A stretch of DNA of 64,000 bases from Burkholderiaceae bacterium (lineage in GTDB: Bacteria > Pseudomonadota > Gammaproteobacteria > Burkholderiales > Burkholderiaceae_C), in the NCBI GenBank assembly GCA_919902775.1, contig CAKKRJ010000001.1:170364-234363 (forward strand). Reading direction: 5' to 3'. Both the position numbers and the translations under genes were made by a program. The notes below the pieces were generated by a model that saw nothing but the letters and a program-made list of their open reading frames with translations, did no database searches and had not been told where the DNA came from. Positions 1-64,000 of the stretch are shown here, one piece after another (within the stretch, counting starts at the first letter, position 1; each line of letters begins with the position of its first letter).

Positions 1-11
1 AAGGAGACCCC

Positions 12-1799
12 ATGAATGCGCCGCTGCCCCACCACTTGATCCCAAGTGACGTCACCCCCATGGAAACTGAACCGGACATCGTGGCCTTGGTCAGCAGTGG
101 TGGCATGGCACTTTCCGTCATGGTGAGCCATGCCGAGCAGCTGCAACGCGACGGGCATGCCCAGGCCGCCTCCAATCTGTATGCCTTGTGGCTGGCCCAC
201 CATGACGATCCCCGCAAACATTTGGTGTGGTTCAACCATGGCTCTTTGTTGCAGCAACTGGGACACCTGGACCAGGCGCAAAACGCCTACGAACAGGCGC
301 TGGCGCTGGCGCCAGATTTTGCGCAAGCCCACATCAACCTGGGCTTGGTGCTGGAAAAGCGGGGCCAAAGTGCCCAGGCCATCGCCGCCTGGGCGGGCCT
401 GACGGGGCAACGCTATGCCAAGGACCCGGTGGACCCGGACATGTTGACCGCGGCGCTGAACCACATCGGGCGCGTGCATGAGAACAACCGGCATTACCGC
501 CAGGCTCTGGAAGCGCTGGAGCACAGCCTGTTGATCAACCCCAAGCAAGCGGGCGTGATCCAGCACTGGGTGCACATCCGCCAAAAATCCTGTGAATGGC
601 CGGTGTACAAGCCGTTGCCGGGCATCAGCAAAAACGAGATGCTCATGGCCACATCGCCCCTGGCCATGTTGGCATTGACCGATGACCCGCTGCTGCAGTT
701 GCTCAGCGCCCACGCCTTTGTGGCCCGCACCTATGGCTTGAAAGAAGAGCGCTTGTGCAAGGTCAAGCAATACCACCACCCCAAAAAACGCATCGGCTTT
801 GCATCGGGCGATCTGCGAGAGCATGCGGTGGGGTTTTTGCTGCCCACCATGTTGCAAGGCATCGACCGCGACCGTTATGAGGTGTTTGCCTATGACTTCA
901 CGGCGGACGATGGCAGCGAACACCGTAAACGCCTGCTGGGCATGTTTGACCATGTCCGCCCCATTCAGAGCTTGACCGACAGGCAAGCGGCCGAGCGCAT
1001 TTTGGAAGACGAAATTGATGTGATGGTCGATCTGCACGGCCTGAGCTCAGGGGCGCGGCCAGGCATTTTTGCCTTGCACCCAGCGCCCAAGCAGGGCACT
1101 TATCTGGGATTCATCGGCACGACAGGCATGCCCTGGTTTGATTTTGTGATCACGGATCGCCACGCGCTGCCGCCTGAACACACCGAATACTTCATGGAAA
1201 AGCCGCTGTATGTGGAAGGCAGTTTCATTCCCTTGACACCACCCGACGAGAATTTGCCCATGGTCACACGGTCCGATGTCGGCTTGTCCGAACAGGCGTT
1301 TGTGATGGGCGCGTTTGGCAATGTTTACAAAATCACACCGGAAATGTTTGCCGTGTGGATGCAACTGCTCAGAGAAATGCCAAACGCTGTGCTTTGGCTG
1401 ATTGATGACAATCCGACAACAACAGAAAACCTGAAAAATCAGGCCCGCAAGGCCAATGCTGATTTGTCGAGAATCCATTTTTCAGCAAGAACAGTGCACA
1501 AGGAGTTTTGTGCGCGGTTGAAACTGTGTGATGTTTATCTGGATACTTATCCCTATAACTGCGGCTCGACGAGCAACGATGTCATTCGAAACGGTGTTCC
1601 ATTGATCACCAAGTATGGTCCCACCATGGTTTCGCGCATGGGCTTGAGTATCGGTGCCGCAAGTGGGCACTTGAATCATGCTGTTTGCACGGATGCAGAT
1701 TACATCCAGTGTGTCGTGGAAATTCAAAATTCTGAAAAGACAGAATTCAAACCAGGGGTGGCACTGTCGATTTGTTTCGATGGTTTGTATGCCAATTAA
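12..1799 (+). CDS. TPR-domain GT41 (O-GlcNAc transferase/SPINDLY-like) glycosyltransferase
   Basis: A cytosolic O-glycosyltransferase that would move a sugar from a nucleotide donor to Ser/Thr of a protein. An AAGGAG Shine-Dalgarno lies just before the ATG. Residues about 35-190 are TPR-like helical repeats (LGHLDQAQNAYEQALALAP is typical). Residues about 255-590 carry the GT41 fold, with RIGFASGDLREHAVGF and YPYNCGSTSNDVIRNGVPLI, both characteristic of the SPINDLY/OGT C-lobe. It converges on the sugar operon and even shares stop-codon bases with it. The same TPR plus glycosyltransferase architecture is known for the flagellin glycosyltransferase FlmG of Caulobacter. Acting on the flagellins encoded 11 kb away is my inference. 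Family assignment is firm, substrate is not. Confidence 0.88.
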   Translation: MNAPLPHHLIPSDVTPMETEPDIVALVSSGGMALSVMVSHAEQLQRDGHAQAASNLYALWLAHHDDPRKHLVWFNHGSLLQQLGHLDQAQNAYEQALALAPDFAQAHINLGLVLEKRGQSAQAIAAWAGLTGQRYAKDPVDPDMLTAALNHIGRVHENNRHYRQALEALEHSLLINPKQAGVIQHWVHIRQKSCEWPVYKPLPGISKNEMLMATSPLAMLALTDDPLLQLLSAHAFVARTYGLKEERLCKVKQYHHPKKRIGFASGDLREHAVGFLLPTMLQGIDRDRYEVFAYDFTADDGSEHRKRLLGMFDHVRPIQSLTDRQAAERILEDEIDVMVDLHGLSSGARPGIFALHPAPKQGTYLGFIGTTGMPWFDFVITDRHALPPEHTEYFMEKPLYVEGSFIPLTPPDENLPMVTRSDVGLSEQAFVMGAFGNVYKITPEMFAVWMQLLREMPNAVLWLIDDNPTTTENLKNQARKANADLSRIHFSARTVHKEFCARLKLCDVYLDTYPYNCGSTSNDVIRNGVPLITKYGPTMVSRMGLSIGAASGHLNHAVCTDADYIQCVVEIQNSEKTEFKPGVALSICFDGLYAN

Positions 1800-2737
1800 G
1801 CGGCAGCAGATTCCCCATCCAAGATGGCTGCGGTCTCCGTCAAAATGACCTCCAGTGAGGACCACTGGGGTTGGTAGCCAAATTCGGCTGCTTTTCGGTT
1901 CAGGGAGTAATAGAACGGCTTGGCGCCCGTTGCATTGACCGAAGCAGTCGTGCCTGCAACGACCTCGTAGTGCAGCCCAAAATGTTCGGCCATGGTCTGT
2001 AACAACAATGGCTTGTCGATCGGTTCCCGCGAATAACAGTCGATGGCGCAATTGGCCCGAGGGGCAGCCAGGAGACATTCGACCAGTTGGTGAAAATCCT
2101 GTGGGTGCATGAAGTCCCGCACCATGTAGTCGGTGGATGTTTGCAGGCTGCGCTTGTCCCGTATGGCTCGAACGATGTCGGTGATGAAAAATCGGGCGTT
2201 GATGTCGTGTGTCCGGCTGAAAATATTGAAAACACGCAAGTCGACGATGGCCAAATCTGGCCGGCCTCGGTGCCCCACCTCTGCGTACAGTTTGGCCATC
2301 GCATAGCGATCCTGAGGCCGAATGGCGTTGATGGCGATCGTGGCTTGCGTGTCCGCCGTTGCGGGCTCGGTAAAAGAATTGCCGTAAACAGCGCCGCTTG
2401 AAAGGAACAGGTAGCGGCGATGGGGGTGCTGTTCCAACCCTGCCATCACCAGACCATCAAAATGCGCCGTGATGGGCAAAATGGCCGAGCCCATTTCTGC
2501 TGTGCGCATGGGGTCACCGACCCCGACGAAGTTGATCACCACGTCATGGGGCATCAAGCCATAGGTGTCATGGTGGTGAACAGAACAGGCGTGTTGCAGG
2601 CCATGTTCAACAACCCAAGCGCTCGTGCGATCGGTGCTGCGGACATAGAGTAAGAGATCGCGACGGCCGGCCTTGGCAAATGAAAAAATCAGATCTTTGG
2701 CGATCTGGCTGCTCGCACCGAGGATCGCGATGCTCAT
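1796..2737 (-). CDS. NAD(P)-dependent epimerase/dehydratase (putative sugar reductase)
   Basis: A 313-residue short-chain dehydrogenase of the extended NAD-dependent epimerase family. The N-terminus AILGASSQIAKDL is a Rossmann nucleotide-binding loop, and a Tyr/Lys active-site pair is visible at RYAMAKLYAE. It is the last gene of the minus-strand sugar operon and its ATG overlaps the stop of the thiamine-diphosphate enzyme by 4 bp, so the two are translationally coupled. In the CDP-yersiniose pathway of Yersinia a reductase (YerI) follows a ThDP carboligase (YerE), and this gene holds the same relative position. That role is inferred from context. It could equally be a 4-epimerase or 4-reductase acting on another sugar. 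Confidence 0.8.
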   Translation of the reverse strand: MSIAILGASSQIAKDLIFSFAKAGRRDLLLYVRSTDRTSAWVVEHGLQHACSVHHHDTYGLMPHDVVINFVGVGDPMRTAEMGSAILPITAHFDGLVMAGLEQHPHRRYLFLSSGAVYGNSFTEPATADTQATIAINAIRPQDRYAMAKLYAEVGHRGRPDLAIVDLRVFNIFSRTHDINARFFITDIVRAIRDKRSLQTSTDYMVRDFMHPQDFHQLVECLLAAPRANCAIDCYSREPIDKPLLLQTMAEHFGLHYEVVAGTTASVNATGAKPFYYSLNRKAAEFGYQPQWSSLEVILTETAAILDGESAAA

Positions 2738-4536
2738 ATTTCGTCGACAAGAAGATTGCTGCGGTACTCCTCGCGGTCCAGAAATGGCGCCATGTCTTCC
2801 AGTGGTCTGGAGCTCATGGAGCCGTCAGGATTGACGCGCGATGAGACGCTTGGAATGATGGCTTGTTCCGGTGGCGTCATGATTTCAAGGACATAGGGCC
2901 CATCGTGGTCAAAGGCTTTTTGTATGGCCGCATCCAATTCAGAGAGTGCGCTGACACGCGCAGCGGGCAAGCCGTAGGCGGCACAAATTTTGAGTGTGTC
3001 TGGAATGGACACCCCAGACCGAGCCCCTTCGCCAATATAGCGTTCTTGAAAGTAATTCTTTTGTGAGGCACGGATCGACAAATACCCATCGTTGTTCCAG
3101 ATGAACAATTTGATGGGAAGCTTGTAATGCAAGATGGTTTGCAATTCCTGGATGTTTTGTTGCAGGGAGCCATCACCGGTGATCGCCATCACGCGCTTGT
3201 CGCCGAGTGCTGCTGAAACACCCATGGCCGCAGGGACGGTGTACCCCATGGTGGCCATGGCGCTGGAAGGGATGTAGCGCTGGTTGTTGTGGCGCAGAAT
3301 CAAGCCCTGAGAGACTGCATAAATCGCAGAGCCTGCATCGCCAATGAATACATCACCTTCACCCGTCAAGGCAGACAGACGGTCCATGAAGGAATAAACG
3401 TTGATGGCGCCAACGGTGTTGGCATATTCCGGCAAGCAGACAGGGTATTTTTTCTTCCATCCCACACACCGTTGCAACCATGGGGCGCTGACACTCTTGA
3501 AATTGGCTTCATGCAGCCGCGTCAAAAGGCCGTCCAATGCCTGTTTGGCATCGGATTCGATCATGCGATCGATCTGGATGGTGCGCTTGCGATGCGAGGT
3601 CAGGTCGATGTCAATGACCACTTTCTTCGCAGCCCGCGCGAATTGCTCGTATTCATAGCCAATCACCGAAATGTGCAGACTGGTCCCGACCGCAATGACC
3701 AGGTCGGCGTTTTGCATGGTGAAGTTGGCGGGACGGTCGCCCTTGACCCCCGTCTTGCCAATGTAAATGTCCAGATCGTGTCGCAGGTTGTCAATGCCCA
3801 GATAGGGCGTCACGACAGGAACGTTGAATTCGGTGGCAAGCGCTTGCAGCACGGCTTGGGCACCTGCCAAACGAACGCCGCGACCGGCAATGATGACGGG
3901 CCGCTCGGCCTGCATGAACAAATCCCTCAACTCGTCCAGGACGGCATCACTGCCGGTGGGCACGGGCTCCATCGCGGTATACGAAGGCAAAGTGTCTGGG
4001 TCGATCAGCGCCGATTGCACATCCATCGGGATATCGATCCAGACGGGGCCTGGCCGACCACTTTTGGCGATGCTCACCGCCTTTTCAAGTTCATAGCGAA
4101 CCATCTCGGGCTGCGTCAAATGAACGGCGTATTTGCACAAGCTGGAGACGACAGGGATGATGTCCAATTCCTGAACGCCAAACTGGCGCAACCCAGGGAC
4201 GCCTTCGGTGTGCGAACAAGTGGAGCGCTTGACCTGACCGGAAATGAACAGACAAGGCACTGTGTCTTGCCACGCGCCACCCAGACCGGTCAGCGCGTTC
4301 AGCGCGGCTGGCCCGGTCGAAAAATAACCCACGCCGAAGTTCTCGTTCGTTCTTGCGTAAGCCTCGAGCGCCATGGAGGCGGACTGTTCATGGTGCACGC
4401 AAATGGCGCGCAACTTGGGGTTGCAGGCCACGCCATCTGTCAGATGCATGCTGCCCGCGCCGGACAACATGAAGATGTCTTTCAGGCCCAAGCGGTCGCT
4501 GATGAATTGGGCGATGTAGTCGGATACGCGGATCAT
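2734..4536 (-). CDS. Thiamine-diphosphate-dependent acetolactate synthase-like enzyme (YerE-like candidate)
   Basis: A 600-residue ThDP enzyme of the acetohydroxyacid synthase fold. The catalytic glutamate that activates ThDP is at about residue 50 (CVHHEQSAS), and the C-terminal ThDP/Mg motif is ITGDGSLQQN with a later NND. I use the ATG preceding IRVSDYIAQF, because GGGAG sits 5 nt upstream; the track ORF runs too far 5-prime. It sits among CDP-3,6-dideoxyhexose genes rather than with ilvN, so branched-chain amino-acid synthesis is unlikely. YerE couples an acetyl unit from pyruvate to C4 of CDP-4-keto-3,6-dideoxyglucose, and this gene is a good candidate for that chemistry. The substrate is inferred. 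Confidence 0.82.
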   Translation of the reverse strand: MIRVSDYIAQFISDRLGLKDIFMLSGAGSMHLTDGVACNPKLRAICVHHEQSASMALEAYARTNENFGVGYFSTGPAALNALTGLGGAWQDTVPCLFISGQVKRSTCSHTEGVPGLRQFGVQELDIIPVVSSLCKYAVHLTQPEMVRYELEKAVSIAKSGRPGPVWIDIPMDVQSALIDPDTLPSYTAMEPVPTGSDAVLDELRDLFMQAERPVIIAGRGVRLAGAQAVLQALATEFNVPVVTPYLGIDNLRHDLDIYIGKTGVKGDRPANFTMQNADLVIAVGTSLHISVIGYEYEQFARAAKKVVIDIDLTSHRKRTIQIDRMIESDAKQALDGLLTRLHEANFKSVSAPWLQRCVGWKKKYPVCLPEYANTVGAINVYSFMDRLSALTGEGDVFIGDAGSAIYAVSQGLILRHNNQRYIPSSAMATMGYTVPAAMGVSAALGDKRVMAITGDGSLQQNIQELQTILHYKLPIKLFIWNNDGYLSIRASQKNYFQERYIGEGARSGVSIPDTLKICAAYGLPAARVSALSELDAAIQKAFDHDGPYVLEIMTPPEQAIIPSVSSRVNPDGSMSSRPLEDMAPFLDREEYRSNLLVDEI

Positions 4537-4549
4537 ATGAGCTCCCATT

Positions 4550-5719
4550 TCACAAATGTCGACAAGCTTCGGCGATGCGTTCGAGCGCCAATTGGATATT
4601 GGCCTCTGAAGAGGCGTAAACCATGCGGACAAATCCTTCGCCCTGGGACCCAAAGTTCGATCCTGGCAACAAGGCCACATTGGCTTTTTCCAGCATCACA
4701 TCCGCAAACTCTTCCGAGCTGAGGCCAAAACTGGAAATATTGGGGAAAGCATAAAACGCACCACCTGGAAGGTGACACGCCATGCCAGGAATCGCATTCA
4801 AGCCATTCACCAGCAGATCCCGTCTTCTGCGGTACGTCGCCATCATTTCCTGGACCGGTGATTGATCGCCTTCAATCGCTGCAATGCCAGCCCGCTGGAC
4901 AAATGCGGAAACACAAGAGGATGTGGTTTGAAGCAACATCATCATCCGCTCTGCAATCACCTTGGGGGCAATGACCGAACCCAGCCGCCAGCCGGTCATT
5001 GCAAATGCTTTGCTGAAGCCGTTGGACAAAATGACACGTTCGCGCGCTTCATCAAGACTGGAAATAGAGAAGAAACGGCCTTCTTCATAAACCATCCGAG
5101 AATAGATTTCATCGGAATAGATGTAGAGGTCGTGCTTTTCGGCCAGCTCATAAATCTCCTTCAGATGTTCCGGCTCGGTGATCGCCCCCGTGGGGTTCTG
5201 CGGGCTGTTGATGATCAACAGACGGGTTCGAGGCGTGATCAACGGTTCGATGTCTGCTGCCCGCATGCGAAAGCCATTTTTGTCATGCAAGGGGTAGGGC
5301 ACAGCCGTGGCCCCACACATGCTGATCGATGACAGATAGGTTGGGAACCCAGGGTTAGGGACCAGCACCTCTTGCCCGGGATTCACCAGGCAGAAAATGG
5401 CATAGAAAATGGAGATGTTGGCCCCCGGGGTGACGAGGACTTGGTTGACATCTGGCAAGAAGCCTCTTGACTTGTGCGTGGCTTGACGCATCGTTTCCAC
5501 AAAATCAGCCAGGCCCCAACTGCTGCCGTAATGGGTCTCGCCGAGATCCAGTGACTGCTTTGCGGCCTCAACGATGTGACGTGGCGTCGTGAAGTCGGGA
5601 TCCCCGATTTCGAGATGAACGATGTGGCGGCCTTGTGCCTCGAGCTGCTTAACTTTGTCAATCACCTTGAACATGGGTTGTCCCTGAATCAGGGCTGCGT
5701 TGGCTGCAATTTCTCTCAT
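4550..5719 (-). CDS. Class I/II PLP-dependent aminotransferase
   Basis: A 389-residue fold-type I aminotransferase related to aspartate/alanine transaminases. The PLP lysine is about residue 237 in SNGFSKAFAMTGWRLG, with the substrate-binding NSPQNPTG and YSDEIYS motifs before it. The start is the ATG of REIAANAALI, which has an AGAGGTG ribosome site; the track ORF extends upstream into rfbH in another frame. It lies between rfbH and the ThDP enzyme with short gaps. It may supply pyruvate or an amino donor for the sugar pathway. It is not of the DegT sugar-aminotransferase type, so direct sugar amination is less likely. Its role in this cluster is unproven. Confidence 0.85.
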   Translation of the reverse strand: MREIAANAALIQGQPMFKVIDKVKQLEAQGRHIVHLEIGDPDFTTPRHIVEAAKQSLDLGETHYGSSWGLADFVETMRQATHKSRGFLPDVNQVLVTPGANISIFYAIFCLVNPGQEVLVPNPGFPTYLSSISMCGATAVPYPLHDKNGFRMRAADIEPLITPRTRLLIINSPQNPTGAITEPEHLKEIYELAEKHDLYIYSDEIYSRMVYEEGRFFSISSLDEARERVILSNGFSKAFAMTGWRLGSVIAPKVIAERMMMLLQTTSSCVSAFVQRAGIAAIEGDQSPVQEMMATYRRRRDLLVNGLNAIPGMACHLPGGAFYAFPNISSFGLSSEEFADVMLEKANVALLPGSNFGSQGEGFVRMVYASSEANIQLALERIAEACRHL

Positions 5720-5733
5720 TTGGACACCTCTGC

Positions 5734-7086
5734 TTAAAAGCCAATACCAAAAAATTCTTCGAGTTTGTCGGCGATGTAATCCAGCTGCGGCACATCCAAT
5801 CCCGGGAAAGTGCCCAGCCAGAAGGTCTGGTTCATCACGGTATCGGTGTTCGTCAGCTCGCCGCTGACACGGAAGTTCCGGCCCGCCATATAAGGTTGTT
5901 TGGTTAGATTGCCGGCGAACAACAGGCGCGTGCCGATCTTGTTCTGTTCCAGGAAGTTGATCAGGTCGGTCCGCTTCACGCCCGCCGTTTCCTTCAATAC
6001 CAGGGGGAAACCAAACCAGGAGGGTTCGGAGTTGGGCGTGGCTTGTGGCAAGTGCAAGAACTGCTCGAGACTCGCCAGGCGATGCTTGAGGTAGGCGAAG
6101 TTGGCGCGGCGCTTGGCGATGAATTCGTCCACCCGGTCCATCTGCGCCAGTGCGCAGGCGGCCTGCATGTCGGTGATCTTGAGGTTGTAGCCCAGGTGGC
6201 TGTAGGTGTACTTGTGGTCGTAGCCGTCGGGCAGGTCGCCGCCCAGTTCCTTCTTGGTCCAGCAAAAGCGTTTGTCGCAGGTGTTGTCCTTGCCAGGCGG
6301 GCAGTAGCAATCACGGCCCCAGTCGCGGAAGGATTCGGCGATCAGCTTGAGCTCGGCGTTGTTGGTGAACACGGCACCGCCTTCGCCCATGGTGATGTGG
6401 TGTGCCGGGTAGAAGCTCAAGGTGGCGATGTCACCAAAGGTGCCGACCAACTGGCCGTTGTAGGTTGCACCCAGCGCGTCGCAGCAGTCTTCCACCAGCC
6501 AAAGCTGGTGCTTCTTGCACAACGTGGTGACCACTTCGAGGTTGAACGGGTTGCCCAGACTGTGGGCCAGCATGATGGCCTTGGTTTTTGGCGTGATGGC
6601 CGCCTCGATTTTTGACGCATCAATGTTGTGTGTGGCCAAGTCCACGTCGACAAACACCGGCACAGCGCCAAACTGAATGATCGGATTGACCGTTGTGGGG
6701 AAGCCGGCGGCAACGCCGATCACCTCGTCCCCTGGCTGGATGGCGCGATCGCCCAACTTGGGGCTGGTCAGCGTGGAGAAGGCGACCAGGTTGGCCGACG
6801 AGCCTGAGTTCACCGTGATCAGGTGCTTGACGCCCAGAAACTTTGCCAAGCGCTGTTCGAACAGCGCGTTGAAGCGGCCGGTGGTCAGCCAACCGTCCAA
6901 CGAGGCGTCGACCATCAGCTGCAGCTCTTTCGCGCCGATCACCTTGCCCGAGACGGGGACAGTGCTTTCTCCTGGCACAAAAGCCTTGGGTGCGTAGGCG
7001 ATGTCGGCGTATTGCTGCACCAGCGCGCTGATCTGGCTGCGCAGCTTGTCCAGCTGCGGTTGAAAATGGACGGTTGTCGCGTTCAT
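5734..7086 (-). CDS. rfbH: CDP-6-deoxy-D-xylo-4-hexulose 3-dehydrase (E1)
   Basis: This PMP-dependent enzyme removes the C3 hydroxyl of CDP-4-keto-6-deoxyglucose together with the E3 reductase. At 450 residues it has the usual length. The decisive feature is [14 protein letters not shown]: the lysine found in DegT-family aminotransferases is replaced by histidine (about residue 229), the hallmark of E1 dehydrases that use PMP rather than a Schiff base. A cysteine cluster (CYCPPG...CDKRFC, about 251-266) fits the E1 [2Fe-2S] site. The ATG overlaps the stop of rfbG by 4 bp, so the two are coupled. Confidence 0.96.
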
Positions 7087-8150
7087 GGGGTGGATCTGTA
7101 TTGGTTAATCTGGTTCAGACAAACGGTGCGCATGTCCTGACCCTGGAGCCAGGCTTGATGCCACTGTGCAATGTGTTGGAGTGCGGTTTCCAGGGGCCAG
7201 CGGGGCACCCATTGCAAACGCTGCCGTGCTTTGGAAATATCCAACTTCAAAAAGCTGGCTTCGTGCGGATGGTCGCCGGGTTGCAGGGTCCAAGATGCGC
7301 TGCTGCCCCAGTTCTCGCAAAGATGTTCAACGATCCATTGCACAGGGCGTGCGTCCTCGTCGCGTGGGCCAAAATTCCAAGCCTCTGCATCGTCTTGTCC
7401 GTGCAGGGTCAGGCGTTCAGCCAACAGCAGGTAGCCCGACAGGGGCTCCAGCACATGCTGCCATGGGCGAATGGCGTGCGGATTTCGGATCTGTACAGAC
7501 TCACGCTTTTCCAGGGCACGCAGGATGTCGGGAACCAGCCGATCGAGTGCCCAGTCACCCCCACCAATGACGTTGCCCGCACGGGCGGTTGCCATGGCGA
7601 TGCCCGCCTCCGTCAGGAAAGATTGGCGGTAGGCTGCGCTCACCAGTTCTGCACAGCCCTTGCTGTTGGAATAGGGGTCATGTCCGCCCATGGGTTCATC
7701 TTCGCGGTAGCCCCAAACCCATTCGCGGTTCTCGTAGCACTTGTCCGTGGTGACGTTGACGATCGCCTTCACCGAGCCAGCGTGACGGGCCGCTTCAAGC
7801 ACATGGACCGTGCCCATGACGTTGGTCGCGTAGGTCTCGATGGGCTGGCTGTAAGAAAGGCGCACCAGCGGCTGCGCGGCCAAGTGGAAAACGATTTCTG
7901 GCTGGAATTCATCCATCTGTGCCTTCACCGCAGCAAAGTCACAGATGTCGACGATGCGGTGTTCCATGCCGTCAGCGACTCGGGCGACAACAAACAAGGC
8001 GGGCTCAGTGGGCGGCTCCAGCGCGATTCCGCGCAAGGTCGCTCCCATGGATTGCAGCCACAGGCTCAGCCAACTGCCTTTGAAGCCTGTGTGGCCAGTC
8101 AGCAGGACGCGTTTGCCGCGCCAAAAGTCAGGGTTGGTTTGGGACAGCAC
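7083..8150 (-). CDS. rfbG: CDP-glucose 4,6-dehydratase
   Basis: Converts CDP-glucose to CDP-4-keto-6-deoxyglucose with tightly bound NAD. The family signature [16 protein letters not shown] lies near the N-terminus, the [13 protein letters not shown] block in the middle, and the SDR catalytic YSNSK after it. I place the start at the GTG giving [10 protein letters not shown]: an AGGA lies 9 nt upstream, overlapping the rfbF stop, and the protein (355 aa) then matches family length. The track start, a GTG at 8195, would add 15 residues of rfbF overlap and looks less likely. It belongs to the rfbF-rfbG-rfbH block. Confidence 0.95.
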
Positions 8151-8161
8151 GGGCTTCAGTC

Positions 8162-8929
8162 CTATTTTTTCCAAGGTGCAGTGCCGTCTGCCCACAGTTT
8201 TTCAAGGGTGTTTTTGTCGTGCAAGGTGTCCATGGGGTGCCAAAAACCGTAATGCGGATAGGCCATCAATTCACCCTCTGCGGCCAATTGCATCAGGGGC
8301 TCTTGCTCCCAAACTGTGCGGTCATCTTTGAGGTACGAAAGTACTTTGGGGGACAGCACAAAAAAACCACCATTGATCAATGCACCATCACCCCGGGGCT
8401 TTTCCTGGAAGCTTTTGACTTGGCCATTTTGGATATCGAGTGCACCAAAGCGAGCCGTTGGGTAAGTGGCCGTGAGTGTGGCCGCTTTTCCGTGTTGGCG
8501 GTGAAAGGCGATGGTGGCGGAGATGTCGTTGTCACCGACGCCGTCGCCGTAGGTCAGACAAAACGCCTCGTCGTTTTTAACGTAATTGGCAACACGCAGC
8601 AAACGCCCACCGGTCATGGTGCTGTCACCCGTATCGACCAAGGTCACCTTCCAAGGTTCGGCACGTTTTTGGTGGACTTCCATTTGGTTGGCCTGCATAT
8701 CGAACGTGATGTCGGACATGTGCAGGAAATAATTGGCAAAGTATTCCTTGATCAAGTAACCCTTGTAGCCGCAGCAGATGATGAAGTCGTTCACGCCGTG
8801 GTGTGAATACATTTTCATGATGTGCCAGAGAATCGGCTTGCCCCCGATTTCCACCATGGGTTTGGGCCGTGTCGAAGTTTCTTCGCTGAGCCGTGTACCC
8901 AGACCTCCGGCAAAAATGACTGCTTTCAT
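8162..8929 (-). CDS. rfbF: Glucose-1-phosphate cytidylyltransferase
   Basis: Makes CDP-glucose from CTP and glucose-1-phosphate, the entry step of the CDP-dideoxyhexose route. The N-terminal nucleotidyltransferase signature GGLGTRLSEETSTRPKPM is complete, followed by GGKPILWHIMK, where the family binds sugar and metal. The product is 255 residues, standard for RfbF. The start is the ATG of KAVIFAGG, with AGGAAATC upstream, rather than the longer track ORF. The stop codon is part of the ribosome site of rfbG. Confidence 0.96.
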   Translation of the reverse strand: MKAVIFAGGLGTRLSEETSTRPKPMVEIGGKPILWHIMKMYSHHGVNDFIICCGYKGYLIKEYFANYFLHMSDITFDMQANQMEVHQKRAEPWKVTLVDTGDSTMTGGRLLRVANYVKNDEAFCLTYGDGVGDNDISATIAFHRQHGKAATLTATYPTARFGALDIQNGQVKSFQEKPRGDGALINGGFFVLSPKVLSYLKDDRTVWEQEPLMQLAAEGELMAYPHYGFWHPMDTLHDKNTLEKLWADGTAPWKK

Positions 8930-8939
8930 ATTGATTTCC

Positions 8940-9938
8940 TCAATTTTTTCCGGAGCTGACAAAAGCATCGGAGTGGAAACGTTTCTCTGGCAAGCCCGCC
9001 TGTACCAATCGGTTCCTGGCGCTTTGAATCATGGCATCTGAACCGCAGGCGTAGACCACTGATTTTGCTGGATCTGGTTTTGACGCCAGCAGGACATCCT
9101 GAACATAGCCTGTTGCACCATTCCAGGCATCCGATGGACGCGACAGGACGGGAATGTAAGTGTGCGAACCGGGTATCTCCGTCACATCCAAGTACAGATC
9201 GTGTGACTGGCGTCCGCCCCACACGACTGTGACCGACTTGGGTTGCTGGTCGGGTAAAAGCGTGGGCATGGACTCGAGCATGGCCTTGACGGGTGCCATG
9301 CCGGTACCGGTGGCGAGAAAGATGAGGTCGACGCCCGCAGTTTCGCGCAAGAAGAACGTGCCCAATGGGCCGTTCAGGCGAAGCAGGTCATTCGGTTGGG
9401 CTTGGTTAAACCAGTAGTGACTCATGGCCCCACCGGCAACAGCCCGAATGTGGAGTTCCAGCAGTTTTTCTGTTGAGCAAGCATTCGCCAGCGAGTAGCT
9501 GCGCCGGATACCCTGGGGGCCAATCACTTCGATGTATTGACCTGGGATGAAGCGAAAATCTGCGCTCGGCGGGAGCCGCAAAAAAACACGCACCACGTCG
9601 TGTGTCAAACGATCGATGGCGTTGATGCGGCAGGGCAAGGTTTTGGCGATGGGCAACACCACGTCACCCAAATCATCGACTTCCAGCAGAGCATCGGATG
9701 CCGCACTCCGAATACAACTCAAAATCCAACCCTCGGCCTTTTCAGCCTCAGTCAGACCGACCTCGGGATGCAATGCTTGGGTGGCGCCGCTGATGACCTT
9801 GCACTTGCACGTGCTGCATCGGCCTGTTTTGCAGCTGTAGGGCAGCGCGATGTGGGCTTGTGAAGCGGCGTCCAGAATCGACACCCCTGACGGGGCTGAA
9901 AATTTTTTTCCAGAACTCAGCGTGACCAGTGCCATCAT
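8940..9938 (-). CDS. ascD: CDP-6-deoxy-delta-3,4-glucoseen reductase (E3), ferredoxin plus FAD/NAD reductase
   Basis: The electron-transfer partner of RfbH. Residues 1-90 form a plant-type [2Fe-2S] ferredoxin domain (CKTGRCSTCKCKV plus a later Cys). Residues about 100-200 bind FAD (RSYSLAN) and the C-terminal third binds NADH (ATGTGMAPVKAMLE). The 332-residue length fits AscD/E3 of Yersinia. The start is one of two adjacent ATGs after a GTG; no strong ribosome site separates them. It precedes rfbF by about 10 bp in the operon, and with rfbF, rfbG and rfbH it completes the route to CDP-4-keto-3,6-dideoxyglucose. Confidence 0.92.
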   Translation of the reverse strand: MMALVTLSSGKKFSAPSGVSILDAASQAHIALPYSCKTGRCSTCKCKVISGATQALHPEVGLTEAEKAEGWILSCIRSAASDALLEVDDLGDVVLPIAKTLPCRINAIDRLTHDVVRVFLRLPPSADFRFIPGQYIEVIGPQGIRRSYSLANACSTEKLLELHIRAVAGGAMSHYWFNQAQPNDLLRLNGPLGTFFLRETAGVDLIFLATGTGMAPVKAMLESMPTLLPDQQPKSVTVVWGGRQSHDLYLDVTEIPGSHTYIPVLSRPSDAWNGATGYVQDVLLASKPDPAKSVVYACGSDAMIQSARNRLVQAGLPEKRFHSDAFVSSGKN

Positions 9939-10021
9939 CACTTGCGACTGTCGGTTAGGTTAATCATGCTTTTTCAGCCCTTGGCGCATCATACTTGTCC
10001 ATCACGACCGCTATGCCGTAT

Positions 10022-10924
10022 TCAGGGACGACGCTTGATGTGCTGGACAAATTCGCCCACCTGATCGAGCCAGCTGGCGGAGTACGCGTTGAGTTTGCCC
10101 ACCATGTTGTCCATGGTTTGGTCGATGGCCGACACATGGGGTGGCGTCGCCCGCGAGTCCATCCCGGGCTCGTAGGTCATGGGTGGCAAAGCCCCCATTT
10201 CCAAGCTGTCCACGACGGACCTGGGCAACTGCTTGTCCTGCATGAGAACGGGGACCGCGCCACACAACACGGCGTCGATGTTCGTGGCACTCAGGCAATC
10301 CCATGAATAGAAATACTTGCATTGGCGCAACAGCAGCGCCAATTGTTGTTTGTCGCGCGGCCAATCGCGCTCGACCAACAGCGTATTGGGAACGAGGTGA
10401 CAGTCGGCGTATTCCTGTCCTTTGCCGATGTAGGTCAGGCACAGGCTGCGCTGGCTCCAGTGCACTGTGCCGCGGTTGTGCATGTGCTCTGACACAAAGG
10501 GTTTGTACAGGATGCAGTCGGGGTTTGAAATGTAGCTGCTCGAATAGCTGATCACGAACTCGGAATCGATCTCGAATTTCGGGAACCCCAGTACATAGGT
10601 GGCGTAACGACTGGCGCCCAGGGGGTTGCCTTGGACGATGTCTGGATAGATGACCACCGCGTTGCGTGTGTAGTCCGAAATTTCTTGCAAGCTACGCCCA
10701 GTGAAGTAGTCATGGTGCATTCCGTTGGGGTCATGGAATTGCGCATCTGCGGAGTAGCCAAACTTGAAATTTTGTGCCGCTTGGCTGCCCTCGGTGATGA
10801 GAAGGAGGCCGGCTTGCTCGCCAATTTGATTGAGCGCAGTGCAAAGCTCGTGCAACACCATGATGCCGCCGGATCGCGACGAGTAGGGCGGGGCGACAAC
10901 GAGAAAGTGGGTCGGGGTGGTCAT
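10022..10924 (-). CDS. Putative glycosyltransferase-like protein of unknown specificity
   Basis: A 300-residue protein with an N-terminus resembling GT-B glycosyltransferases (FLVVAPPYSSRSGGIMVLHEL). A later segment around SATNIDAVLCGAVPVLM resembles the donor-binding helix and proline-rich turn of such enzymes. I cannot assign a family with certainty. The ATG lies 5 bp after the stop of the upstream GT2 gene, so it belongs to the same operon. The track ORF begins three codons earlier at a TTG. It probably builds the same glycan as its neighbours. About 80 bp without a gene separate it from ascD. Confidence 0.65.
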   Translation of the reverse strand: MTTPTHFLVVAPPYSSRSGGIMVLHELCTALNQIGEQAGLLLITEGSQAAQNFKFGYSADAQFHDPNGMHHDYFTGRSLQEISDYTRNAVVIYPDIVQGNPLGASRYATYVLGFPKFEIDSEFVISYSSSYISNPDCILYKPFVSEHMHNRGTVHWSQRSLCLTYIGKGQEYADCHLVPNTLLVERDWPRDKQQLALLLRQCKYFYSWDCLSATNIDAVLCGAVPVLMQDKQLPRSVVDSLEMGALPPMTYEPGMDSRATPPHVSAIDQTMDNMVGKLNAYSASWLDQVGEFVQHIKRRP

Positions 10925-10929
10925 CGTGG

Positions 10930-11760
10930 TCAAAGCAGCTGCTGCGGCAGGTCCAGTCCCGCAACGGCGAGCATGGATTTGCGCTGGAGTTGAATCTCGG
11001 GGGTTGGCGCAGCATGGCGTCGGTAGACGTAGAGATAGTCGATGACGGCGTTGAAGTTGGTGGCGGCTGCGCTGGAACCCCGCCGGTCGGTCGTGGTGTC
11101 GTCAACCTCACTCACCAGGGAGCAGGCGATGGGTAGGTGAATGGGCATCTGTCGGCTGAACACGGCCAGGAGGAAGTCCCAATCCTCGTAGGCCCGCATG
11201 GTTTCGTCGAACTCTAAACCTGCAAGCAGGTGGCGCGAGAACATGAAACAGGACATGTGGACCTGGTTCTTGACGAACACGTCCAGGGTGAGGCGTTCAC
11301 GCAGATCGAGCGCTTGCTCGGCCAGCTTGATCGGGCCTGAGGCCGGGCGGCTTTCTTTGATGACCGTGCAATCAAAGTAGAGCGCTGTCGCAGGCAGTTG
11401 TGGCCACTGGGCAAACAGGGACGCACAGAACCCCTCTTGCCAGGCATCGTCATCGTCCAGGAACATGGTGTATTGCCCGCGCACCAGTTTCAGACCCAGG
11501 TTTCGACTGGCCGAAGGGCCGGGTGCCCCGTTTCTGCGCACGTAGATGTCACCCTTGCCGAGCAAGTTGGCGCAGACCTCGTCGGTCGCAGAGTCAATGA
11601 CATCAGAGACCACAATCACCTCAATCTGGTCGCGCCCCGCTTGGGCGTTGACGGATGCCAGCGCTCGGCTGAGCAGCTGAGGTCGCAGGTGGGTGGGGAC
11701 GATGAGCGAGAGGATGGGTTTTGACACCGCCAGAGGCGAAGCCACCGATTCAAGAGCCAT
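10930..11760 (-). CDS. Family 2 glycosyltransferase
   Basis: A 276-residue GT-A glycosyltransferase. SLIVPTHLRPQLLSRALASV is the classic N-terminal strand and helix, and FLDDDDAWQEGF is the DxD-type metal and nucleotide-sugar site. YEDWDFLLA fits the later catalytic acidic motif (ED). The start at MALESVAS follows a GGAGG ribosome site and overlaps the methyltransferase stop by about 11 bp; the track ORF adds an unsupported 26 residues. Donor and acceptor are unknown, but placement with the CDP-sugar genes suggests transfer of that sugar or of another residue of the same glycan. Confidence 0.88.
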   Translation of the reverse strand: MALESVASPLAVSKPILSLIVPTHLRPQLLSRALASVNAQAGRDQIEVIVVSDVIDSATDEVCANLLGKGDIYVRRNGAPGPSASRNLGLKLVRGQYTMFLDDDDAWQEGFCASLFAQWPQLPATALYFDCTVIKESRPASGPIKLAEQALDLRERLTLDVFVKNQVHMSCFMFSRHLLAGLEFDETMRAYEDWDFLLAVFSRQMPIHLPIACSLVSEVDDTTTDRRGSSAAATNFNAVIDYLYVYRRHAAPTPEIQLQRKSMLAVAGLDLPQQLL

Positions 11761-12406
11761 TGGATGCCTCCGTCTCCAGGGGTTTTTCGCATTCGATGCA
11801 CAGGGATTCCATGACCCGAAGCGGCATTTGGGGCTCAATGGTCAAGATGTCTTCGATGGTGCTGTCTGCGTACAGGGTCCGTTTCACGTTGACGAAACCA
11901 GCATGCTCGACGAGCCACTTCAACGACGCGAAGTCGTAACCGCATTCGTGACCATGGTTGTGTAGCATGCCCATGAAGATCGCGGCAGGGGTGACGTAGA
12001 TATTGGGATCCAGTACCTTGCGGTACTCTTCGAAAAAGAATTCATTCTTATTGGTGTACGCGTTGATCCAGATCTCGAGATCGGGCACCAAAACGCGCAT
12101 GCGACCTCCCGGTGCCAAGACCCGGTAGCACTCTTTGATGAAACTGATGCCATCCAGATAGGAGAGGTGCTCGAGCATGTGGGAGTGGTAGACCAGGTCG
12201 AGCGAATCGTCCTCAGCCGGTATCCCGTTGCGCAAGTCATGGTTCATCATGAATGTGCCTTGGGTGCCGTTCAGGTCCTTGTAGATGGCGTCGTCGCCCA
12301 GGTGGCTCCAAAAGCCGATGTTCAAGTAACCTGGATACAGATGCGTGCCACATCCCAAGTTGTACTTCTTGAACAGATTGGAAAGATGTTTCATTGAGTC
12401 GCTCAT
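11750..12406 (-). CDS. SAM-dependent methyltransferase (type 11)
   Basis: A 218-residue class I methyltransferase. The SAM-binding motif I is NLGCGTHLYPGYLNIG, the acidic motif II region is DDSLDLVYHSHMLEHL, and VLAPGGRMRVLVPDLE is the typical post-motif. It is the promoter-proximal gene of the minus-strand sugar operon, downstream of a strong sigma54 site, and overlaps the next gene. A role in methylating a glycan attached to flagellin is plausible, since O-methylated sugars are common there. That is inference. Confidence 0.85.
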   Translation of the reverse strand: MSDSMKHLSNLFKKYNLGCGTHLYPGYLNIGFWSHLGDDAIYKDLNGTQGTFMMNHDLRNGIPAEDDSLDLVYHSHMLEHLSYLDGISFIKECYRVLAPGGRMRVLVPDLEIWINAYTNKNEFFFEEYRKVLDPNIYVTPAAIFMGMLHNHGHECGYDFASLKWLVEHAGFVNVKRTLYADSTIEDILTIEPQMPLRVMESLCIECEKPLETEASNGS

Positions 12407-12723
12407 CGCTTCATTACTCCCCCGAGGGTTGAGCCCCAGTCACCCTTTATGACTGGCTTGAAGGGGATAAAGCAAATTTTGCGCCATGCCAAATGAAGCC
12501 CAAACAGGCCTTTCTCAGCGGTTTGGCGGGTTGAGTCATCGGGGAGGGGGGGCGTCAAAGACGATTTTTTGACACTGCCCGAATATTTAACCGCTCCATT
12601 GCGCCATGGCGGTCATTTTTCGCAGGCCATTCGCCCGCCCCAAGGTCATGCGCTGGGTGCCGGGATGGCTGTTTGCCGCGCACTTGAAGAAAAGGGGCGG
12701 CAGATGATGGGGCAGAGTGCCGG
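12407..12723. other. Intergenic region between fliC2 3-prime end and glycosylation operon
   Basis: About 317 bp without a convincing gene. It holds the sigma54 promoter of the glycosylation operon (12471-12486) and the 3-prime flank of the second flagellin. I see no clear U-tailed terminator after the flagellin stop, so some read-through into the sugar operon is possible. Confidence 0.6.
12471..12486 (-). promoter_or_regulatory. Sigma54 promoter of the glycosylation operon
   Basis: Read on the minus strand the site is TGGCGC-AAAAT-TTGCT, one base from the consensus TGGCAC-N5-TTGCW with the correct GG-GC spacing. It lies about 65 bp upstream of the methyltransferase ATG. The flg operon is preceded by a perfect site of the same class, so the sugar genes appear to be under flagellar sigma54 control. 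Confidence 0.78.
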
Positions 12724-13536
12724 TCAGCGTAACAAGCGCAACACCGAAATAGGCGCCTGGTTGGCCTGCGACAACATGGCTTTGCCCGCCATCTGGAGTA
12801 TTTGCGCCTTGGCCAGATCGGCCGTGGCTTTGGCATAGTCGGCGTCGATGATCTTGCTGCGCGAGTCATCCAGGTGCAGCGCAACGTTGCTGGACGAATC
12901 GCTGGCATGCACCAGGCGGTTCATGTTGGCACCCCATTTCACGCGGGCTTCATCGATGCTGGCCAAACTGCTGTCAATCGCGTCCAGCGCCGACAAGGCA
13001 TCGCCTCGGCTGCTGATGCCGGCGGCAGTCAGCGCCGACAAGCCTCTGAAATCGGCCATGTCCACGGCATGGCCGTCGCCGGACGAGGCGCCAATTTGCA
13101 GGTTCACACTGGCCGTGCTGCCATCGAGCAATTTTTTGCCGTTCCATTTGGCGCCGTCAATGGATGCGCCCAGGTGTTCGCGCAGTTGCGTGAACTCGTT
13201 GTCCAGAGCCAATCGGTCTGAATCGCTGTTCGTGTCGTTGGCGGCTTGCAGCGCAATTTCACGCATTCTGGTGAGTGCATCGGTCATGCTGCCGGCCGCG
13301 CCGTCAGCCGTTTGCAGCATGGACACGCCATCGTTGGCGTTGTGCATGGCGCGTTGCAAACTGATGGACTGTGCGGTCAGCTTGCTGCCAATGGCCATGC
13401 CGGCCGTGTCATCGGCTGCCGAGTTGATGCGGCGGCCCGTGGCCAGCTGCAGGGTGGATTTGTCCACCTGTTGAGCGGCATCGGTCATGGCGTGCTCGGC
13501 CCGTGCGGCGTTGATGTTGGTGGCGATGCTGGACAT
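12724..13536 (-). CDS. Flagellin, second divergent copy
   Basis: A 270-residue flagellin consisting almost only of the conserved D0/D1 helices: N-terminal SSIATNINAARAEHAM and LATGRRINSAADDTAGMAIG, C-terminal SRSKIIDADYAKATADLAKAQIL. It is clearly diverged from the upstream flagellin: Q-V-D-K replaces L-S-K-T near the start, and the tail ends ISVLRLLR instead of SSVLSLLQ. A good GAGGAGAGG ribosome site is present. No sigma28 site lies in the 135 bp between the two genes, so it is probably co-transcribed with fliC or uses an unseen promoter. It could be a minor filament or junction flagellin. Confidence 0.93.
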   Translation of the reverse strand: MSSIATNINAARAEHAMTDAAQQVDKSTLQLATGRRINSAADDTAGMAIGSKLTAQSISLQRAMHNANDGVSMLQTADGAAGSMTDALTRMREIALQAANDTNSDSDRLALDNEFTQLREHLGASIDGAKWNGKKLLDGSTASVNLQIGASSGDGHAVDMADFRGLSALTAAGISSRGDALSALDAIDSSLASIDEARVKWGANMNRLVHASDSSSNVALHLDDSRSKIIDADYAKATADLAKAQILQMAGKAMLSQANQAPISVLRLLR

Positions 13537-13575
13537 GGTCGCCTCTCCTCAAGTGCTGGGTCGTCAAACGAAATG

Positions 13576-13614
13576 CATGCAAACCCCAGCCCATCAGGAC
13601 GGGGGCTGCATGCG
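13576..13614. repeat. Stem-loop in the leader of the second flagellin
   Basis: GCATGCA and TGCATGC arms flank CCCC/GGGG arms, giving a long imperfect hairpin about 40 nt upstream of the second flagellin ATG. A smaller inverted repeat (AGCTGAC-GG-GTCAGCT, 13632-13647) lies just after the first flagellin stop. No U-run follows, so attenuation, processing or mRNA stability are all possible roles. Confidence 0.5.
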
Positions 13615-13671
13615 ACAACGCCCCCCAATCAAGCTGACGGGTCAGCTGACTGAGAGGCGAGGAGTTGCCGC

Positions 13672-14490
13672 TTACTGCAGCAAGGACAACACGGACGAGG
13701 GTTGCTGGTTGGCTTGTGCCAGCATGGCGGTTGCGGCCTGCTGAATGATCTGGCTGCGGGCCAGCTCGGTGGTGGTCTGTGCGTAGTCGGTGTCTTCAAT
13801 ACGGCTGCGTGAGGCGGCTGTGTTCAGCGACACGTTGCTCATGTTGTCGGCAGCGTAATTCAGGCGGTTCATCTTCGAGCCCAGATCCGAGCGGAAAGAA
13901 TCCACGGTGGCAATGGCAGTGTCCACTTTGTCCAACACAGCTTGCGCAGCAGTGTGGCTGCTCAGGTCCAAACCAGAGACATCCAGGCCAGAGGCGGTCA
14001 TGTCTTGCAAATTCAGTTCAATGGTCGAGTCAGTGGCGTTCTCCATGCCCACTTGCAGGTTCTTGGTTTGTGCGCTCGACAAAACCGACATGCCGTTCCA
14101 CTTGGTGTTGGTGGCGATGCGTGTGATCTCTTCTTCGAGCTGACCGACTTCGTCTTGCATGGCGGTGCGGTCTGCGGCATCGTAGGTGTCGTTGGCTGCT
14201 TGCACCGCCAATTCACGCACACGTTGCAGCATGTTGGTGACTTCTTTGGTTGCGCCTTCAGCGGTCTGGATCATGGAAATGCCATCGTTGGCATTGCGAA
14301 CCGCTTGGTTCAGGCCCTTGATCTGCGAAGTCATTTTGTTGCTGATGGCCAGGCCAGCGGCATCGTCAGACGCGCCGTTGATGCGCTTGCCTGTGGACAA
14401 CTGCTCCATGGTTTTGGAGAGATTGCGGCTGTTGACGGTGAGGGCGTTCTGTGCAACCAGTGACTTCACGTTGGTATTGATAACTGACAT
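13672..14490 (-). CDS. fliC: Flagellin (major candidate)
   Basis: A filament protein of 272 residues. The N-terminal VINTNVKSLVAQNALTVNSR and LSTGKRINGASDDAAGLAIS and the C-terminal RIEDTDYAQTTTELARSQI are canonical D0/D1 sequences, ending in SSVLSLLQ. There is almost no variable D2/D3 region, so this is a minimal flagellin. It has a strong AAGGAG ribosome site and its own sigma28 promoter about 105 bp upstream. Ser/Thr residues in the short central part (about 150-190) could carry glycans. The glycosylation operon lies downstream. Confidence 0.97.
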   Translation of the reverse strand: MSVINTNVKSLVAQNALTVNSRNLSKTMEQLSTGKRINGASDDAAGLAISNKMTSQIKGLNQAVRNANDGISMIQTAEGATKEVTNMLQRVRELAVQAANDTYDAADRTAMQDEVGQLEEEITRIATNTKWNGMSVLSSAQTKNLQVGMENATDSTIELNLQDMTASGLDVSGLDLSSHTAAQAVLDKVDTAIATVDSFRSDLGSKMNRLNYAADNMSNVSLNTAASRSRIEDTDYAQTTTELARSQIIQQAATAMLAQANQQPSSVLSLLQ

Positions 14491-14593
14491 TGTCTTACTC
14501 CTTGATGGGCTGATTCAAAGGTCTGGCAGGAACCAAGAGGGAGTAGGACCTGCCGTTTTTACAGAAATTCGAATTTGATCTCTGTTAGCTAAT

Positions 14594-14620
14594 GATTCGG
14601 CGGCTGCGTAAATAACTTGA
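14594..14620 (-). promoter_or_regulatory. Sigma28 promoter of fliC
   Basis: Minus strand: TCAAGTTA-N11-GCCGAATC, matching the FliA pattern TAAAGTTT-N11-GCCGATAA at the positions shared by the other sigma28 sites here. It lies about 104 bp upstream of the fliC ATG. Confidence 0.8.
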
Positions 14621-14644
14621 GAGCAATTGTGTAAAAACAAGCGA

Positions 14645-15064
14645 TCAAGTCGATTGGTTGTGCAACACGCCCTTGAGGTTTTCCAGGTCGTGTGCCACGT
14701 GCAGCAGGGCGGCATCGGGGATCTGCCGAACGATCTCACCCGTGTTGGCATTCTTGACCGTGATGACCACCCTGTCGGTGCTTTCATCCATGCTGAAGTT
14801 CAGGTCGCGGCTGCCCTCGCGCATCATGTCGTTCAGGCGTTGAATGGCCGAACGCAGGTTTTCGCGTCTTTCTTCTGAAGAGACCAAGGGCTCAAACTTC
14901 GGCTTGGCTTCTACCGGTTTGGCTTCTGCCGCAGCGGTGGCTGGCGACGTGGCGGCTGCGACATGGGCGGTGGGGGCGGTGTGTGCCGTGGCGGGCGCAG
15001 GCACAGGGGCCGCCACATGTGCAATGGGCTGGACTGGGCTGGTGGCTGAAATTTCGGTGGTCAT
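14645..15064 (-). CDS. flaG: FlaG family protein
   Basis: A 139-residue FlaG-type protein, thought to influence filament length. The C-terminal half has the family core: LNFSMDESTDRVVITVKNANTGEIVRQIP. The first 60 residues are a low-complexity Ala/Pro/Thr linker. It sits directly upstream of the flagellin pair but has its own sigma28 promoter, and fliC has another, so the genes are separately expressed late genes. A gap of about 150 bp separates it from fliC. Confidence 0.93.
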   Translation of the reverse strand: MTTEISATSPVQPIAHVAAPVPAPATAHTAPTAHVAAATSPATAAAEAKPVEAKPKFEPLVSSEERRENLRSAIQRLNDMMREGSRDLNFSMDESTDRVVITVKNANTGEIVRQIPDAALLHVAHDLENLKGVLHNQST

Positions 15065-15434
15065 GGTGCGCCTTCTCCTGTTGCGTGTGCGCGGAAATTC
15101 TTTACCGGCTACTGGGCCTGATAAGAGTCGTCGATTTCAGTATCGGCACCAGTCGGTGTTACTTGAGGAGGTTTTTTGTGGGGGCATGCTCACAAAGAGT
15201 TCAGGCTTCCTGTGTGAGGCTGCCCCCGCGCCCGAAGGTTGTTCTTTCGCAGTCGGTCAGGCGTTCTTAAAAACGCAAGTCATCTTTTTTGCCTTAAAAA
15301 AAACCACAATATTGATAACACCGCTTATACTGTAAAGCAGCTTTCCGACTTGGCCATTTTGCATTCAGTGCAGCTGGCCTCGTTTTCAATTCGCGCCGTG
15401 CCTGTGGATGCGGCGGCTTTTTTTGCAGGTGTTC
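15065..15434. other. Divergent intergenic region flaG / unknown gene
   Basis: About 370 bp. It contains the flaG sigma28 promoter (15140-15166) and an AT-rich stretch around 15290-15345 that presumably serves the plus-strand gene; I could not identify a well-spaced sigma70 site there. No gene is supported. Confidence 0.55.
15140..15166 (-). promoter_or_regulatory. Sigma28 promoter of flaG
   Basis: Minus strand: TCAAGTAA-N11-GCCGATAC, one of the best matches to the FliA consensus in the window, 76 bp upstream of the flaG ATG. Confidence 0.85.
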
Positions 15435-15974
15435 ATGTTTTCGTTGTTCAAGGGCCCCGAGTCAGCCGAAGTGCTGAAAAAGCGTGCTAAACAAGCCTTC
15501 GAAAAGGTGACAGCCTTGACGGCCGATACTTTCGAGGCGAACAGCTTGCGCCGGGGTATGGCCTTGCTGTGCTGCGCACACCTTGACAAAACCTTCATTG
15601 CCGGCGCCGAGCGCATGGCCGACTGGCAACAGATGGCCGCTTTTGCGGTGGCCAAAGGTGCCGAAGCACCGCCGATGCCCAAGGCCGACGAGTACCAGAA
15701 AGTGCGTTCAGGCAAGTCCGACATCTGGGTGTACTTGCCGACCGAATACGCCGAGCGTGCGTTCTTGTTTGGCGCCAAATACCAGCGCACCGAGTTGTCT
15801 TCCGAGCAAGCGATCACCTCCATGCAGCAGTTGGCTGACACGGTGTGCCGCGGTGACATTGGTTTGGGCTTCCAGGTGGAAATCTTGAAGTTTTTACGCC
15901 GCGAACTCAGTGCGACGGAGAGAGAGTCCGACGTGCACGACGATGCGGATGACGCGCCCACCGAGACCGCGTAA
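15435..15974 (+). CDS. Conserved-looking hypothetical protein, function unknown
   Basis: I do not recognise this 179-residue soluble protein. It starts MFSLFKGPESAEVLKKR, is rich in helix-forming residues, has a Cys pair (LLCCAH) near residue 50 and an acidic tail (DVHDDADDAPTETA). There is no signal peptide or membrane segment. I prefer the internal ATG after CAGGTG over the track start nine codons earlier. It is monocistronic between flaG (divergent) and the chemotaxis block (convergent) and ends at a perfect 9-bp hairpin. Its position suggests, but does not show, a motility role. Confidence 0.7.
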   Translation: MFSLFKGPESAEVLKKRAKQAFEKVTALTADTFEANSLRRGMALLCCAHLDKTFIAGAERMADWQQMAAFAVAKGAEAPPMPKADEYQKVRSGKSDIWVYLPTEYAERAFLFGAKYQRTELSSEQAITSMQQLADTVCRGDIGLGFQVEILKFLRRELSATERESDVHDDADDAPTETA

Positions 15975-15979
15975 TTTCA

Positions 15980-16000
15980 CGGCGGCAGACCCTGCCGCCG
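15980..16000. terminator. GC hairpin after the unknown gene
   Basis: CGGCGGCAG-ACC-CTGCCGCCG, a perfect 9-bp stem with a 3-nt loop starting 6 bp after the stop codon. Only a short T-run (ATTTTC) follows, so termination may rely on the hairpin and the adjacent REP-like elements. Confidence 0.6.
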
Positions 16001-16010
16001 CAGACCATTT

Positions 16011-16036
16011 TCGGCCGCAGGGGCGGCCTCCCACAA
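16011..16036. repeat. REP-like element, half copy
   Basis: TCGGCCGCAGGGGCGGCC followed by TCCCACA: one arm of the intergenic palindrome family seen complete at 16071 and elsewhere. The other arm is missing. Confidence 0.7.
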
Positions 16037-16070
16037 AAACCCCAAGCCCTACAAAAAGCCGCTGAATCCG

Positions 16071-16126
16071 TGTGGGAGCGCGCCCCTGCGCGCGAATGCA
16101 TTCGGCCGCAGGGGCAGCCTCCCACA
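16071..16126 (+). repeat. REP-like nested palindrome, copy 1
   Basis: Outer arms TGTGGGAG and CTCCCACA enclose two small hairpins, CGCGC-CCCT-GCGCG and GGCCGC-AGGG-GCAGCC, around a central GAATGCATTC. It lies between the 3-prime ends of convergent genes. Confidence 0.85.
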
Positions 16127-16156
16127 AAAAACGGAAACTTGGCAGGCCGTTGGCCG

Positions 16157-16573
16157 TTATGCGAACAAGCTGGGCGAGAGTTGCGTTTTCAAGCAGTAGG
16201 CTTGGGCGCCGAGTTGGTCGTCAATCCAGATCGATTCGAACCAATCGTGGGCCACTGTTTTCACGCTGGGCAGCCTTTGCAGTTGCTCGCGGCGGGGATT
16301 CCTCAACCCCAACACTTCGTCGATCGCCATCAACACGGGCGGGGCATCTGAATCGTCGGGGCTGAAAACCACGCCGTAGGCCCGGGTGGGGACGGCTGCG
16401 TTGCAGCGCCGAAGCACGTAGCCCAGATCGAAAGCCATGATGGTCTGGTCGCGCCAGATCATATGGCCGTCGGCATGTGGTCCCTGGTTCTCAAGCCCGA
16501 TCACCTCGTGCACCTGCAGGGCAGGCAGCAAGAGGGCGACATCTTCCACCCGGACATGAAGGTACTGTGCCAT
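16157..16573 (-). CDS. cheW: CheW-domain chemotaxis coupling protein
   Basis: A 138-residue single CheW domain that would link receptors to CheA. Recognisable parts are YLHVRVEDVALLLPALQVHEVIGLE at the start and IMAFDLGYVLRR and GVVFSPDDSDAPPVLMAIDEVLGL later. The track ORF for this frame begins inside cheA; the real start is the ATG of AQYLHVRV, 13 bp after the cheA stop with AAGGA upstream. It is the promoter-distal gene of the chemotaxis block and is more diverged than a canonical CheW, so it may serve this particular CheA only. Confidence 0.88.
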   Translation of the reverse strand: MAQYLHVRVEDVALLLPALQVHEVIGLENQGPHADGHMIWRDQTIMAFDLGYVLRRCNAAVPTRAYGVVFSPDDSDAPPVLMAIDEVLGLRNPRREQLQRLPSVKTVAHDWFESIWIDDQLGAQAYCLKTQLSPSLFA

Positions 16574-16586
16574 GCGCCAGAGTCCT

Positions 16587-19500
16587 TCAAGCACCCACGG
16601 GCAGGTGGTGCGGGGTTTGCAGGTTTTCGGCCAGGCGGTACAGCGCGGCGGCGTCCAGAATGAGCACCACGCGCCCATCGCCCAGAATACTGGCGCCACC
16701 GACGCCTGGCAGTGCGGCCAAGCGCGGGTGGATGTCTTTGGTGAACAGCTCTTGTCGACCCACAAACTCTTGTACCGAGACGCCCAGCGTGCGCTGCCCA
16801 TCGCTGAGCACCACCACGTAGCGGTGCGAATCGGATTCGGCAGGCGGGAAGCCCAGCACCTCTTCGAGCCGCACGATCGGCAGAAAGTTGCCTCTGAGCA
16901 AGATGGCTGTGCGTCCCTTGACCGTTTGGTACTCGTCCGGGCTGACCTCGACCAGTTCCGCCACGTAACGGCCGGGAATGGCCATGGTCTGGTTGGCGGT
17001 GTTGACCAGCAGCACTTCCTGCACCGCTGCCGACAGCGGCATTTGCATGGTGAAGGTGGTGCCACGGCCTACTTCAGAGTCCAGGTGGATGGTGCCACCC
17101 AGACGCATGACGCTGGTCCGCACCACATCCATGCCCACACCCCGGCCAGAGGTCTCGGTGACCACATCGGCGGTGCTGAAGGCCGGCCTGAAAATGTAGC
17201 TCAGGATGTCTTCCTTGCTCAACTGCAAGCTGTCTTCTTCTTTGACCAGACCACGTTCAACGGCCTTGCGGCGCACACGTTCGGGGTCAATGCCTTTGCC
17301 GTCGTCGACCACGCGGATGATGATGCGGCTGCCTTGTTGTTCGGCCTGGATGCGGATGACGGCTTCTTCTGCCTTGCCCGCCTGGCGGCGATCTTCGGGT
17401 TTTTCCACCCCATGGTCGGCGCTGTTGCGCACCATGTGCAGCAGTGGATCGGCCAGAGATTCCACCATGGCCTTGTCGATCTTGACTTCTTGTCCCAGCA
17501 ACTCCAGTCGGATCTGTTTGCCCTGGGCCAACGCCAGGTCGCGGACCATGCGCGGGAAGCGTTTGAAGACCAATTCAACGGGCACCACCCGCAGCCCCAT
17601 CACGCTGTCTTGCAGGCGGGACAGGGCGCCCTGGATCAGCGCGTCGGTTTCTTGCAAACGGCGCAGTTGGTCGTCCAGACCTTCGGCCAGTTGCTGCAGG
17701 TCATTGAGTCCGCTTTGCGTGTCTTTGTTTTGGCTTTCCTGCTCGTGGCGCAGGCGGTGCAGGCCTTCGCGCACGCGTTGGTCGCCAATGATGTGGGCCA
17801 ACTGGCCACGTACCAGCACCATTTCACCAATCTGATTCATGAACTGGTCGAGCATTTCGCCAGGAATACGGATCACATTGGACGAGGCGTTGGACGCCGC
17901 CGCAGCCGGTGCGGCAGCGGCACGTGCCGGTGTTGCAGCGGCTGGTGTCGGTGCGGCAACGGGCGCGGTGGCCACGGCAGGGGCTGCAGCTGCGGTTGGC
18001 GCAGCCTTGGCGGCTGGCGCAGCAGCAGACGCAGCAACGGGTGCAGCAGCCGGTGCTGGTGCGGCCGTCGCAGCGGTGGATGTTGGTGCCGCAGCTGGCG
18101 TTGGCGCAGACGTTGGCGGTGTGGTTTTTGCGGTGGAGGGCGCCTGAATGGGCTCCTTGCCCAGCTCGCCGAGCAACAGCACGTGGTTGGAGCTGTCATC
18201 GATGGCGAGCAGGTCTTGCTCGATGGACGCGCGGGGCATGGTCGAAATGAAGAGCATTTCGTACCAGCTCAGATCGTCCTCGATCAGCGTGCGGTTCGTG
18301 ATGACGCGCCCTTTTTCGTTGATCCATTCCAGAAAGGCCGTGGCGATGCTCTCGGACGATTCCAGGTGGGCCTTGATCAGGTACGCCTTGGAGCCGGCCT
18401 GGATCAGCTCCATCAGTTCGCGCGTGTTGTCGGGCGAGAGCAGTTCGACCAATTCGGCCGGGATGTGCATCGTCGCGACAAACTGGCGCACGTCGTCCAC
18501 CGGAGTTTCGCCCACGTCGTCGTGGGACCAGAGGTAGTCGCGAATGCGTTGGTGCAAGCGTTCGTCGGCCGCTTGCAGCGGCGCTTGCTTCAGGGGCTGG
18601 CGTCCGCTGGCGTTGAGCATGTCGCGGATGAGTTGCAGCGCATCGCGCGACAGCGTGATGACTTCGCTGTAGATGCCCTCCTGGTTGCGGCCTGCACGCG
18701 CAAAGGCGTCCACCAACAGCAGCGGCACATCGGTGTGTGATGTGGGATACAACGAGGCCAGGTAACCGTGAATGCGCGCAAAGCGTTGCGACAACTGGTT
18801 GGCGATTTCCTCGTCCTGCACATCGCCGGGTTCTTCCAGGGTGAGCAGCAATTCATCGACTTGCAGCAGATGGTGCAGCAGGTTTTCCTTGAGGGTTCGC
18901 GCCAGCACCTTGGCCAGCGATTCGCCGCCCAAGTCAACGCCCGTGGTCTCACCCAAGGTTTTGAGGTCATCGAGGAAGGCCACGATGACGTCCACCATGC
19001 GTTCGCCGTCGGCTTGCGAGATGTCTTCGGACACTGGCAGGGCCGCCAGAATGTCTTCAATACGGGTGTCCAGACCCGCATAGCCCAGGCTGTTGGAGCC
19101 TTTGAGCAGCCAGCCCAGGGGTTTTCGGATGTCGTTGGCCACGGCCAGAATTTGAGCCGCCTCTTGTTTGGTAGCAATCGAGTTGGCCAGGCGCTCCAGG
19201 ATGGGCAGGCCGTTGGTGAGCAGGCGCAAGAAGACTTCTTGGCGCGTGTCGACTGCGATCTTGGGGGCGGCTTTGGCGACGGGTTTGTTGGCCGTGCTGC
19301 GTGCAGCTGGGGCCGCTTCGCTGGCCTGGGGAGCATCGGTGCTGGCCGCGTCGTGGGCCGGCACAGTGGCTTCGGGCGTGGGTGCCGATGGGGGTGCAGC
19401 CGCCACCGGAGCGGTGCCAGCCGGCGCTGCCGCTTCCACCGCCTGGCCTTGGCTGACCATTTTGAAGGCACGTTCGAGTTCTTGCAGCAAGGTCGCAGGT

Positions 19501-19844
19501 TTTTCGCCGTCGGCGCGTTCGGCCACGGCTTTTTCGCACAATACCTTGATGGCGTCGAGCGAGCGCAGCAACAAATCCACCGTGTTTTTGTCCAGCGCAG
19601 CAACGCCCTCGCGCACCAGACCCAGCAGGTCTTCGCAGCGGTGGGCCACCGATTCGAGCGCACCCAGCTCCATGACCCGACTGAGGCCCTTGAGAGAGTG
19701 AAATGCCCTGAAAAGACCAGACACCTCTTCTGCGTTGAGTGACTCCGAGTCGGCCTTGACGAGCAAGGACTCAATGCTTTCGATGTGCTCTTCGGTCTCT
19801 ACTGCGTACTGCGCCCAGATGGTTTCTAGAAAATCGTCAGACAC
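16587..19844 (-). CDS. cheA: Chemotaxis histidine kinase CheA, enlarged
   Basis: The 1085-residue kinase of the chemotaxis array, well above the usual 650-750. Order: HPt domain with phospho-acceptor His49 (FRAFHSLKGLSR); Ala/Pro linker about 135-190; an unassigned helical middle region about 195-560; a second Ala/Pro linker about 565-650; dimerisation helices; HATPase (HMVRNSADHGVEKPEDR, DDGKGIDPE, GRGVGMDVV); and a C-terminal CheW-like P5 domain. There is no receiver domain. The start is a GTG with an AAGGAG site. The middle region might contain degenerate HPt or P2-like response-regulator docking domains. Downstream is cheW, upstream the orphan receiver. Confidence 0.96.
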   Translation of the reverse strand: MSDDFLETIWAQYAVETEEHIESIESLLVKADSESLNAEEVSGLFRAFHSLKGLSRVMELGALESVAHRCEDLLGLVREGVAALDKNTVDLLLRSLDAIKVLCEKAVAERADGEKPATLLQELERAFKMVSQGQAVEAAAPAGTAPVAAAPPSAPTPEATVPAHDAASTDAPQASEAAPAARSTANKPVAKAAPKIAVDTRQEVFLRLLTNGLPILERLANSIATKQEAAQILAVANDIRKPLGWLLKGSNSLGYAGLDTRIEDILAALPVSEDISQADGERMVDVIVAFLDDLKTLGETTGVDLGGESLAKVLARTLKENLLHHLLQVDELLLTLEEPGDVQDEEIANQLSQRFARIHGYLASLYPTSHTDVPLLLVDAFARAGRNQEGIYSEVITLSRDALQLIRDMLNASGRQPLKQAPLQAADERLHQRIRDYLWSHDDVGETPVDDVRQFVATMHIPAELVELLSPDNTRELMELIQAGSKAYLIKAHLESSESIATAFLEWINEKGRVITNRTLIEDDLSWYEMLFISTMPRASIEQDLLAIDDSSNHVLLLGELGKEPIQAPSTAKTTPPTSAPTPAAAPTSTAATAAPAPAAAPVAASAAAPAAKAAPTAAAAPAVATAPVAAPTPAAATPARAAAAPAAAASNASSNVIRIPGEMLDQFMNQIGEMVLVRGQLAHIIGDQRVREGLHRLRHEQESQNKDTQSGLNDLQQLAEGLDDQLRRLQETDALIQGALSRLQDSVMGLRVVPVELVFKRFPRMVRDLALAQGKQIRLELLGQEVKIDKAMVESLADPLLHMVRNSADHGVEKPEDRRQAGKAEEAVIRIQAEQQGSRIIIRVVDDGKGIDPERVRRKAVERGLVKEEDSLQLSKEDILSYIFRPAFSTADVVTETSGRGVGMDVVRTSVMRLGGTIHLDSEVGRGTTFTMQMPLSAAVQEVLLVNTANQTMAIPGRYVAELVEVSPDEYQTVKGRTAILLRGNFLPIVRLEEVLGFPPAESDSHRYVVVLSDGQRTLGVSVQEFVGRQELFTKDIHPRLAALPGVGGASILGDGRVVLILDAAALYRLAENLQTPHHLPVGA

Positions 19845-19893
19845 GGTCCCACACTCCTTTCGAGCTTAGTGTCGTGAAACAGGCATTGCCAGC

Positions 19894-20301
19894 TTACGAC
19901 AGGCCCAGCACGCGGCGTGAGGCAGTGACGATCTCATGGCCTTTTTTGGCATTGAGATCCAGACTCATGGCACCCGAGGGTTTGGCAATCACTTCGGCTG
20001 CGCCAAATTTGCGCGCCTCAATGGCTTGGGGTGAACCCGCCTGGGCCACCGAAGACACAATGATCACGGGCACTTTGCTCATCAGGCGCAGGCGCTTGAT
20101 GCACTCGATGCCGTCCATGTGCGGCATTTCAATGTCCAGCAACACCAGGTCGGGTGCGACTTCTTTGACTTTTTGCAGCGCCTCAAGGCCGTTGGTGGCC
20201 TCGCCTGCGACTTCAAAGTCGGGGTCTGATGTCACGATGCCACGCAGAAGGGCGCGCATCACGAAAGAGTCATCAACAATGAGTATGCGTTTCTTGGTCA
20301 T
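19894..20301 (-). CDS. CheB-type orphan receiver domain protein
   Basis: A 135-residue single receiver. The acidic pocket (VDDS), phospho-acceptor Asp56 (LLDIEMPHMDG) and conserved Lys107 are all present. The C-terminal sequence AKPSGAMSLDLNAKKGHEIV is the start of the linker found in CheB rather than the end of CheY, so it looks like a CheB that lost its methylesterase domain. The start is MTKKRILIVDD; the longer track start is unsupported. It sits between cheA and a complete cheB. It may act as the CheY-like output or as a phosphate sink. Confidence 0.9.
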   Translation of the reverse strand: MTKKRILIVDDSFVMRALLRGIVTSDPDFEVAGEATNGLEALQKVKEVAPDLVLLDIEMPHMDGIECIKRLRLMSKVPVIIVSSVAQAGSPQAIEARKFGAAEVIAKPSGAMSLDLNAKKGHEIVTASRRVLGLS

Positions 20302-20314
20302 GGGGCAATCTCTA

Positions 20315-21412
20315 TCAGGCAGAGGTTTTAAAAGAAAAAGTGTTGCGGCTCGCACACAAACGGGACAGGCGCATGCCAATGTCTTTGGGGGTCAGTATGG
20401 CACTGGCCAGGCCGGCATTGATGGTCGAAGACGGCATGCCGTCCACGATGCAGCTGTCTGGCTCCTGCGCCAGGACGTGCGCATTTTTGCGGGCCACTAG
20501 GTCTTTCGCGCCCAGCATGCCATCGCTGCCCATGCCGGTCATCACGACAGCCACCACCGGGCAGGAGGCGGCAGCAGCTGAGCGGAACAGCACATCGGCA
20601 TTGGGGTGGATGGTCGCTTGCGTATCGGTTTTTTGGTACAGCATCAGTTTGCCGGGAAACGGCTCACGCACCACCACATCGGTGCCGCCCTTGACGATCA
20701 CGACCATGCCGGGCTTGAGCTCCATCTGGTCCGTGCTCTCGACGATGTCGAGGCCGGTTTCGCTGCGCAAATGGGTGGCAAAACCGCTGGTGAACATGGG
20801 GGGCATGTGCTGCGCCACGACCATGGGGCAGGCCAGTCGGCCCATGTTTTTCAACACCATGGGCAAAGTGGCCGGGCCACCTGTGGAGATGCCCAGCACC
20901 ACCAGACCTGCGGACTGCACGCTGGGCACAGTGCGCAGCTTGGCCTGGGTCGTTGGGCCTTGGGTGGGGGCGGCACTGGAAGGGCTGCCGAACTGCCGCA
21001 AGCTGGTCAGGCGGGATTTCTTTTTGGCCCAATAGCGCAGTTTGTCCACCAGGTCGGCACCGATTTGCACGATGTCGAGCTGCACGAAAGAAGACTTTTT
21101 GGCAATGAAGTCGACCGCGCCCAACTCGAGTGCGCGGATGGTGGTGACCGAATTGCGTTCGGTCAGGCTGCTGAGCATGATGATTGGGCAGGGTGTGGCG
21201 GCCATGATCTGGCGCGTCGCTTCCAAGCCATCCATGATGGGCATTTCCACATCCATGGTGATCACGTCAGGGCGCAGTTCACGCGCCATGTCGACGCACA
21301 TTTGACCTGTCTTGGCTTCGCCCACCACTTCGATGTCGGGCTCGCTTTCGACCATTTTGCGGATGGCAATCCGCATGAAGGCCGAGTCGTCAGAAATGAG
21401 GAGTCGGATCAT
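20315..21412 (-). CDS. cheB: Chemotaxis response regulator / receptor methylesterase
   Basis: Removes methyl groups from receptors and is activated by CheA. Receiver residues 1-125 with phospho-Asp54; methylesterase domain about 165-350 with the catalytic triad Ser176 (GISTGGP), His202 (VAQHMPP) and Asp297 (MTGMGSDG). At 365 residues it is full length. Its ATG overlaps the cheR stop by 4 bp, so writer and eraser of receptor methylation are coupled. The neighbouring MCPs lack a visible C-terminal NWxxF tether, so CheB and CheR probably act without it. Confidence 0.97.
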   Translation of the reverse strand: MIRLLISDDSAFMRIAIRKMVESEPDIEVVGEAKTGQMCVDMARELRPDVITMDVEMPIMDGLEATRQIMAATPCPIIMLSSLTERNSVTTIRALELGAVDFIAKKSSFVQLDIVQIGADLVDKLRYWAKKKSRLTSLRQFGSPSSAAPTQGPTTQAKLRTVPSVQSAGLVVLGISTGGPATLPMVLKNMGRLACPMVVAQHMPPMFTSGFATHLRSETGLDIVESTDQMELKPGMVVIVKGGTDVVVREPFPGKLMLYQKTDTQATIHPNADVLFRSAAAASCPVVAVVMTGMGSDGMLGAKDLVARKNAHVLAQEPDSCIVDGMPSSTINAGLASAILTPKDIGMRLSRLCASRNTFSFKTSA

Positions 21413-22449
21413 ACGCGGGTGTCATTTCTCACGTACCACGGGCCGCCTTTGCCCAGACGTGATTCAAAATATTCGGGCGCCAGCATCTGGACCGAAGCCC
21501 CCAGCACGAGCACGCCACCGGGCGCCAGGGCTCGCGCGAGCATCTGTTGCACCGTGCGTTTGATCGAGTCTTCGAAATAAATCAGCACGTTGCGGCAAAA
21601 AATCAGATCCATGCCTGTGACGGGAGGGCGGGTGTTCATCAGGTTGAAGCGTTCAAAACGGGTGCATTGGCGAACCCATTCGCGGATCTTGAAGTAATTG
21701 ACCCCGGGCATGGCGTTGGCCGGCGCCATCTTGACGGGTTCGAACATGGTTTTCCAATCGTCGGGCAGGTTGCGAAACGAGCCCATGCCCAGGTCACCAT
21801 ACATGGCAGCGCGCGCAGTGCGCAAGGCCTGGTTGGAGATGTCGGAGCCAAATACGAACAAGCCCCAATTCGATTCGGGCACCAGTTTGCCTTCAAACAT
21901 CCGTGCGTAACCGGCTTTTTGCATGGCACGCAGGGCAGAAAAGGTGAGGTCATAAACCTCTTCACCCGTGGAACTGGCCGCAGACCAGACCTGCAACTGC
22001 TTCTGGTTTTTGCGCAAATTCAGCAGGTGCGGCAGGATCTCGTCGGCGAGCATGCTCATGAGGTCAGGGTCGCGGCAGAAATAGGTTTCGTGCACGGTCA
22101 AGTTTTCGACCAGCGACTGCCATTCAGAGTGCTCGGGAGAGCAACTGTTCATGCTCTCGACCCAGTCCTTCAGGGTGGACATGGGCATGTCTTTGAAAAT
22201 GCGCACCAGTTTGCGCTCAACCAGCGTGCCGGGTTTGATGCCGAAACGGGTTTCCACGCCAGCCATCAACTCGTTGATGAGCTGCAGCAAAGCGCGGGAC
22301 TGGCTGGGCTCGTCCACTTTGTTGAAAGCGGGCATCACCGGTTGGGCGGTGAAGACGGGAGGGGGCGCAGCCGCTGTCACGGCACGTGCGGTGTCCACCG
22401 CAGTGCGCATCTGACTGAGCAGGTCATTGACTTTTTTGTCTTGTTTCAC
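21409..22449 (-). CDS. cheR: Chemotaxis protein methyltransferase
   Basis: Uses SAM to methylate receptor glutamates. The typical CheR parts are TVHETYFCRDPDLM (N-terminal domain to SAM site), VWSAASSTGEEVYDL, FGSDISNQAL and FDLIFCRNVLIYF-like MDLIFCRNVLIYFEDSIKR. At 346 residues it carries about 60 extra N-terminal residues that are Ala/Pro rich. The start codon is GTG, just after the stop of the triple-CheW gene. It overlaps cheB by 4 bp. Confidence 0.96.
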   Translation of the reverse strand: MKQDKKVNDLLSQMRTAVDTARAVTAAAPPPVFTAQPVMPAFNKVDEPSQSRALLQLINELMAGVETRFGIKPGTLVERKLVRIFKDMPMSTLKDWVESMNSCSPEHSEWQSLVENLTVHETYFCRDPDLMSMLADEILPHLLNLRKNQKQLQVWSAASSTGEEVYDLTFSALRAMQKAGYARMFEGKLVPESNWGLFVFGSDISNQALRTARAAMYGDLGMGSFRNLPDDWKTMFEPVKMAPANAMPGVNYFKIREWVRQCTRFERFNLMNTRPPVTGMDLIFCRNVLIYFEDSIKRTVQQMLARALAPGGVLVLGASVQMLAPEYFESRLGKGGPWYVRNDTRV

Positions 22450-22456
22450 AGAGGGT

Positions 22457-23860
22457 TTACTTGTTTTGGCGTTGTGCCGCCAAGGTGAGTGGAGCCAAAG
22501 TGATGAGCGAAATCAATTCGCCATCGAGTTTGCCGACTTCGTTGAGGTAGTCGTTTTGTTGGTTTCTGACCGGCGTGATGTTGCGTTCTTCGATGTCGAT
22601 CACGCGCTCGATGCGGTCTACGATCAGCGCCCAAGGTTCATTGTCCACGCGCACGACCACGTACGACGATGTTTCCAGGGGGTGCACGCCGAGCATGCTG
22701 CGCAGGTCGATCACGGGGGCGATTTCGCCCTTGATCTGAATCACACCACTGAGGCTCTTGTCGCCTTCGGGCAGGTCCACACTGGCGGTGTATTCTTCTA
22801 CACGGTCCACCATGGACAGTGGCAAGGCGCAGCGCTCGTTGCCCAATCGGAAGGACAGCATTCGACGCACTGCGCTGAGTGCCAGATGGTTGTTGTGTAG
22901 CATGAACGTGGTTTGCTGGGTCAAAAAGCGCTGGTAGTGGGCAATGGCCTGAGGAGACAGCAAGCCGGTCATCGACAGCAGTCCCGTCATGTGCCCATTG
23001 CGGGTGGTTGCACCACGGAGGTAGCCTTCCAACTGCGCGTCATTGGCGCCAGCCACGGCCTGAACGGCATCGCGGGCATAGCGTTCAATGCCCACGATCG
23101 TGGTCACGCTGACACCCAGTTGCAGGCCTTGCACTTTCACCACCAAAACGAAGCGGGCTGGGGTGGTTTGGGCTCGGCCCAACAAGCCACCCAGCGAAAC
23201 CACCAGCAGGGCTTGGCCACGCAGCTCCATCAGTCCCAACACCTCGGGGCCAGACCCGGGCAATTGGGTCAGCGCAGCGATTTCAACGATTTCCTGCACA
23301 TGGGCCATGTGTAGGGCATAGGTTTCATCGCTGTCTTCAACGGTGACCGTGGCCATGTCCAGGCTGGACTGTGCACTGTCGGCGGCGCGGTTGTCCTGGT
23401 TCGAATCAAAGCCGATCAGTCCGCCGCCGCCTTCAGGCACGCCGATGGGATCCATGTCGCGCATGTCGAGCGACTGTTCATCCAGCAGCAGCACCATGCG
23501 TTCGTTCAGGCTGAATTCTCCACTGATCAGGTTGCGCTTGGCGGGATCCACATAAGGTGTGACCAGCGCGTCGTCCAGAGTGATCTTGTTGTGCACGCGG
23601 TCCACTTGCAGCGCGATGTTCTCATGCCCGGTCATGACGACCAGCAAGTTGCCACGGCTGTCGGCCGAGCGTGCAGGCATGCCCAGACGCAGCGCCAGAT
23701 CGATTTTGAGCAGCACCGTACCGGCCACATTGACCAGGCCTTCCACCTCAGCCGGTGCATAGGGCAGGGGGGTGATGGCCAAGGGCTCCAGCACTTGGCT
23801 CACCGCTGAGGCACGCAGTGCGAAGCGGCTGTCCTGAATGTCAAAAAGTACCAGTTCCAT
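22457..23860 (-). CDS. Multi-domain CheW protein (three CheW domains)
   Basis: A 467-residue scaffold with three consecutive CheW-like domains: about 1-140 (ELVLFDIQDSRFALRASAVSQVLEP), about 165-300 (VTVEDSDETYALHMAHVQEIVE) and about 330-460 (LSFRLGNERCALPLSMVDRVEEY...IDLRSMLGV). The start is the ATG of ELVLFDIQ; 26 residues of the track ORF upstream are dropped. It lies between the MCP and cheR. Multi-CheW proteins are thought to alter array geometry. With the single CheW at the operon end and the CheA P5 domain there are five CheW folds in one gene block. Confidence 0.9.
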   Translation of the reverse strand: MELVLFDIQDSRFALRASAVSQVLEPLAITPLPYAPAEVEGLVNVAGTVLLKIDLALRLGMPARSADSRGNLLVVMTGHENIALQVDRVHNKITLDDALVTPYVDPAKRNLISGEFSLNERMVLLLDEQSLDMRDMDPIGVPEGGGGLIGFDSNQDNRAADSAQSSLDMATVTVEDSDETYALHMAHVQEIVEIAALTQLPGSGPEVLGLMELRGQALLVVSLGGLLGRAQTTPARFVLVVKVQGLQLGVSVTTIVGIERYARDAVQAVAGANDAQLEGYLRGATTRNGHMTGLLSMTGLLSPQAIAHYQRFLTQQTTFMLHNNHLALSAVRRMLSFRLGNERCALPLSMVDRVEEYTASVDLPEGDKSLSGVIQIKGEIAPVIDLRSMLGVHPLETSSYVVVRVDNEPWALIVDRIERVIDIEERNITPVRNQQNDYLNEVGKLDGELISLITLAPLTLAAQRQNK

Positions 23861-23879
23861 GGTGTGAGGTCTCGGCGCC

Positions 23880-25385
23880 TTAGGTGCTGAACTTGGTGAT
23901 TTCGCGGCGGGTGGAGTCGGCCACCTTGGACAACTCAATCATGGCGGCGGCCAATTCTTCCGAAGCAGCAGAGTTGCTGCGGGCGATGTGTTCCAGGTTC
24001 TCTACGCTGCCGTTGATTTCCTGGATCATGCGGGTTTGCTCTTCGACCGCTGCCGAAATGCGCTGCAGCATGCCGTCGGTCTGTTCGGAAGACTTGACGA
24101 TCAGTTCCATGTCCGAGCTGACTTCTTTGACCGCGACCACGGCTTGTTTGGCCTGCACGCTGGCTTGCTGGATCAATTGCGTGATTTCCTTGGTGCTGTC
24201 GGCACTGCTGGCCGCCAGTTTGCCCACTTCGTCGGCCACCACCGCAAAACCTTTGCCATGTTCTCCGGCGCGCGCGGCTTCGATGGCGGCATTCAGAGAC
24301 AGCAGGTTGGTTTTGTTGGCGATCTTTTCAATCACGTCGGTGATCTTGTTGATCTTTTCGGAACTCAAGGCAATGCCGTTGACCACATCCACCATCTGCA
24401 CCATTTTGTGCTGACCATCGCGCACGATCTGGGTCGACTCCTGGGCCTGACGGCTGGCGTGTTCGGTGTTGGAGGAGATGTCGCTCACGGCCGCCGCGGT
24501 TTGGCGAATGGCGCTGAGCATGTGGCTGATGAACTGGGTTTGGCTTTGGGCGCCATCGGCCAGTTGACCAATCGCCGTGCTCGATTCATTGGCGGCACCG
24601 GCCACCTGCTGCGCGTTGTCGCCCAGCTGTAGCATGGATTGGGCCAAAGAGGACAGAGACAGGTTGATGTCGTCCTTGAGCTTGCCCAGTGCGCCCTCAC
24701 CTTGGGCCGTGACCCGGTTGCTCAGGTCGCCGCGCGAGACACCGTCCATCACGCGCACCACGTCGCTGATCAGGGTGTCCAGTACCTCGGTGGTGCTGCG
24801 GGCATCGGTCAGGATGTCCAGAAACTCGCCAGACTGACCTTGTGTGGACAGCCGCAGATCGAAGTTGCCTTGCGCCATGCCGCGCATGCTCTGGCTCAAC
24901 ATGTGCACGGTGGTGGCCATGTTTTTTTGCACCAGGGCGATTTGAGTCAGCACCTGGGGAAACAGGCCGCGCAGACCGGTGGGTTGGGGTTGGCGCGAAA
25001 AATCACCGGCGCCCATGCGCGAGACCACGGTCATGGATTCGCGAAACACCGCCTCGATCTGATCGAGCACTTCGTTCACACGCCAAGCGGCATCGACCAG
25101 ACGGCCCTGGGTCGGGATGCCGGTGATGCGTGCTTCCAGCTGGCCACGTGCGGCCTCGCTCAACACATGGGTGATGCGTTGCAGTTGGGCATCTTCCCGG
25201 CGGTAGGCCCGGATGCCCGCAATCAGAAACACGGCGATTGCGCCCAACAAGGCCCACAAGAGCTGGTTGTCCTGGGCTTGCCAGACGGCCACACCGGCGG
25301 CGACCAGGCCCAGTGTGCACGCAAGCCCCAGCAGCAGCAGGGCACTGAAATCAAAGTGCTTGGAGGTCGAGGATGAAGCGCTCAT
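23880..25385 (-). CDS. Methyl-accepting chemotaxis protein without periplasmic domain
   Basis: A 501-residue receptor. Two membrane helices (about 14-34 and 42-60) follow each other with almost no periplasmic loop, then HAMP-like segments and a cytoplasmic signalling domain with the hairpin tip [39 protein letters not shown]. It ends [10 protein letters not shown] with no NWxxF tether. Its start overlaps the PAS gene by 35 bp. The lack of a ligand domain plus the coupled cytoplasmic PAS protein suggests a two-piece Aer-type energy sensor. Confidence 0.94.
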
Positions 25386-25881
25386 AGCTCACGCCCTTTT
25401 CTTGAAGGAGATTGTGCATGTGGGACAGCGATGCGGCGATGGCATCGCGGCTTCCCGCGTTTTGTTCGATTTGCAGAAGTTCCCGGTACAGCGGTGCGAT
25501 CACGCTGACGGCCTTGGCGTTCGGCTTGCGGCGCACCGAGTAATAGCCCACGACGTGACCTTGCGCATCGCGCGAGGGGGTCACATTGGCCAGCACCCAG
25601 TAGAACGAACCGTCTTTGCAGAGGTTTTTCACATAGGCAAAGATTTCCTGCCCGTTTTCCAGGTGCTGCCACAACAACTTGAAGACGCAGCGGGGCATGT
25701 CGGGGTGCCGGATCAGATTGTGCTGTTTGCCCAGGCACTCTGATTCCGTGAACCCTGAAAATTCAATGAAGATCTGGTTGCCGTAGGTGAGACGGCCTTT
25801 CAGATCGGTCTTGGAGACGATGAAATCATCGTCCCGCATGACCCTTTCATTTTGGCTCGGTTGAATGTGTTGTCGTGCCAT
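25351..25881 (-). CDS. PAS-domain protein, Aer-like sensor subunit
   Basis: A 176-residue cytoplasmic protein with one Aer-type PAS domain: [23 protein letters not shown] then [19 protein letters not shown] are the signature parts of the FAD-binding PAS of Aer. The start is MARQHIQPS with an AGAGGA site; 16 upstream track residues are dropped. It overlaps the MCP by 35 bp, which implies coupled and stoichiometric synthesis. I infer that it binds FAD and signals redox state through the MCP next to it. FAD binding is not shown by sequence alone. Confidence 0.9.
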
Positions 25882-25949
25882 AGCATCCTCTGGTGTTGAT
25901 CGGGCCGCGGTGTGCTGGCTTGGTGACAAGCAAGCCGCGGGGTGGGTTT

Positions 25950-27104
25950 TCAGTTCCGTCCATTGACAAAAAATGTTTCGACTTGGCCTAAACTTTTGAC
26001 TTCAATCGAGCCGCGCGATTCCAGTTGGAAATCATTGCGGATCAAATCGGCGGTGATGGCCGACACGTGGATGCGTCCCGGCGCGCCTGTGGACTCCATG
26101 CGGCTGGCCACGTTCACGGTGTCGCCCCACAGGTCGTAGGTGAACTTGCGCAAGCCAATCACGCCGGCCACGATGGGGCCGCTGTGCACGCCAATGCGCA
26201 TGCGCAGGGCGCCGCCGGTTCGCTCGCGCATTTGTTCGAGTGCACTGCACATCTCTAAAGCGGCATCCATGACGGCATGTGCGTGGTCGTCGCTGGGTTC
26301 GGGCACACCGCCTGCCAGCATGTAGCAGTCGCCAATCGTCTTGATCTTTTCCAGGCCGTGCCTTTCGGTGATCAGGTCAAACCGCGAGAACAGGTCGCCC
26401 AGCACTTCCACCAAGGCGGCGGGCGTCATGGTGCGAGACATGGCTGTGAAGCCCACCATGTCGGCAAACAGCACGCTCACATTGGGGAAAGCGTCGGCAA
26501 TGTGCTCCTCGCCGGCTTTCAGGCGCAGGGCGATCTTGCGCGGCAAGATGTTCAGCAGCAATTGTTCGGTTTTGGCCTGCTCTTGGGACAGCGCTTCGTG
26601 CTGGCGCTTGAGTTGGCGCATGCGCAAGACCTCCTGGTCACGCAGGCGTTTGCGTTCCACAGAGGTTCTCACCCTGGCGCGCAACAGCACCGGGTTGAAT
26701 GGTTTGGAGAGGTAATCTTCTGCACCCAACTCAATGCACCGCACCGCATCGTCCAAGCTGGTGCCGCCGGAAATCACGATCACGGGCGGCCATGGGTGGT
26801 GGGGCGTGTCCCGCAGCACGGCCAAGACTTCCATGCCGTTCATTTCGGGCATTTCCATGTCCAGCAGCATCAAGTCGAAATGCTCGCGGACCAGGATTTC
26901 AATGGCTTCGCGTCCGTGACCTGCCTCGGTGATGTCGGACAAGCCAATTTCCTCCAGCGAGCGGCGCAGGCCCATGCGAAGCAGGCGGCTGTCGTCTACC
27001 AGCAGGACTTTGGCTTTCTGAAAGTCCGAGGAGACGCTCGAGGCGATGTCCAGTTCTGTTGCACTGCTGCTGTCTGCACCATTCGAGGATGTGGGCATGA
27101 GCAT
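25950..27104 (-). CDS. Response regulator with class III adenylate/guanylate cyclase output
   Basis: A 384-residue protein: receiver about 30-150 (VDDSR, phospho-Asp82 in LLDMEMPEMNG, Lys134), a coiled-coil linker about 155-190, and a class III cyclase domain about 205-375. Metal-binding Asp215 (LFADMVGFT) and Asp259 (KIKTIGDCYM) are present, Lys255 is the usual adenine-selecting residue, and DLWGDTVNVASRME is the later substrate loop. It therefore probably makes cAMP under phosphorelay control. It lies between a single receiver and the PAS/MCP/che genes, all on the minus strand. Confidence 0.93.
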   Translation of the reverse strand: MLMPTSSNGADSSSATELDIASSVSSDFQKAKVLLVDDSRLLRMGLRRSLEEIGLSDITEAGHGREAIEILVREHFDLMLLDMEMPEMNGMEVLAVLRDTPHHPWPPVIVISGGTSLDDAVRCIELGAEDYLSKPFNPVLLRARVRTSVERKRLRDQEVLRMRQLKRQHEALSQEQAKTEQLLLNILPRKIALRLKAGEEHIADAFPNVSVLFADMVGFTAMSRTMTPAALVEVLGDLFSRFDLITERHGLEKIKTIGDCYMLAGGVPEPSDDHAHAVMDAALEMCSALEQMRERTGGALRMRIGVHSGPIVAGVIGLRKFTYDLWGDTVNVASRMESTGAPGRIHVSAITADLIRNDFQLESRGSIEVKSLGQVETFFVNGRN

Positions 27105-27114
27105 GGCTGTGGTG

Positions 27115-27489
27115 TCAGCTGACGGCCAGCAATGCGTTCACCTTCTCTAGCAGCTGTGCCGCTGTGAAGGGTTTGGTCAAACTGGAGTTGGCACCCGAAA
27201 GCAAGGCGGAGTCCAGACCAAAACGGGCGCTGACGACGCGGCTGCCCCCTGAGATGGTCAAGATGGGCACGGCCGGGAAGGATTCCCGCAAACGCGAGAC
27301 GAAATCCACACCGTCCATGTTCGGCATCACGATGTCCGAAATGACCAGATCCACATTGTTCACTGCGAACAACTCCAGCGCTTCCACGCCGTCACGTGCT
27401 TCGATGACTTGGAAGTCAGAAAGCTCCAAGATCTCGCGCACACCTTCGCGCAAAAGATCTTCGTCATCAACTAGCAAAATCGTGGTCAT
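27115..27489 (-). CDS. Single-domain response regulator
   Basis: A 124-residue receiver with VDDEDLL, phospho-Asp52 (ISDIVMPNMDG) and a Lys in SLTKPF. It is a close paralogue of the receiver at 30935, sharing the same unusual insert pattern (RFGLDSALLSGANSSLTKPF against RFGIDNIQVPGADASLPKPF). It is the first gene of the minus-strand block, transcribed divergently from the large histidine kinase, which is its likely phospho-donor. It precedes the receiver-cyclase by about 10 bp. Confidence 0.92.
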   Translation of the reverse strand: MTTILLVDDEDLLREGVREILELSDFQVIEARDGVEALELFAVNNVDLVISDIVMPNMDGVDFVSRLRESFPAVPILTISGGSRVVSARFGLDSALLSGANSSLTKPFTAAQLLEKVNALLAVS

Positions 27490-27604
27490 TCAAATTTTCT
27501 CCGTGCCGTTCATGATTCTATCAAAAAAATCGCCAATAATTGTCATCTTTGGGCGAAAAAGATAACTTGTTCTGTGTGGCTTGGAATTGTTTTTTGTTTG
27601 AATT

Positions 27605-27632
27605 TTGATAATTTTGGTGCCTTTCGTATTTT
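27605..27632 (+). promoter_or_regulatory. Possible sigma70 promoter of the histidine kinase
   Basis: TTGATA-N16-TATTTT in the AT-rich 158-bp divergent region, about 15 bp upstream of the kinase ATG. Spacing is one short of ideal and the -10 is weak. Confidence 0.35.
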
Positions 27633-27647
27633 AGAGAACGCAATTGT

Positions 27648-30600
27648 ATGAACCTGTTTCGCGCGTGGACGCCCAAAGTGTGGTTTTGCCTGATCGGGTT
27701 GGGGGTGGCTGGCGTTTTTGTCTTGGGTTGGGTGTTGGTGGCACCGTCAAGCCAGGGCCTGTGGTGGCTGGGTGGGGCGCTGGGCAGTGCCTGGGTGCTG
27801 GCGGCGGCCTGGGCTTGGTGGCGACTTGATCTGGGCCATTTGGGCACGGCGCCTGTGCAATTGGCGCGCGTGACGCTGTTGTTGGCACAAGGGCAGCTCG
27901 AACGGGCGCGCAAGGTGTTGGGCCAGGGCGGTCGGGGCGTTTGGGGCGATCTGACCACGGTGGTCGGCAATTTGCAAAATGCGCAGATCCACCACGAACA
28001 GCGTGCCTGGCGTGACCAAGGACTGGCCTTGATCCATGAAACGGTGCGCCATGACCACACACCGCAAGCCTTGGCAGATCTGGTTTCTCAGACCCTGATC
28101 CGTTTCCTGGGGCTCAGCGCTTGCGGTATCTATGTGCTGGAGCCCGACGCGGCTGCCCAGCGACTGCATGCCGAATGTCGGCTGCGCCGTCAGAGTTCAG
28201 CTCTGGACCAGTCGTTGGCCTTGCCTGAACAGATTGCTTGCAGTTATGCAGGGTTGCAGGCTTTGGCGGCCAGCAAGACCATTTTGCACAACGGGGAGAT
28301 GCCCTCGGCGATTTGGCAAACGCTGCGCCGCCCGGACCAGACCGACACGGTGTTTGTGCCGCTGGTCATCGAGGCGCAGGTGCGGGGCGTGTTGCTCATG
28401 ACCTCGGCGCAGGCCTTGCCCGCCCATCTGGAGGCGCTGATGGAGCCTGTGTCGGTGGCCATTGCCGTGGCGATGCAATCGGCCAGTACGCGTGAGACCT
28501 TGCAGGCCTCCCTGTCGCGGGCCAATGAGTTGACCCGCGAGCTGCAGGATCACCATGAAAAATTGCAAGCCAGCGAGGTCGCGCTCAAAAAGCAAATGAC
28601 CTATGTCAACGACATTTTGGGCAACATGGACAGTGGCCTGGTGGTGGTGGACCGGGCAGGGCGCATTCAGGACTGCAACCCGGCCTTGCTCAAGCTGACC
28701 GGGTTTGACCGTGATTTGCTGATGGGGCAGCCCAGCAGTTTGTTGTTCGAAGAGGACGAGACGCGCCTGCTGTCGATTTTCAAGGGCTATGGGCACATGC
28801 TCACACGGCTGGGCGTGCAAAACCCGGACGCTTACCGTGAGGTTCTGACGGAGAACCTGCTGGGCGCGTCCTTGATCGACAGCAGTGGCCGGATTCTGGA
28901 GGCCAATCACCGCATGGCGCAGTTGCTCGGCTGTGGCATCGATCAGTTGAAAGGCACTTCATTTTGGGCCTTGTTGCAAGATGTGCCGCCCGATGAATTG
29001 CACGATTTGCAGGCCTTGTTGTCCGGCGACGAGAGCTATTACCACTCCGGCTCTGGCCAGTCCATGGGCATGCGCTTTCACGCGGGGCAGACGGTGCACC
29101 GCGTGGAGATCAGCTTGATCAACCACCAGTTGCTGGGCGAGCGGGCGACGCTGGTGCTGGTGCGCGGCGAACGCGACCTGCCTTGGGGTGTGGTCAATTC
29201 GACCATCTTGCAAAAACTCACCCCGGGTGACGAAGAGGCCATGATCGCCAAGCTGCGCAATCGCTCGGGCACGCACATCCCTGTGCGGGTGAGCTCTTCG
29301 TTTTTGGCCGATGCCACCGGCATGCCGCAGCAGACGGTGATCAACTTGCACGACGTCTCCAGCTTGGTGAACAAGAGCGAAGAGATTCGCGCCCAGCACC
29401 AGTTGCTGGAGATGAGCATGGACGCCATGCAAGATGGCGTGTTGCGTCTGGACCGTCATGGGCGCGTGAGCAGTGCCAACCCCATGGCGCTGGATTTGCT
29501 GGGCAGTGACAAGGCCAGCACCGCGTTGCAGCCGGTGCACCAGCTTTTGCCGGGGCAGCAAAAAGGGCATGACCTGGCGTATTGGTTGCCCTTGCAGACG
29601 GCCTGGCTGTTGCGCCGCCTGGTGCAAGACCTGGCCCAGGACCCGTCGTTGGTGCAGTCCTTGCCCATTCCCTTGCTGTATGCCAACCGCATGGGCCGCC
29701 TGCGTTGGGCCACCCCCACCGCTTGTGCTTTGCTGGGTTTGATGGTGCCACCGCAATCGACGTCCGAGCCGCTGTTGCTGGCCGAGCAAACCAGTCGTGA
29801 GCTCTTGGCGTTGCGCGACCAGACCGAGGTGGACGCTGCGGGTCAAGACCCGCTGGTGATTGAAGTGGCCTGGCGTGCGGGCAATGCCCCGGTCATGCGG
29901 CTGCCCACCTTGCTGGTGCCTCAGGCGTCTGTGGGCAATGACGAGATGATGGTGTGGATGATTCCCGATCTGGATGCCTTGTGCGCGTTCATGATTCGGC
30001 GCATGCACAACATTGAGTGGATGGTGTTGCACCGCCAGCAAGAAAGTTTGCTGCCGGTGGTGTTGACCGCTTCGCCCCTGGTGGACCCCTACAACCGCCT
30101 CACGGGTGCGGTGGTGACCATCAAGGACATGCGCGAAATCAAGGAAAAAGAGGCCGAGAATTTGCGCATGGTGCAAAAGGTCGAGCAGTCTCAGCGGCTG
30201 GATGCGCTGGGTCAACTGGCGGCTGGTGTGGCCCACGACTTCAACAACTTGCTGGGGGTGATTCAAAACCACGCCGAACTTGTGGAGATGAAGCTCGGCA
30301 CCGAGACCAAGGCCGCCAAGAACCTGTCGGCCATCCTGCAGGCGACCACCCGGGCGCGTGACATCGTGCTCAAGCTCAATGCCTTGGGCCGGGAGCGCAA
30401 GCGGCTGGAGGAAGACGGCAGCGTGCACGATGAGCAAGACAACCTGGCGCCCTTTGATCTGTTGACGGTGATCGAAGAAACCCAAGGCTTGCTGCACGCC
30501 ACCCTCAAGGGCATCGACATCGTGGTGGACGCTGCGGCTTTGGGCTCCGGGGTCATGGTGCGTGGCCAAAGTGGCACGCTGCAGCAGGTCATTGTCAACT

Positions 30601-30905
30601 TGTGCGTCAACGGCAGCCATGCCATTGGCGACCGGCGTGATGGCTTGATCCGTATCCAGTTGGGACGCCCCGATGCAGCGCATGTCTCCATTGCCGTGTC
30701 TGACAACGGCAGCGGCATCCCACCCGAAATCATGTCGCGTATTTTTGAGCCATTTTTCACCACCAAAGAAGTCGGCAAGGGCACTGGCCTGGGGCTGGCC
30801 ATGGTGCGCAGCATTATCACCCAAATGGGGGGCACGATCGAATGCGTATCACAGCCCGATTTGGGTACCACATTCACCATCGGATTGCCTTGCGTGCAAG
30901 CGTGA
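27648..30905 (+). CDS. Membrane sensor histidine kinase with GAF and several PAS domains
   Basis: A 1085-residue kinase. Two membrane helices (about 11-33, 38-60) anchor it without a periplasmic domain. A GAF-like region about 130-275 follows, then a coiled coil and PAS-type segments from about 315 (NDILGNMDSGLVVVDRAGRI), 405 (GASLIDSSGRILEANHRM) and 590 (MDAMQDGVLRLDRHGRVSSANP). The HisKA phospho-His is about residue 863 (AAGVAHDFNNLLGVI), and the ATPase has VNLCVNGSHAIG, DNGSGIPPE and GKGTGLGLAMV. It has no receiver of its own; two near-identical receivers flank it. Signals sensed are unknown. Confidence 0.94.
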   Translation: MNLFRAWTPKVWFCLIGLGVAGVFVLGWVLVAPSSQGLWWLGGALGSAWVLAAAWAWWRLDLGHLGTAPVQLARVTLLLAQGQLERARKVLGQGGRGVWGDLTTVVGNLQNAQIHHEQRAWRDQGLALIHETVRHDHTPQALADLVSQTLIRFLGLSACGIYVLEPDAAAQRLHAECRLRRQSSALDQSLALPEQIACSYAGLQALAASKTILHNGEMPSAIWQTLRRPDQTDTVFVPLVIEAQVRGVLLMTSAQALPAHLEALMEPVSVAIAVAMQSASTRETLQASLSRANELTRELQDHHEKLQASEVALKKQMTYVNDILGNMDSGLVVVDRAGRIQDCNPALLKLTGFDRDLLMGQPSSLLFEEDETRLLSIFKGYGHMLTRLGVQNPDAYREVLTENLLGASLIDSSGRILEANHRMAQLLGCGIDQLKGTSFWALLQDVPPDELHDLQALLSGDESYYHSGSGQSMGMRFHAGQTVHRVEISLINHQLLGERATLVLVRGERDLPWGVVNSTILQKLTPGDEEAMIAKLRNRSGTHIPVRVSSSFLADATGMPQQTVINLHDVSSLVNKSEEIRAQHQLLEMSMDAMQDGVLRLDRHGRVSSANPMALDLLGSDKASTALQPVHQLLPGQQKGHDLAYWLPLQTAWLLRRLVQDLAQDPSLVQSLPIPLLYANRMGRLRWATPTACALLGLMVPPQSTSEPLLLAEQTSRELLALRDQTEVDAAGQDPLVIEVAWRAGNAPVMRLPTLLVPQASVGNDEMMVWMIPDLDALCAFMIRRMHNIEWMVLHRQQESLLPVVLTASPLVDPYNRLTGAVVTIKDMREIKEKEAENLRMVQKVEQSQRLDALGQLAAGVAHDFNNLLGVIQNHAELVEMKLGTETKAAKNLSAILQATTRARDIVLKLNALGRERKRLEEDGSVHDEQDNLAPFDLLTVIEETQGLLHATLKGIDIVVDAAALGSGVMVRGQSGTLQQVIVNLCVNGSHAIGDRRDGLIRIQLGRPDAAHVSIAVSDNGSGIPPEIMSRIFEPFFTTKEVGKGTGLGLAMVRSIITQMGGTIECVSQPDLGTTFTIGLPCVQA

Positions 30906-30934
30906 GTTCCACCACATCTACAGAAACACACACC

Positions 30935-31327
30935 ATGCCAAACACCAACACCACCATTTTGCTGGTGGAAGACGAAGAGTTACTCCGGGCCGGCGTGCAG
31001 GAGATGCTGGAAATGCAGGGTTACCAGGTGATCACCGCTGCCAATGGGCAACTGGCGCTGGAGTGCCTGAGCGCCGGGGCGATCGATTTGATCATCACCG
31101 ACTTGGTGATGCCCAAGATGAACGGCATTGATTTTGTGCAGCAACTGCGCACCGGCTACCCCGACGTGCCGGTGATTGTGGTCTCGGGCAGCACGCGCAA
31201 CATCATGCAGCGCTTTGGCATCGACAACATCCAGGTGCCGGGTGCGGATGCGAGTTTGCCCAAGCCATTCAAAGGGGTGGAATTGATCGCGCAGGTCCAG
31301 CAATTGCTGGATGCCCGACGGACCTGA
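30935..31327 (+). CDS. Single-domain response regulator
   Basis: A 130-residue receiver, 29 bp downstream of the histidine kinase on the same strand. VEDEELL, phospho-Asp56 (ITDLVMPKMNG) and the conserved Lys in SLPKPF are present. I start at the ATG of PNTNTTILLV; the track ORF extends into the kinase in another frame. It is a paralogue of the receiver at 27115. With no output domain it must act by protein contact, for example on a flagellar switch or on another kinase. Confidence 0.92.
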   Translation: MPNTNTTILLVEDEELLRAGVQEMLEMQGYQVITAANGQLALECLSAGAIDLIITDLVMPKMNGIDFVQQLRTGYPDVPVIVVSGSTRNIMQRFGIDNIQVPGADASLPKPFKGVELIAQVQQLLDARRT

Positions 31328-31375
31328 TGCGGATGGCACCGCTGGGTGCCGCCACCACCTGAGCCCCACAAAGCC

Positions 31376-31420
31376 AAAAGCCACAAGGCCCTGAAATTCA
31401 GGGCCTTGTGGCTTTTTTTT
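31376..31420 (+). terminator. Strong intrinsic terminator after kinase/regulator operon
   Basis: AGCCACAAGGCCCTG and CAGGGCCTTGTGGCT form a near-perfect stem of about 17 bp with a tiny AAATT loop, followed by eight T. It lies about 50 bp after the receiver stop codon. Confidence 0.92.
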
Positions 31421-31443
31421 GCGAGGTGCTACACGGTGACGAA

Positions 31444-31500
31444 CGAACCCTGTGGAAGCAATAACGAACCGTGTGGGAGAGCGACCGAACCTTGTGGGAG
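31444..31500. repeat. Three 15-bp direct repeats with 21-bp period leading into a REP-like element
   Basis: CGAACCCTGTGGAAG, CGAACCGTGTGGGAG and CGAACCTTGTGGGAG start at 31444, 31465 and 31486. The third is the left arm of the REP-like element at 31493, so the repeat appears to have duplicated only its edge. Confidence 0.7.
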
Positions 31501-31547
31501 TGCGCCCCTGCGCGCGAATGCTTCGGCCGCAGGGGCGGCCTCCCACA
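31493..31547 (+). repeat. REP-like nested palindrome, copy 2
   Basis: Same structure and orientation as copy 1 (TGTGGGAG left arm, GGCCGC-AGGG-GCGGCC right hairpin, CTCCCACA end), here with GAATGCTTCG in the centre. It lies between the convergent receiver and MCP genes. Confidence 0.85.
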
Positions 31548-31556
31548 AAAAACGCC

Positions 31557-33500
31557 TTAGACGCTGAAGCGTCCCAGGTCCTGGCGTGTTTGTTCGGCCA
31601 GTTTGGACAGCTCGATCACCGTGGCCGTGATTTCCTCGGAAGCCGCCGCGTTGCTCACGGCAATGCGGTCCAGGCTGCTGAGGTTGGAGTTGATTTCTTC
31701 GACCGCGGCCGATTGCTGTTCCAGCGCCGCTGAAATGCGCTGGAGCATTTGGTCGGTTTCTTGCGAACCACTTTCGATCACCGACATGTCGTGGCTGACC
31801 TCTTGCACCACCACCACCGCTTGCGCTGTTTCCGTCACCGCTTGTTGCACCAGGCGGGCGATTTCTTGCGAGCTTTCGGCGCTGCTGGCGGCCAGCTTGC
31901 CCACTTCTTCGGCCACCACAGAGAAGCCTTTGCCGTGCTCGCCTGCACGGGCGGCCTCAATGGCGGCGTTCAGTGAGAGCAGGTTGGTTTTGTTGGCGAT
32001 CTTTTCGATCACTTCGGTGATCTTGTTGATCTTGTCCGAGTTCACGGAGATGTTGTTCACCACCTGAACCATCTGGTTCATCTTGTCCATGCCTGTGTGC
32101 ATGATGGCCATGGATTCACGGGATTTCTGGCTGGCAATGGCGGTGTTGCGCGACACATCGGTGACCGACTCGGCTGTGTGTTTGATGGCCAGTGCCACTT
32201 GACCAATGGCATGGGTCTGGTTCTGCGCGCCGTCTGAAATCTGACCGATGGCGGTGCTGGTTTGGTTGGCTGCCGCGGCCACCTGGCGCGTGCTGTCGTG
32301 CACCGCACCCAGGGCTTGGCCCAGGGCATCCAGCGAGCTGTTGATGTTGCGCTTCAGGCGCAGCAGGTCACCCGTGGCTTCGATCTGCACCCGTTGGGTC
32401 AGATTGCCGCCCGCCACCGCGCCCATGACCTCATCGACGTTGCCAATCATGCGGTGCAAGGATTGCAAAGCCTTATGGGCTTGCGCCAGGCTTTGCTGGA
32501 ATTCGCCACGGCTTTGGCTGTAGTCGATCGCGTGATCGAATTGTCCGTGCAACAAAGCCTGCGACAAACCGTTGAAGCCGCTCATCGTGCGTTGCACGGT
32601 ATCCAGCGAGTTGTTGATGGCGGTTTTCATCTGCGCCAGGTCGCCTTGCATTTCGCCTTCGATGCGCTGGCTCAGATCGCCGTTGGCCAGGTGCTGAACC
32701 ACGCGGTTGACTTGTCCAATGGCCGTTTGCTGGGCTTGCAGCAAGGTATTGAAGGCACGTGCTGTCTGTCCCACCTCGTCGCGCTGGGTGACATCGATGC
32801 GGCTTGAATAGTCAAAATTTTGCGAGACCCGCTGCGCGACTTCTTGCACCAGACCCAAGGGTTTGATCACGGAGCCGACGATCCACAGCGCCAGCAAGAC
32901 GCCGGCCAGGTTGCCAACCACCAGCAAACCGATGCTGATGAGCCTGGATTGTTCGTATTGCGCACTTTCATAGATGTATTCGGCTTTGGCGACATTCAGT
33001 TGGACTTCGATCAGCTCGGAAAATTGGGTGCTGATCGGGTCAATCACCGGGTACAAGACCTCGATGCTGAAGCGGCTGACTGCCTCCTTGTCTTCTTTTT
33101 CGAAGATGGCTTGCAGGGTGTTGAGGGTGGCCTCGGTTTGTGCCAGCATCGGTTCAATGACGGCGACCCGTTTTTTTTCTTCTTCGACCAAGAAGGTGGA
33201 TTTGTACGCCTTCCATGTTTTGTCAATGCTGAGGCGCGCCTCTTGCAAATTCTTCCGGGCTTCGGCCCAGTCGATGTTGCCGTTGCGCACTTTGTGCGTG
33301 GTGTCCACAATGTTCACGGCATACATGTCGGCAATCACCTTGAGGTCACGCAAGGGGACCACGCGGTCTTCGTAAACCGTGCGCAGGCCGCCGACGGTTT
33401 CTGCCATGCCCCGCAACCCCATCAGGCCCACCACAATGGACACCAGAGAGAGCAAGCCGACCAGTAGGAAAAGGCGAATTTTGACGCTGAGGTGGTTCAT
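31557..33500 (-). CDS. Methyl-accepting chemotaxis protein with four-helix-bundle sensor
   Basis: A 647-residue receptor. TM1 is about 6-28 ([22 protein letters not shown]), a helical periplasmic domain of the 4HB_MCP type spans about 30-170, TM2 is about 185-210, and HAMP-type segments occupy about 210-400. The signalling tip is [36 protein letters not shown]. The start is the ATG of [10 protein letters not shown] rather than the track start. It ends RQDLGRFSV, without a CheR/CheB tether. It is monocistronic, convergent with the kinase operon. I saw no sigma28 site upstream. Confidence 0.94.
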
Positions 33501-34013
33501 GGGTAGTGGTGTCAACAGTGAGAATCGTTGGAAGAAAGAGGCACAACCGGCGCGCAAACCGGGTACACAGGATGTTTTTTACGAATGATAACAATTGTGG
33601 CATTTTAAATTTGTTTTTTTGATGTATTTGTTGGTATAAATACCAATGTTCTTAAAATTTGTAAAAATCGTTACCTGGTCGGAGGCCTGAAAGCCCCAGC
33701 ACTGCCTTTGAGCCCGTTGGCCCATGTCTTGCCGAGCGGTTGAGGCTGACGGTCACCCCTTGGGGGTGTGGCGCGCTGGATGTCCACATGGCAGGCCGGG
33801 CCGCCGTACAGAATGCGCGTTGTGCAGGGTGGTGGAGAAATCGATGCTATCCTTGAAACGTGTGCATCTGATGGCTGTTGGAGCGAAAGATGGATCGGCA
33901 GTTGGCGGGTCTCCAGAACGGTTGTGATGGCGCGACAGGGCATGGCCCGTTACAAAATTTGTTGATTTCATGAAATTTGTTATTTTTTCTCAGTCTCTTT
34001 GTCGGGGGATGGC
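33501..34013. other. Long non-coding region with AT-rich core
   Basis: About 510 bp between divergent genes. 33590-33675 is markedly AT-rich for this genome and contains the palindrome TTGGTATAAATACCAA. Further on, AAATTTGTT occurs twice around 33956-33982, separated by GATTTCATG. The small ORFs listed here (33671, 33724, 33768) lack ribosome sites and family features, so I call no gene. Confidence 0.6.
33631..33646. promoter_or_regulatory. Perfect 16-bp palindrome, operator-like
   Basis: TTGGTATAAATACCAA is a perfect inverted repeat (7-bp arms, AA centre) in the AT-rich part of the divergent region between the MCP and the cyclic-nucleotide-binding genes. A dimeric regulator could bind here; which one is unknown. 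Confidence 0.45.
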
Positions 34014-34514
34014 ATGAGCACCAGCAAATACGTTGCCGCCTCCTTTTCCGTCAACATCGAGCATTTGCATGCTTTGGGTGTGCGTGACCCGTACTCTGAG
34101 CAAAGTTTGCAGCTCTACCATTCAGGCAAGCTCAATGCCAATGAGCGCTTGTATTTTTCCTTGTGGGGCTCGTCCGAATTGAGCACTTCCCTGATCCGTG
34201 CCAAAACCCGTTTTGCCCGGCAAGGTGAGCCGGTCAGCTCGGCATACTTTGTGATCAAGGGTGCTGTGCTCGGGGTCAAAGGGGATGACATCTTCCGGCT
34301 GGGGCCGGGCAGTGTGATTGGTCTGGCCGAAGGGGTTGGCGGCGTGCCGCACAACATGGATGCCATTGCCGTGGACGATGTGCAGGTGCGCGTTTTTCCC
34401 ATTTATGTCATCTCCAAGCTGGTCAAGAACATGCCCCCTGGCCTCAAAGGCATTCTCAAATCCACCGTCATGCGCACGCTGCAACTGACCTCACCACCGC
34501 CATTGCTGTCATGA
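34014..34514 (+). CDS. Cyclic-nucleotide-binding-domain-like protein
   Basis: A 166-residue protein with a cNMP-binding-fold core at about 55-145: STSLIRAKTRFARQGEPVSSAYFVIKGAVLGVKGDDIFRLGPGSVIGLAEGV follows the beta-roll pattern, although the phosphate-binding cassette (GLAEG) is degenerate compared with the Gly-Glu/Arg of CAP. There is no DNA-binding domain. The start is the ATG of STSKYVAAS with GGGGGA upstream. Its stop overlaps the next gene by 4 bp (ATGA). It forms an operon with another cNMP-fold protein and a phosphodiesterase-like protein. Confidence 0.78.
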   Translation: MSTSKYVAASFSVNIEHLHALGVRDPYSEQSLQLYHSGKLNANERLYFSLWGSSELSTSLIRAKTRFARQGEPVSSAYFVIKGAVLGVKGDDIFRLGPGSVIGLAEGVGGVPHNMDAIAVDDVQVRVFPIYVISKLVKNMPPGLKGILKSTVMRTLQLTSPPPLLS

Positions 34515-34861
34515 GTACTTTTGACGAAATTCGGCTCGAAGAGGGCCAAATCCTGTTCAAGGCTGGGGAACCGGCGGACAAGTTGTATTTCATCCAGTCG
34601 GGTTCCATTCAAATGGCCGACAAAAACACGGGTGCGGTTTTTGCCACCTTGCGCGAGGGCGATTCGTTTGGCGAGCAGGCCATGTTGCAAGGGGGGATTC
34701 GGGGCGCGACAGCGCTGGCTGGCAATGGCACGGTCCTCCTCGAGATCACCGCCGAGGGCCTGCGTGGCATGCTCAAAACGGCTTCGCCGATTTTGACAGC
34801 CGTGTTTGAAGCCATGATGCTCCAGCAGAACATGCAAAACGCCTTGCGCACGAAAGCCTGA
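34511..34861 (+). CDS. Small cyclic-nucleotide-binding-domain protein
   Basis: A 116-residue protein that is essentially one cNMP-binding fold: EGQILFKAGEPADKLYFIQSGSIQM, then GDSFGEQAMLQGGIRGATALA as the phosphate-binding cassette, with Gly-Glu and an Arg in the expected positions. No output domain is present, so it would act by protein-protein contact. It is translationally coupled to the gene before it and 1 bp from the gene after it. Binding of cAMP or cGMP is inferred from the cassette. Confidence 0.85.
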   Translation: MSTFDEIRLEEGQILFKAGEPADKLYFIQSGSIQMADKNTGAVFATLREGDSFGEQAMLQGGIRGATALAGNGTVLLEITAEGLRGMLKTASPILTAVFEAMMLQQNMQNALRTKA

Positions 34862-34862
34862 T

Positions 34863-35726
34863 ATGGACGATCAAGCCTCTCTGGCCGCGATGCCCACTTT
34901 GTCACAACTCACCACGGCGCTGCGCAACCTGCGGCGCCCTTGGCCGCGCGCTTGGCCTGGTTTGCCACTGGTTTTCGAGCGTGCCTGGCATCGGCTGGAC
35001 CTGGCTTCGCCACGCGCGGGCTCGCGTGCGCACGCGCTGCGGGCGTTCGGGCGGTCGGTGACCGAACAAGTTGAGCGCGATGGTGCACGGCGGCATGCCC
35101 AAGGCCAAGAGCCGGACTACCACAACCGTTTGCACATTGGCGACACGCTGGTGTGCATGACGTACTTGCTGCTGGCCTCGCGCTTTTTGAAGGTGCCTGG
35201 CGCGGACAGCCCCCCGGTGGCCGCGTTGGCCTTGGATATCATGGCCGGGCATGATTTCTTGCACCCCGGTGGCTCCAATGGCCATCCGGGTGAGTTTGAA
35301 GCGCGTGCCGTGCAGGATTTGCAACCCTTGCTGCAGGCGGCCGGGGTGACCGAAACCGATGGCCAGAGTCTGGCGCACTGCATCATGGCCACCGACCCCA
35401 CGCGCGTCAAATCATTCCATCTGGCGGTGCGGTCGCAAAAGTTCGATCTGCGCCAACGTGATTGCCTGGCCGTTCTGGTGCAAGAGGCCGACATCCTGGC
35501 CAGCACCTTGCCACAGACCCAGGAGGCGCTGACGCAAGCGCTCTCACGCGAATGGGCCCCAACCCAGCCGCAGGCGGCAGGGCAGTTGTTGTTGCCGAAA
35601 AATCGCTTGTTGTTCCTCGAGCATGCGGCCTTGTTTTCCAGCCCGGCAGCCCAGTTATTGGGCCTGGACGAGGTCAAGGTGCGGCAAGTCGCCCAGATCG
35701 AAAGCCAGTTGCGGCGTCTGGACTGA
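34863..35726 (+). CDS. HD-type phosphodiesterase resembling class I cyclic-nucleotide PDE
   Basis: A 287-residue metal-dependent phosphohydrolase. Motifs in order are YHNRLHIGDTL (about 81), GHDFLHPGGSN (about 134), IMATD (about 176) and EADILA (about 209). They reproduce the metal and catalytic residues of the eukaryotic 3-prime,5-prime cyclic nucleotide PDE domain (YHNxxH, HDxxHPGxxN, ATD, AD) better than a generic HD or HD-GYP protein. It follows two cNMP-binding-fold genes with no gap, which supports cAMP or cGMP as substrate. Activity is inferred. Confidence 0.82.
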   Translation: MDDQASLAAMPTLSQLTTALRNLRRPWPRAWPGLPLVFERAWHRLDLASPRAGSRAHALRAFGRSVTEQVERDGARRHAQGQEPDYHNRLHIGDTLVCMTYLLLASRFLKVPGADSPPVAALALDIMAGHDFLHPGGSNGHPGEFEARAVQDLQPLLQAAGVTETDGQSLAHCIMATDPTRVKSFHLAVRSQKFDLRQRDCLAVLVQEADILASTLPQTQEALTQALSREWAPTQPQAAGQLLLPKNRLLFLEHAALFSSPAAQLLGLDEVKVRQVAQIESQLRRLD

Positions 35727-35765
35727 CGGCCTGTTTTCCTGGTTTTTGTACAAGGTGCTGGTTTT

Positions 35766-35821
35766 TGTGGGAGGCCGCCCCTGCGGCCGAATGCCTTCGC
35801 GCGCAGGGGCGCGCTCCTACA
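35766..35821 (-). repeat. REP-like nested palindrome, copy 3 (inverted)
   Basis: Same family in reverse orientation: TGTGGGAGGCCGCCCC first, GCGCGCAGGGGCGCGC last, ending CTCCTACA. It lies between the convergent PDE-like gene and fliD. Confidence 0.85.
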
Positions 35822-35840
35822 AGGAGTCTCCTAGCCGGCC

Positions 35841-37241
35841 TCAATTGGTGTAGGACGCCATCATGCCTTCGAAGGTGCTCTTGAGGCCTTCGCGTGTGCT
35901 GCTGCTGCTGCCCACAATGCTGTCCATGATGCTGAACTGGCTCATGTAGCGGGTGAGCAACTTTTCCATGCGGTCTTCCAGCACCACGAGGTCTTCCTTG
36001 TAGCGGGCAATCTTGGCGGTGGTGCTTTCGCTTTGGGTGTCGATCAGGCCGGTCGACAGCAACATTTTCCCGATGCTTCTGAAGGCGTCGCCAGCCACGC
36101 CAGCAGGGGCCGTGCTGTAGACGCTTTTGTTGTTGGTGCCCGCGCTGAACAGGGTGGACACTTCGCTGAAGTTGCTTTGCAGGGCCGCGTCGAGTTTGCT
36201 TTCGTTGAGGCTGAGCTTGCCGTAGCGGTCCAGGCTCAGGCCTACATCGCGCGCGGCTTTGACGGTGGTGCCTGGGGTGCTGGAGTTGTTGGTGATCATG
36301 GACCGCACCTGGGTGCGTACCGTTTGCAAAATGCTTTCACCGGCCAGTGCGCCACCATAGGCCTCGACTTCGCTGGACCGGTCGCCCAGGATCTTGAGGG
36401 TCTCCTCAAAGTCGTTGTAAGCGGTGACCAGGCCGTTGAGGTTTTCCTTGATGCTGGCGGTGTCGCGGTTCAGGTCCAGCCGGGCGGCACCGGTGGTGTT
36501 CGCGTACAGGTCGAGCGTGACACCGTCGATCACATCGGTCACGGTGTTGCTGCTGCGAGTCACCGCCAGACCGTTGACCTTGAAGCTGGCATCGGTGGCG
36601 CTTTGCAGGGTGGTGGCAAATTCGACACCCGCTACGGCCGTGCCGGTGCCGTCGTCGCTGGTCATGCTGAACGATTGCGCCGCGCCGGTTGCGCCGGTCA
36701 GCACCACGTTGTAGCCGCTGCCGGTGTTGATGAGTTGTGCGCTCACGCCCAGTTTGGCCCCGTTGATGGCGTTGACCATGCCCGCCGGGGTGGCGGTGGT
36801 GACCGCAATGGGGGTTTGGCTCACACCGCCCAAGCTCAGGTTCAGGCTGAAGGCAGCGCCGCCATTGAGTGGCGTGGCGCGGTCTGCAAAGTTGCTGCTG
36901 GACGTGCGCTGCGCCTGGGCGGTTTGCAAGATCTCGATGCTGTAGCTGCCCGCATCTGCCGTGGTGCTGGCCGTCACACCAAAAGCTGCGGCTTGGGTGT
37001 TGTTGGGCTGGATGGAGCTGAAGTCGCTGGCGTCGTTGAGCTTGCCAAAAGCGGTTTGCAGTTGGGACAGGGCGTACTTGACGGCACCGTAGCCGGTGAT
37101 CTTGGCCTCGGACTGGGCGATCTTGGCGTCGATGCGCTCTTTTTTGGGGGCCTTTTCGGCGTCCACCAAACCTTGGGCCAGGCTTTTCACGTCGATGCCG
37201 GAACCGGCGCCGAGGGTGCTGACAATGCTGCTGGTGGCCAT
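35841..37241 (-). CDS. fliD: Flagellar filament cap protein
   Basis: Forms the cap under which flagellin polymerises. The 466-residue protein starts SSIVSTLGAGSGIDVKSLAQGLVDAE, the typical FliD N-terminus, has the Ser/Thr-rich middle domains, and ends in the FliD C-terminal coiled coil (ARYKEDLVVLEDRMEKLLTRYMSQFSIMDSIV). It has its own sigma28 promoter 47 bp upstream. No fliS or fliT follows; the downstream end converges on the PDE-like gene. Confidence 0.96.
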   Translation of the reverse strand: MATSSIVSTLGAGSGIDVKSLAQGLVDAEKAPKKERIDAKIAQSEAKITGYGAVKYALSQLQTAFGKLNDASDFSSIQPNNTQAAAFGVTASTTADAGSYSIEILQTAQAQRTSSSNFADRATPLNGGAAFSLNLSLGGVSQTPIAVTTATPAGMVNAINGAKLGVSAQLINTGSGYNVVLTGATGAAQSFSMTSDDGTGTAVAGVEFATTLQSATDASFKVNGLAVTRSSNTVTDVIDGVTLDLYANTTGAARLDLNRDTASIKENLNGLVTAYNDFEETLKILGDRSSEVEAYGGALAGESILQTVRTQVRSMITNNSSTPGTTVKAARDVGLSLDRYGKLSLNESKLDAALQSNFSEVSTLFSAGTNNKSVYSTAPAGVAGDAFRSIGKMLLSTGLIDTQSESTTAKIARYKEDLVVLEDRMEKLLTRYMSQFSIMDSIVGSSSSTREGLKSTFEGMMASYTN

Positions 37242-37287
37242 GGGGTGGTTTCGCTGGTGGAGGGGTGACGACAGTGGTCAGTTCAGA

Positions 37288-37314
37288 GAATCGGAACGAG
37301 TCCGAAAAACTTGA
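37288..37314 (-). promoter_or_regulatory. Sigma28 promoter of fliD
   Basis: Minus strand: TCAAGTTT-N11-TCCGATTC, in the gap between flgL and fliD. The -35 is an excellent match; the first base of the -10 differs (T for G). Confidence 0.78.
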
Positions 37315-37329
37315 GTGGTGCTGCCTGCA

Positions 37330-38256
37330 TCAACCCCGGATGTATTCAAAAAGGGACAAACCGGAGATCTTGGCAAAGCTGCCCATGGCCGCTTCCAGGG
37401 CCATCATTTCCTTGTTCATGCGTGTCATGGCTTCGGCGTAGTCGAGGTCTTCGATGTCGGACAGGGTGGACTTGAAGCGCAGCGCGGTCTCGTCCAGCAC
37501 ATCCAGCTGGGATTGCACCACGGTCTGGTCCGAGCCGTTTTGGGCTTGCGACAAAGTCAGGCTGTTGTGCATCTGGGTCACGTCGCCAATGCCTTGCTGA
37601 ATGTCTGCGGTTTGGTTGCTGTTGACGCCTTCGATCATTTGGTCCAGGGCGTCAAAAAAGCCCACGCTGGTGGTGCTTTGGTCGGGATTTTCACGCACCA
37701 CGCGGCTGAACACGTCGGTGCCGGCACGGGTGAATTGCACCGTGCGCTCCACCCCGGCCGGAATGCGCGTTTGCGTCTGGTCGCCCTGGTAGATCACTTG
37801 GCCAGTGGCGTCTTCGGCAAAGGCCGGGGTGTTCACCCGGGTGCCCGAAAACAGGTAATTGCCACTGTCGTCGCGCGTGTTGCCCAGGCTCAGCAGCTGG
37901 TTGCGCAGGGCTTTCATTTCCATGCCGACGGCTTGGCGGTCTTCGGCGGCCATGGTTTCGTTGGCCGCTTGCAGGCCCAGCTCTTTCATGCGGATCAGGA
38001 TGTCGTTGGACGCCGACAGCGCGGTTTCTTCGGCGGTGTAGCGGCGCATGGCCACATCCAGTGTGCGCATGTGGCTGTCTTGTCGTTGCACTTCGCCTTT
38101 CAAACGCTGGATGGCGGCGGCCTGGTCGGGTGCGTCGCTGGGCGAGAGAATTTGCTTGGACTCGGCCATTTGGGCCTGGGTGGTGGCCAGCTTGTTCTGG
38201 ATTGTGCTCATGCGCTCGGTGGCGCGGTCAAACAGGAACGAGGTGGAAATTTTCAT
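37330..38256 (-). CDS. flgL: Flagellar hook-filament junction protein 3
   Basis: A 308-residue HAP3. The N-terminus KISTSFLFDRATERMSTIQNKLATTQAQMAESKQILSPSDAP is diagnostic, and the C-terminal helix DLDYAEAMTRMNKEMMALEAAMGSFAKISGLSLFEYI matches flagellin-like D0. It is the last gene of the large minus-strand flg operon, 11 bp after flgK. Confidence 0.96.
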   Translation of the reverse strand: MKISTSFLFDRATERMSTIQNKLATTQAQMAESKQILSPSDAPDQAAAIQRLKGEVQRQDSHMRTLDVAMRRYTAEETALSASNDILIRMKELGLQAANETMAAEDRQAVGMEMKALRNQLLSLGNTRDDSGNYLFSGTRVNTPAFAEDATGQVIYQGDQTQTRIPAGVERTVQFTRAGTDVFSRVVRENPDQSTTSVGFFDALDQMIEGVNSNQTADIQQGIGDVTQMHNSLTLSQAQNGSDQTVVQSQLDVLDETALRFKSTLSDIEDLDYAEAMTRMNKEMMALEAAMGSFAKISGLSLFEYIRG

Positions 38257-38267
38257 GCGGCCTCCGG

Positions 38268-40751
38268 TCAGCGCACTTGCAAGATGGAGTCAAACAAAGC
38301 CATGGCCACTTGCATGACCTTGGCGTTGGCCTGGTACGCCTGTTGAAAGCGCACCAACGCCGAGGCTTCTTCGTCCAGGCTCACACCCGAGACGCCGTCG
38401 CGCGCTTCTTGCGCTTGCTGGTACACCACGCTCAGGGCTTGTTCGGCGATGGCCGCTTGCCTGGCCACACTGCCGACCTCGTTCACGCGCTCGATGTAGG
38501 CTTCGGTCATGGTCAGGCCGCCGGGCATGATGGCGGCGTCTTCCAGCGCCACCATGCGCAGCATGGCTTCGTTGTTGCCGATGCCGTCGGTGTTGCCATC
38601 GATGGTGAACACATCGCCAGTTTTGGGCGCGGTTGAAAACTCCAGCTTCAAGCCCCGGTACGTCAGGCTGGGTGTGGGTGAGTTGGGGTCGACGATCAAA
38701 CTGCGTTCGGCCACCACGGTGTCGGTGGCCGTGTCCACAATCTGGTAGCTGCTCTCGGAGGTGAAGCTCACTTGCAGGGGCGAGGCCCGCAAGGTTTGTT
38801 TCATGCTGCCTTCGATGCCGGTAAATTGAGCGCTCACAGTGGCGCTGTCCACCGTGCCACTGTGGTCGGTCACAAAGACCAGCAGGTCGTCGGTGGTGCC
38901 GCCCTTGACAGAGATGCGGGTGTCAAAGCCCAGGCGACTCAGGTCGGCAGGGGTGCCATTGCTGCCCATGCCCAGTCGGATGTCGTCGGTGGTGTTGGCG
39001 CTGTCGCGTGACAGCACCAATTTCCCGTCGGTCGCGCTGGCTGTGACGCCGGTGTTGGCGGTTTCGGTGTTCAGCCAGTTGACCACCGAGCTCAGGGTCA
39101 GGGGCCCGGCCAGTGCGGTCAGAGCGCGGCCATTGAGGGTGAGGGTGCCCGCAGCGATGCCGCCAGAAGAGGGCGCGAAGGTGTTGCCCGTGAGCACGGC
39201 CGCGGTCTTGGTCGGGGTCAGCACATCGCCACTGGTGGCGTTGAATTGCTGCACCAGGCCCACATCGGCTTTGGCGCCCATGAAGATGTCCATCTCCAGG
39301 TAGGTGTTTGTGCCGCTGGCATTGAGGTTGGCGGTGCTGTAGGTGGCACCCGCTTCCATGCCGTTGCTGGGTTTGATCAGCAGGGCTTGTTCGGCGGCGC
39401 TCAGTGCCTGACCCAGCAGATGGCGGCCATCGCGGGTCAGCACCTGAAACGATTGGGTGGACGTGGGGTTTTGCAGGGTCAGTGACAGGTCTTGCGTGCC
39501 CACGGGCACCAGGCCCAGGCTGGCAAAAGGCTGGTTGGGACTGGTGGTCACCGTCAGGCTGCCCACCTGGGGGGTCTGGGCCAGTCCCAGATCACCGAGC
39601 AATTGGGTCGGGCCTGCAAATTCGGGCGCGGCGTACTGCACACGTGCTTGCACGGTGCCACTGTTCAGGGGGTCGTCAATCACCCGGAATTGACCCGCTG
39701 CTGCAACGCGGTTGGCGTCTTGCACAATCATTTGCATGCCTGCGGCCTGCAAAGGCTTGTCGGCGCTGAAGGCAAACAGGTCACCGCCCAGCAGGCCTTC
39801 GGCGTCTACCCCATCGCGGTGCACGGCATTGATTTCTTGCGCCATGACGCGGGCCAGATCGTTGAGCGAGTTGAAGGCCGGCTGCAACACCTGGTCACGG
39901 AAGCCCATGACGCCACCGATCTTGCCGCTGCTGATGCCGGGCATGGTTTCGGGGTTGCCATAGGCGTCGATGACAAATTCGAGCTTGTTCGGGTCCAGGC
40001 TCGACGGTGACACGCTGATGGCGCGCACGGTCGAGTTTTGCACCAGGATGCCTTGGTCCAGGGTGTCGCCCACGCTGACCAGGACAGAGCCGTTCGGCTC
40101 GAACTTGGTTTTGGCAGCAATCAGGCCGGACAGTTCGCGCAGCAAGCGGTCACGCTGGTCCAGCAATTCGGACGGCTGGTTGGCGGCGCTGCTGTGCTTG
40201 ACCATTTGCTTGTTCAGCAAACCCAGCTGTTGCGTCAAGGAGTTGATTTGGCCCACATCGGTTTCAACCGATTGGCGGGTTTCGTTGTTGAGCAGGTCAA
40301 ACTGGCCGGCCAGTTGTTGGAAACGGGCCGCCAGGCCCTCGGCATCGCGCAAGAAGGTGCTGCGCGAGACCACCGAGGCCGGGTCGCTGGCCAAGTCTCT
40401 GGACGATTCGAAGAACCGGTTCATGGCGGTGGTCAGGCCAATGCTTTCATCGCCCATCACATCGATCAGGCGGTTGACGTAAGACAGCAGGGGTTTCTGG
40501 CTTTCCAGATCGCTGTTGCTGTTGCGCAAATTGGATTCCACAAAGGCGTCGTACTGGCGCTGAACGGCATCAAAGCGGGCGCCCGTGCCCAGGTAGCTGT
40601 TGCCCAGTTGCCGTGGCTGGTTGGAGCTGAGCGACACATTTTGGCGTGTGTAGCCGTCGGTGCTGACGTTGGCGATGTTGTTCGACACCGTGGCCAGCGC
40701 ACGTTGGTAGGCGCCGACGCCCGAGCTGCCGATGCTGAGCAAGTCACTCAT
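38268..40751 (-). CDS. flgK: Flagellar hook-associated protein 1
   Basis: An 827-residue HAP1, longer than the 550 of E. coli, with the extra length in the central Ser/Thr-rich domains. The N-terminus LLSIGSSGVGAYQRALATVSNNIANVSTDGYTRQ and the C-terminus SGVSLDEEASALVRFQQAYQANAKVMQVAMALFDSIL are canonical. The ATG overlaps the flgJ stop by 4 bp. Confidence 0.96.
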   Translation of the reverse strand: MSDLLSIGSSGVGAYQRALATVSNNIANVSTDGYTRQNVSLSSNQPRQLGNSYLGTGARFDAVQRQYDAFVESNLRNSNSDLESQKPLLSYVNRLIDVMGDESIGLTTAMNRFFESSRDLASDPASVVSRSTFLRDAEGLAARFQQLAGQFDLLNNETRQSVETDVGQINSLTQQLGLLNKQMVKHSSAANQPSELLDQRDRLLRELSGLIAAKTKFEPNGSVLVSVGDTLDQGILVQNSTVRAISVSPSSLDPNKLEFVIDAYGNPETMPGISSGKIGGVMGFRDQVLQPAFNSLNDLARVMAQEINAVHRDGVDAEGLLGGDLFAFSADKPLQAAGMQMIVQDANRVAAAGQFRVIDDPLNSGTVQARVQYAAPEFAGPTQLLGDLGLAQTPQVGSLTVTTSPNQPFASLGLVPVGTQDLSLTLQNPTSTQSFQVLTRDGRHLLGQALSAAEQALLIKPSNGMEAGATYSTANLNASGTNTYLEMDIFMGAKADVGLVQQFNATSGDVLTPTKTAAVLTGNTFAPSSGGIAAGTLTLNGRALTALAGPLTLSSVVNWLNTETANTGVTASATDGKLVLSRDSANTTDDIRLGMGSNGTPADLSRLGFDTRISVKGGTTDDLLVFVTDHSGTVDSATVSAQFTGIEGSMKQTLRASPLQVSFTSESSYQIVDTATDTVVAERSLIVDPNSPTPSLTYRGLKLEFSTAPKTGDVFTIDGNTDGIGNNEAMLRMVALEDAAIMPGGLTMTEAYIERVNEVGSVARQAAIAEQALSVVYQQAQEARDGVSGVSLDEEASALVRFQQAYQANAKVMQVAMALFDSILQVR

Positions 40752-41221
40752 GGCCGTGCTCCTGTTGTGGTGTCAAGTTTGAAGCCGCTGACGCGTTCCA
40801 GTTCATAGGCCTTGATGGCCTCTGGCTTGATCGGCATGGCTTCACGCGGTGGGTTCAGCGGCATGGCCTTGGCATCGGGTTGGCGCAGTTGCAAAGCGTC
40901 TTGGGTGCTCAGGTCTTGCGCGCGGTGCATCTGGCGCTCCATCATGTCGGCCAGGCCCATGCCGCCGCGTTTGACCATTTGCAGCGAGAGTTCTTTGTCC
41001 ATCAGGTCCTGGTACATGTCCATGTTGCCGCCTTCCACCAGGTCGCTTTTGTCAACGGACTCGCGCATGGTTTTCATCATCTGCTGGATGAAGTAGGCCT
41101 CGAATTGCTCGGAGGTCTGGCGAATGGCTTTGGACGGGTCGCGCGCAGCCTCACCCTTCAAACGCGCCAGGGCGTTGAAGTCCAGATAACTGCTGGAGGT
41201 GTTGGTGGACAGGTCGCTCAT
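40748..41221 (-). CDS. flgJ: Rod-binding protein FlgJ, single-domain form
   Basis: A 157-residue protein with only the N-terminal rod-capping domain: QTSEQFEAYFIQQMMKTMRESVDK and MYQDLMDKELSLQMVKRGGMGLADMME. The C-terminal peptidoglycan hydrolase domain of enterobacterial FlgJ is absent, so a separate muramidase must open the wall. It sits between flgI and flgK and is coupled to flgK. Confidence 0.94.
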   Translation of the reverse strand: MSDLSTNTSSSYLDFNALARLKGEAARDPSKAIRQTSEQFEAYFIQQMMKTMRESVDKSDLVEGGNMDMYQDLMDKELSLQMVKRGGMGLADMMERQMHRAQDLSTQDALQLRQPDAKAMPLNPPREAMPIKPEAIKAYELERVSGFKLDTTTGARP

Positions 41222-41234
41222 GGCTGTTCTCGCT

Positions 41235-42359
41235 TCAGATCACGATCAACTCGGCACGCAAGCTGCCCGAGCTTTTGAGGGCTTCCAAAATCGCAATCAA
41301 GGCCGAGGGTGTGGCCCCCACCTGGTTGACGGCGTCCACCACCTGGCGCAAGTCCACGCCGGGCTGGAACAGGAACATCGGATTTTTCGGTTCGGACACG
41401 GCAATGTCGGCGTTTTGCACCGCTGCGGTTTGGCCGCGTGACAAGGCGTTGGGTTGCGAGACTTCGTTGGTGGCCGAGATGGCGACCGAGATCGTGCCGT
41501 GCGCCACAGCGGCGGCGGTGACACGCACGTTGCGGCTGATGACCACGGTGCCGGTGCGCGAGTTGACGACCACGCGTGCTGGCGGTTCGCCGGGCACGAC
41601 ATCGAGGTTTTCAACCATGCTCAGGAAGGCCACGCGCTGCGACATGTCGCTGGGGGCCTTGATGGCAAAGGACATGCCGTCCAGGGCTTGTGCGGTGCCT
41701 TGGCCAAAATTCTTGTTGATCGAATTGACGATGGCGGTGGTGGTGGTGAAGTCCGACTCACGCACGTTCATGACCACATGGTCCGTTTTCTCAAATGGGG
41801 TGTCGACGATGCGTTCGACCGTGGCTCCGCCAGGAATGCGCGCCGAGGTGGGCACGCCGATGCTGACTTTGGAGCCCGCTGCACTGGTTTCCACACCGGT
41901 GGCGGTGAGGGCACCCTGCGCCAGACTGTAGATTTCGCCGTCCACACCGCGCAGGCTGGTCAGCAGCAAATTGCCGCCGCGCAGGCTGCTGGCTTTGCCG
42001 ATGGCCGAGACGTTGATGTCGATTTTTTGCCCTGGCTTGGCAAAACCGGGCAGCTCGGCGGTCACCATCACGGCGGCCACGTTTTTGATGTCGATCTTGC
42101 CACTGGTGGCGTTTTGTTCAAAGTCAGACAGCGGGCCGTCAATGCCCACACCCAAACGGGCCAGCATGGCTTTCATGCTTTGCGCGGTGAACGACACATC
42201 GGCACCGTCGCCCGTGCCTTGCAAACCGACCACCAGGCCATAACCGATCAACTGGTTGGTGCGGCCAGCGGCCACCGAGGCCAGGTCCTTAACGCGGTCA
42301 GCCCAGGCCGAGCCCGACAAGCCAAGCAACAAGAGGAGGGAAAAGAGGGCGGATTTCAT
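41235..42359 (-). CDS. flgI: Flagellar P-ring protein
   Basis: A 374-residue periplasmic ring protein. A Sec signal peptide (ALFSLLLLLGLSGSAWA) precedes DRVKDLASVAAGRTNQLIGYGLVVGLQGTGDG, the FlgI signature, and PGVDLRQVVDAVNQVGATPSALIAILEALKSSGSLRAELIVI is the standard C-terminus. It follows flgH by about 25 bp. Confidence 0.97.
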   Translation of the reverse strand: MKSALFSLLLLLGLSGSAWADRVKDLASVAAGRTNQLIGYGLVVGLQGTGDGADVSFTAQSMKAMLARLGVGIDGPLSDFEQNATSGKIDIKNVAAVMVTAELPGFAKPGQKIDINVSAIGKASSLRGGNLLLTSLRGVDGEIYSLAQGALTATGVETSAAGSKVSIGVPTSARIPGGATVERIVDTPFEKTDHVVMNVRESDFTTTTAIVNSINKNFGQGTAQALDGMSFAIKAPSDMSQRVAFLSMVENLDVVPGEPPARVVVNSRTGTVVISRNVRVTAAAVAHGTISVAISATNEVSQPNALSRGQTAAVQNADIAVSEPKNPMFLFQPGVDLRQVVDAVNQVGATPSALIAILEALKSSGSLRAELIVI

Positions 42360-42383
42360 GAGGTATTCCAGCGTGCCGTTGCG

Positions 42384-43127
42384 TTAAAAAGGCCAGAACT
42401 TCATCAGGGCGTTAGTGCCCCAACCGGCTTTGGCGGCGTTGGCCATGTCGCCTGTGCCACGGTAGGCAATTTGGGCATTGGCCAAGCGGCGCGACTGCAC
42501 GGTGTTGTTGGGCGAAATGTCTTCGGGGCGAATGATGCCGCTGACCTGGATGATCTCGGCGCCTTCAGTCAAGGCCAGTTGTTTCTCGCCGCGCACCATC
42601 AGGTTGCCGTTGGCCAGCACTTCGCTCACCGTCACGGACACGTCACCGGTCAGGCTGGCTTGCTGGTCGGCTTCACCGCCGCCCACGCTTTCGATGTTGG
42701 CCTTGCTCAAGTCCACGCCATTGAAAATACCTTGGGGGTTGAGACCCAAAACTTTGGGCAGACGCATGCCTTGCAGCTTGGCGTTCAAGCCACCAGGAGC
42801 GCTGAGTGCGGAGGGAATCACGTCATTTTTGGCGGCGCGTTTGACGCTGCCTGTTTGGGTGCGACCGGCCTGGGTGGATTCGTTGAGCAAGACGGTGATC
42901 ACATCGCCCACGTTGTAGGCGCGCACGCGGCCAAACCAGTTGTCACTTTGCCGTCCGTTGTAGATGGCGCCTGTGGCCATGCGGGGCTTTTCGATGGCGA
43001 CCGGCAACACGGGGGTGAATTGGGGGCTGTGGGCCATGGGCGCATTGGGCGAGGCGCAGCCGGTCAAGACCGATGCCAGGGCCAAAGAGAGCCAGAGGCC
43101 GCAAGATGAAATGGGTGTCTTTTTCAT
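42384..43127 (-). CDS. flgH: Flagellar L-ring lipoprotein
   Basis: A 247-residue outer-membrane ring protein. The lipobox LTGC gives a lipidated Cys near residue 24. Family sequences GAIYNGRQSDNWFGRVRAYNVGDVITVLL and GIIRPEDISPNNTVQSRRLANAQIAYRGTGDM are clear. It lies 7 bp after flgG and upstream of flgI. Confidence 0.97.
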   Translation of the reverse strand: MKKTPISSCGLWLSLALASVLTGCASPNAPMAHSPQFTPVLPVAIEKPRMATGAIYNGRQSDNWFGRVRAYNVGDVITVLLNESTQAGRTQTGSVKRAAKNDVIPSALSAPGGLNAKLQGMRLPKVLGLNPQGIFNGVDLSKANIESVGGGEADQQASLTGDVSVTVSEVLANGNLMVRGEKQLALTEGAEIIQVSGIIRPEDISPNNTVQSRRLANAQIAYRGTGDMANAAKAGWGTNALMKFWPF

Positions 43128-43134
43128 GGTGCGC

Positions 43135-43920
43135 TTACATGTTGTTGTTCAGGAAGCGCAGCATGCCGTCCACGGCCGAGATGGCTTTGGAGTTGATTTC
43201 ATAAGCGCGCTGGGTCTCGATCATGTTGACCATTTCTTCCACCACGTTCACGTTGGAGGCTTCCAGTGCGCCCTGCATGAGCTGTCCGGCACCGGCCAGG
43301 CCGGGCTGGCCGACCTGGGGTGCACCGCTGGCCGTGGTTTCCTTCATCAGGTTTTGACCGATCGATTGCAGACCGGCTGGGTTCACAAAGCGGGCAATCT
43401 GGATTTGTCCCAGCACCTGGGTGCCGCCGCCTGCAGCGGCCTCGACCGAGACCGTGCCGTCCTGGCCCACGGTGATGCTGGACACGTTGGGCGGGATGGT
43501 GATGGCGGGCTGCAATGCCGCGCCGTTGGCCGTGACCAATTGACCTGTGGAAGACAGCTTGAACGCCCCGTCACGGGAGTAGGCCACGGTGCCGTCGGCC
43601 TGGGCGATCTGGAAGAAGCCTTCCCCCTGAACCGCTAGGTCGAGTGCGTTCTTGGTGGTGACCAGGCTGCCTTGTGCATGGGTCTTTTCTGTCGAGACGA
43701 TGCGCACACCCGTGCCCAGCATCAGGCCGGTGGGCGCCTGTGCGTCGGCACCGACCTGGGCGCCGGGTTGGCGCAGGTTTTGGTAGAGCATGTCCTCGAA
43801 CGACGCACGGTCGCGCTTGAAGCCCGTGGTGTTGACGTTGGCCAAGTTGTTGGAGATAACCGACATGCGCGTTTGTTGCGCGTCCAAGCCGGTTTTGGCA
43901 ATCCACATTGATGCATCCAT
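43135..43920 (-). CDS. flgG: Distal rod protein
   Basis: A 261-residue distal rod subunit: MWIAKTGLDAQQTRMSVISNNLANVNTTGFKRDRASFEDM and the C-terminal EASNVNVVEEMVNMIETQRAYEINSKAIS are diagnostic. The start could also be the internal Met five codons in, which matches the family start a little better. It is about 20 bp after flgF. Confidence 0.97.
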   Translation of the reverse strand: MDASMWIAKTGLDAQQTRMSVISNNLANVNTTGFKRDRASFEDMLYQNLRQPGAQVGADAQAPTGLMLGTGVRIVSTEKTHAQGSLVTTKNALDLAVQGEGFFQIAQADGTVAYSRDGAFKLSSTGQLVTANGAALQPAITIPPNVSSITVGQDGTVSVEAAAGGGTQVLGQIQIARFVNPAGLQSIGQNLMKETTASGAPQVGQPGLAGAGQLMQGALEASNVNVVEEMVNMIETQRAYEINSKAISAVDGMLRFLNNNM

Positions 43921-43940
43921 GGTGTTCTCCTGTCAGTTCT

Positions 43941-44702
43941 TCAAGCGTTTTTCATCATGGTGGACCCGGACTCGTCGAGTCCCTTGGTTTCCTTGATGAT
44001 GCGAATTTGGGTTTCGAAGCTGCGCGAGTGGTCGATCAGTCGGGTCATGGCTTCAATGGCGCTGACGTTGCTGCCTTCCAGCGCCTGGGGAATCAGTTTG
44101 GGGGGCATGTTGCCCTCCGCGATGTCGGTGCCGTCGGGTTGTCCGTCCACCTTGAACAAACCATCCGCGCGACGCCCCAGCTTCACGTCGGTGCCATCGC
44201 GCAGTCGCAATTGGTCGATGAACACCGAGGCCGCAGGGCCGGTTTGGGCCGGGTCTCGGGCGTACACCGTGCCATCGGGGTTGATGGTGACCATCATGCC
44301 CGGGGGCACGGCAATGGGGCCGCCAGCGCCCAACACCAGGTGGCCAGAGCCGTTTTCCATTTGCCCTTGGGCGTTGACTCTCAAGTCGCCACGGCGCGTG
44401 AAAGCCATATCCCCGTTGGAGGCCTGCACGGCCAGCACCGCCTTGTCGGCCAGGGCAATGTCCAATGGGCGGCCTGTGGCCATGATGGGGCCGGGTTCCA
44501 TGCGAATCAAATCGCGGGCCACGGCCTGCGCCTGGATGCGCGAATCAAAACCCGGGCCTTCCGCCTTGACCGATTGCAACGCCACGTCGTAGCTGCTTTT
44601 GAAACCCACCGTGGACACGTTGGCCAGTTCATTGACCAACACCTGGCGGGCGGTGGCCTGCTCCTTGATGGTGGCGTTGGAGGTGAAGACAAGGCGGTCC
44701 AT
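43941..44702 (-). CDS. flgF: Proximal rod protein FlgF
   Basis: A 253-residue rod protein with the FlgF-type start MDRLVFTSNATIKEQATARQVLVNELANVSTVGFKSSYDVAL and the C-terminal ALEGSNVSAIEAMTRLIDHSRSFETQIRII. Gene order between flgE and flgG confirms it. Confidence 0.95.
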   Translation of the reverse strand: MDRLVFTSNATIKEQATARQVLVNELANVSTVGFKSSYDVALQSVKAEGPGFDSRIQAQAVARDLIRMEPGPIMATGRPLDIALADKAVLAVQASNGDMAFTRRGDLRVNAQGQMENGSGHLVLGAGGPIAVPPGMMVTINPDGTVYARDPAQTGPAASVFIDQLRLRDGTDVKLGRRADGLFKVDGQPDGTDIAEGNMPPKLIPQALEGSNVSAIEAMTRLIDHSRSFETQIRIIKETKGLDESGSTMMKNA

Positions 44703-44743
44703 GGTGTTTTTCTCAGTGGTTCAGATGGGGGTGCGTCAGCGCA

Positions 44744-47356
44744 TCAAGAACGGATGTTGATGATCGCGGAGGTCATCGTGCTGCTGGTTTCGATCGCTTT
44801 GGCGTTGGCCTGGAAGTTCCGCTGTGCGGTGATCAGGTCCACCAGCTCTTGCGTCAAGTCCACGTTGGCGCGTTCGGTGGCACCGGCGCGGATCGAACCG
44901 AAACCGGCCGATCCGGCTTCGCCGATCTTGGCGTTGCCGGAGGTGGCCGATGCCAGGTAGCTGGCGTCACCCACTTGGCGCAAGCCGGTCGGGCTGGAGA
45001 AGTTGGCCAGCACGATCTTGCCCAGCGACACCTGAGAGCCGTTGGAATACGTGGCATTGACCAGACCGTCCACGCCAATGTCCAGACCCATCAATTCGCC
45101 TTCGGGTGCACCGTCTTGCGATTGCGACAGCACGGCGAAGGCGCTGGAGTACTGGGTCGACTGGGTGAAGTCGATCTTCATGGTCAAGGCCCCTTTGCCG
45201 CCTTCCAGGAACGCAGTTTCAAAAGGCATGGCAGAGAGGGGTGAGACGGGTTTGCCGGTCAGGTCAAAGCTGAGCTCGCCACGGTCGAGGTACACGGGCC
45301 ACCATTCGGTTTTGGTCGACAGCTCGGAGGCGTCTTCGGTTTGCGCACCGTTCTTGACGTATTGCAGCGCACCGTTTTCTGTGTAGTGGGACAGTTTGAC
45401 CCAGTCGGTGGTCGCACCAAACTGCATCTCGGTATTGGCCAGGCCCCAGTCGGCCGAGCCCGTGACCTGGATGGACGCGTTGTCGCCCGTGGTGCCGGTC
45501 GTGAACGTCATTTGCTTGGTCTTGGTGTCAAAAGCCACTTTGACGCCTGTGACCTGGCGACCTGTTTCGGGGTCGGTGATGGTGTTGATCTGGTTCTGGA
45601 TGGCTTCGGCCAGCTTGTCCATGCTGTAGGAGCCGACGGGCACCGTGAAGGTGCTGGCAATGCCATCGACCGTGGCAAAAAAGTTCTGGTTGGAGGACGC
45701 CACGGCCACGTTTTTGGTGGTGTTGATGGTCATGGTGTCCCCGTTCATCTTGGCCGGTTCGCTGGCTTTGCCGCGAACTGCCTCGGAGGAGGAGGCGGCC
45801 ACTTTCAAGGTGCTCAGACCACTCTCCAAGCCCAGGAAATTGAGCGCGCCACTGTCTGCGGTGGTGCTGCCGGCGCTGGTGGTCACGCTGGAGGCTGCGC
45901 CGGTGCCGGTGTTGCTGGCCGACAGGGTGACTGTGGGGGTGAAAGCCGCGCCGTCTGCGCCGCCGGTGAAGGTCAGCACGCCAGCACTGTTGGCCGCAGC
46001 GGTCACGCTGGCGTTGCCCGTGTTGAACGCGGCGGCCAGACCTGCGGCCACGTCGGCGGCGGTGTTGTCTGCCTTGACGGTGTAGGTGTATTGGGAGCCA
46101 TCGATGCTGGCCGACACCGTGTCGCCCACGGCAAAGCTGCCGCTCAGTGTGATGTTGGATGTTTGGCGCTGAAAGGCGCTGACTTCGATGCTGGATTCGT
46201 CACCGGTGGTGCCGGAAGCGATCGAAAATTTGGCGGTTTCGGGATCGAAATCGACGGAGATGCCATGGCGTGGATCGGTGCTCAGCACGCCCAGTTGGTT
46301 GTTGATCTTGACTTCCAGGTTGCGCGCCAGCACTTCGGGGTCTTCATCGGCTGCCGTCATGGTGTAGCTGATGTTTTGTGGCAGGGTGGAACCATCGACC
46401 TTGATGCTGAAGTTCAGTTTGGTCGTGCCTGCGGTGAAGCCGCTCAAGGCCGGTTTGATGTAGGTGCTGCTGGACAAGGCGGCACCCACGGCAGACGAGG
46501 GTGTGGACAGGCGGGTGTCGGTCAGTTGGTCCAGCGTGTACATCTCGGTGGTGCCGGAACTGGGCACGACACGGGAGTCGCTCTTGGGCAACACGTCGCC
46601 GTATTTGTTCACATACAGCGCGCTGCTCAAACCGTCGGTGGCTTGTTGCAATGCGGGCTTGACCTGGCTGTCGCCCACAAAAAAGTAGGTTTGCCATTTC
46701 GAGTAAGGGCTGTCCTGGCTCGCGTTTTGTGTTTTGGCGTAGTAGACCGTGGCCAGGTAGCCGTTGCCACCACTGTCGTACACGGTCAAGGCGGTGCTTT
46801 TGTTGTAAGTGCTGGGGTTCGTGCGGTCAAAGTCGGCAAAGATCACGGCCGAGTCGGCAGGCAGGTTCAGGCCGAGCTGAATTTTGGTGGTTTCCACCGC
46901 TTCGCCCGAGGTTTTGGGGGGGATGGTCAGGGCCGAGAGGTTGGTCAAATCGGCCTTGCCGGAGGAGTCCACCGAGGCGGCTTGAAGACGTTGCCCTGTG
47001 GAGTTGACCACGTTGTTCTGGTCGTTCAGGGTGAACGAGCCGTTGCGGGTGTAAACCTCTTGCAGACCATCGGCCGATTTCAAGGGGAAGAAGCCGTCGC
47101 CGGTGATCGCCAGGTCCAGCGAGTTGCCCGAGGTGGAGATGTTGCCCTGGCTGAATTCCTGGCTCACTTGTTTGAGCGACACGCCCTGGCCGATGTTGCT
47201 CGACGATTTTTGCAGTGGCGATGTCGAGAAAATGTCACCGAAGTCAGCGCGCGAGCGTTTGAAGCCCGAGGTGCCCACGTTGGCAATGTTGTTGGAGGTG
47301 ACGGCCAACTGTGCGGTGGCAGAGTTCAGTCCGGTGAGCGAGGTGTAGAACGACAT
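44744..47356 (-). CDS. flgE: Flagellar hook protein, enlarged
   Basis: The 870-residue hook subunit, about twice the 402 of E. coli. The N-terminus SFYTSLTGLNSATAQLAVTSNNIANVGTSGFKRSRADFGDIF and the C-terminus ERANVDLTQELVDLITAQRNFQANAKAIETSSTMTSAI are canonical; the extra length is a Ser/Thr/Ala-rich middle (about 290-700) with repeated beta-type segments such as GDTVSASIDGSQYTYTV. I start at MSFYTS, 54 bp after the flgD stop; the track ORF continues 90 residues upstream across flgD in the wrong frame. Confidence 0.96.
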   Translation of the reverse strand: MSFYTSLTGLNSATAQLAVTSNNIANVGTSGFKRSRADFGDIFSTSPLQKSSSNIGQGVSLKQVSQEFSQGNISTSGNSLDLAITGDGFFPLKSADGLQEVYTRNGSFTLNDQNNVVNSTGQRLQAASVDSSGKADLTNLSALTIPPKTSGEAVETTKIQLGLNLPADSAVIFADFDRTNPSTYNKSTALTVYDSGGNGYLATVYYAKTQNASQDSPYSKWQTYFFVGDSQVKPALQQATDGLSSALYVNKYGDVLPKSDSRVVPSSGTTEMYTLDQLTDTRLSTPSSAVGAALSSSTYIKPALSGFTAGTTKLNFSIKVDGSTLPQNISYTMTAADEDPEVLARNLEVKINNQLGVLSTDPRHGISVDFDPETAKFSIASGTTGDESSIEVSAFQRQTSNITLSGSFAVGDTVSASIDGSQYTYTVKADNTAADVAAGLAAAFNTGNASVTAAANSAGVLTFTGGADGAAFTPTVTLSASNTGTGAASSVTTSAGSTTADSGALNFLGLESGLSTLKVAASSSEAVRGKASEPAKMNGDTMTINTTKNVAVASSNQNFFATVDGIASTFTVPVGSYSMDKLAEAIQNQINTITDPETGRQVTGVKVAFDTKTKQMTFTTGTTGDNASIQVTGSADWGLANTEMQFGATTDWVKLSHYTENGALQYVKNGAQTEDASELSTKTEWWPVYLDRGELSFDLTGKPVSPLSAMPFETAFLEGGKGALTMKIDFTQSTQYSSAFAVLSQSQDGAPEGELMGLDIGVDGLVNATYSNGSQVSLGKIVLANFSSPTGLRQVGDASYLASATSGNAKIGEAGSAGFGSIRAGATERANVDLTQELVDLITAQRNFQANAKAIETSSTMTSAIINIRS

Positions 47357-47409
47357 GCTGGATGGCTCCTGTGAATCGGGGGGGATCTGGGAATGTGGGT
47401 GGGTGCAGG

Positions 47410-48102
47410 TCAGAGACCCACGCGCTTGACGTCGCTGAGCAGGATGCTCTTGCCGCCATCGATTTCGACGCTGACACTGCCGTCTGTGGGGTTGGTCACG
47501 ATGGAGCGGACCGTTGACAAAGCATTGACCGCCACGCTGGTGGTGTTGCCGTTGACCACGGCCTGGGCCGTCAGGCGGTACAAACCGGTGGGTGCGGGGT
47601 TGCCCATGGCGTCGTTGCCATCCCATTGGACGGGGACCGTGCCTGGCGTCTGGGCCCCGGCAATCAGTTCCTGTACCAGGTTGCCCTTGGCATCGTGCAC
47701 ATTGATCTGGATGCCTGCAGCGCCTTCGGGCAGGTCGATGCTGGCGTCGATGGTTCCGCCTTGTGTGAGTTGCGTGAGCGCATCGCTGACCGCCACTTTT
47801 TTGCCGATCAGCGAAGCACTGTTGAGCATGCGTTCGCCGGACATGGAAGTCACGAACGTGTCCAACGAGGTTTGCATGTTGGTCAGCGCTTCGAGCTGCG
47901 AAAACTGCGCCAGTTGCGCCACGAAGGCTTCGTTTTTGACGGGCTCCAGCGGGTTCTGGTTTTGCAGCTGCGCGGTGAACAGGGTCAGGAAGTCCTGCTT
48001 GCCCATGTCTTCGCTGGTTTTGGACGTCGATTTGTTCTTGACGTCTTCGTAGCGCGTGACGTTGCCCAACAGGCTGGCGGAGGTGAGGGTATCGGTTGCC
48101 AT
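47410..48102 (-). CDS. flgD: Hook assembly scaffold (hook cap)
   Basis: A 230-residue hook cap. MGKQDFLTLFTAQLQNQNPLEPVKNEAFVAQLAQFSQLEAL is the family core and VPVQWDGNDAMGNPAPTGLYRLTAQAV the FlgD Ig/tudor region. The start is MATDTLTSAS; six track residues upstream are dropped. It is between flgC and flgE. Confidence 0.96.
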   Translation of the reverse strand: MATDTLTSASLLGNVTRYEDVKNKSTSKTSEDMGKQDFLTLFTAQLQNQNPLEPVKNEAFVAQLAQFSQLEALTNMQTSLDTFVTSMSGERMLNSASLIGKKVAVSDALTQLTQGGTIDASIDLPEGAAGIQINVHDAKGNLVQELIAGAQTPGTVPVQWDGNDAMGNPAPTGLYRLTAQAVVNGNTTSVAVNALSTVRSIVTNPTDGSVSVEIDGGKSILLSDVKRVGL

Positions 48103-48116
48103 GGTGTTCTCTCTGA

Positions 48117-48542
48117 TCAAGCCTTGGTGATGTCCAGCGTGCGCATCATGAGTTGACGCGCCGTGTTGATGACTTCCACGTTGTTTTGGTAGGAACGGGC
48201 CGCGGCCATCATTTCCACCATCTCGGTGACTTCACTGACATTCGTTTGGTAGACGTAGCCTTGCTCGTCGGCCAGTGGGTTTTTGGGGTCTGACACACGG
48301 CGGGGGGGCGCGGTGTCATCGGCCATGCGGTCGATCTTCACGCCGCCGACGTAAGACGCGCCTGCGTTGGTCATCTGTTCATCGACCAGGGCCTTGAAGA
48401 CGGGGCGCTTGGCGCGGAAGGCGTCTTTTTCCGAGCCCGCCACCGTGCCAGCGTTGGCCAGGTTCGATGCGGTGGCGTTCATGCGCGTGAGTTGCGCATT
48501 GAGTGCGGTGCCGGCAATGCCGAAAATGTTGCCCATGCCCAT
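48117..48542 (-). CDS. flgC: Proximal rod protein FlgC
   Basis: A 141-residue rod protein: GNIFGIAGTALNAQLTRMNATASNLANAGTVAGSEKDAF and YQTNVSEVTEMVEMMAAARSYQNNVEVINTARQLM. The ATG has GAGGAG seven nt upstream; the track start is a TTG two codons earlier. It begins just after the flgB stop. Confidence 0.96.
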   Translation of the reverse strand: MGMGNIFGIAGTALNAQLTRMNATASNLANAGTVAGSEKDAFRAKRPVFKALVDEQMTNAGASYVGGVKIDRMADDTAPPRRVSDPKNPLADEQGYVYQTNVSEVTEMVEMMAAARSYQNNVEVINTARQLMMRTLDITKA

Positions 48543-48544
48543 GT

Positions 48545-48934
48545 TCAATCTCCTCGCAGGGCTTTGCGCACGCTGCTGACCCGGTTTTCTAAAAAGTTCA
48601 AGGTGGCCTGGTAATCTGCGGCGGCTTTACCGTACTGAGCTTGCTCCACACTCATTTCCACGGTGTTGCCGTCAAACGAGGTGTTGAACGGGGTGCGGTA
48701 GCGCATGCCATCGGGGCTGAGTTCCTGGCCAGCGGCAAAATGTCCGGCGCTGGTGGTGGCCATGGCGTTGTCTTGCTGTTGTGCAGCGCCCAGCACGGCC
48801 TTGAAATCGATGTCGCGTGCTTTGTAGTGCGGCGTGTCGGCGTTGGCAATGTTTTGCGCCAACACTTCCAGGCGGCGGCTTTTGACTTGCAAAGCTTGTT
48901 CATGCACGCCAAGTGCTTGGTTTAACAAATTCAT
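48545..48934 (-). CDS. flgB: Proximal rod protein FlgB
   Basis: A 129-residue rod protein, first gene of the flgBCDEFGHIJKL operon. LLNQALGVHEQALQVKSRRLEVLAQNIANADTPHYKARDIDF is the FlgB signature. The start is the ATG of NLLNQALG with AGGAG upstream; the longer track ORF would begin upstream of the sigma54 promoter. Fold and order are standard. Confidence 0.97.
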   Translation of the reverse strand: MNLLNQALGVHEQALQVKSRRLEVLAQNIANADTPHYKARDIDFKAVLGAAQQQDNAMATTSAGHFAAGQELSPDGMRYRTPFNTSFDGNTVEMSVEQAQYGKAAADYQATLNFLENRVSSVRKALRGD

Positions 48935-49021
48935 CTTCACTCCTGGGCTACGGACTGGGATTCGAGGGTCGTCGGTCTTTTGACGCTGCCCACTCAAGTC
49001 GAGCGGGTTTGTGTCGATACC

Positions 49022-49037
49022 TGCAAAAGTTGTGCCA
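49022..49037 (-). promoter_or_regulatory. Sigma54 promoter of the flgB-L operon
   Basis: Minus strand: TGGCAC-AACTT-TTGCA, a perfect match to TGGCAC-N5-TTGCW, about 88 bp upstream of the flgB ATG. Confidence 0.9.
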
Positions 49038-49176
49038 AGTTTTCCAGTCACCTTTTGCGGGGGGCATCAGGGGGAGGGGCGGGCCGGCGCAGGGGCATGC
49101 GGCGATTTTTGGTCTATGGCGGCAAACTCTTGCCGCTGGGGGCGGTGCAGGCCAAAAGCAGGGTGTCGAACTGGGG

Positions 49177-49192
49177 TGGTCTTGTTTTTGCT
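49177..49192 (+). promoter_or_regulatory. Probable sigma54 promoter of flgA
   Basis: TGGTCT-TGTTT-TTGCT, correct GG-GC spacing and a good -12; the -24 side has TCT for CAC. It is about 45 bp upstream of the flgA ATG. Confidence 0.6.
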
Positions 49193-49236
49193 TAACACCT
49201 GGCAGTTCAACCCCTGTCAAAACCTCAACACCCTCT

Positions 49237-50043
49237 ATGAAACACGCTTTGCAAATGCTGTGCCATCTGCTGGATCGGCTGGTCACCCGCGGCCTGTGGC
49301 TGGGGTTGGCGGTGTGCTGCTTCAATTCGGCGTCCTTTGCGGCGAGTGCCAGCAACGCAGCGAAAGCCCCGAAAACACCGGCATCACCTCAGCAAGCGCT
49401 GGAGGCGTCGGTGAAAGACTGGGTCGCCCAATCGCGCAAAGTGCCTGTTGAGCAAGTGGCGCTGGCCCCCCTGGATACCCGTGTGAAGGTGCGCAGTTGC
49501 GACAAAGCCCTGACCATGGACCAGCCCTTTGCCAGTCCTGAGACGGTCCGGGTGCGTTGCCCGCAGCCCGTCTGGCAGCAATACGTCAGCGTGCGTGTGG
49601 CCGGCAAAACGCCTGAACCTGTGGCACAAGCGCCCCGCGACAAGCCTGCCGAGCCTGCCAAACGCTGGGTGCTGGTGGCGAGCGTGCCCTTGCAGCGGGG
49701 CATGACGCTCAATGAGACTCATGTTCAGCGTGTTCAGGTCGATACATCAGGTATGCCTGTGAATGTGCTGGAACAAGCTTCAGAAGTGCTGCATGCCGAA
49801 GTGGTTCGGGATGTGCGGCCCGGAGTGCCCCTGCGCAGCCACGACATTCGTCCGACGGTGTTGGTGAAAAGAGGCCAAATGGTCTTGTTGTCGGTGGGAC
49901 AGGCGCAAGGATTTCAAATTTCCGCCCGGGTCGAGGCCATGCAGGATGGGCGGTTTGGGGAGCAGATCCGGCTCAAGAATCGCGATTCCGGCCGGGAATT
50001 GAGTGGCCGTGTGCAAGGCCCCAACCAGGTGATGGGTCTGTGA
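49237..50043 (+). CDS. flgA: P-ring chaperone FlgA
   Basis: A 268-residue periplasmic chaperone for FlgI assembly. The signal peptide spans about 1-33 (LWLGLAVCCFNSASFAAS). The C-terminal SAF-type domain is recognisable in VLVASVPLQRGMTLNETHVQRVQVDTSGMP and VRDVRPGVPLRSHDIRPTVLVKRGQMVLL. The track ORF runs 108 codons too far upstream, over the flgB promoter; the ATG of KHALQMLC fits the sigma54 site. It is divergent from flgB and followed by flgM. Confidence 0.94.
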   Translation: MKHALQMLCHLLDRLVTRGLWLGLAVCCFNSASFAASASNAAKAPKTPASPQQALEASVKDWVAQSRKVPVEQVALAPLDTRVKVRSCDKALTMDQPFASPETVRVRCPQPVWQQYVSVRVAGKTPEPVAQAPRDKPAEPAKRWVLVASVPLQRGMTLNETHVQRVQVDTSGMPVNVLEQASEVLHAEVVRDVRPGVPLRSHDIRPTVLVKRGQMVLLSVGQAQGFQISARVEAMQDGRFGEQIRLKNRDSGRELSGRVQGPNQVMGL

Positions 50044-50110
50044 CGCGTCAGGCGTCAACCGCTTTGGAACAACCGGGTCCCCAAAATATGAAAAATAAAC
50101 TGTTTGTGGC

Positions 50111-50137
50111 TCAAGCTCTAGAATCTCGTGCCGATTC
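50111..50137 (+). promoter_or_regulatory. Sigma28 promoter of flgM
   Basis: TCAAGCTC-N11-GCCGATTC, 55 bp upstream of the flgM ATG. FlgM controlled by the sigma factor it inhibits is the classic feedback arrangement. Confidence 0.8.
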
Positions 50138-50191
50138 AGTATTCGACAAAGGTCTCGGTTACATGTTCCTAGACCAGAAAAGAGAACCATC

Positions 50192-50494
50192 ATGACCAAT
50201 CCCATCACGAATTTTGGCCGCAAAGCCCAAATCGAATCTGCCAGCCGACCTGCGGTGGGCAAGGGTGAGCCGCGCGTTTCTTCGTCTGCTTCGGAGAACG
50301 TCGCTCGGTCTGCCGCCCCCGCCACCGACGAGCTGCGACTGAGTGACGTCGCCCGCAAAGCCATGCAAGAGCCTGAATTTGACCGCGCCAAGGTTGACTC
50401 CATCAAGACCGCTATCCAGCAAGGGCAGTACCCCATGGATACCCGCCGCATCGCTGAGAACTTCATCGCGATCGAGAAAATGATCCAAGGCTGA
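50192..50494 (+). CDS. flgM: Anti-sigma28 factor
   Basis: A 100-residue FlgM that binds and inhibits FliA until exported through the finished hook. The C-terminal helices ELRLSDVARKAMQEPEFDRAKVDSIKTAIQQGQYPMDTRRIAENFI are canonical. The disordered Ser/Ala-rich N-terminal half fits an export substrate. It has its own sigma28 promoter and may also be read from flgA; flgN starts 7 bp later. Confidence 0.96.
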   Translation: MTNPITNFGRKAQIESASRPAVGKGEPRVSSSASENVARSAAPATDELRLSDVARKAMQEPEFDRAKVDSIKTAIQQGQYPMDTRRIAENFIAIEKMIQG

Positions 50495-50501
50495 CCCACC
50501 G

Positions 50502-50930
50502 ATGACCGAGTTGACCCGACCTGACGCGCCTGTGCATCCCGCAGTGACGGCCCTGTTGGTCGCCCCGCAGGGGGTGGCACGTCTGGCCGAGATCCTGGGT
50601 CTGGAGTTTGAGGCCTTGAAAATCCGTGATCTGACGGTGTTTGAAGCGCTTCAGGAGGAAAAAAACGGGCTGTTGCAGCACCTGTCTTCCTTGGCGGAAT
50701 GGGCCACGGCCCAAAGCCCCGTGCCCGAGGCGTGGCAACAGCTGCAGCCAAGTTTGCAGCAGAGCAAACAAGACCACTTGCGCAACATCCAGCTGTTGCA
50801 GCGCCAGTTGCAGGCCGTCAAGGGCGCCTTGCAAGCCTTGCAAGGCGAGTCTGCGCCCTCCGTGGATTTGTATGACCGCATGGGGCAGATGGCCAAGCGC
50901 CAAGGTGCCTGGGGCCACCAACTGGCCTGA
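50502..50930 (+). CDS. flgN: Flagellar export chaperone FlgN
   Basis: A 142-residue helical chaperone, by family the chaperone for FlgK and FlgL. EILGLEFEALKIRDLTVFEALQEEKNGLLQHL and the C-terminal LYDRMGQMAKRQG (NxxG-type end) fit FlgN. It follows flgM by 7 bp and ends before a REP-like element. Confidence 0.9.
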   Translation: MTELTRPDAPVHPAVTALLVAPQGVARLAEILGLEFEALKIRDLTVFEALQEEKNGLLQHLSSLAEWATAQSPVPEAWQQLQPSLQQSKQDHLRNIQLLQRQLQAVKGALQALQGESAPSVDLYDRMGQMAKRQGAWGHQLA

Positions 50931-50986
50931 AGTTCTTGGGGTTGCCTTCCTCACCCCCCCAAATCCTGTACAAAACCCGAACCCCT

Positions 50987-51041
50987 TGTGGTGGAGCGCC
51001 CCTGCGCGCGAATGCTTCGGCCACAGGGGCGGCCTCCCACA
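50987..51041 (+). repeat. REP-like nested palindrome, copy 4
   Basis: TGTGGTGGAGCGCCCC left arm and GGCCACAGGGGCGGCC right hairpin ending CTCCCACA, same orientation as copies 1 and 2, slightly degenerate. It lies between convergent flgN and flhX. Confidence 0.82.
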
Positions 51042-51063
51042 AAAACTTCCAGACTTTTGTCAG

Positions 51064-51345
51064 TCAGCGCGGCTTCTTTTCATCGCCGGGGCGCATGCCC
51101 TTGAGCCAATAAACCCACGACAAAATCACTGCCACCGCCGTGTACATCTCTGGCGGAATTTCCGCATCCAGGTCGACGCGGCTGAGCAAAGCCAGCAATT
51201 GGGGGTCTTCCGCCACATAAACGCCATGCCGGCGGGCCTCGTCGATGATGCTTTGGGCCAGATCGTCTTGCCCTTTGGCGCTGATGACCGGCGTTTTGCG
51301 GGCGCCATATTCCAGCGCAATGGCTTCCTTGAGCGGGGCTTTCAT
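51064..51345 (-). CDS. flhX: FlhB C-terminal-domain homologue
   Basis: A 93-residue protein equal to the FlhB cytoplasmic CC subdomain: AIALEYGARKTPVISAKGQDDLAQSIIDEARRHGVYVAEDP then EIPPEMYTAVAVILSWVYWLKG. The membrane part and the NPTH autocleavage site are absent. The ATG overlaps the fliK stop by 4 bp. Coupling to fliK, whose product switches FlhB specificity, suggests a role in the export switch. Such stand-alone copies can partly replace FlhB-CC in other bacteria. Confidence 0.9.
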   Translation of the reverse strand: MKAPLKEAIALEYGARKTPVISAKGQDDLAQSIIDEARRHGVYVAEDPQLLALLSRVDLDAEIPPEMYTAVAVILSWVYWLKGMRPGDEKKPR

Positions 51346-52448
51346 GTGTGCACGTCCAGCAGGCTGCCCATTTCAGGGGGCGCGTAGGGCAGGGGGTCTT
51401 TCGGCCCTTGGCCGTGGATGATCTGCAGCCGGGTCATGTGCAGGCCTGCGCTGTCGAGTTCTTGCTCCAGGTTGCTGGCCATCGACTTGGCGCGCTCGAC
51501 CACATCTTCACGCAAGGCCCACATCACCATGTCCACCTGGGTCTGTTGGCTGATGCGGGTTTGCAGCCAGACCTCGCCCAGATCCCGGTTGCGGGTGTGC
51601 AGGTGGATGACCAGGGGCGGTTTCTCCTGGCCGGGCTGGCGTCGGCTGCGCACCAGGCGCATGGCCACGGGTTCTGCATCGGCGAAGGGCAGCATCATCG
51701 AGAGCACCCACTCGCGCCCGTGCACGCTGTCGTTGGCCATCAGTTGCCGAGATTCGATGTCGTCCAGGCTGTCGCCGATCAGGCTGTCTTTGTCGGTGCC
51801 GCTGCGCAGCAGTTGGCGCAGCACGCTTTTCAGATCGATCAGGCCTGCGCCCAGACCTTGCGTCAGCAGGTTTTCCGTCATGAAGCCACTGCGGTGCATG
51901 GCTTGCTGCAATTTTTCGGGGCTGAGCTGGGCCATGCCGGGCCGCAACTTGAGCCACTGCTGCAGGGCGCTGAACGCGGGGGATGACGACGCGCTCAGGC
52001 CTTGCAGCAGGCTGTCCAGCATGCCGGGCTTGAGCAGCTGTGCCAAGGCCTGCATGTCCGGGGGGCGAAAGCCCAGCTGTTCGGCCCTGCTTGGCAGCAC
52101 GGCAGGCGGCGTGGCCGAGGCCTCGGTGGGCGCTGGCGCAGCTTGCAGGGGGCGCAGCATGATGCTGCCATTGGCCAGCACCTGAACCCGGAACAAGGCG
52201 TTATCCCCCGAAGACAGGCGCAAGCCGGCCGGAAGGTCTTTGGGCAAGTCAATGAACTGCCCTTGTTGGGGGCCTTTCAGATGCAGTCTCAGGGCATCGG
52301 GTTTGGATTCGGCGGTGGCCTGCACGATTTGGTTGTCGCGCAAACCCAGCTCGGCTGCGGTTTTTTCGACGATCAGCGGCAGCCGGCCTTCCAGGTAAAT
52401 GGTGGGCGTTTTGAGGTTGAGGTGGGCGGTTTCAGCCCCCGTGATCAT
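51342..52448 (-). CDS. fliK: Flagellar hook-length control protein
   Basis: A 368-residue molecular ruler. The C-terminal switch domain is seen in PPLVIHLHTRNRDLGEVWLQTRISQQTQVDMVMWALREDVVERAKSMASNLEQELDSAGLHMTRLQIIHG. The N-terminal two thirds are less conserved and partly Pro/Ala rich. It lies 21 bp after the LysM-like gene and is coupled to flhX. A hook protein of 870 residues would need a ruler tuned to it. Confidence 0.88.
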   Translation of the reverse strand: MITGAETAHLNLKTPTIYLEGRLPLIVEKTAAELGLRDNQIVQATAESKPDALRLHLKGPQQGQFIDLPKDLPAGLRLSSGDNALFRVQVLANGSIMLRPLQAAPAPTEASATPPAVLPSRAEQLGFRPPDMQALAQLLKPGMLDSLLQGLSASSSPAFSALQQWLKLRPGMAQLSPEKLQQAMHRSGFMTENLLTQGLGAGLIDLKSVLRQLLRSGTDKDSLIGDSLDDIESRQLMANDSVHGREWVLSMMLPFADAEPVAMRLVRSRRQPGQEKPPLVIHLHTRNRDLGEVWLQTRISQQTQVDMVMWALREDVVERAKSMASNLEQELDSAGLHMTRLQIIHGQGPKDPLPYAPPEMGSLLDVHT

Positions 52449-52469
52449 GTGTGACCGCCTGCGGGAGGG

Positions 52470-53048
52470 TCAAGGAAACCGCACCCAGCGGCGTTTATCT
52501 GTGCCGGGGGCGTCTTCGGTCGCAGCACTGGCGATTGGCGGGGCCTGAAACAGGTCAGCCGCTTCCGGGTGGCGGGACACGATCAGTTGGCGCAACGCCT
52601 CATGCGACGGCAGCTGCAGCACCGTGCCAGGACGCACCGGGTAGGTTTGGCCACGGGGGAAAATCTTGGGGTTGGCTTTGGCCAAGGCCAGGCGCATGAA
52701 GTCTTCTTTCAGGGGCAAGCCGGGCAAACCCCGCCGAATCACGGCATCGATGCCTTCGCCTTTTTGCACCGTGATGCTGTGGCCCGGCTGTGCCTTGCTG
52801 CTGGGGGCCGTGGCCGCTGGGCTGTCCGGGTTGCGGGTCTCGCTCAGGGGCATGGACAAGACCTTGAGTGCCGCAGCTGCGGAGGCCGAAGTTTCAGCCG
52901 CATGGGCGGGTGAAATGGTGGCCATGGCCGTCATGGCCGCTGCAGCGAGCGTGAGAAAGACCAGCCCGGCCCCGCGCATGCCCATCCAAAAAGAGGCCGA
53001 TTGGGCGCCGGGGGGTCGGGTGGTCGTGTGGGTTTGGTGCTGGTGCAT
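52470..53048 (-). CDS. Exported LysM/FimV-like protein
   Basis: A protein of about 192 residues. An export signal or membrane anchor is visible (GAGLVFLTLAAAAMTAMATISPAHA, about 25-50). Residues about 90-150 (HSITVQKGEGIDAVIRRGLPGLPLKEDFMRLALAKANPKIFPRG...VRPGTVLQLP) resemble the N-terminal FimV peptidoglycan-binding module. The start may be this ATG or a GTG five codons upstream. It lies between the flgT-like gene and fliK in one operon, so a role at the flagellar base or hook seems likely but is unproven. Confidence 0.8.
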   Translation of the reverse strand: MHQHQTHTTTRPPGAQSASFWMGMRGAGLVFLTLAAAAMTAMATISPAHAAETSASAAAALKVLSMPLSETRNPDSPAATAPSSKAQPGHSITVQKGEGIDAVIRRGLPGLPLKEDFMRLALAKANPKIFPRGQTYPVRPGTVLQLPSHEALRQLIVSRHPEAADLFQAPPIASAATEDAPGTDKRRWVRFP

Positions 53049-53069
53049 GGGAGAACTCGTCACTTCAAA

Positions 53070-54338
53070 TCACAGAGGCAAGGCCATCCAGTGGCCCTGG
53101 GTGGGCAGGGCCGGACCGGCCAGCTGCTGCAGCTCGGTCCGGTCGTGGCCCACTTTGACCACCTGGGCCAGGGCCAGGTGCTGGGTCGCGCCGGGCTCCA
53201 GCATCTGGCTGGGGATGTGGCTGGGGTTCATCAGCAAGACACGGTCGCCCGCCCGCAAGCCGCTGTCCATACCGGCTTGCAGTTGCAGGACATCCTGGCC
53301 GTTGCGACGCACATGGAATTGAACGGGTTCGCATTCGGAGCGTTTGTCCAGTTGTTGCACCCAGGCTTGCATCTGGGTTTGCAGTTGCTCTTTCAACTGG
53401 TGGCTCCAGGCGCTGGGGTGTTGGCCCACGGCTTGGGGGTCGATGGTGATCACTTGTTCGATGTGCCAGTGGGCTTCGATCGGGCCCGAAGGCGAATGGC
53501 GCTCGCCCAGTGTGAAACTCAATGTCCAGCGCCAGCCGGGCTCGTCTTTGTTCAGCGCTTGCCAGACTTGGTGCAGCCTGGAAGCGGGGACGGGGTCGGG
53601 CGCGTGCGGCTTGAGCACCAATTCTGCGGTCCAGCCGGTGGGGCTTTCGTTGGGGCCGGTCAATGCCCGCATGTAAGCGCTCTCGGGCGGGATTTCCTTG
53701 AGCTGGGTGCGCCAGCGTTGGGAGGCCTGCATTTTTTGCGTCCACACCTGGCGCACGTTGCTCAGCACAGACTGGCTGGCAAATTGCTGCGTGCCCGTGA
53801 AGCCTGGCTCGGCGCGGGTTTGCAGCACCAAAGGCAAACGCCAGGGGCGGGGTGGGGCGGTGCAGCTGGCGTCCTTGGCTTGCGTGGTGCGCCAGCCCCA
53901 GGGCAAGACCTCGGCACTGATTTGCTGTGGGGTCTCTTTTTCGTCTTCTACGTACGACAGCACACGCACGCCACGCACCTGCGCTTCGGACTGAAAATGG
54001 GCGCTTTCGTGCAGCGCCCCCTTGTCATCGATCCAGGCGCTGCTGAGCACGCGGGTCGGGCGCTCGATGGTGGCTTGCAAAATGGCTTGGCGAATCGCAC
54101 TGAGCTGGGCTTCGTGCTGCTTTTGCTGAAGTGCGCGGGCGCCCCTGGCCTCGCTTGCAGCCCCGACGTTCACCACCTGGCCATCGCTGTGGGCGGGCAG
54201 CTTGGCGCTTTGCGCATGCGCTGTCATGGTGGCCAGGCAACACAGCGCCATGACCCAACCCTGGCGCAAGTTCTGACGCAGGTGCGCCAGACTGGCGGCC
54301 GGGCCACGGGGCAGGGCAGATGCAGGTGGGGTGAACAT
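53070..54338 (-). CDS. flgT: FlgT-like flagellar assembly protein
   Basis: A 422-residue exported protein. A signal-type segment (WVMALCCLATMTAHA, about 28-42) precedes GQVVNVGAASEARGARALQQKQHEAQLSAIRQAILQATIERPTRV, which resembles the FlgT N-terminal domain. The C-terminal MDSGLRAGDRVLLMNPS segment resembles its beta-rich C domain. In Vibrio FlgT builds the H-ring around the LP-ring. It begins 4 bp after the flgP-like gene under the same sigma28 promoter. The assignment is by pattern and context; overall similarity is modest. Confidence 0.7.
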   Translation of the reverse strand: MFTPPASALPRGPAASLAHLRQNLRQGWVMALCCLATMTAHAQSAKLPAHSDGQVVNVGAASEARGARALQQKQHEAQLSAIRQAILQATIERPTRVLSSAWIDDKGALHESAHFQSEAQVRGVRVLSYVEDEKETPQQISAEVLPWGWRTTQAKDASCTAPPRPWRLPLVLQTRAEPGFTGTQQFASQSVLSNVRQVWTQKMQASQRWRTQLKEIPPESAYMRALTGPNESPTGWTAELVLKPHAPDPVPASRLHQVWQALNKDEPGWRWTLSFTLGERHSPSGPIEAHWHIEQVITIDPQAVGQHPSAWSHQLKEQLQTQMQAWVQQLDKRSECEPVQFHVRRNGQDVLQLQAGMDSGLRAGDRVLLMNPSHIPSQMLEPGATQHLALAQVVKVGHDRTELQQLAGPALPTQGHWMALPL

Positions 54339-54342
54339 GGTG

Positions 54343-54834
54343 TCAGCGGCGGCGTGCGGCCAATTGGGTCAGGTACAGGCTGCGCAGGTCTTTGACCACC
54401 TGCTGATCGAGCGAGAGGGTGGTTTCGTAGGTGTCTTCACCCACCGGGGCGATGCTGACCATCACGGCGCCATAAATCACCCCTTCGACCTTGGCCCTGA
54501 AGGTGTCGCTCATCACGGTCATGTCGGCCACGGTGGTGGTGGCATCCAGATGCTGCCCGTAAACCTGTTCGGTGAGCGAGCGGTAGGCATCCAGTTTGGA
54601 GGCCCGGATCGCCAGCAGGCGTTGCTGCGCGGGGTTTTTGTGGTTTTGCACGCTGATGACAGCGTAGCCCGTGGCCACCAGGGTTTCGCGCTTTTCGACC
54701 ATGGGGGTGATCATGGAGGCCGGCTCGGTCGGGGCGATTGCGACCGCCGACAGCTGATTCCGTGGCGTGGTGTTGCACCCCGTCAAAGCCACGAAAGCCA
54801 GCAGCAGGGGTGCCATGGATCGGTGAAAGCGCAT
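54343..54834 (-). CDS. flgP: FlgP-like / LPP20-family lipoprotein
   Basis: A 163-residue outer-membrane lipoprotein: the lipobox LTGC places the lipidated Cys near residue 20. The core GYAVISVQNHKNPAQQRLLAIRASKLDAYRSLTEQVYGQHLDATTTVADMTVMSDTF matches the LPP20/FlgP pattern. FlgP forms outer-membrane-associated discs in Vibrio and Campylobacter. It is first in the flgP-flgT-LysM-fliK-flhX operon, with a GGAG site and a sigma28 promoter 70 bp upstream. Confidence 0.85.
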   Translation of the reverse strand: MRFHRSMAPLLLAFVALTGCNTTPRNQLSAVAIAPTEPASMITPMVEKRETLVATGYAVISVQNHKNPAQQRLLAIRASKLDAYRSLTEQVYGQHLDATTTVADMTVMSDTFRAKVEGVIYGAVMVSIAPVGEDTYETTLSLDQQVVKDLRSLYLTQLAARRR

Positions 54835-55169
54835 TTTTTATACTCCAGAGGCCAGCTGAGCGCACTCTCCAGTGGGCGGGCAAGCGGATTGATCTTGCAT
54901 GGTGTATCGGCAGTCGCGGGGAAGTCTTGAGGTTGCCGCCGGTGCGCGTGCGCTGCCGGAACGCGATGCATCCACGTCGCTAAAAACCCACGGCATTGTG
55001 ATTTTTATCAATTTGTCCCCTAAAGTTGTCGTTTTTACTTGCTTGAAGTTGTGTTTATCATTTATAAACGTCAAAAGTCTTATTTGTATCAATTTTTTAC
55101 AGGGCGATAGGTTGGCATTTTGCCGGATCTGAACGCTCAGACGCCCGACAACACCTTGATCTTTTGCGG
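54835..55169. other. Divergent region flgP / FleQ-like activator
   Basis: About 335 bp with no gene. The flgP side has the sigma28 site (54904-54930). The activator side (about 54990-55100) is strongly AT-rich and has the inverted repeat GTTTAT-CATTT-ATAAAC at 55053-55069, a plausible operator or part of a promoter (TTGCTT-N18-TATAAA). Confidence 0.55.
54904..54930 (-). promoter_or_regulatory. Sigma28 promoter of the flgP operon
   Basis: Minus strand: TCAAGACT-N11-GCCGATAC, with the same -10 as the flaG site, 70 bp upstream of the flgP ATG. Confidence 0.82.
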
Positions 55170-56441
55170 ATGAAACCCCACTCCAAACCTCACATCATTG
55201 GCGAAAGTCAGGCGACGCTGTTCCTGCGTGAGTTGATCAAGACCTTGTCGGCGTCTTCCTCGACGGCGCTCATCACGGGTGAAAGCGGCACTGGCAAAGA
55301 ACTGGTGGCGCAGGCCTTGCACATGCAGGGGCCCCGCGCATCCGGGCCTTTTGTGCCGATCAACTGTGGCGCCATTCCCCGTGAGTTGATTGAAAGCGAG
55401 CTTTTCGGGCACCGAAAAGGCAGTTTCACCGGGGCGGTGTCCGACCGCTTGGGGCGCTTCGAGCTGGCGCACGGCGGCACCTTGTTTCTGGACGAGATCG
55501 GTGATTTGCCGATGGACATGCAGGTCAAGCTGCTGCGAGTGTTGCAAGAGCGTTGCATCCTGCCTGTGGGCGGCTCCCGAGAGGTGCCCATCGATGTGCG
55601 CGTGGTGGCGGCCACGCACAAGAAGCTGGAAGACGAAGTGGCCGCCGGCCGATTCCGGGAAGATTTGTATTACCGCATCAACGTCTTGCCGGTGATCACC
55701 ACGCCTTTGCGCGAACGTCCGGCCGACATTGCCGCCTTGCTGAATTTTTATGCGGACCGGCACGCCTTGCCGCACACGAAAGCGCTGCGTTTTGCCCCGG
55801 AAATGATGCAACTCATGCAGGCCTATGCCTGGCCGGGCAATGTGCGCGAATTGTCCAATCTGGTGGACCGTTTCTCCACCTTGTACCCCTCGCAGTTGTT
55901 GCACGTTCACACGGTGCCCGCTTGCATGATGCCGGTGGGCCTGGCGGCTTTGCAGGCCGAATGGCTGGCGCAGCAGGGCATGACCCCGGTCGCGATGTTC
56001 CCGCCCCAGTTGAGCGCTTCCTGCTCGGTGTCGCAAGTGGTCACACCCGCAGAAGATGCGGTGGGGCCCGCCCCCTTGGGCAGTGTCGCCCACGAGCTCG
56101 CCTCACCTTTTCTGGGCGACGACGATCCGATGGCCCATTTGCTGTCGAGTCCCGTCAGCTCGTTCAACCCCGTCACCACCTTCAGCCCCGCACCCTTGTC
56201 TGCATCCAACGATGAGATCAACGAGGTGGAGCACGCGATTTTGCTGGCGCAGGGCATACAGACCTTGCCGCCACAAGGCATGTCGCTGAAGCAGCATTTG
56301 GTCGAGGTGGAGCGCAGTCTGATCGAGCAGGCGCTGGCCCGCACGCAAGGCAATGTCTCGCAGACCGCCAAGCTGCTGCAACTGCAAAGAACCACCCTGA
56401 TTGAAAAAATCAACAAGTACGAGTTGCGCGGGGTCGGCTAA
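55170..56441 (+). CDS. Sigma54-dependent activator, FleQ/FlrA-like without receiver domain
   Basis: A 423-residue bacterial enhancer-binding protein. It begins almost directly with the AAA+ domain: Walker A GESGTGKE (about 35), the sigma54-contact loop GSFTGA in place of GAFTGA, Walker B GTLFLDEIGDLP, RFREDLYYRINVLP, and WPGNVREL. A non-conserved spacer (about 245-360) leads to a Fis-type helix-turn-helix (IEQALARTQGNVSQTAKLLQLQRTTLIEKINKYEL). No N-terminal sensory domain is present. It is the likely activator of the sigma54 sites at flgB, flgA and the glycosylation operon. The ATG is chosen over a TTG two codons earlier. Confidence 0.92.
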   Translation: MKPHSKPHIIGESQATLFLRELIKTLSASSSTALITGESGTGKELVAQALHMQGPRASGPFVPINCGAIPRELIESELFGHRKGSFTGAVSDRLGRFELAHGGTLFLDEIGDLPMDMQVKLLRVLQERCILPVGGSREVPIDVRVVAATHKKLEDEVAAGRFREDLYYRINVLPVITTPLRERPADIAALLNFYADRHALPHTKALRFAPEMMQLMQAYAWPGNVRELSNLVDRFSTLYPSQLLHVHTVPACMMPVGLAALQAEWLAQQGMTPVAMFPPQLSASCSVSQVVTPAEDAVGPAPLGSVAHELASPFLGDDDPMAHLLSSPVSSFNPVTTFSPAPLSASNDEINEVEHAILLAQGIQTLPPQGMSLKQHLVEVERSLIEQALARTQGNVSQTAKLLQLQRTTLIEKINKYELRGVG

Positions 56442-56585
56442 GCGTTACCCCGAGGAAGTGCCAAGGATGCAAACTTGAAAACGCCATTTGCCAAAGACAT
56501 GTCCAAGGGGTTTGTTTGCAAAGTTGTTGCGCACCCAAAGCGCGTGGTGTTGAGCAATCTATGCCCTTAGGCAGGGCGTTAAACG

Positions 56586-56873
56586 TCAAGCAAGCGAGTC
56601 AAAGACTTCCGTGCCTGTGCTGACCACGGGTGGCGCGGCAAGAAAGCCCATCAAGCTACCCCAAATAGCGCGTATCGAGTCGGTCGCAGCCTCGGCGTGC
56701 TGCTGGCTTTGGTAAATGGCAAAAACGGTGCCCTTGCCCGTGTCATCCCAGCAAGTCTTGCATTCCAAGAGACCAGGAATGGCTTTGAGCTTGGCGTTAA
56801 CGGCGGGCATGGCCGCTCTCATTTCCGCGATTTTGGCGGGTTGGATCTGAATGGCGTTGATGCGAGCGTACAT
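56586..56873 (-). CDS. Small dimeric alpha-beta-barrel-like protein
   Basis: A 95-residue protein with the look of an ABM/Dabb-type fold: YARINAIQIQPAKIAEMRAAMPAVNAKLKAIPGLLECKTCWDDTGKGTVFAIYQSQQHAEAA. Such proteins range from small monooxygenases to stress proteins, so I do not assign a function. It is a single gene on the minus strand with a REP-like element upstream. No motility link is evident. Confidence 0.72.
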   Translation of the reverse strand: MYARINAIQIQPAKIAEMRAAMPAVNAKLKAIPGLLECKTCWDDTGKGTVFAIYQSQQHAEAATDSIRAIWGSLMGFLAAPPVVSTGTEVFDSLA

Positions 56874-57014
56874 GGCAGTCTCCTATCCTGGGTCAGGTGA
56901 AGCATTTTTGATGTTTGTTAATTTTATTTGTATTGGTGTTTTCCCAAGTTTGCGTCTCTTCCCCAAAAGCGCATTCCCGCGCGGGGGCTCGCTCCCCCTA
57001 AGGTTCGGTGTTTT

Positions 57015-57070
57015 TGTGGGTGGCCGCCCCTGCGGCCGAATGCATTCGCGCGCAGGGGCGCGTTCCCACA
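57015..57070 (-). repeat. REP-like nested palindrome, copy 5 (inverted)
   Basis: TGTGGGTGGCCGCCCC...GAATGCATTC...GCGCGCAGGGGCGCGTTCCCACA, inverted orientation as in copy 3. It lies downstream of the membrane-anchored hypothetical gene and upstream of the ABM-like gene, the only full copy not between convergent genes. Confidence 0.84.
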
Positions 57071-57107
57071 GGGTTCGGGGGAGGTCGACCTGCGGCAGGG
57101 CTGCGTT

Positions 57108-57605
57108 TTAAAACGGGGGTTTGATGACCTGGGCGCAAGTGCCCTTGATCAGTTTGACGGTCCGGCCATCGTTCAGGCTGAGTGACTGCACAAAACGGCC
57201 TGTTTTGCGATCCACCACAAATTCCTCGCCGCTGATCATCACGCCAAAACGCTGGAACATGGCCGGGCGGTAGATTTTCAGGCGGGTGCCCATCAGGGTG
57301 AGGGTGCCTGCACGGCTTTCAGAGATGGCGATTTTGCCCTGGTACCAACCCGATTTTTTCTCGAAATCGATCTGGGCCATGGTGATTCTGGACGGCTCGT
57401 TCTCTTTGATGCCCAGTGTCAATTGCCCGTCCAGGTCCAGCTCCAGTTCGCAGATCAGGTCCATCACGCCTTTGTTGCCGCCGGGCATGCTGCTGTCGAT
57501 GGCTTGCTCGGGCGAGGTGCTGCTGCCCATGACGTGCACCAGGCCCCAGACGCCGCCCATCACCAAGATGCCGATGGCTATACCGATGGCGATATTTTTC
57601 AACAT
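57108..57605 (-). CDS. Single-pass membrane-anchored hypothetical protein
   Basis: A 165-residue protein that I do not recognise. One N-terminal membrane helix (about 4-26, NIAIGIAIGILVMGGVWGLVHVM) is followed by a beta-rich domain (LICELELDLDGQLTLGIKENEPSRITMAQIDFEKKSGWYQGKIAI) with two Cys (about 52 and 158) that could pair outside the cytosol. It lies 84 bp downstream of motB, so it could be read through from the motAB operon. Confidence 0.72.
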   Translation of the reverse strand: MLKNIAIGIAIGILVMGGVWGLVHVMGSSTSPEQAIDSSMPGGNKGVMDLICELELDLDGQLTLGIKENEPSRITMAQIDFEKKSGWYQGKIAISESRAGTLTLMGTRLKIYRPAMFQRFGVMISGEEFVVDRKTGRFVQSLSLNDGRTVKLIKGTCAQVIKPPF

Positions 57606-57689
57606 GGGTCAACCTCTCGTGGGACGTTGTGGTGGGATGAGTGGTTTTGCATCATAGGTGAACGCGGGCGGTATGCTGGCCTGCCCCGG

Positions 57690-58676
57690 TCACTGGTTGA
57701 GCACGGTGATGCTGACCCGGCGGTTGCGCGGGTCGGCTGGGTTGCCCGGCACATTGGGGTTGGTGTCGGCCACCCCCTCGATGCGTGAGAAACGGTTGGC
57801 ACCGATGCCTTGGCCTTGCATGAACTGGCGCGTGGCATCGGCGCGCTCGGTCGACAAAGACCAGTTGTTGCGCATGCTCTCGGGTGGAAAACCGGTGCTG
57901 TCGGTGTGGCCGCGGATGGCCAGTTTGTTGGGCAGGGGCTTGAGCGATTTGGTCACCTCGGACATCAAGGCCGCGGCCTTGGCTCCCATTTCGGCACCGC
58001 CCGAGCCGTACATGGCGAAGTCGGCCTTGTCGATCACCTCGATGCGCAGGCCTTCCTTGTCGCGGGTGATGCTGACCTGGTCCTTGATCTTTTCGAACTG
58101 CTTGCTTTCCGACAGCTTTTGTTTGATGTCTTTTTCCAGCTTGTCGAAATTTTCTTTGTCTTGCTTCTGGCTGGGCGTGCCGGTGCCGCTGTCCTTGCCC
58201 GGGTCTTGCTCGGAAGGGCCATCTTTGTTGTTTTCTTCTTTGGACGAGCCAAAGCTTTCAGCCGGGCCGCCTTGGGCTTGCGGTGTCAGGCGCTCGAGCA
58301 TGGCGGTTTGTTTGGCCGTGAACGGGAAGCCGTCGGTGTCGATGATGGACTTGCCGCCAAACATGCCGTTGGAGCCGGCCAATTCACCGAAAACGATCTG
58401 GCTGTGCGAGGCGGGCCGGAAGTAGTCGGCCACGCTTTTGCGTTTGTCTTCGTTGCTGGCACCCAGCAGCCACATGAGCAAAAAGAACGCCATCATGGCC
58501 GTCATCATGTCGGCCAGGGCGATCTTCCAGGCGCCGCCGTGGGCACCCGCATGACCATCTTCCACGATGATCTTGCGGATGATGGGGCGCATCGCCTCCG
58601 CAGCGGCTGCCGCCGCAGCGGCTTCGGCTTCGGCGGTGGCTTCGTCGGATGCGGGTTTTTTGTCCGGCTCGGCCAT
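57690..58676 (-). CDS. motB: Flagellar motor stator protein MotB
   Basis: A 328-residue stator subunit. The single helix ALADMMTAMMAFFLLMWLLG carries the proton-binding Asp near residue 56. A Lys/Glu/Asp-rich linker (about 140-195) leads to the OmpA-like peptidoglycan-binding domain (LAIRGHTDSTGF...NWSLSTERADATRQFM...NRRVSITVL). A long Ala/Glu stretch precedes the helix. Its ATG overlaps the motA stop by 1 bp. Confidence 0.97.
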   Translation of the reverse strand: MAEPDKKPASDEATAEAEAAAAAAAAEAMRPIIRKIIVEDGHAGAHGGAWKIALADMMTAMMAFFLLMWLLGASNEDKRKSVADYFRPASHSQIVFGELAGSNGMFGGKSIIDTDGFPFTAKQTAMLERLTPQAQGGPAESFGSSKEENNKDGPSEQDPGKDSGTGTPSQKQDKENFDKLEKDIKQKLSESKQFEKIKDQVSITRDKEGLRIEVIDKADFAMYGSGGAEMGAKAAALMSEVTKSLKPLPNKLAIRGHTDSTGFPPESMRNNWSLSTERADATRQFMQGQGIGANRFSRIEGVADTNPNVPGNPADPRNRRVSITVLNQ

Positions 58677-59539
58677 CAGGAGCCTCGCATGCCGTCAAAG
58701 ACTTCAGAGAAGCTCGGTTGGCTGTGGTGCGCAATACAGGCCCGGGCCGATTCGATGACCAAAGGTTGCGGGTGGCCCTTCAGGTTGCAGACGATCATCT
58801 CCCGGATCACGTCGAACGCTTGGGCGTCTTCGTTGATGATCTGGGACAGACGACCCGAAAAGGGCTCGAACATGCCATAGGCCAGGAACACGCCCATCAG
58901 CGTGCCCACCAGCGCAGAGCCGATCAACGCGCCCAGAACCGGTGGCGGCTGGTCGATCGCGCCCATGGTTTTCACCACACCCAACACGCAGGCCACGATA
59001 CCCAGTGCGGGCAAACCACCGGCAATGCCCGCCAGGGCCGCGGGCGCCAGCAGCGCTTCGTGGTGGTGGACCTTGATGGCTTTTTTCATCAGGTCGTCCA
59101 GTGCATCGGCATCCAGGTTGCCTTGCGAGATGACCATCAGACGCAGCGGGTCGCAGATCATCTGAACGATCGAGTGGTCCTTGGCCAGTTTGGGGAATTC
59201 ACCAAAAATCGCGCTGGAATCGGGGTTTTCAACGTGGGATTCCAGGGCCACCACGCCTTCTTTCTTCATCACGGTTTGCAGCTTGCCCACCAGCAGCATC
59301 AGGGCCAGATAGTCGGCCTGGTGCCATTTGGGGCCCTTGATGCATTGACCGATTCCGGCCATGGCAGCTTTGAACACCGGAAAGCTGTTGGCCACCAAAG
59401 ACGCCCCAATGGCCGAGCCGGCAATGATGATGAACTCAAAAGGCGCGGCCTTGATGATGGGCGCCATTTTTCCGCCGGCCAGGATGTACCCACCAAATAC
59501 CGCGCCGAAAACAACCGCTAAACCGACAAAGAAAAACAT
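58676..59539 (-). CDS. motA: Flagellar motor stator protein MotA
   Basis: A 287-residue membrane protein with four helices. The start FFFVGLAVVFGAVFGGYILAGGKM, EFIIIAGSAIGASLVAN and the last two helices (PALGIVACVLGVVKTMGAI, GALIGSALVGTLMGVFLAYGMFEPF) fit MotA of the proton-type family. The start is 15 bp after the small membrane protein gene, with which it shares the sigma28 promoter. Confidence 0.97.
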   Translation of the reverse strand: MFFFVGLAVVFGAVFGGYILAGGKMAPIIKAAPFEFIIIAGSAIGASLVANSFPVFKAAMAGIGQCIKGPKWHQADYLALMLLVGKLQTVMKKEGVVALESHVENPDSSAIFGEFPKLAKDHSIVQMICDPLRLMVISQGNLDADALDDLMKKAIKVHHHEALLAPAALAGIAGGLPALGIVACVLGVVKTMGAIDQPPPVLGALIGSALVGTLMGVFLAYGMFEPFSGRLSQIINEDAQAFDVIREMIVCNLKGHPQPLVIESARACIAHHSQPSFSEVFDGMRGS

Positions 59540-59554
59540 GGTGGCCCTTTAAAG

Positions 59555-59743
59555 CTAGACAATGCACCAAATGCCGATGCACCAACCGAATGTCCATTGA
59601 AAAATGAAATCCATCAAATTGCCCAGCAAGAGGATGGGTAAACCCAGATACAGCGTTCCCCAGGCCCAACCGGAGGCGGTCAAACGGGCTTTGGGAATGT
59701 CATGGCCGAGAACGCTTTGATCTTTGGGAGATGACATGGTCAT
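59555..59743 (-). CDS. Small membrane protein preceding motA
   Basis: A 62-residue protein (ATG of TMSSPKDQS; an alternative ATG lies two codons later). It has a hydrophilic N-terminal third and one or two membrane segments (GTLYLGLPILLLGNLMDFIFQWTFGWCIGIWCIV). I know no function. It lies directly after a sigma28 promoter and 15 bp before motA, so it is co-transcribed with the stator genes. The leader is short, about 15 nt, and the ribosome site (GGA) weak. The residue composition and promoter position support a real gene. Confidence 0.68.
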   Translation of the reverse strand: MTMSSPKDQSVLGHDIPKARLTASGWAWGTLYLGLPILLLGNLMDFIFQWTFGWCIGIWCIV

Positions 59744-59764
59744 TTTTTCCAATAACACCTGTAT

Positions 59765-59791
59765 TCATCGGCCACAAATGCGGTATCTTGA
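59765..59791 (-). promoter_or_regulatory. Sigma28 promoter of the small-protein-motA-motB operon
   Basis: Minus strand: TCAAGATA-N11-GCCGATGA, the same pattern as the other five sites. It is only 22 bp from the small gene ATG, implying a short leader. Confidence 0.8.
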
Positions 59792-59824
59792 GTTCAATTT
59801 GCGGAATTTACCTATTATGACAAT

Positions 59825-60751
59825 ATGAAAGTGCAGTGGGATCAGTTGCCCTCGGCAGAATGGTCGGAATTTCATGCGGCGCACCAGGGCGCATTGCAGC
59901 AAGCCTGGGCTTATGGCGATGCCTTGACTTCCCTGGACGTGGTCATGCGGCGTGCCATGGTCTGGGAAGATGGAAGCCTGGTGGCGGTGGCCCAGTTCAT
60001 GTGCAGACGCGTGGCGGGCTACATTTCGCTGGCTTCTTGCACCCGTGGGCCCGTTTGGCACCCGGATGTGCGGCCCGAGCAACGGGCGGCCATATACAAG
60101 CTGTTGCGCCAGTCGATCCCATTGCCGCGCGTGAGGGTGGTGTTGTTTTCGCCCGACCAGACCAGCGAGCAGCTGGACCGCGCAGAAACCCAGGGCATGT
60201 CCCGCGTGATGACGGGTTATTCCACAGTGCTGCTGGATTTGAAAACGTCCTTGGCGACCCTGAAAACCCAGCTCGATGGCAAATGGCGAAACCGCCTGGT
60301 CAAAGCGCTGGCGAACGACAAAATCAGGGTCCATGTGCAACCGAGCGTGAAGCGCTGTGAATGGTTGCTGGGCAGAGAGCTGGACCAGCGGGAAACCAAA
60401 AAATTCCATGGTCTGCCCACCGATTTTGTGCAGGCCTACATCGCTGCCGCAACAGACCCCCGCCAGGCTTTTGTGGTGGCTTATGCCGAACTGGGCAAGA
60501 ACACCATCGCCGGCATGTTGTTTTTGATCCATGGCCGTGTCGCCAGTTACCATATGGGCTGGGCCGACGACCAGGGTCGCCAGCTCAATGCCCACAACGC
60601 GCTGCTGTGGCAATCCATGGCCTACTTGCAGGATCTGGGCTGCGAGGTGCTGGATTTGGGGGGCGTCAACACCCACGATTTGCCAGGCATTTCACGCTTC
60701 AAATTGGGCACCGGTGGGCGTGCGGTGACCCTTGCGGGGACTTATTTTTGA
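59825..60751 (+). CDS. FemAB-like / GNAT-fold aminoacyl or acyl transferase
   Basis: A 308-residue protein of the FemAB/GNAT-type fold: an N-terminal half with QQAWAYGDALTSL and SRVMTGYSTVLLDLKTSLATLKTQLDGKWRNRLVKAL, and a C-terminal half with IAGMLFLIHGRVASYHMGWADDQGRQLNAHNALLWQSMAYLQDLGCEVLDLGG...LPGISRFKLGTGG. Members attach amino acids or acyl groups to peptidoglycan precursors or polysaccharides. The substrate here is unknown. It is divergent from the motAB operon with about 34 bp to the sigma28 site, and the next gene starts 8 bp after its stop. Confidence 0.82.
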   Translation: MKVQWDQLPSAEWSEFHAAHQGALQQAWAYGDALTSLDVVMRRAMVWEDGSLVAVAQFMCRRVAGYISLASCTRGPVWHPDVRPEQRAAIYKLLRQSIPLPRVRVVLFSPDQTSEQLDRAETQGMSRVMTGYSTVLLDLKTSLATLKTQLDGKWRNRLVKALANDKIRVHVQPSVKRCEWLLGRELDQRETKKFHGLPTDFVQAYIAAATDPRQAFVVAYAELGKNTIAGMLFLIHGRVASYHMGWADDQGRQLNAHNALLWQSMAYLQDLGCEVLDLGGVNTHDLPGISRFKLGTGGRAVTLAGTYF

Positions 60752-60759
60752 GAAGACAC

Positions 60760-61170
60760 ATGACTTTGCCAGGGTTTTCAATGCGATCGTTTTGCCGGGC
60801 TGGACTCTGCGTGCTGACCTGCCTGGGCAGCTTGGCACCGGTGGGGGCCTTTGCCTGGACTCGCATTGGTGAAACGCCAGAGGTGACGCTTTACGTCAAC
60901 CGCAACACGATCGAGAAAGAAGACACCTTGCGCCGGGTCTGGGAAATGCAGGATCTCAAAACGCCCGATGCCGAAGGTGTGCGCTCCAGGCGCTACCTGA
61001 ACGAGTACGACTGCAATTACAAGATGCACCGCATGGGGCAAATGACCAGTTTCGCCGGCCCCAAAATGACGGGCCAGACCGTCGCCACCGTCAGCGAAAT
61101 GGGCTATTGGCGAAAAATTCCGCCGAACGGCATTTTTGTGCTCACCTACATCGCCGTCTGCATTGAATGA
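60760..61170 (+). CDS. Exported protein with surface-adhesin E (CNP1)-like domain
   Basis: A 136-residue exported protein. The signal peptide is about 8-30 (FCRAGLCVLTCLGSLAPVGAFA), then WTRIGETPEVTLYVNRNTIEKEDTLRRVWEMQDLKTPDAEGVRSRRYLNEYDCNYKM fits the domain called surface-adhesin protein E, found widely in Betaproteobacteria with poorly known function. The track ORF starts in the FemAB gene in another frame; I use the ATG after GAGAAG. It ends at a convergent hairpin. Confidence 0.82.
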   Translation: MTLPGFSMRSFCRAGLCVLTCLGSLAPVGAFAWTRIGETPEVTLYVNRNTIEKEDTLRRVWEMQDLKTPDAEGVRSRRYLNEYDCNYKMHRMGQMTSFAGPKMTGQTVATVSEMGYWRKIPPNGIFVLTYIAVCIE

Positions 61171-61175
61171 CCGAT

Positions 61176-61193
61176 GCCCCGCCTTGGCGGGGC
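61176..61193. terminator. GC hairpin between convergent genes
   Basis: GCCCCGCC-TT-GGCGGGGC, a perfect 8-bp stem starting 5 bp after the stop codon of the adhesin-E-like gene and 17 bp before the end of xdhC. There is no U-run on either side, so the terminator call is moderate. Confidence 0.5.
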
Positions 61194-61209
61194 CTGTGCG
61201 CCCAGGCCG

Positions 61210-62211
61210 TCAGTCGCAGGCCTGGCCTGGTGCGATGGGCTGCGGCGGTTTCAGCATCTTTCCATTTTGGATGGCCACCACTTCGGCCATGATGGACAAG
61301 GCAATCTCGGCGGGTGTTTTGCTGCCGATGTCTAGCCCAGCTGGGCTGTGCAATTTTTGCAGCAAGGTTTCTGACAGACCGAAATGCGTCTGCAAGCGCT
61401 CGCGCCGCAGCGCACTGTTGCGCCTGGAGCCAATGGCGCCCACGTAGAAGGCCTTCGATTGCAAGGCATCGATGAGCGCCAGGTCGTCCAGTTTCGGATC
61501 GTGCGTGAGCGCCACCACCGCCGTGCGCGCATCGGGTTGCAGGCGCAGGATCAGGTCGTCCGGCATCTCGTGGCTGACGCTCACCCCCGTCAGATGCCAG
61601 CTGGCACGGTGGTCTTCGCGCGGGTCGCAAACGACCACCTCAAAGCCCAGACTCAAGGCGATCTGGCACAGAAAACGCGACAGATCGCCCGCACCGATGA
61701 CGATCAGGCGCACCTGAGGGCCCAAGAAAGTGGTCAATTGCTGCTCGGTCAGCTGGGGCACCCCGTCTCGGCGTCCTTCCTGCAAAGTCACCTGGCCCGT
61801 CTGCAAGTTCAAAACCCGTTCTGTGCTGCGCCGTTGCGCACAGGCGGCCAGCAACTCGTCGAGCCGGCTGTGTGCGCCGACCGGCTCCAGCACCAGTTCC
61901 ACGGTGCCGCCGCAAGGCAGTCCGAAGCGGTGGGCCTCATCGGCCGTGATCCCGTAGCGCAGCACCATGGGGGTGTTGGCGGCGCACACGGCGTTCACGC
62001 CGCCCTCGCGGATGCGCTGGATCAGATCGTCCTCGATGCAGCCGCCGGACACCGAACCCACTGTGTGGCCCTGGCCGTTGATGGCCATGAGCGAGCCCGG
62101 TGGGCGGGGCGACGAGCCCCAGGTGCGGGCCACCGTCACCAGCACAACCGGCTCACCGGCCGCGTGCCAAGCCTGCGCTGTGCGCAATACCAGGGTGTCC
62201 AGATCTTCCAT
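61210..62211 (-). CDS. xdhC: XdhC/CoxI-family protein
   Basis: A 333-residue molybdoenzyme maturation protein: family members bind the molybdenum cofactor and help sulfurate and insert it into xanthine dehydrogenase-type enzymes. LVTVARTWGSSPRPPGSLMAI and GSVSGGCIEDDL are the XdhC N-terminal signature; the C-terminal Rossmann part has LIVIGAGDLSRFLCQIALSLGFEVVVCDPRE and FYVGAIGSRRNSALRRERL. The ATG is chosen over a TTG eight codons upstream. No xanthine dehydrogenase genes are in the window. Confidence 0.9.
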   Translation of the reverse strand: MEDLDTLVLRTAQAWHAAGEPVVLVTVARTWGSSPRPPGSLMAINGQGHTVGSVSGGCIEDDLIQRIREGGVNAVCAANTPMVLRYGITADEAHRFGLPCGGTVELVLEPVGAHSRLDELLAACAQRRSTERVLNLQTGQVTLQEGRRDGVPQLTEQQLTTFLGPQVRLIVIGAGDLSRFLCQIALSLGFEVVVCDPREDHRASWHLTGVSVSHEMPDDLILRLQPDARTAVVALTHDPKLDDLALIDALQSKAFYVGAIGSRRNSALRRERLQTHFGLSETLLQKLHSPAGLDIGSKTPAEIALSIMAEVVAIQNGKMLKPPQPIAPGQACD

Positions 62212-62231
62212 CGTTTGTGCTTGTGGCGCCT

Positions 62232-63160
62232 TCAAGGCTTGGCTGTGGGCGCAACAGCAGGGCTGGTGGGCTGGGCCGGCGCAGTGGCTTCGCCGGGCTT
62301 GGGGGCGGTGTAGCGCGGGAATTGCACAGCCCGCTCGCGTGTCGCGCTGGCGTTGTTCTTTTGCACCGTTTCCAGATAGCGCTCTTTTTGCAGCGTCACC
62401 AAGGCTTCCACGTCCCGCTTGAGTCCATCGACATTGCCCACGGCGGATTTGAGGGATTTCACCTCGGTGCCCAGGGATTGAACGGCGTTGGCCTGGCTTT
62501 GCAGTTTGGCGTTGATGCCCTGCACCTGGCGAATCACCGAGTCGCTGCTGGCGGCCACTTGTTTGGCGGTTTCCGTCGGCACTTTTTGAACCAGGCTTTC
62601 TGATTGCTTGAGCGAGGCGTCAATGCGTCCCTCGATCTGGCCTTGTGATTTGGTCAAGGCCACTTGTTGGGACGCCAGTTCTTTCACGCTTTGGTTGACG
62701 CCTTCGAGCGATTCCATGCCGGTGTTGAGTTCGACCACGCGCTTGCCAACGGCCAGCACCATGGCATCGAGTTGGTTGATGCGGCTGACCAGCCGTACCC
62801 CCATGATGAGGAAGAAGATCAGGCTGATGACCATCACGCCACCGGTGATGGCCAACAAAAGCCGGGCCTTTTTGTGACCGGATTCGGTGAGTTCTTTGAA
62901 CTCGGCGGTGGTTTTGCGCAAGTTGCTGCTGGCGCTGGCAGCCGCTTCGGCCGATTTGGTCGCCAGATCGGCCGAGTCCAGAACCACCTGGGCCAATGAC
63001 TGGTATTGCTGGTAGGCGCGTTGGTCCACCGTGATCCCCACATGCACGGGTTTGGCGGGGTGCGTTTCTGGCGCAGAGGCCGCTGGAGACGAAGGTGTTT
63101 CGCTGGCTTCAGCGTGGCTGATGTCCTGCGGCTCGGCGGCAGGTGTGAAAGTGTTTTCGC

Positions 63161-63164
<4 letters not shown>
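62232..63164 (-). CDS. Single-pass membrane coiled-coil protein, unknown
   Basis: A 310-residue protein I do not recognise. The N-terminal 40 residues are Pro/Ala rich, one membrane helix lies at about 103-123 (LLLAITGGVMVISLIFFLIMGV), and most of the rest (about 130-275) is predicted coiled coil (ASLKQSESLVQK, QSLGTEVKSLKSAVG). A Pro/Ala tail ends it. The ATG overlaps the stop of the upstream Pro/Ala-rich gene by 4 bp. A structural or scaffold role is possible. Confidence 0.75.

Positions 63165-64000
<836 letters not shown>

Follow-up and report, generated by a model that had tools for sequence, protein, structure and literature searches.

Directly downstream of two flagellin genes in the window (the whole stretch of 64,000 nucleotides analysed here) lies an operon of sugar genes, and a sigma54 element points into it. 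This arrangement raises the question whether the operon belongs to the flagellar regulon and whether its sugar is made for the filament. An earlier note had answered in the affirmative on the ground that the promoter class is shared with flgB, and had added that the sugar would be made before flagellin. The operon indeed comprises ten genes headed by a methyltransferase, as that note had counted, and a glycosyltransferase gene converges on it:

12-1799 (+), TPR-GT41 (OGT/SPINDLY-type) glycosyltransferase, convergent to the sugar operon
1796-2737 (-), NAD-dependent epimerase/reductase, YerF-like by position
2734-4680 (-), YerE-like thiamine-diphosphate enzyme, likely start near 4536; best PDB match 8rph, E 1e-133
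4550-5725 (-), class I/II aminotransferase
5734-7086 (-), CDP-4-keto-6-deoxyglucose 3-dehydrase (RfbH); NF011936, 740 bits versus a cut-off of 423; PDB 3bcx, E 6e-206
7083-8195 (-), CDP-glucose 4,6-dehydratase (RfbG); TIGR02622, 510 bits versus a cut-off of 278
8162-8968 (-), glucose-1-phosphate cytidylyltransferase (RfbF); TIGR02623, 459 bits versus a cut-off of 300
8940-9941 (-), Fe-S flavin reductase, likely the RfbH partner, AscD/DdhD-like by position
10022-10933 (-), protein without Pfam or NCBIfam match; homologues elsewhere adjoin GT41 and methyltransferase genes
10930-11838 (-), GT2 glycosyltransferase, true start perhaps inside the ORF
11750-12406 (-), methyltransferase (Pfam Methyltransf_11), first gene of the operon

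RfbF, RfbG and RfbH, all three of which pass curated cut-offs, co-occur here with the YerE-like enzyme, in which the canonical GDG motif is present and whose best structural match, 8rph, is JanthE (PMC12188165). By analogy, the product is probably a CDP-linked 3,6-dideoxy-4-keto sugar, branched at C-4, and the operon probably methylates and transfers it as well.

The region ahead of the methyltransferase contains the following elements:

12436-12456 (.), perfect 7-bp inverted repeat CCAGTCA-N7-TGACTGG, just downstream of the sigma54 element
12471-12486 (-), sigma54 (-24/-12) promoter element TGGCGC-AAAAT-TTGCT, TGGCGCAAAATTTGCT
12547-12580 (.), imperfect inverted repeat with a GTCAAA...TTTGAC core, upstream of the sigma54 element; candidate activator site

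Compared to TGGCAC-N5-TTGCW the sigma54 element has a single departure, A to G in the -24 part, and its GG and GC dinucleotides are 10 bp apart, which is the exact spacing, ahead of a gene on the same strand. It sits in the 317-bp intergenic region between the flagellin gene at 12724-13536 (-) and the methyltransferase gene, the ATG of which (12406) lies 65 bp downstream; the transcript is predicted to start near 12460. In this region we found neither a sigma70-like promoter nor a sigma28-like site above background. The motif alone is weak evidence, since the window contains no excess of loose matches with at most two mismatches (58 observed versus 66.8 expected), and a low-threshold weight scan returned too many matches to be of use. 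On a simple score with weights assigned manually after the known consensus, it reaches 15.6 of 16.9. A coding-strand site at least as good turned up in 1.1% of 317-bp windows drawn at random from the flagellar island, true promoters included, and in 0.21% of resamples generated from the intergenic region itself by a Markov model, which makes the element rarer than chance (P about 0.002-0.01). In the whole genome the strict pattern TGGCRC-N5-TTGCW yielded 57 matches, many of them intragenic, versus 4 for the reversed pattern; the matches at 29485, 44057, 55306 and 49250 of the window were set aside as lying inside ORFs. The element that the earlier note had pointed out was thus confirmed as intergenic, correctly oriented, near-consensus and rarer than chance, and, as read from the sequence, it is probably a genuine RpoN (sigma54) promoter, from which the ten-gene operon would be transcribed.

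Membership of the flagellar regulon demands a comparison with the sigma54 promoters of recognized flagellar genes. The relevant features of the window are:

49022-49037 (-), flgB sigma54 promoter element TGGCAC-AACTT-TTGCA, TGGCACAACTTTTGCA, zero mismatch
49119-49136 (.), palindrome GCGGCAA-N4-TTGCCGC, 14/14, upstream of flgB; putative activator box
55164-56441 (+), sigma54-dependent activator without receiver domain, in the flagellar island

The site ahead of flgB is a full match, in agreement with what had been noted before. In the 114 kb surrounding the window, sigma54 elements were located ahead of flgB, fliK and flhA, ahead of genes for a third flagellin, a TPR-like protein and an activator, and ahead of GT41 and the sugar operon; fliK, flhA and the TPR-like gene were named from sequence and gene order. 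An unbiased gapped-word count around 13 sigma54 promoters of this kind recovered CGGC-N7-TGCC or a variant of it at up to 9 of them, versus at most 5 in shuffles. The corresponding palindrome, GCGGCAA-N4-TTGCCGC, which was found de novo, lies near six of the eight sigma54 promoters of the 114-kb region: besides the complete copy at flgB, 13 of 14 positions are matched near GT41, fliK, flhA and flagellin 3 (one copy being common to fliK and flhA) and 12 of 14 near the TPR-like gene. At the sugar operon promoter the best match is 9 of 14, which is chance level, and the activator gene that is preceded by a sigma54 element likewise stays at background (9/14). Only 4 of the 50 strict sigma54 matches examined have a palindrome of at least 12 nearby, namely those at flgB, flhA, the TPR gene and GT41. 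The strict combination of element and palindrome gave 23 matches across 90 Limnohabitans genomes versus 0 for the reversed control, and in the source genome it singles out GT41 and flgB only. A FleQ-like motif, GTC-N8-GAC, seen at GT41, flgB and in some relatives, was rejected as too weak; at that spacing it is absent from the sugar promoter. Exact copies of CGGCAA-N4-TTGCCG were also observed outside the flagellar island (G000:C2:300270-300285 and G000:C10:58638-58653). Outside the window, contig C1 of the source genome (G000) further carries a 2674-aa ORF with degenerate TQIxxL-type repeats (window coordinates -8356 to -335), which lies between GT41 and flagellin 3, and a 164-aa gene (-8945 to -8454) with a sigma54 element and a 12/14 palindrome, located between this giant ORF and the third flagellin.

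The control signals of the GT41 gene lie just beyond the window:

contig C1:170309-170324, GT41 sigma54 element TGGCACTCAACTTGCA, about 55 bp outside the window
contig C1:170224-170239, GT41 palindrome CGGCAGTTTGTTGCCG, 13/14, outside the window

The encoded protein, which among PDB structures is similar to OGT and SPINDLY, combines N-terminal TPRs with a GT41 domain. A sigma54 element is found 49-107 bp upstream of the gene in 10 of 11 Limnohabitans orthologues, the palindrome matches 11-13 of 14 positions in all six Limnohabitans orthologues checked, and three close species have kept both palindrome and -24/-12 element. Moreover, the GT41 orthologues adjoin flagellins in the genomes examined. 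Judged by these sequence signals, the transferase can firmly be assigned to the flagellar sigma54 class. In the sister species G053, GT41 heads a tight co-directional run of CDP-sugar genes (GT41, RfbF, RfbG, 3,5-epimerase, C-methyltransferase, an aminotransferase-like stretch, hexapeptide acyltransferase and CmcI-type methyltransferase), so that the CDP-sugar genes of that species would stand under a complete flagellar-type promoter. Several Limnohabitans orthologues of GT41 (L089-L092, L094) are encoded by ORFs of about 870-990 aa, with an extra C-terminal region. With its element, its palindrome and its genus-wide conservation, the predicted GT41 promoter is better evidence of flagellar regulation than the sugar promoter: the putative switch of GT41 is of the complete flagellar type, that of the sugar operon is half of it.

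The search for the motif upstream of orthologous operons, which the earlier note had proposed as a check, gave a divided answer. The methyltransferase gene is rare; it was found in the source genome and in one other among 149 relatives sampled, and no additional copy was found among 399 genomes sampled across the order. Two flagellin-linked orthologous operons could be compared. In locus L058, from an uncultured betaproteobacterium, an equally strong sigma54 element, TGGCACTCATTTTGCT, is present about 48 bp upstream of the probable first codon of the methyltransferase; the genes that follow are of similar kinds to those of the window, yet are not orthologous. The closest orthologue, 80% identical and also beside flagellins, is that of Limnohabitans sp. 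LMRC04, which belongs to the same genus as the source, and no strong sigma54 element precedes it. None of six orthologues without nearby flagellins has the element. The occurrence in flagellin-linked L058 and the absence from the six unlinked loci fit a flagellar linkage in a small sample. We did not count a 12/14 palindrome of LMRC04 in favour of the sugar operon, because the alignment of its intergenic region with that of the window showed no convincing homology. Between flagellin and methyltransferase LMRC04 carries a divergent gene that is itself preceded, at about 30 bp, by a sigma54 site, TGGCCCAATAATTGCT. This gene encodes a 412-aa protein without Pfam match (L043:1985-3223 (+)), with a homologue downstream of GT41 in G070 (L116:18450-19688 (+)), which we take by eye to be flagellin lysine-N-methylase-like, and which is a candidate second flagellin-modification gene in these islands.

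Does the shared promoter class, then, place the operon in the flagellar regulon? The proposition held in part. It is favoured by the sigma54 class itself, by the L058 element, and by the regulators of the source genome, which has a single rpoN, one clear fliA, two sigma54-activator genes inside the flagellar island and no match for FlhC (in an assembly estimated to be 84% complete). Against it stand the lack of a strong site in LMRC04, the missing palindrome and the total of seven strong activator genes in the genome; because of the last two points, sigma54 class alone is insufficient to establish membership. The sugar genes nevertheless have flagellin genes and the gene of a protein-type (OGT-like) transferase as neighbours, and the promoter suggests the same kind of switch as that of flagellum genes and a sugar that decorates the filament. 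On balance we consider it reasonably probable that the island is a sigma54-timed flagellin-glycosylation system that includes the sugar operon. Within the flagellar locus, the operon and the convergent TPR-GT41 gene would together make up an island for flagellin glycosylation. RpoN and a flagellar activator of the island would transcribe GT41 along with the rod/hook class (flgB, fliK, flhA), and RpoN would drive the sugar operon too, probably but not demonstrably via the activators that serve GT41. By the time sigma28-class flagellin is synthesized, both the transferase and the sugar would then be in place.

An alternative that we regard as rather unlikely is that the operon depends on RpoN but answers to a non-flagellar activator, for instance one for nitrogen or stress, in which case it would fall outside the flagellar regulon although its product might still be flagellar. 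The missing palindrome, the different inverted repeats at 12547-12580 and 12436-12456, and the five strong activator genes outside the island are all compatible with such control, but the operon adjoins flagellins, flagellin-linked L058 has the element in the same place, and the GT41 partner bears the complete flagellar signature. We give little credence to a second alternative, in which the operon is mainly served by read-through from a sigma28-class flagellin promoter and the sigma54 element is fortuitous or minor. The operon follows the flagellin gene directly on the same strand, and in the 317-bp gap we found no intrinsic terminator, so that read-through is possible; a chance site of this quality is expected in about 0.2-1% of such gaps, and the closest orthologue, LMRC04, lacks a strong one. 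Yet the gap is 317 bp long and has a near-consensus element in the correct place, L058 has a strong element independently, and in LMRC04 read-through cannot serve, since the divergent gene separates flagellin from methyltransferase. That the sugar is meant for LPS or capsule, the usual destination of yersiniose-type sugars, and that its operon lies in the island incidentally appears very improbable: known YerE-like enzymes do build branched LPS sugars (PMC12247030) and the methyltransferase has relatives away from flagellins in Nitrospirillum and Cupriavidus, but the operon has as neighbours both flagellins and an OGT-type transferase that bears flagellar promoter signals, sister species G053 has a different CDP-sugar cassette in the same island, and in Sterolibacterium, Paucibacter and Janthinobacterium the methyltransferase is again found next to GT41-like genes.

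If the operon is part of a sigma54-timed glycosylation system, its timing relative to flagellin depends on the flagellin promoters:

12724-13536 (-), flagellin 1
13672-14490 (-), flagellin 2
14594-14620 (-), sigma28-like promoter TCAAGTTA-N11-GCCGAATC, of flagellin 2
14645-15064 (-), FlaG
window 15140-15166, sigma28-like promoter TCAAGTAA-N11-GCCGATAC, upstream of flaG
window 37288-37314, sigma28-like promoter TCAAGTTT-N11-TCCGATTC, upstream of fliD; present in two of three relatives checked

Sigma28-like sites thus occur at flaG, at the flagellin gene 13672-14490 and at fliD, and some are conserved in relatives. The third flagellin has a sigma54 promoter of the class seen at flgB, and hook-class sugar genes would therefore precede the sigma28 flagellin, not the sigma54 one. 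The idea that the sugar is made before flagellin consequently applies to the flagellin at 13672-14490, but does not extend to the third.

We tentatively extend the glycosylation model one step further, in that Limnohabitans flagellins might carry a C-4-branched, methylated 3,6-dideoxy sugar, made by a YerE-type CDP pathway and attached by GT41, and that the island might be modular, with a conserved, flagellar-regulated transferase and interchangeable CDP-sugar cassettes. If so, flagellar surface chemistry would differ between species with regulation unchanged, which would offer a simple route to an altered filament surface facing grazers, phages and hosts. It would also connect flagella, in a genus of freshwater bacteria, with a branched-sugar pathway that is rare and of the LPS type. 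In addition, the sigma54 element plus GCGGCAA palindrome constitutes a testable cis-regulatory code for finding flagellar genes in Limnohabitans, which also picks out a probable flagellin-modifying transferase.

The flagellin sugar of Helicobacter and Campylobacter is pseudaminic acid. RpoN-dependent flagellin glycosylation is known from Helicobacter pylori and Campylobacter jejuni, where the flagellin-modification enzymes fall in the sigma54 (middle) flagellar class (PMC3930126), as proposed here, although the activator there is FlgR, whereas the present island pairs a GT41 transferase with a CDP-dideoxy sugar cassette and has other activators. A TPR-transferase for flagellin has been described in Caulobacter crescentus: FlmG, whose TPRs bind flagellin and which is made before the late flagellar components (PMC7591256). 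GT41 resembles it in size and layout (about 596 aa, N-terminal TPRs, C-terminal GT-B transferase domain), but FlmG works with pseudaminic acid, is under CtrA control and is not reported as sigma54-dependent (PMC7591256). The use of sigma54 and dedicated activators for the hook-basal-body, with sigma28 acting late, is shared with the hierarchies of polar flagellates (FlrA/FlrBC, FleQ/FleSR, FlbD; PMC7064773, PMC3930126), from which the island differs in an activator without receiver domain and in a palindrome found de novo. The sugar pathway itself resembles that of YerE and JanthE in its CDP-glucose route to a 3,6-dideoxy-4-keto sugar and its YerE-like thiamine-diphosphate enzyme (PMC12247030, PMC12188165); the known members serve LPS, whereas here the genes lie at a flagellin locus, behind a sigma54 element and with an extra class I/II aminotransferase. 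A YerE-type branched sugar on flagellin was not described in the literature searched, and it is the branched CDP-sugar cassette that is new relative to the known RpoN-dependent flagellin glycosylation.
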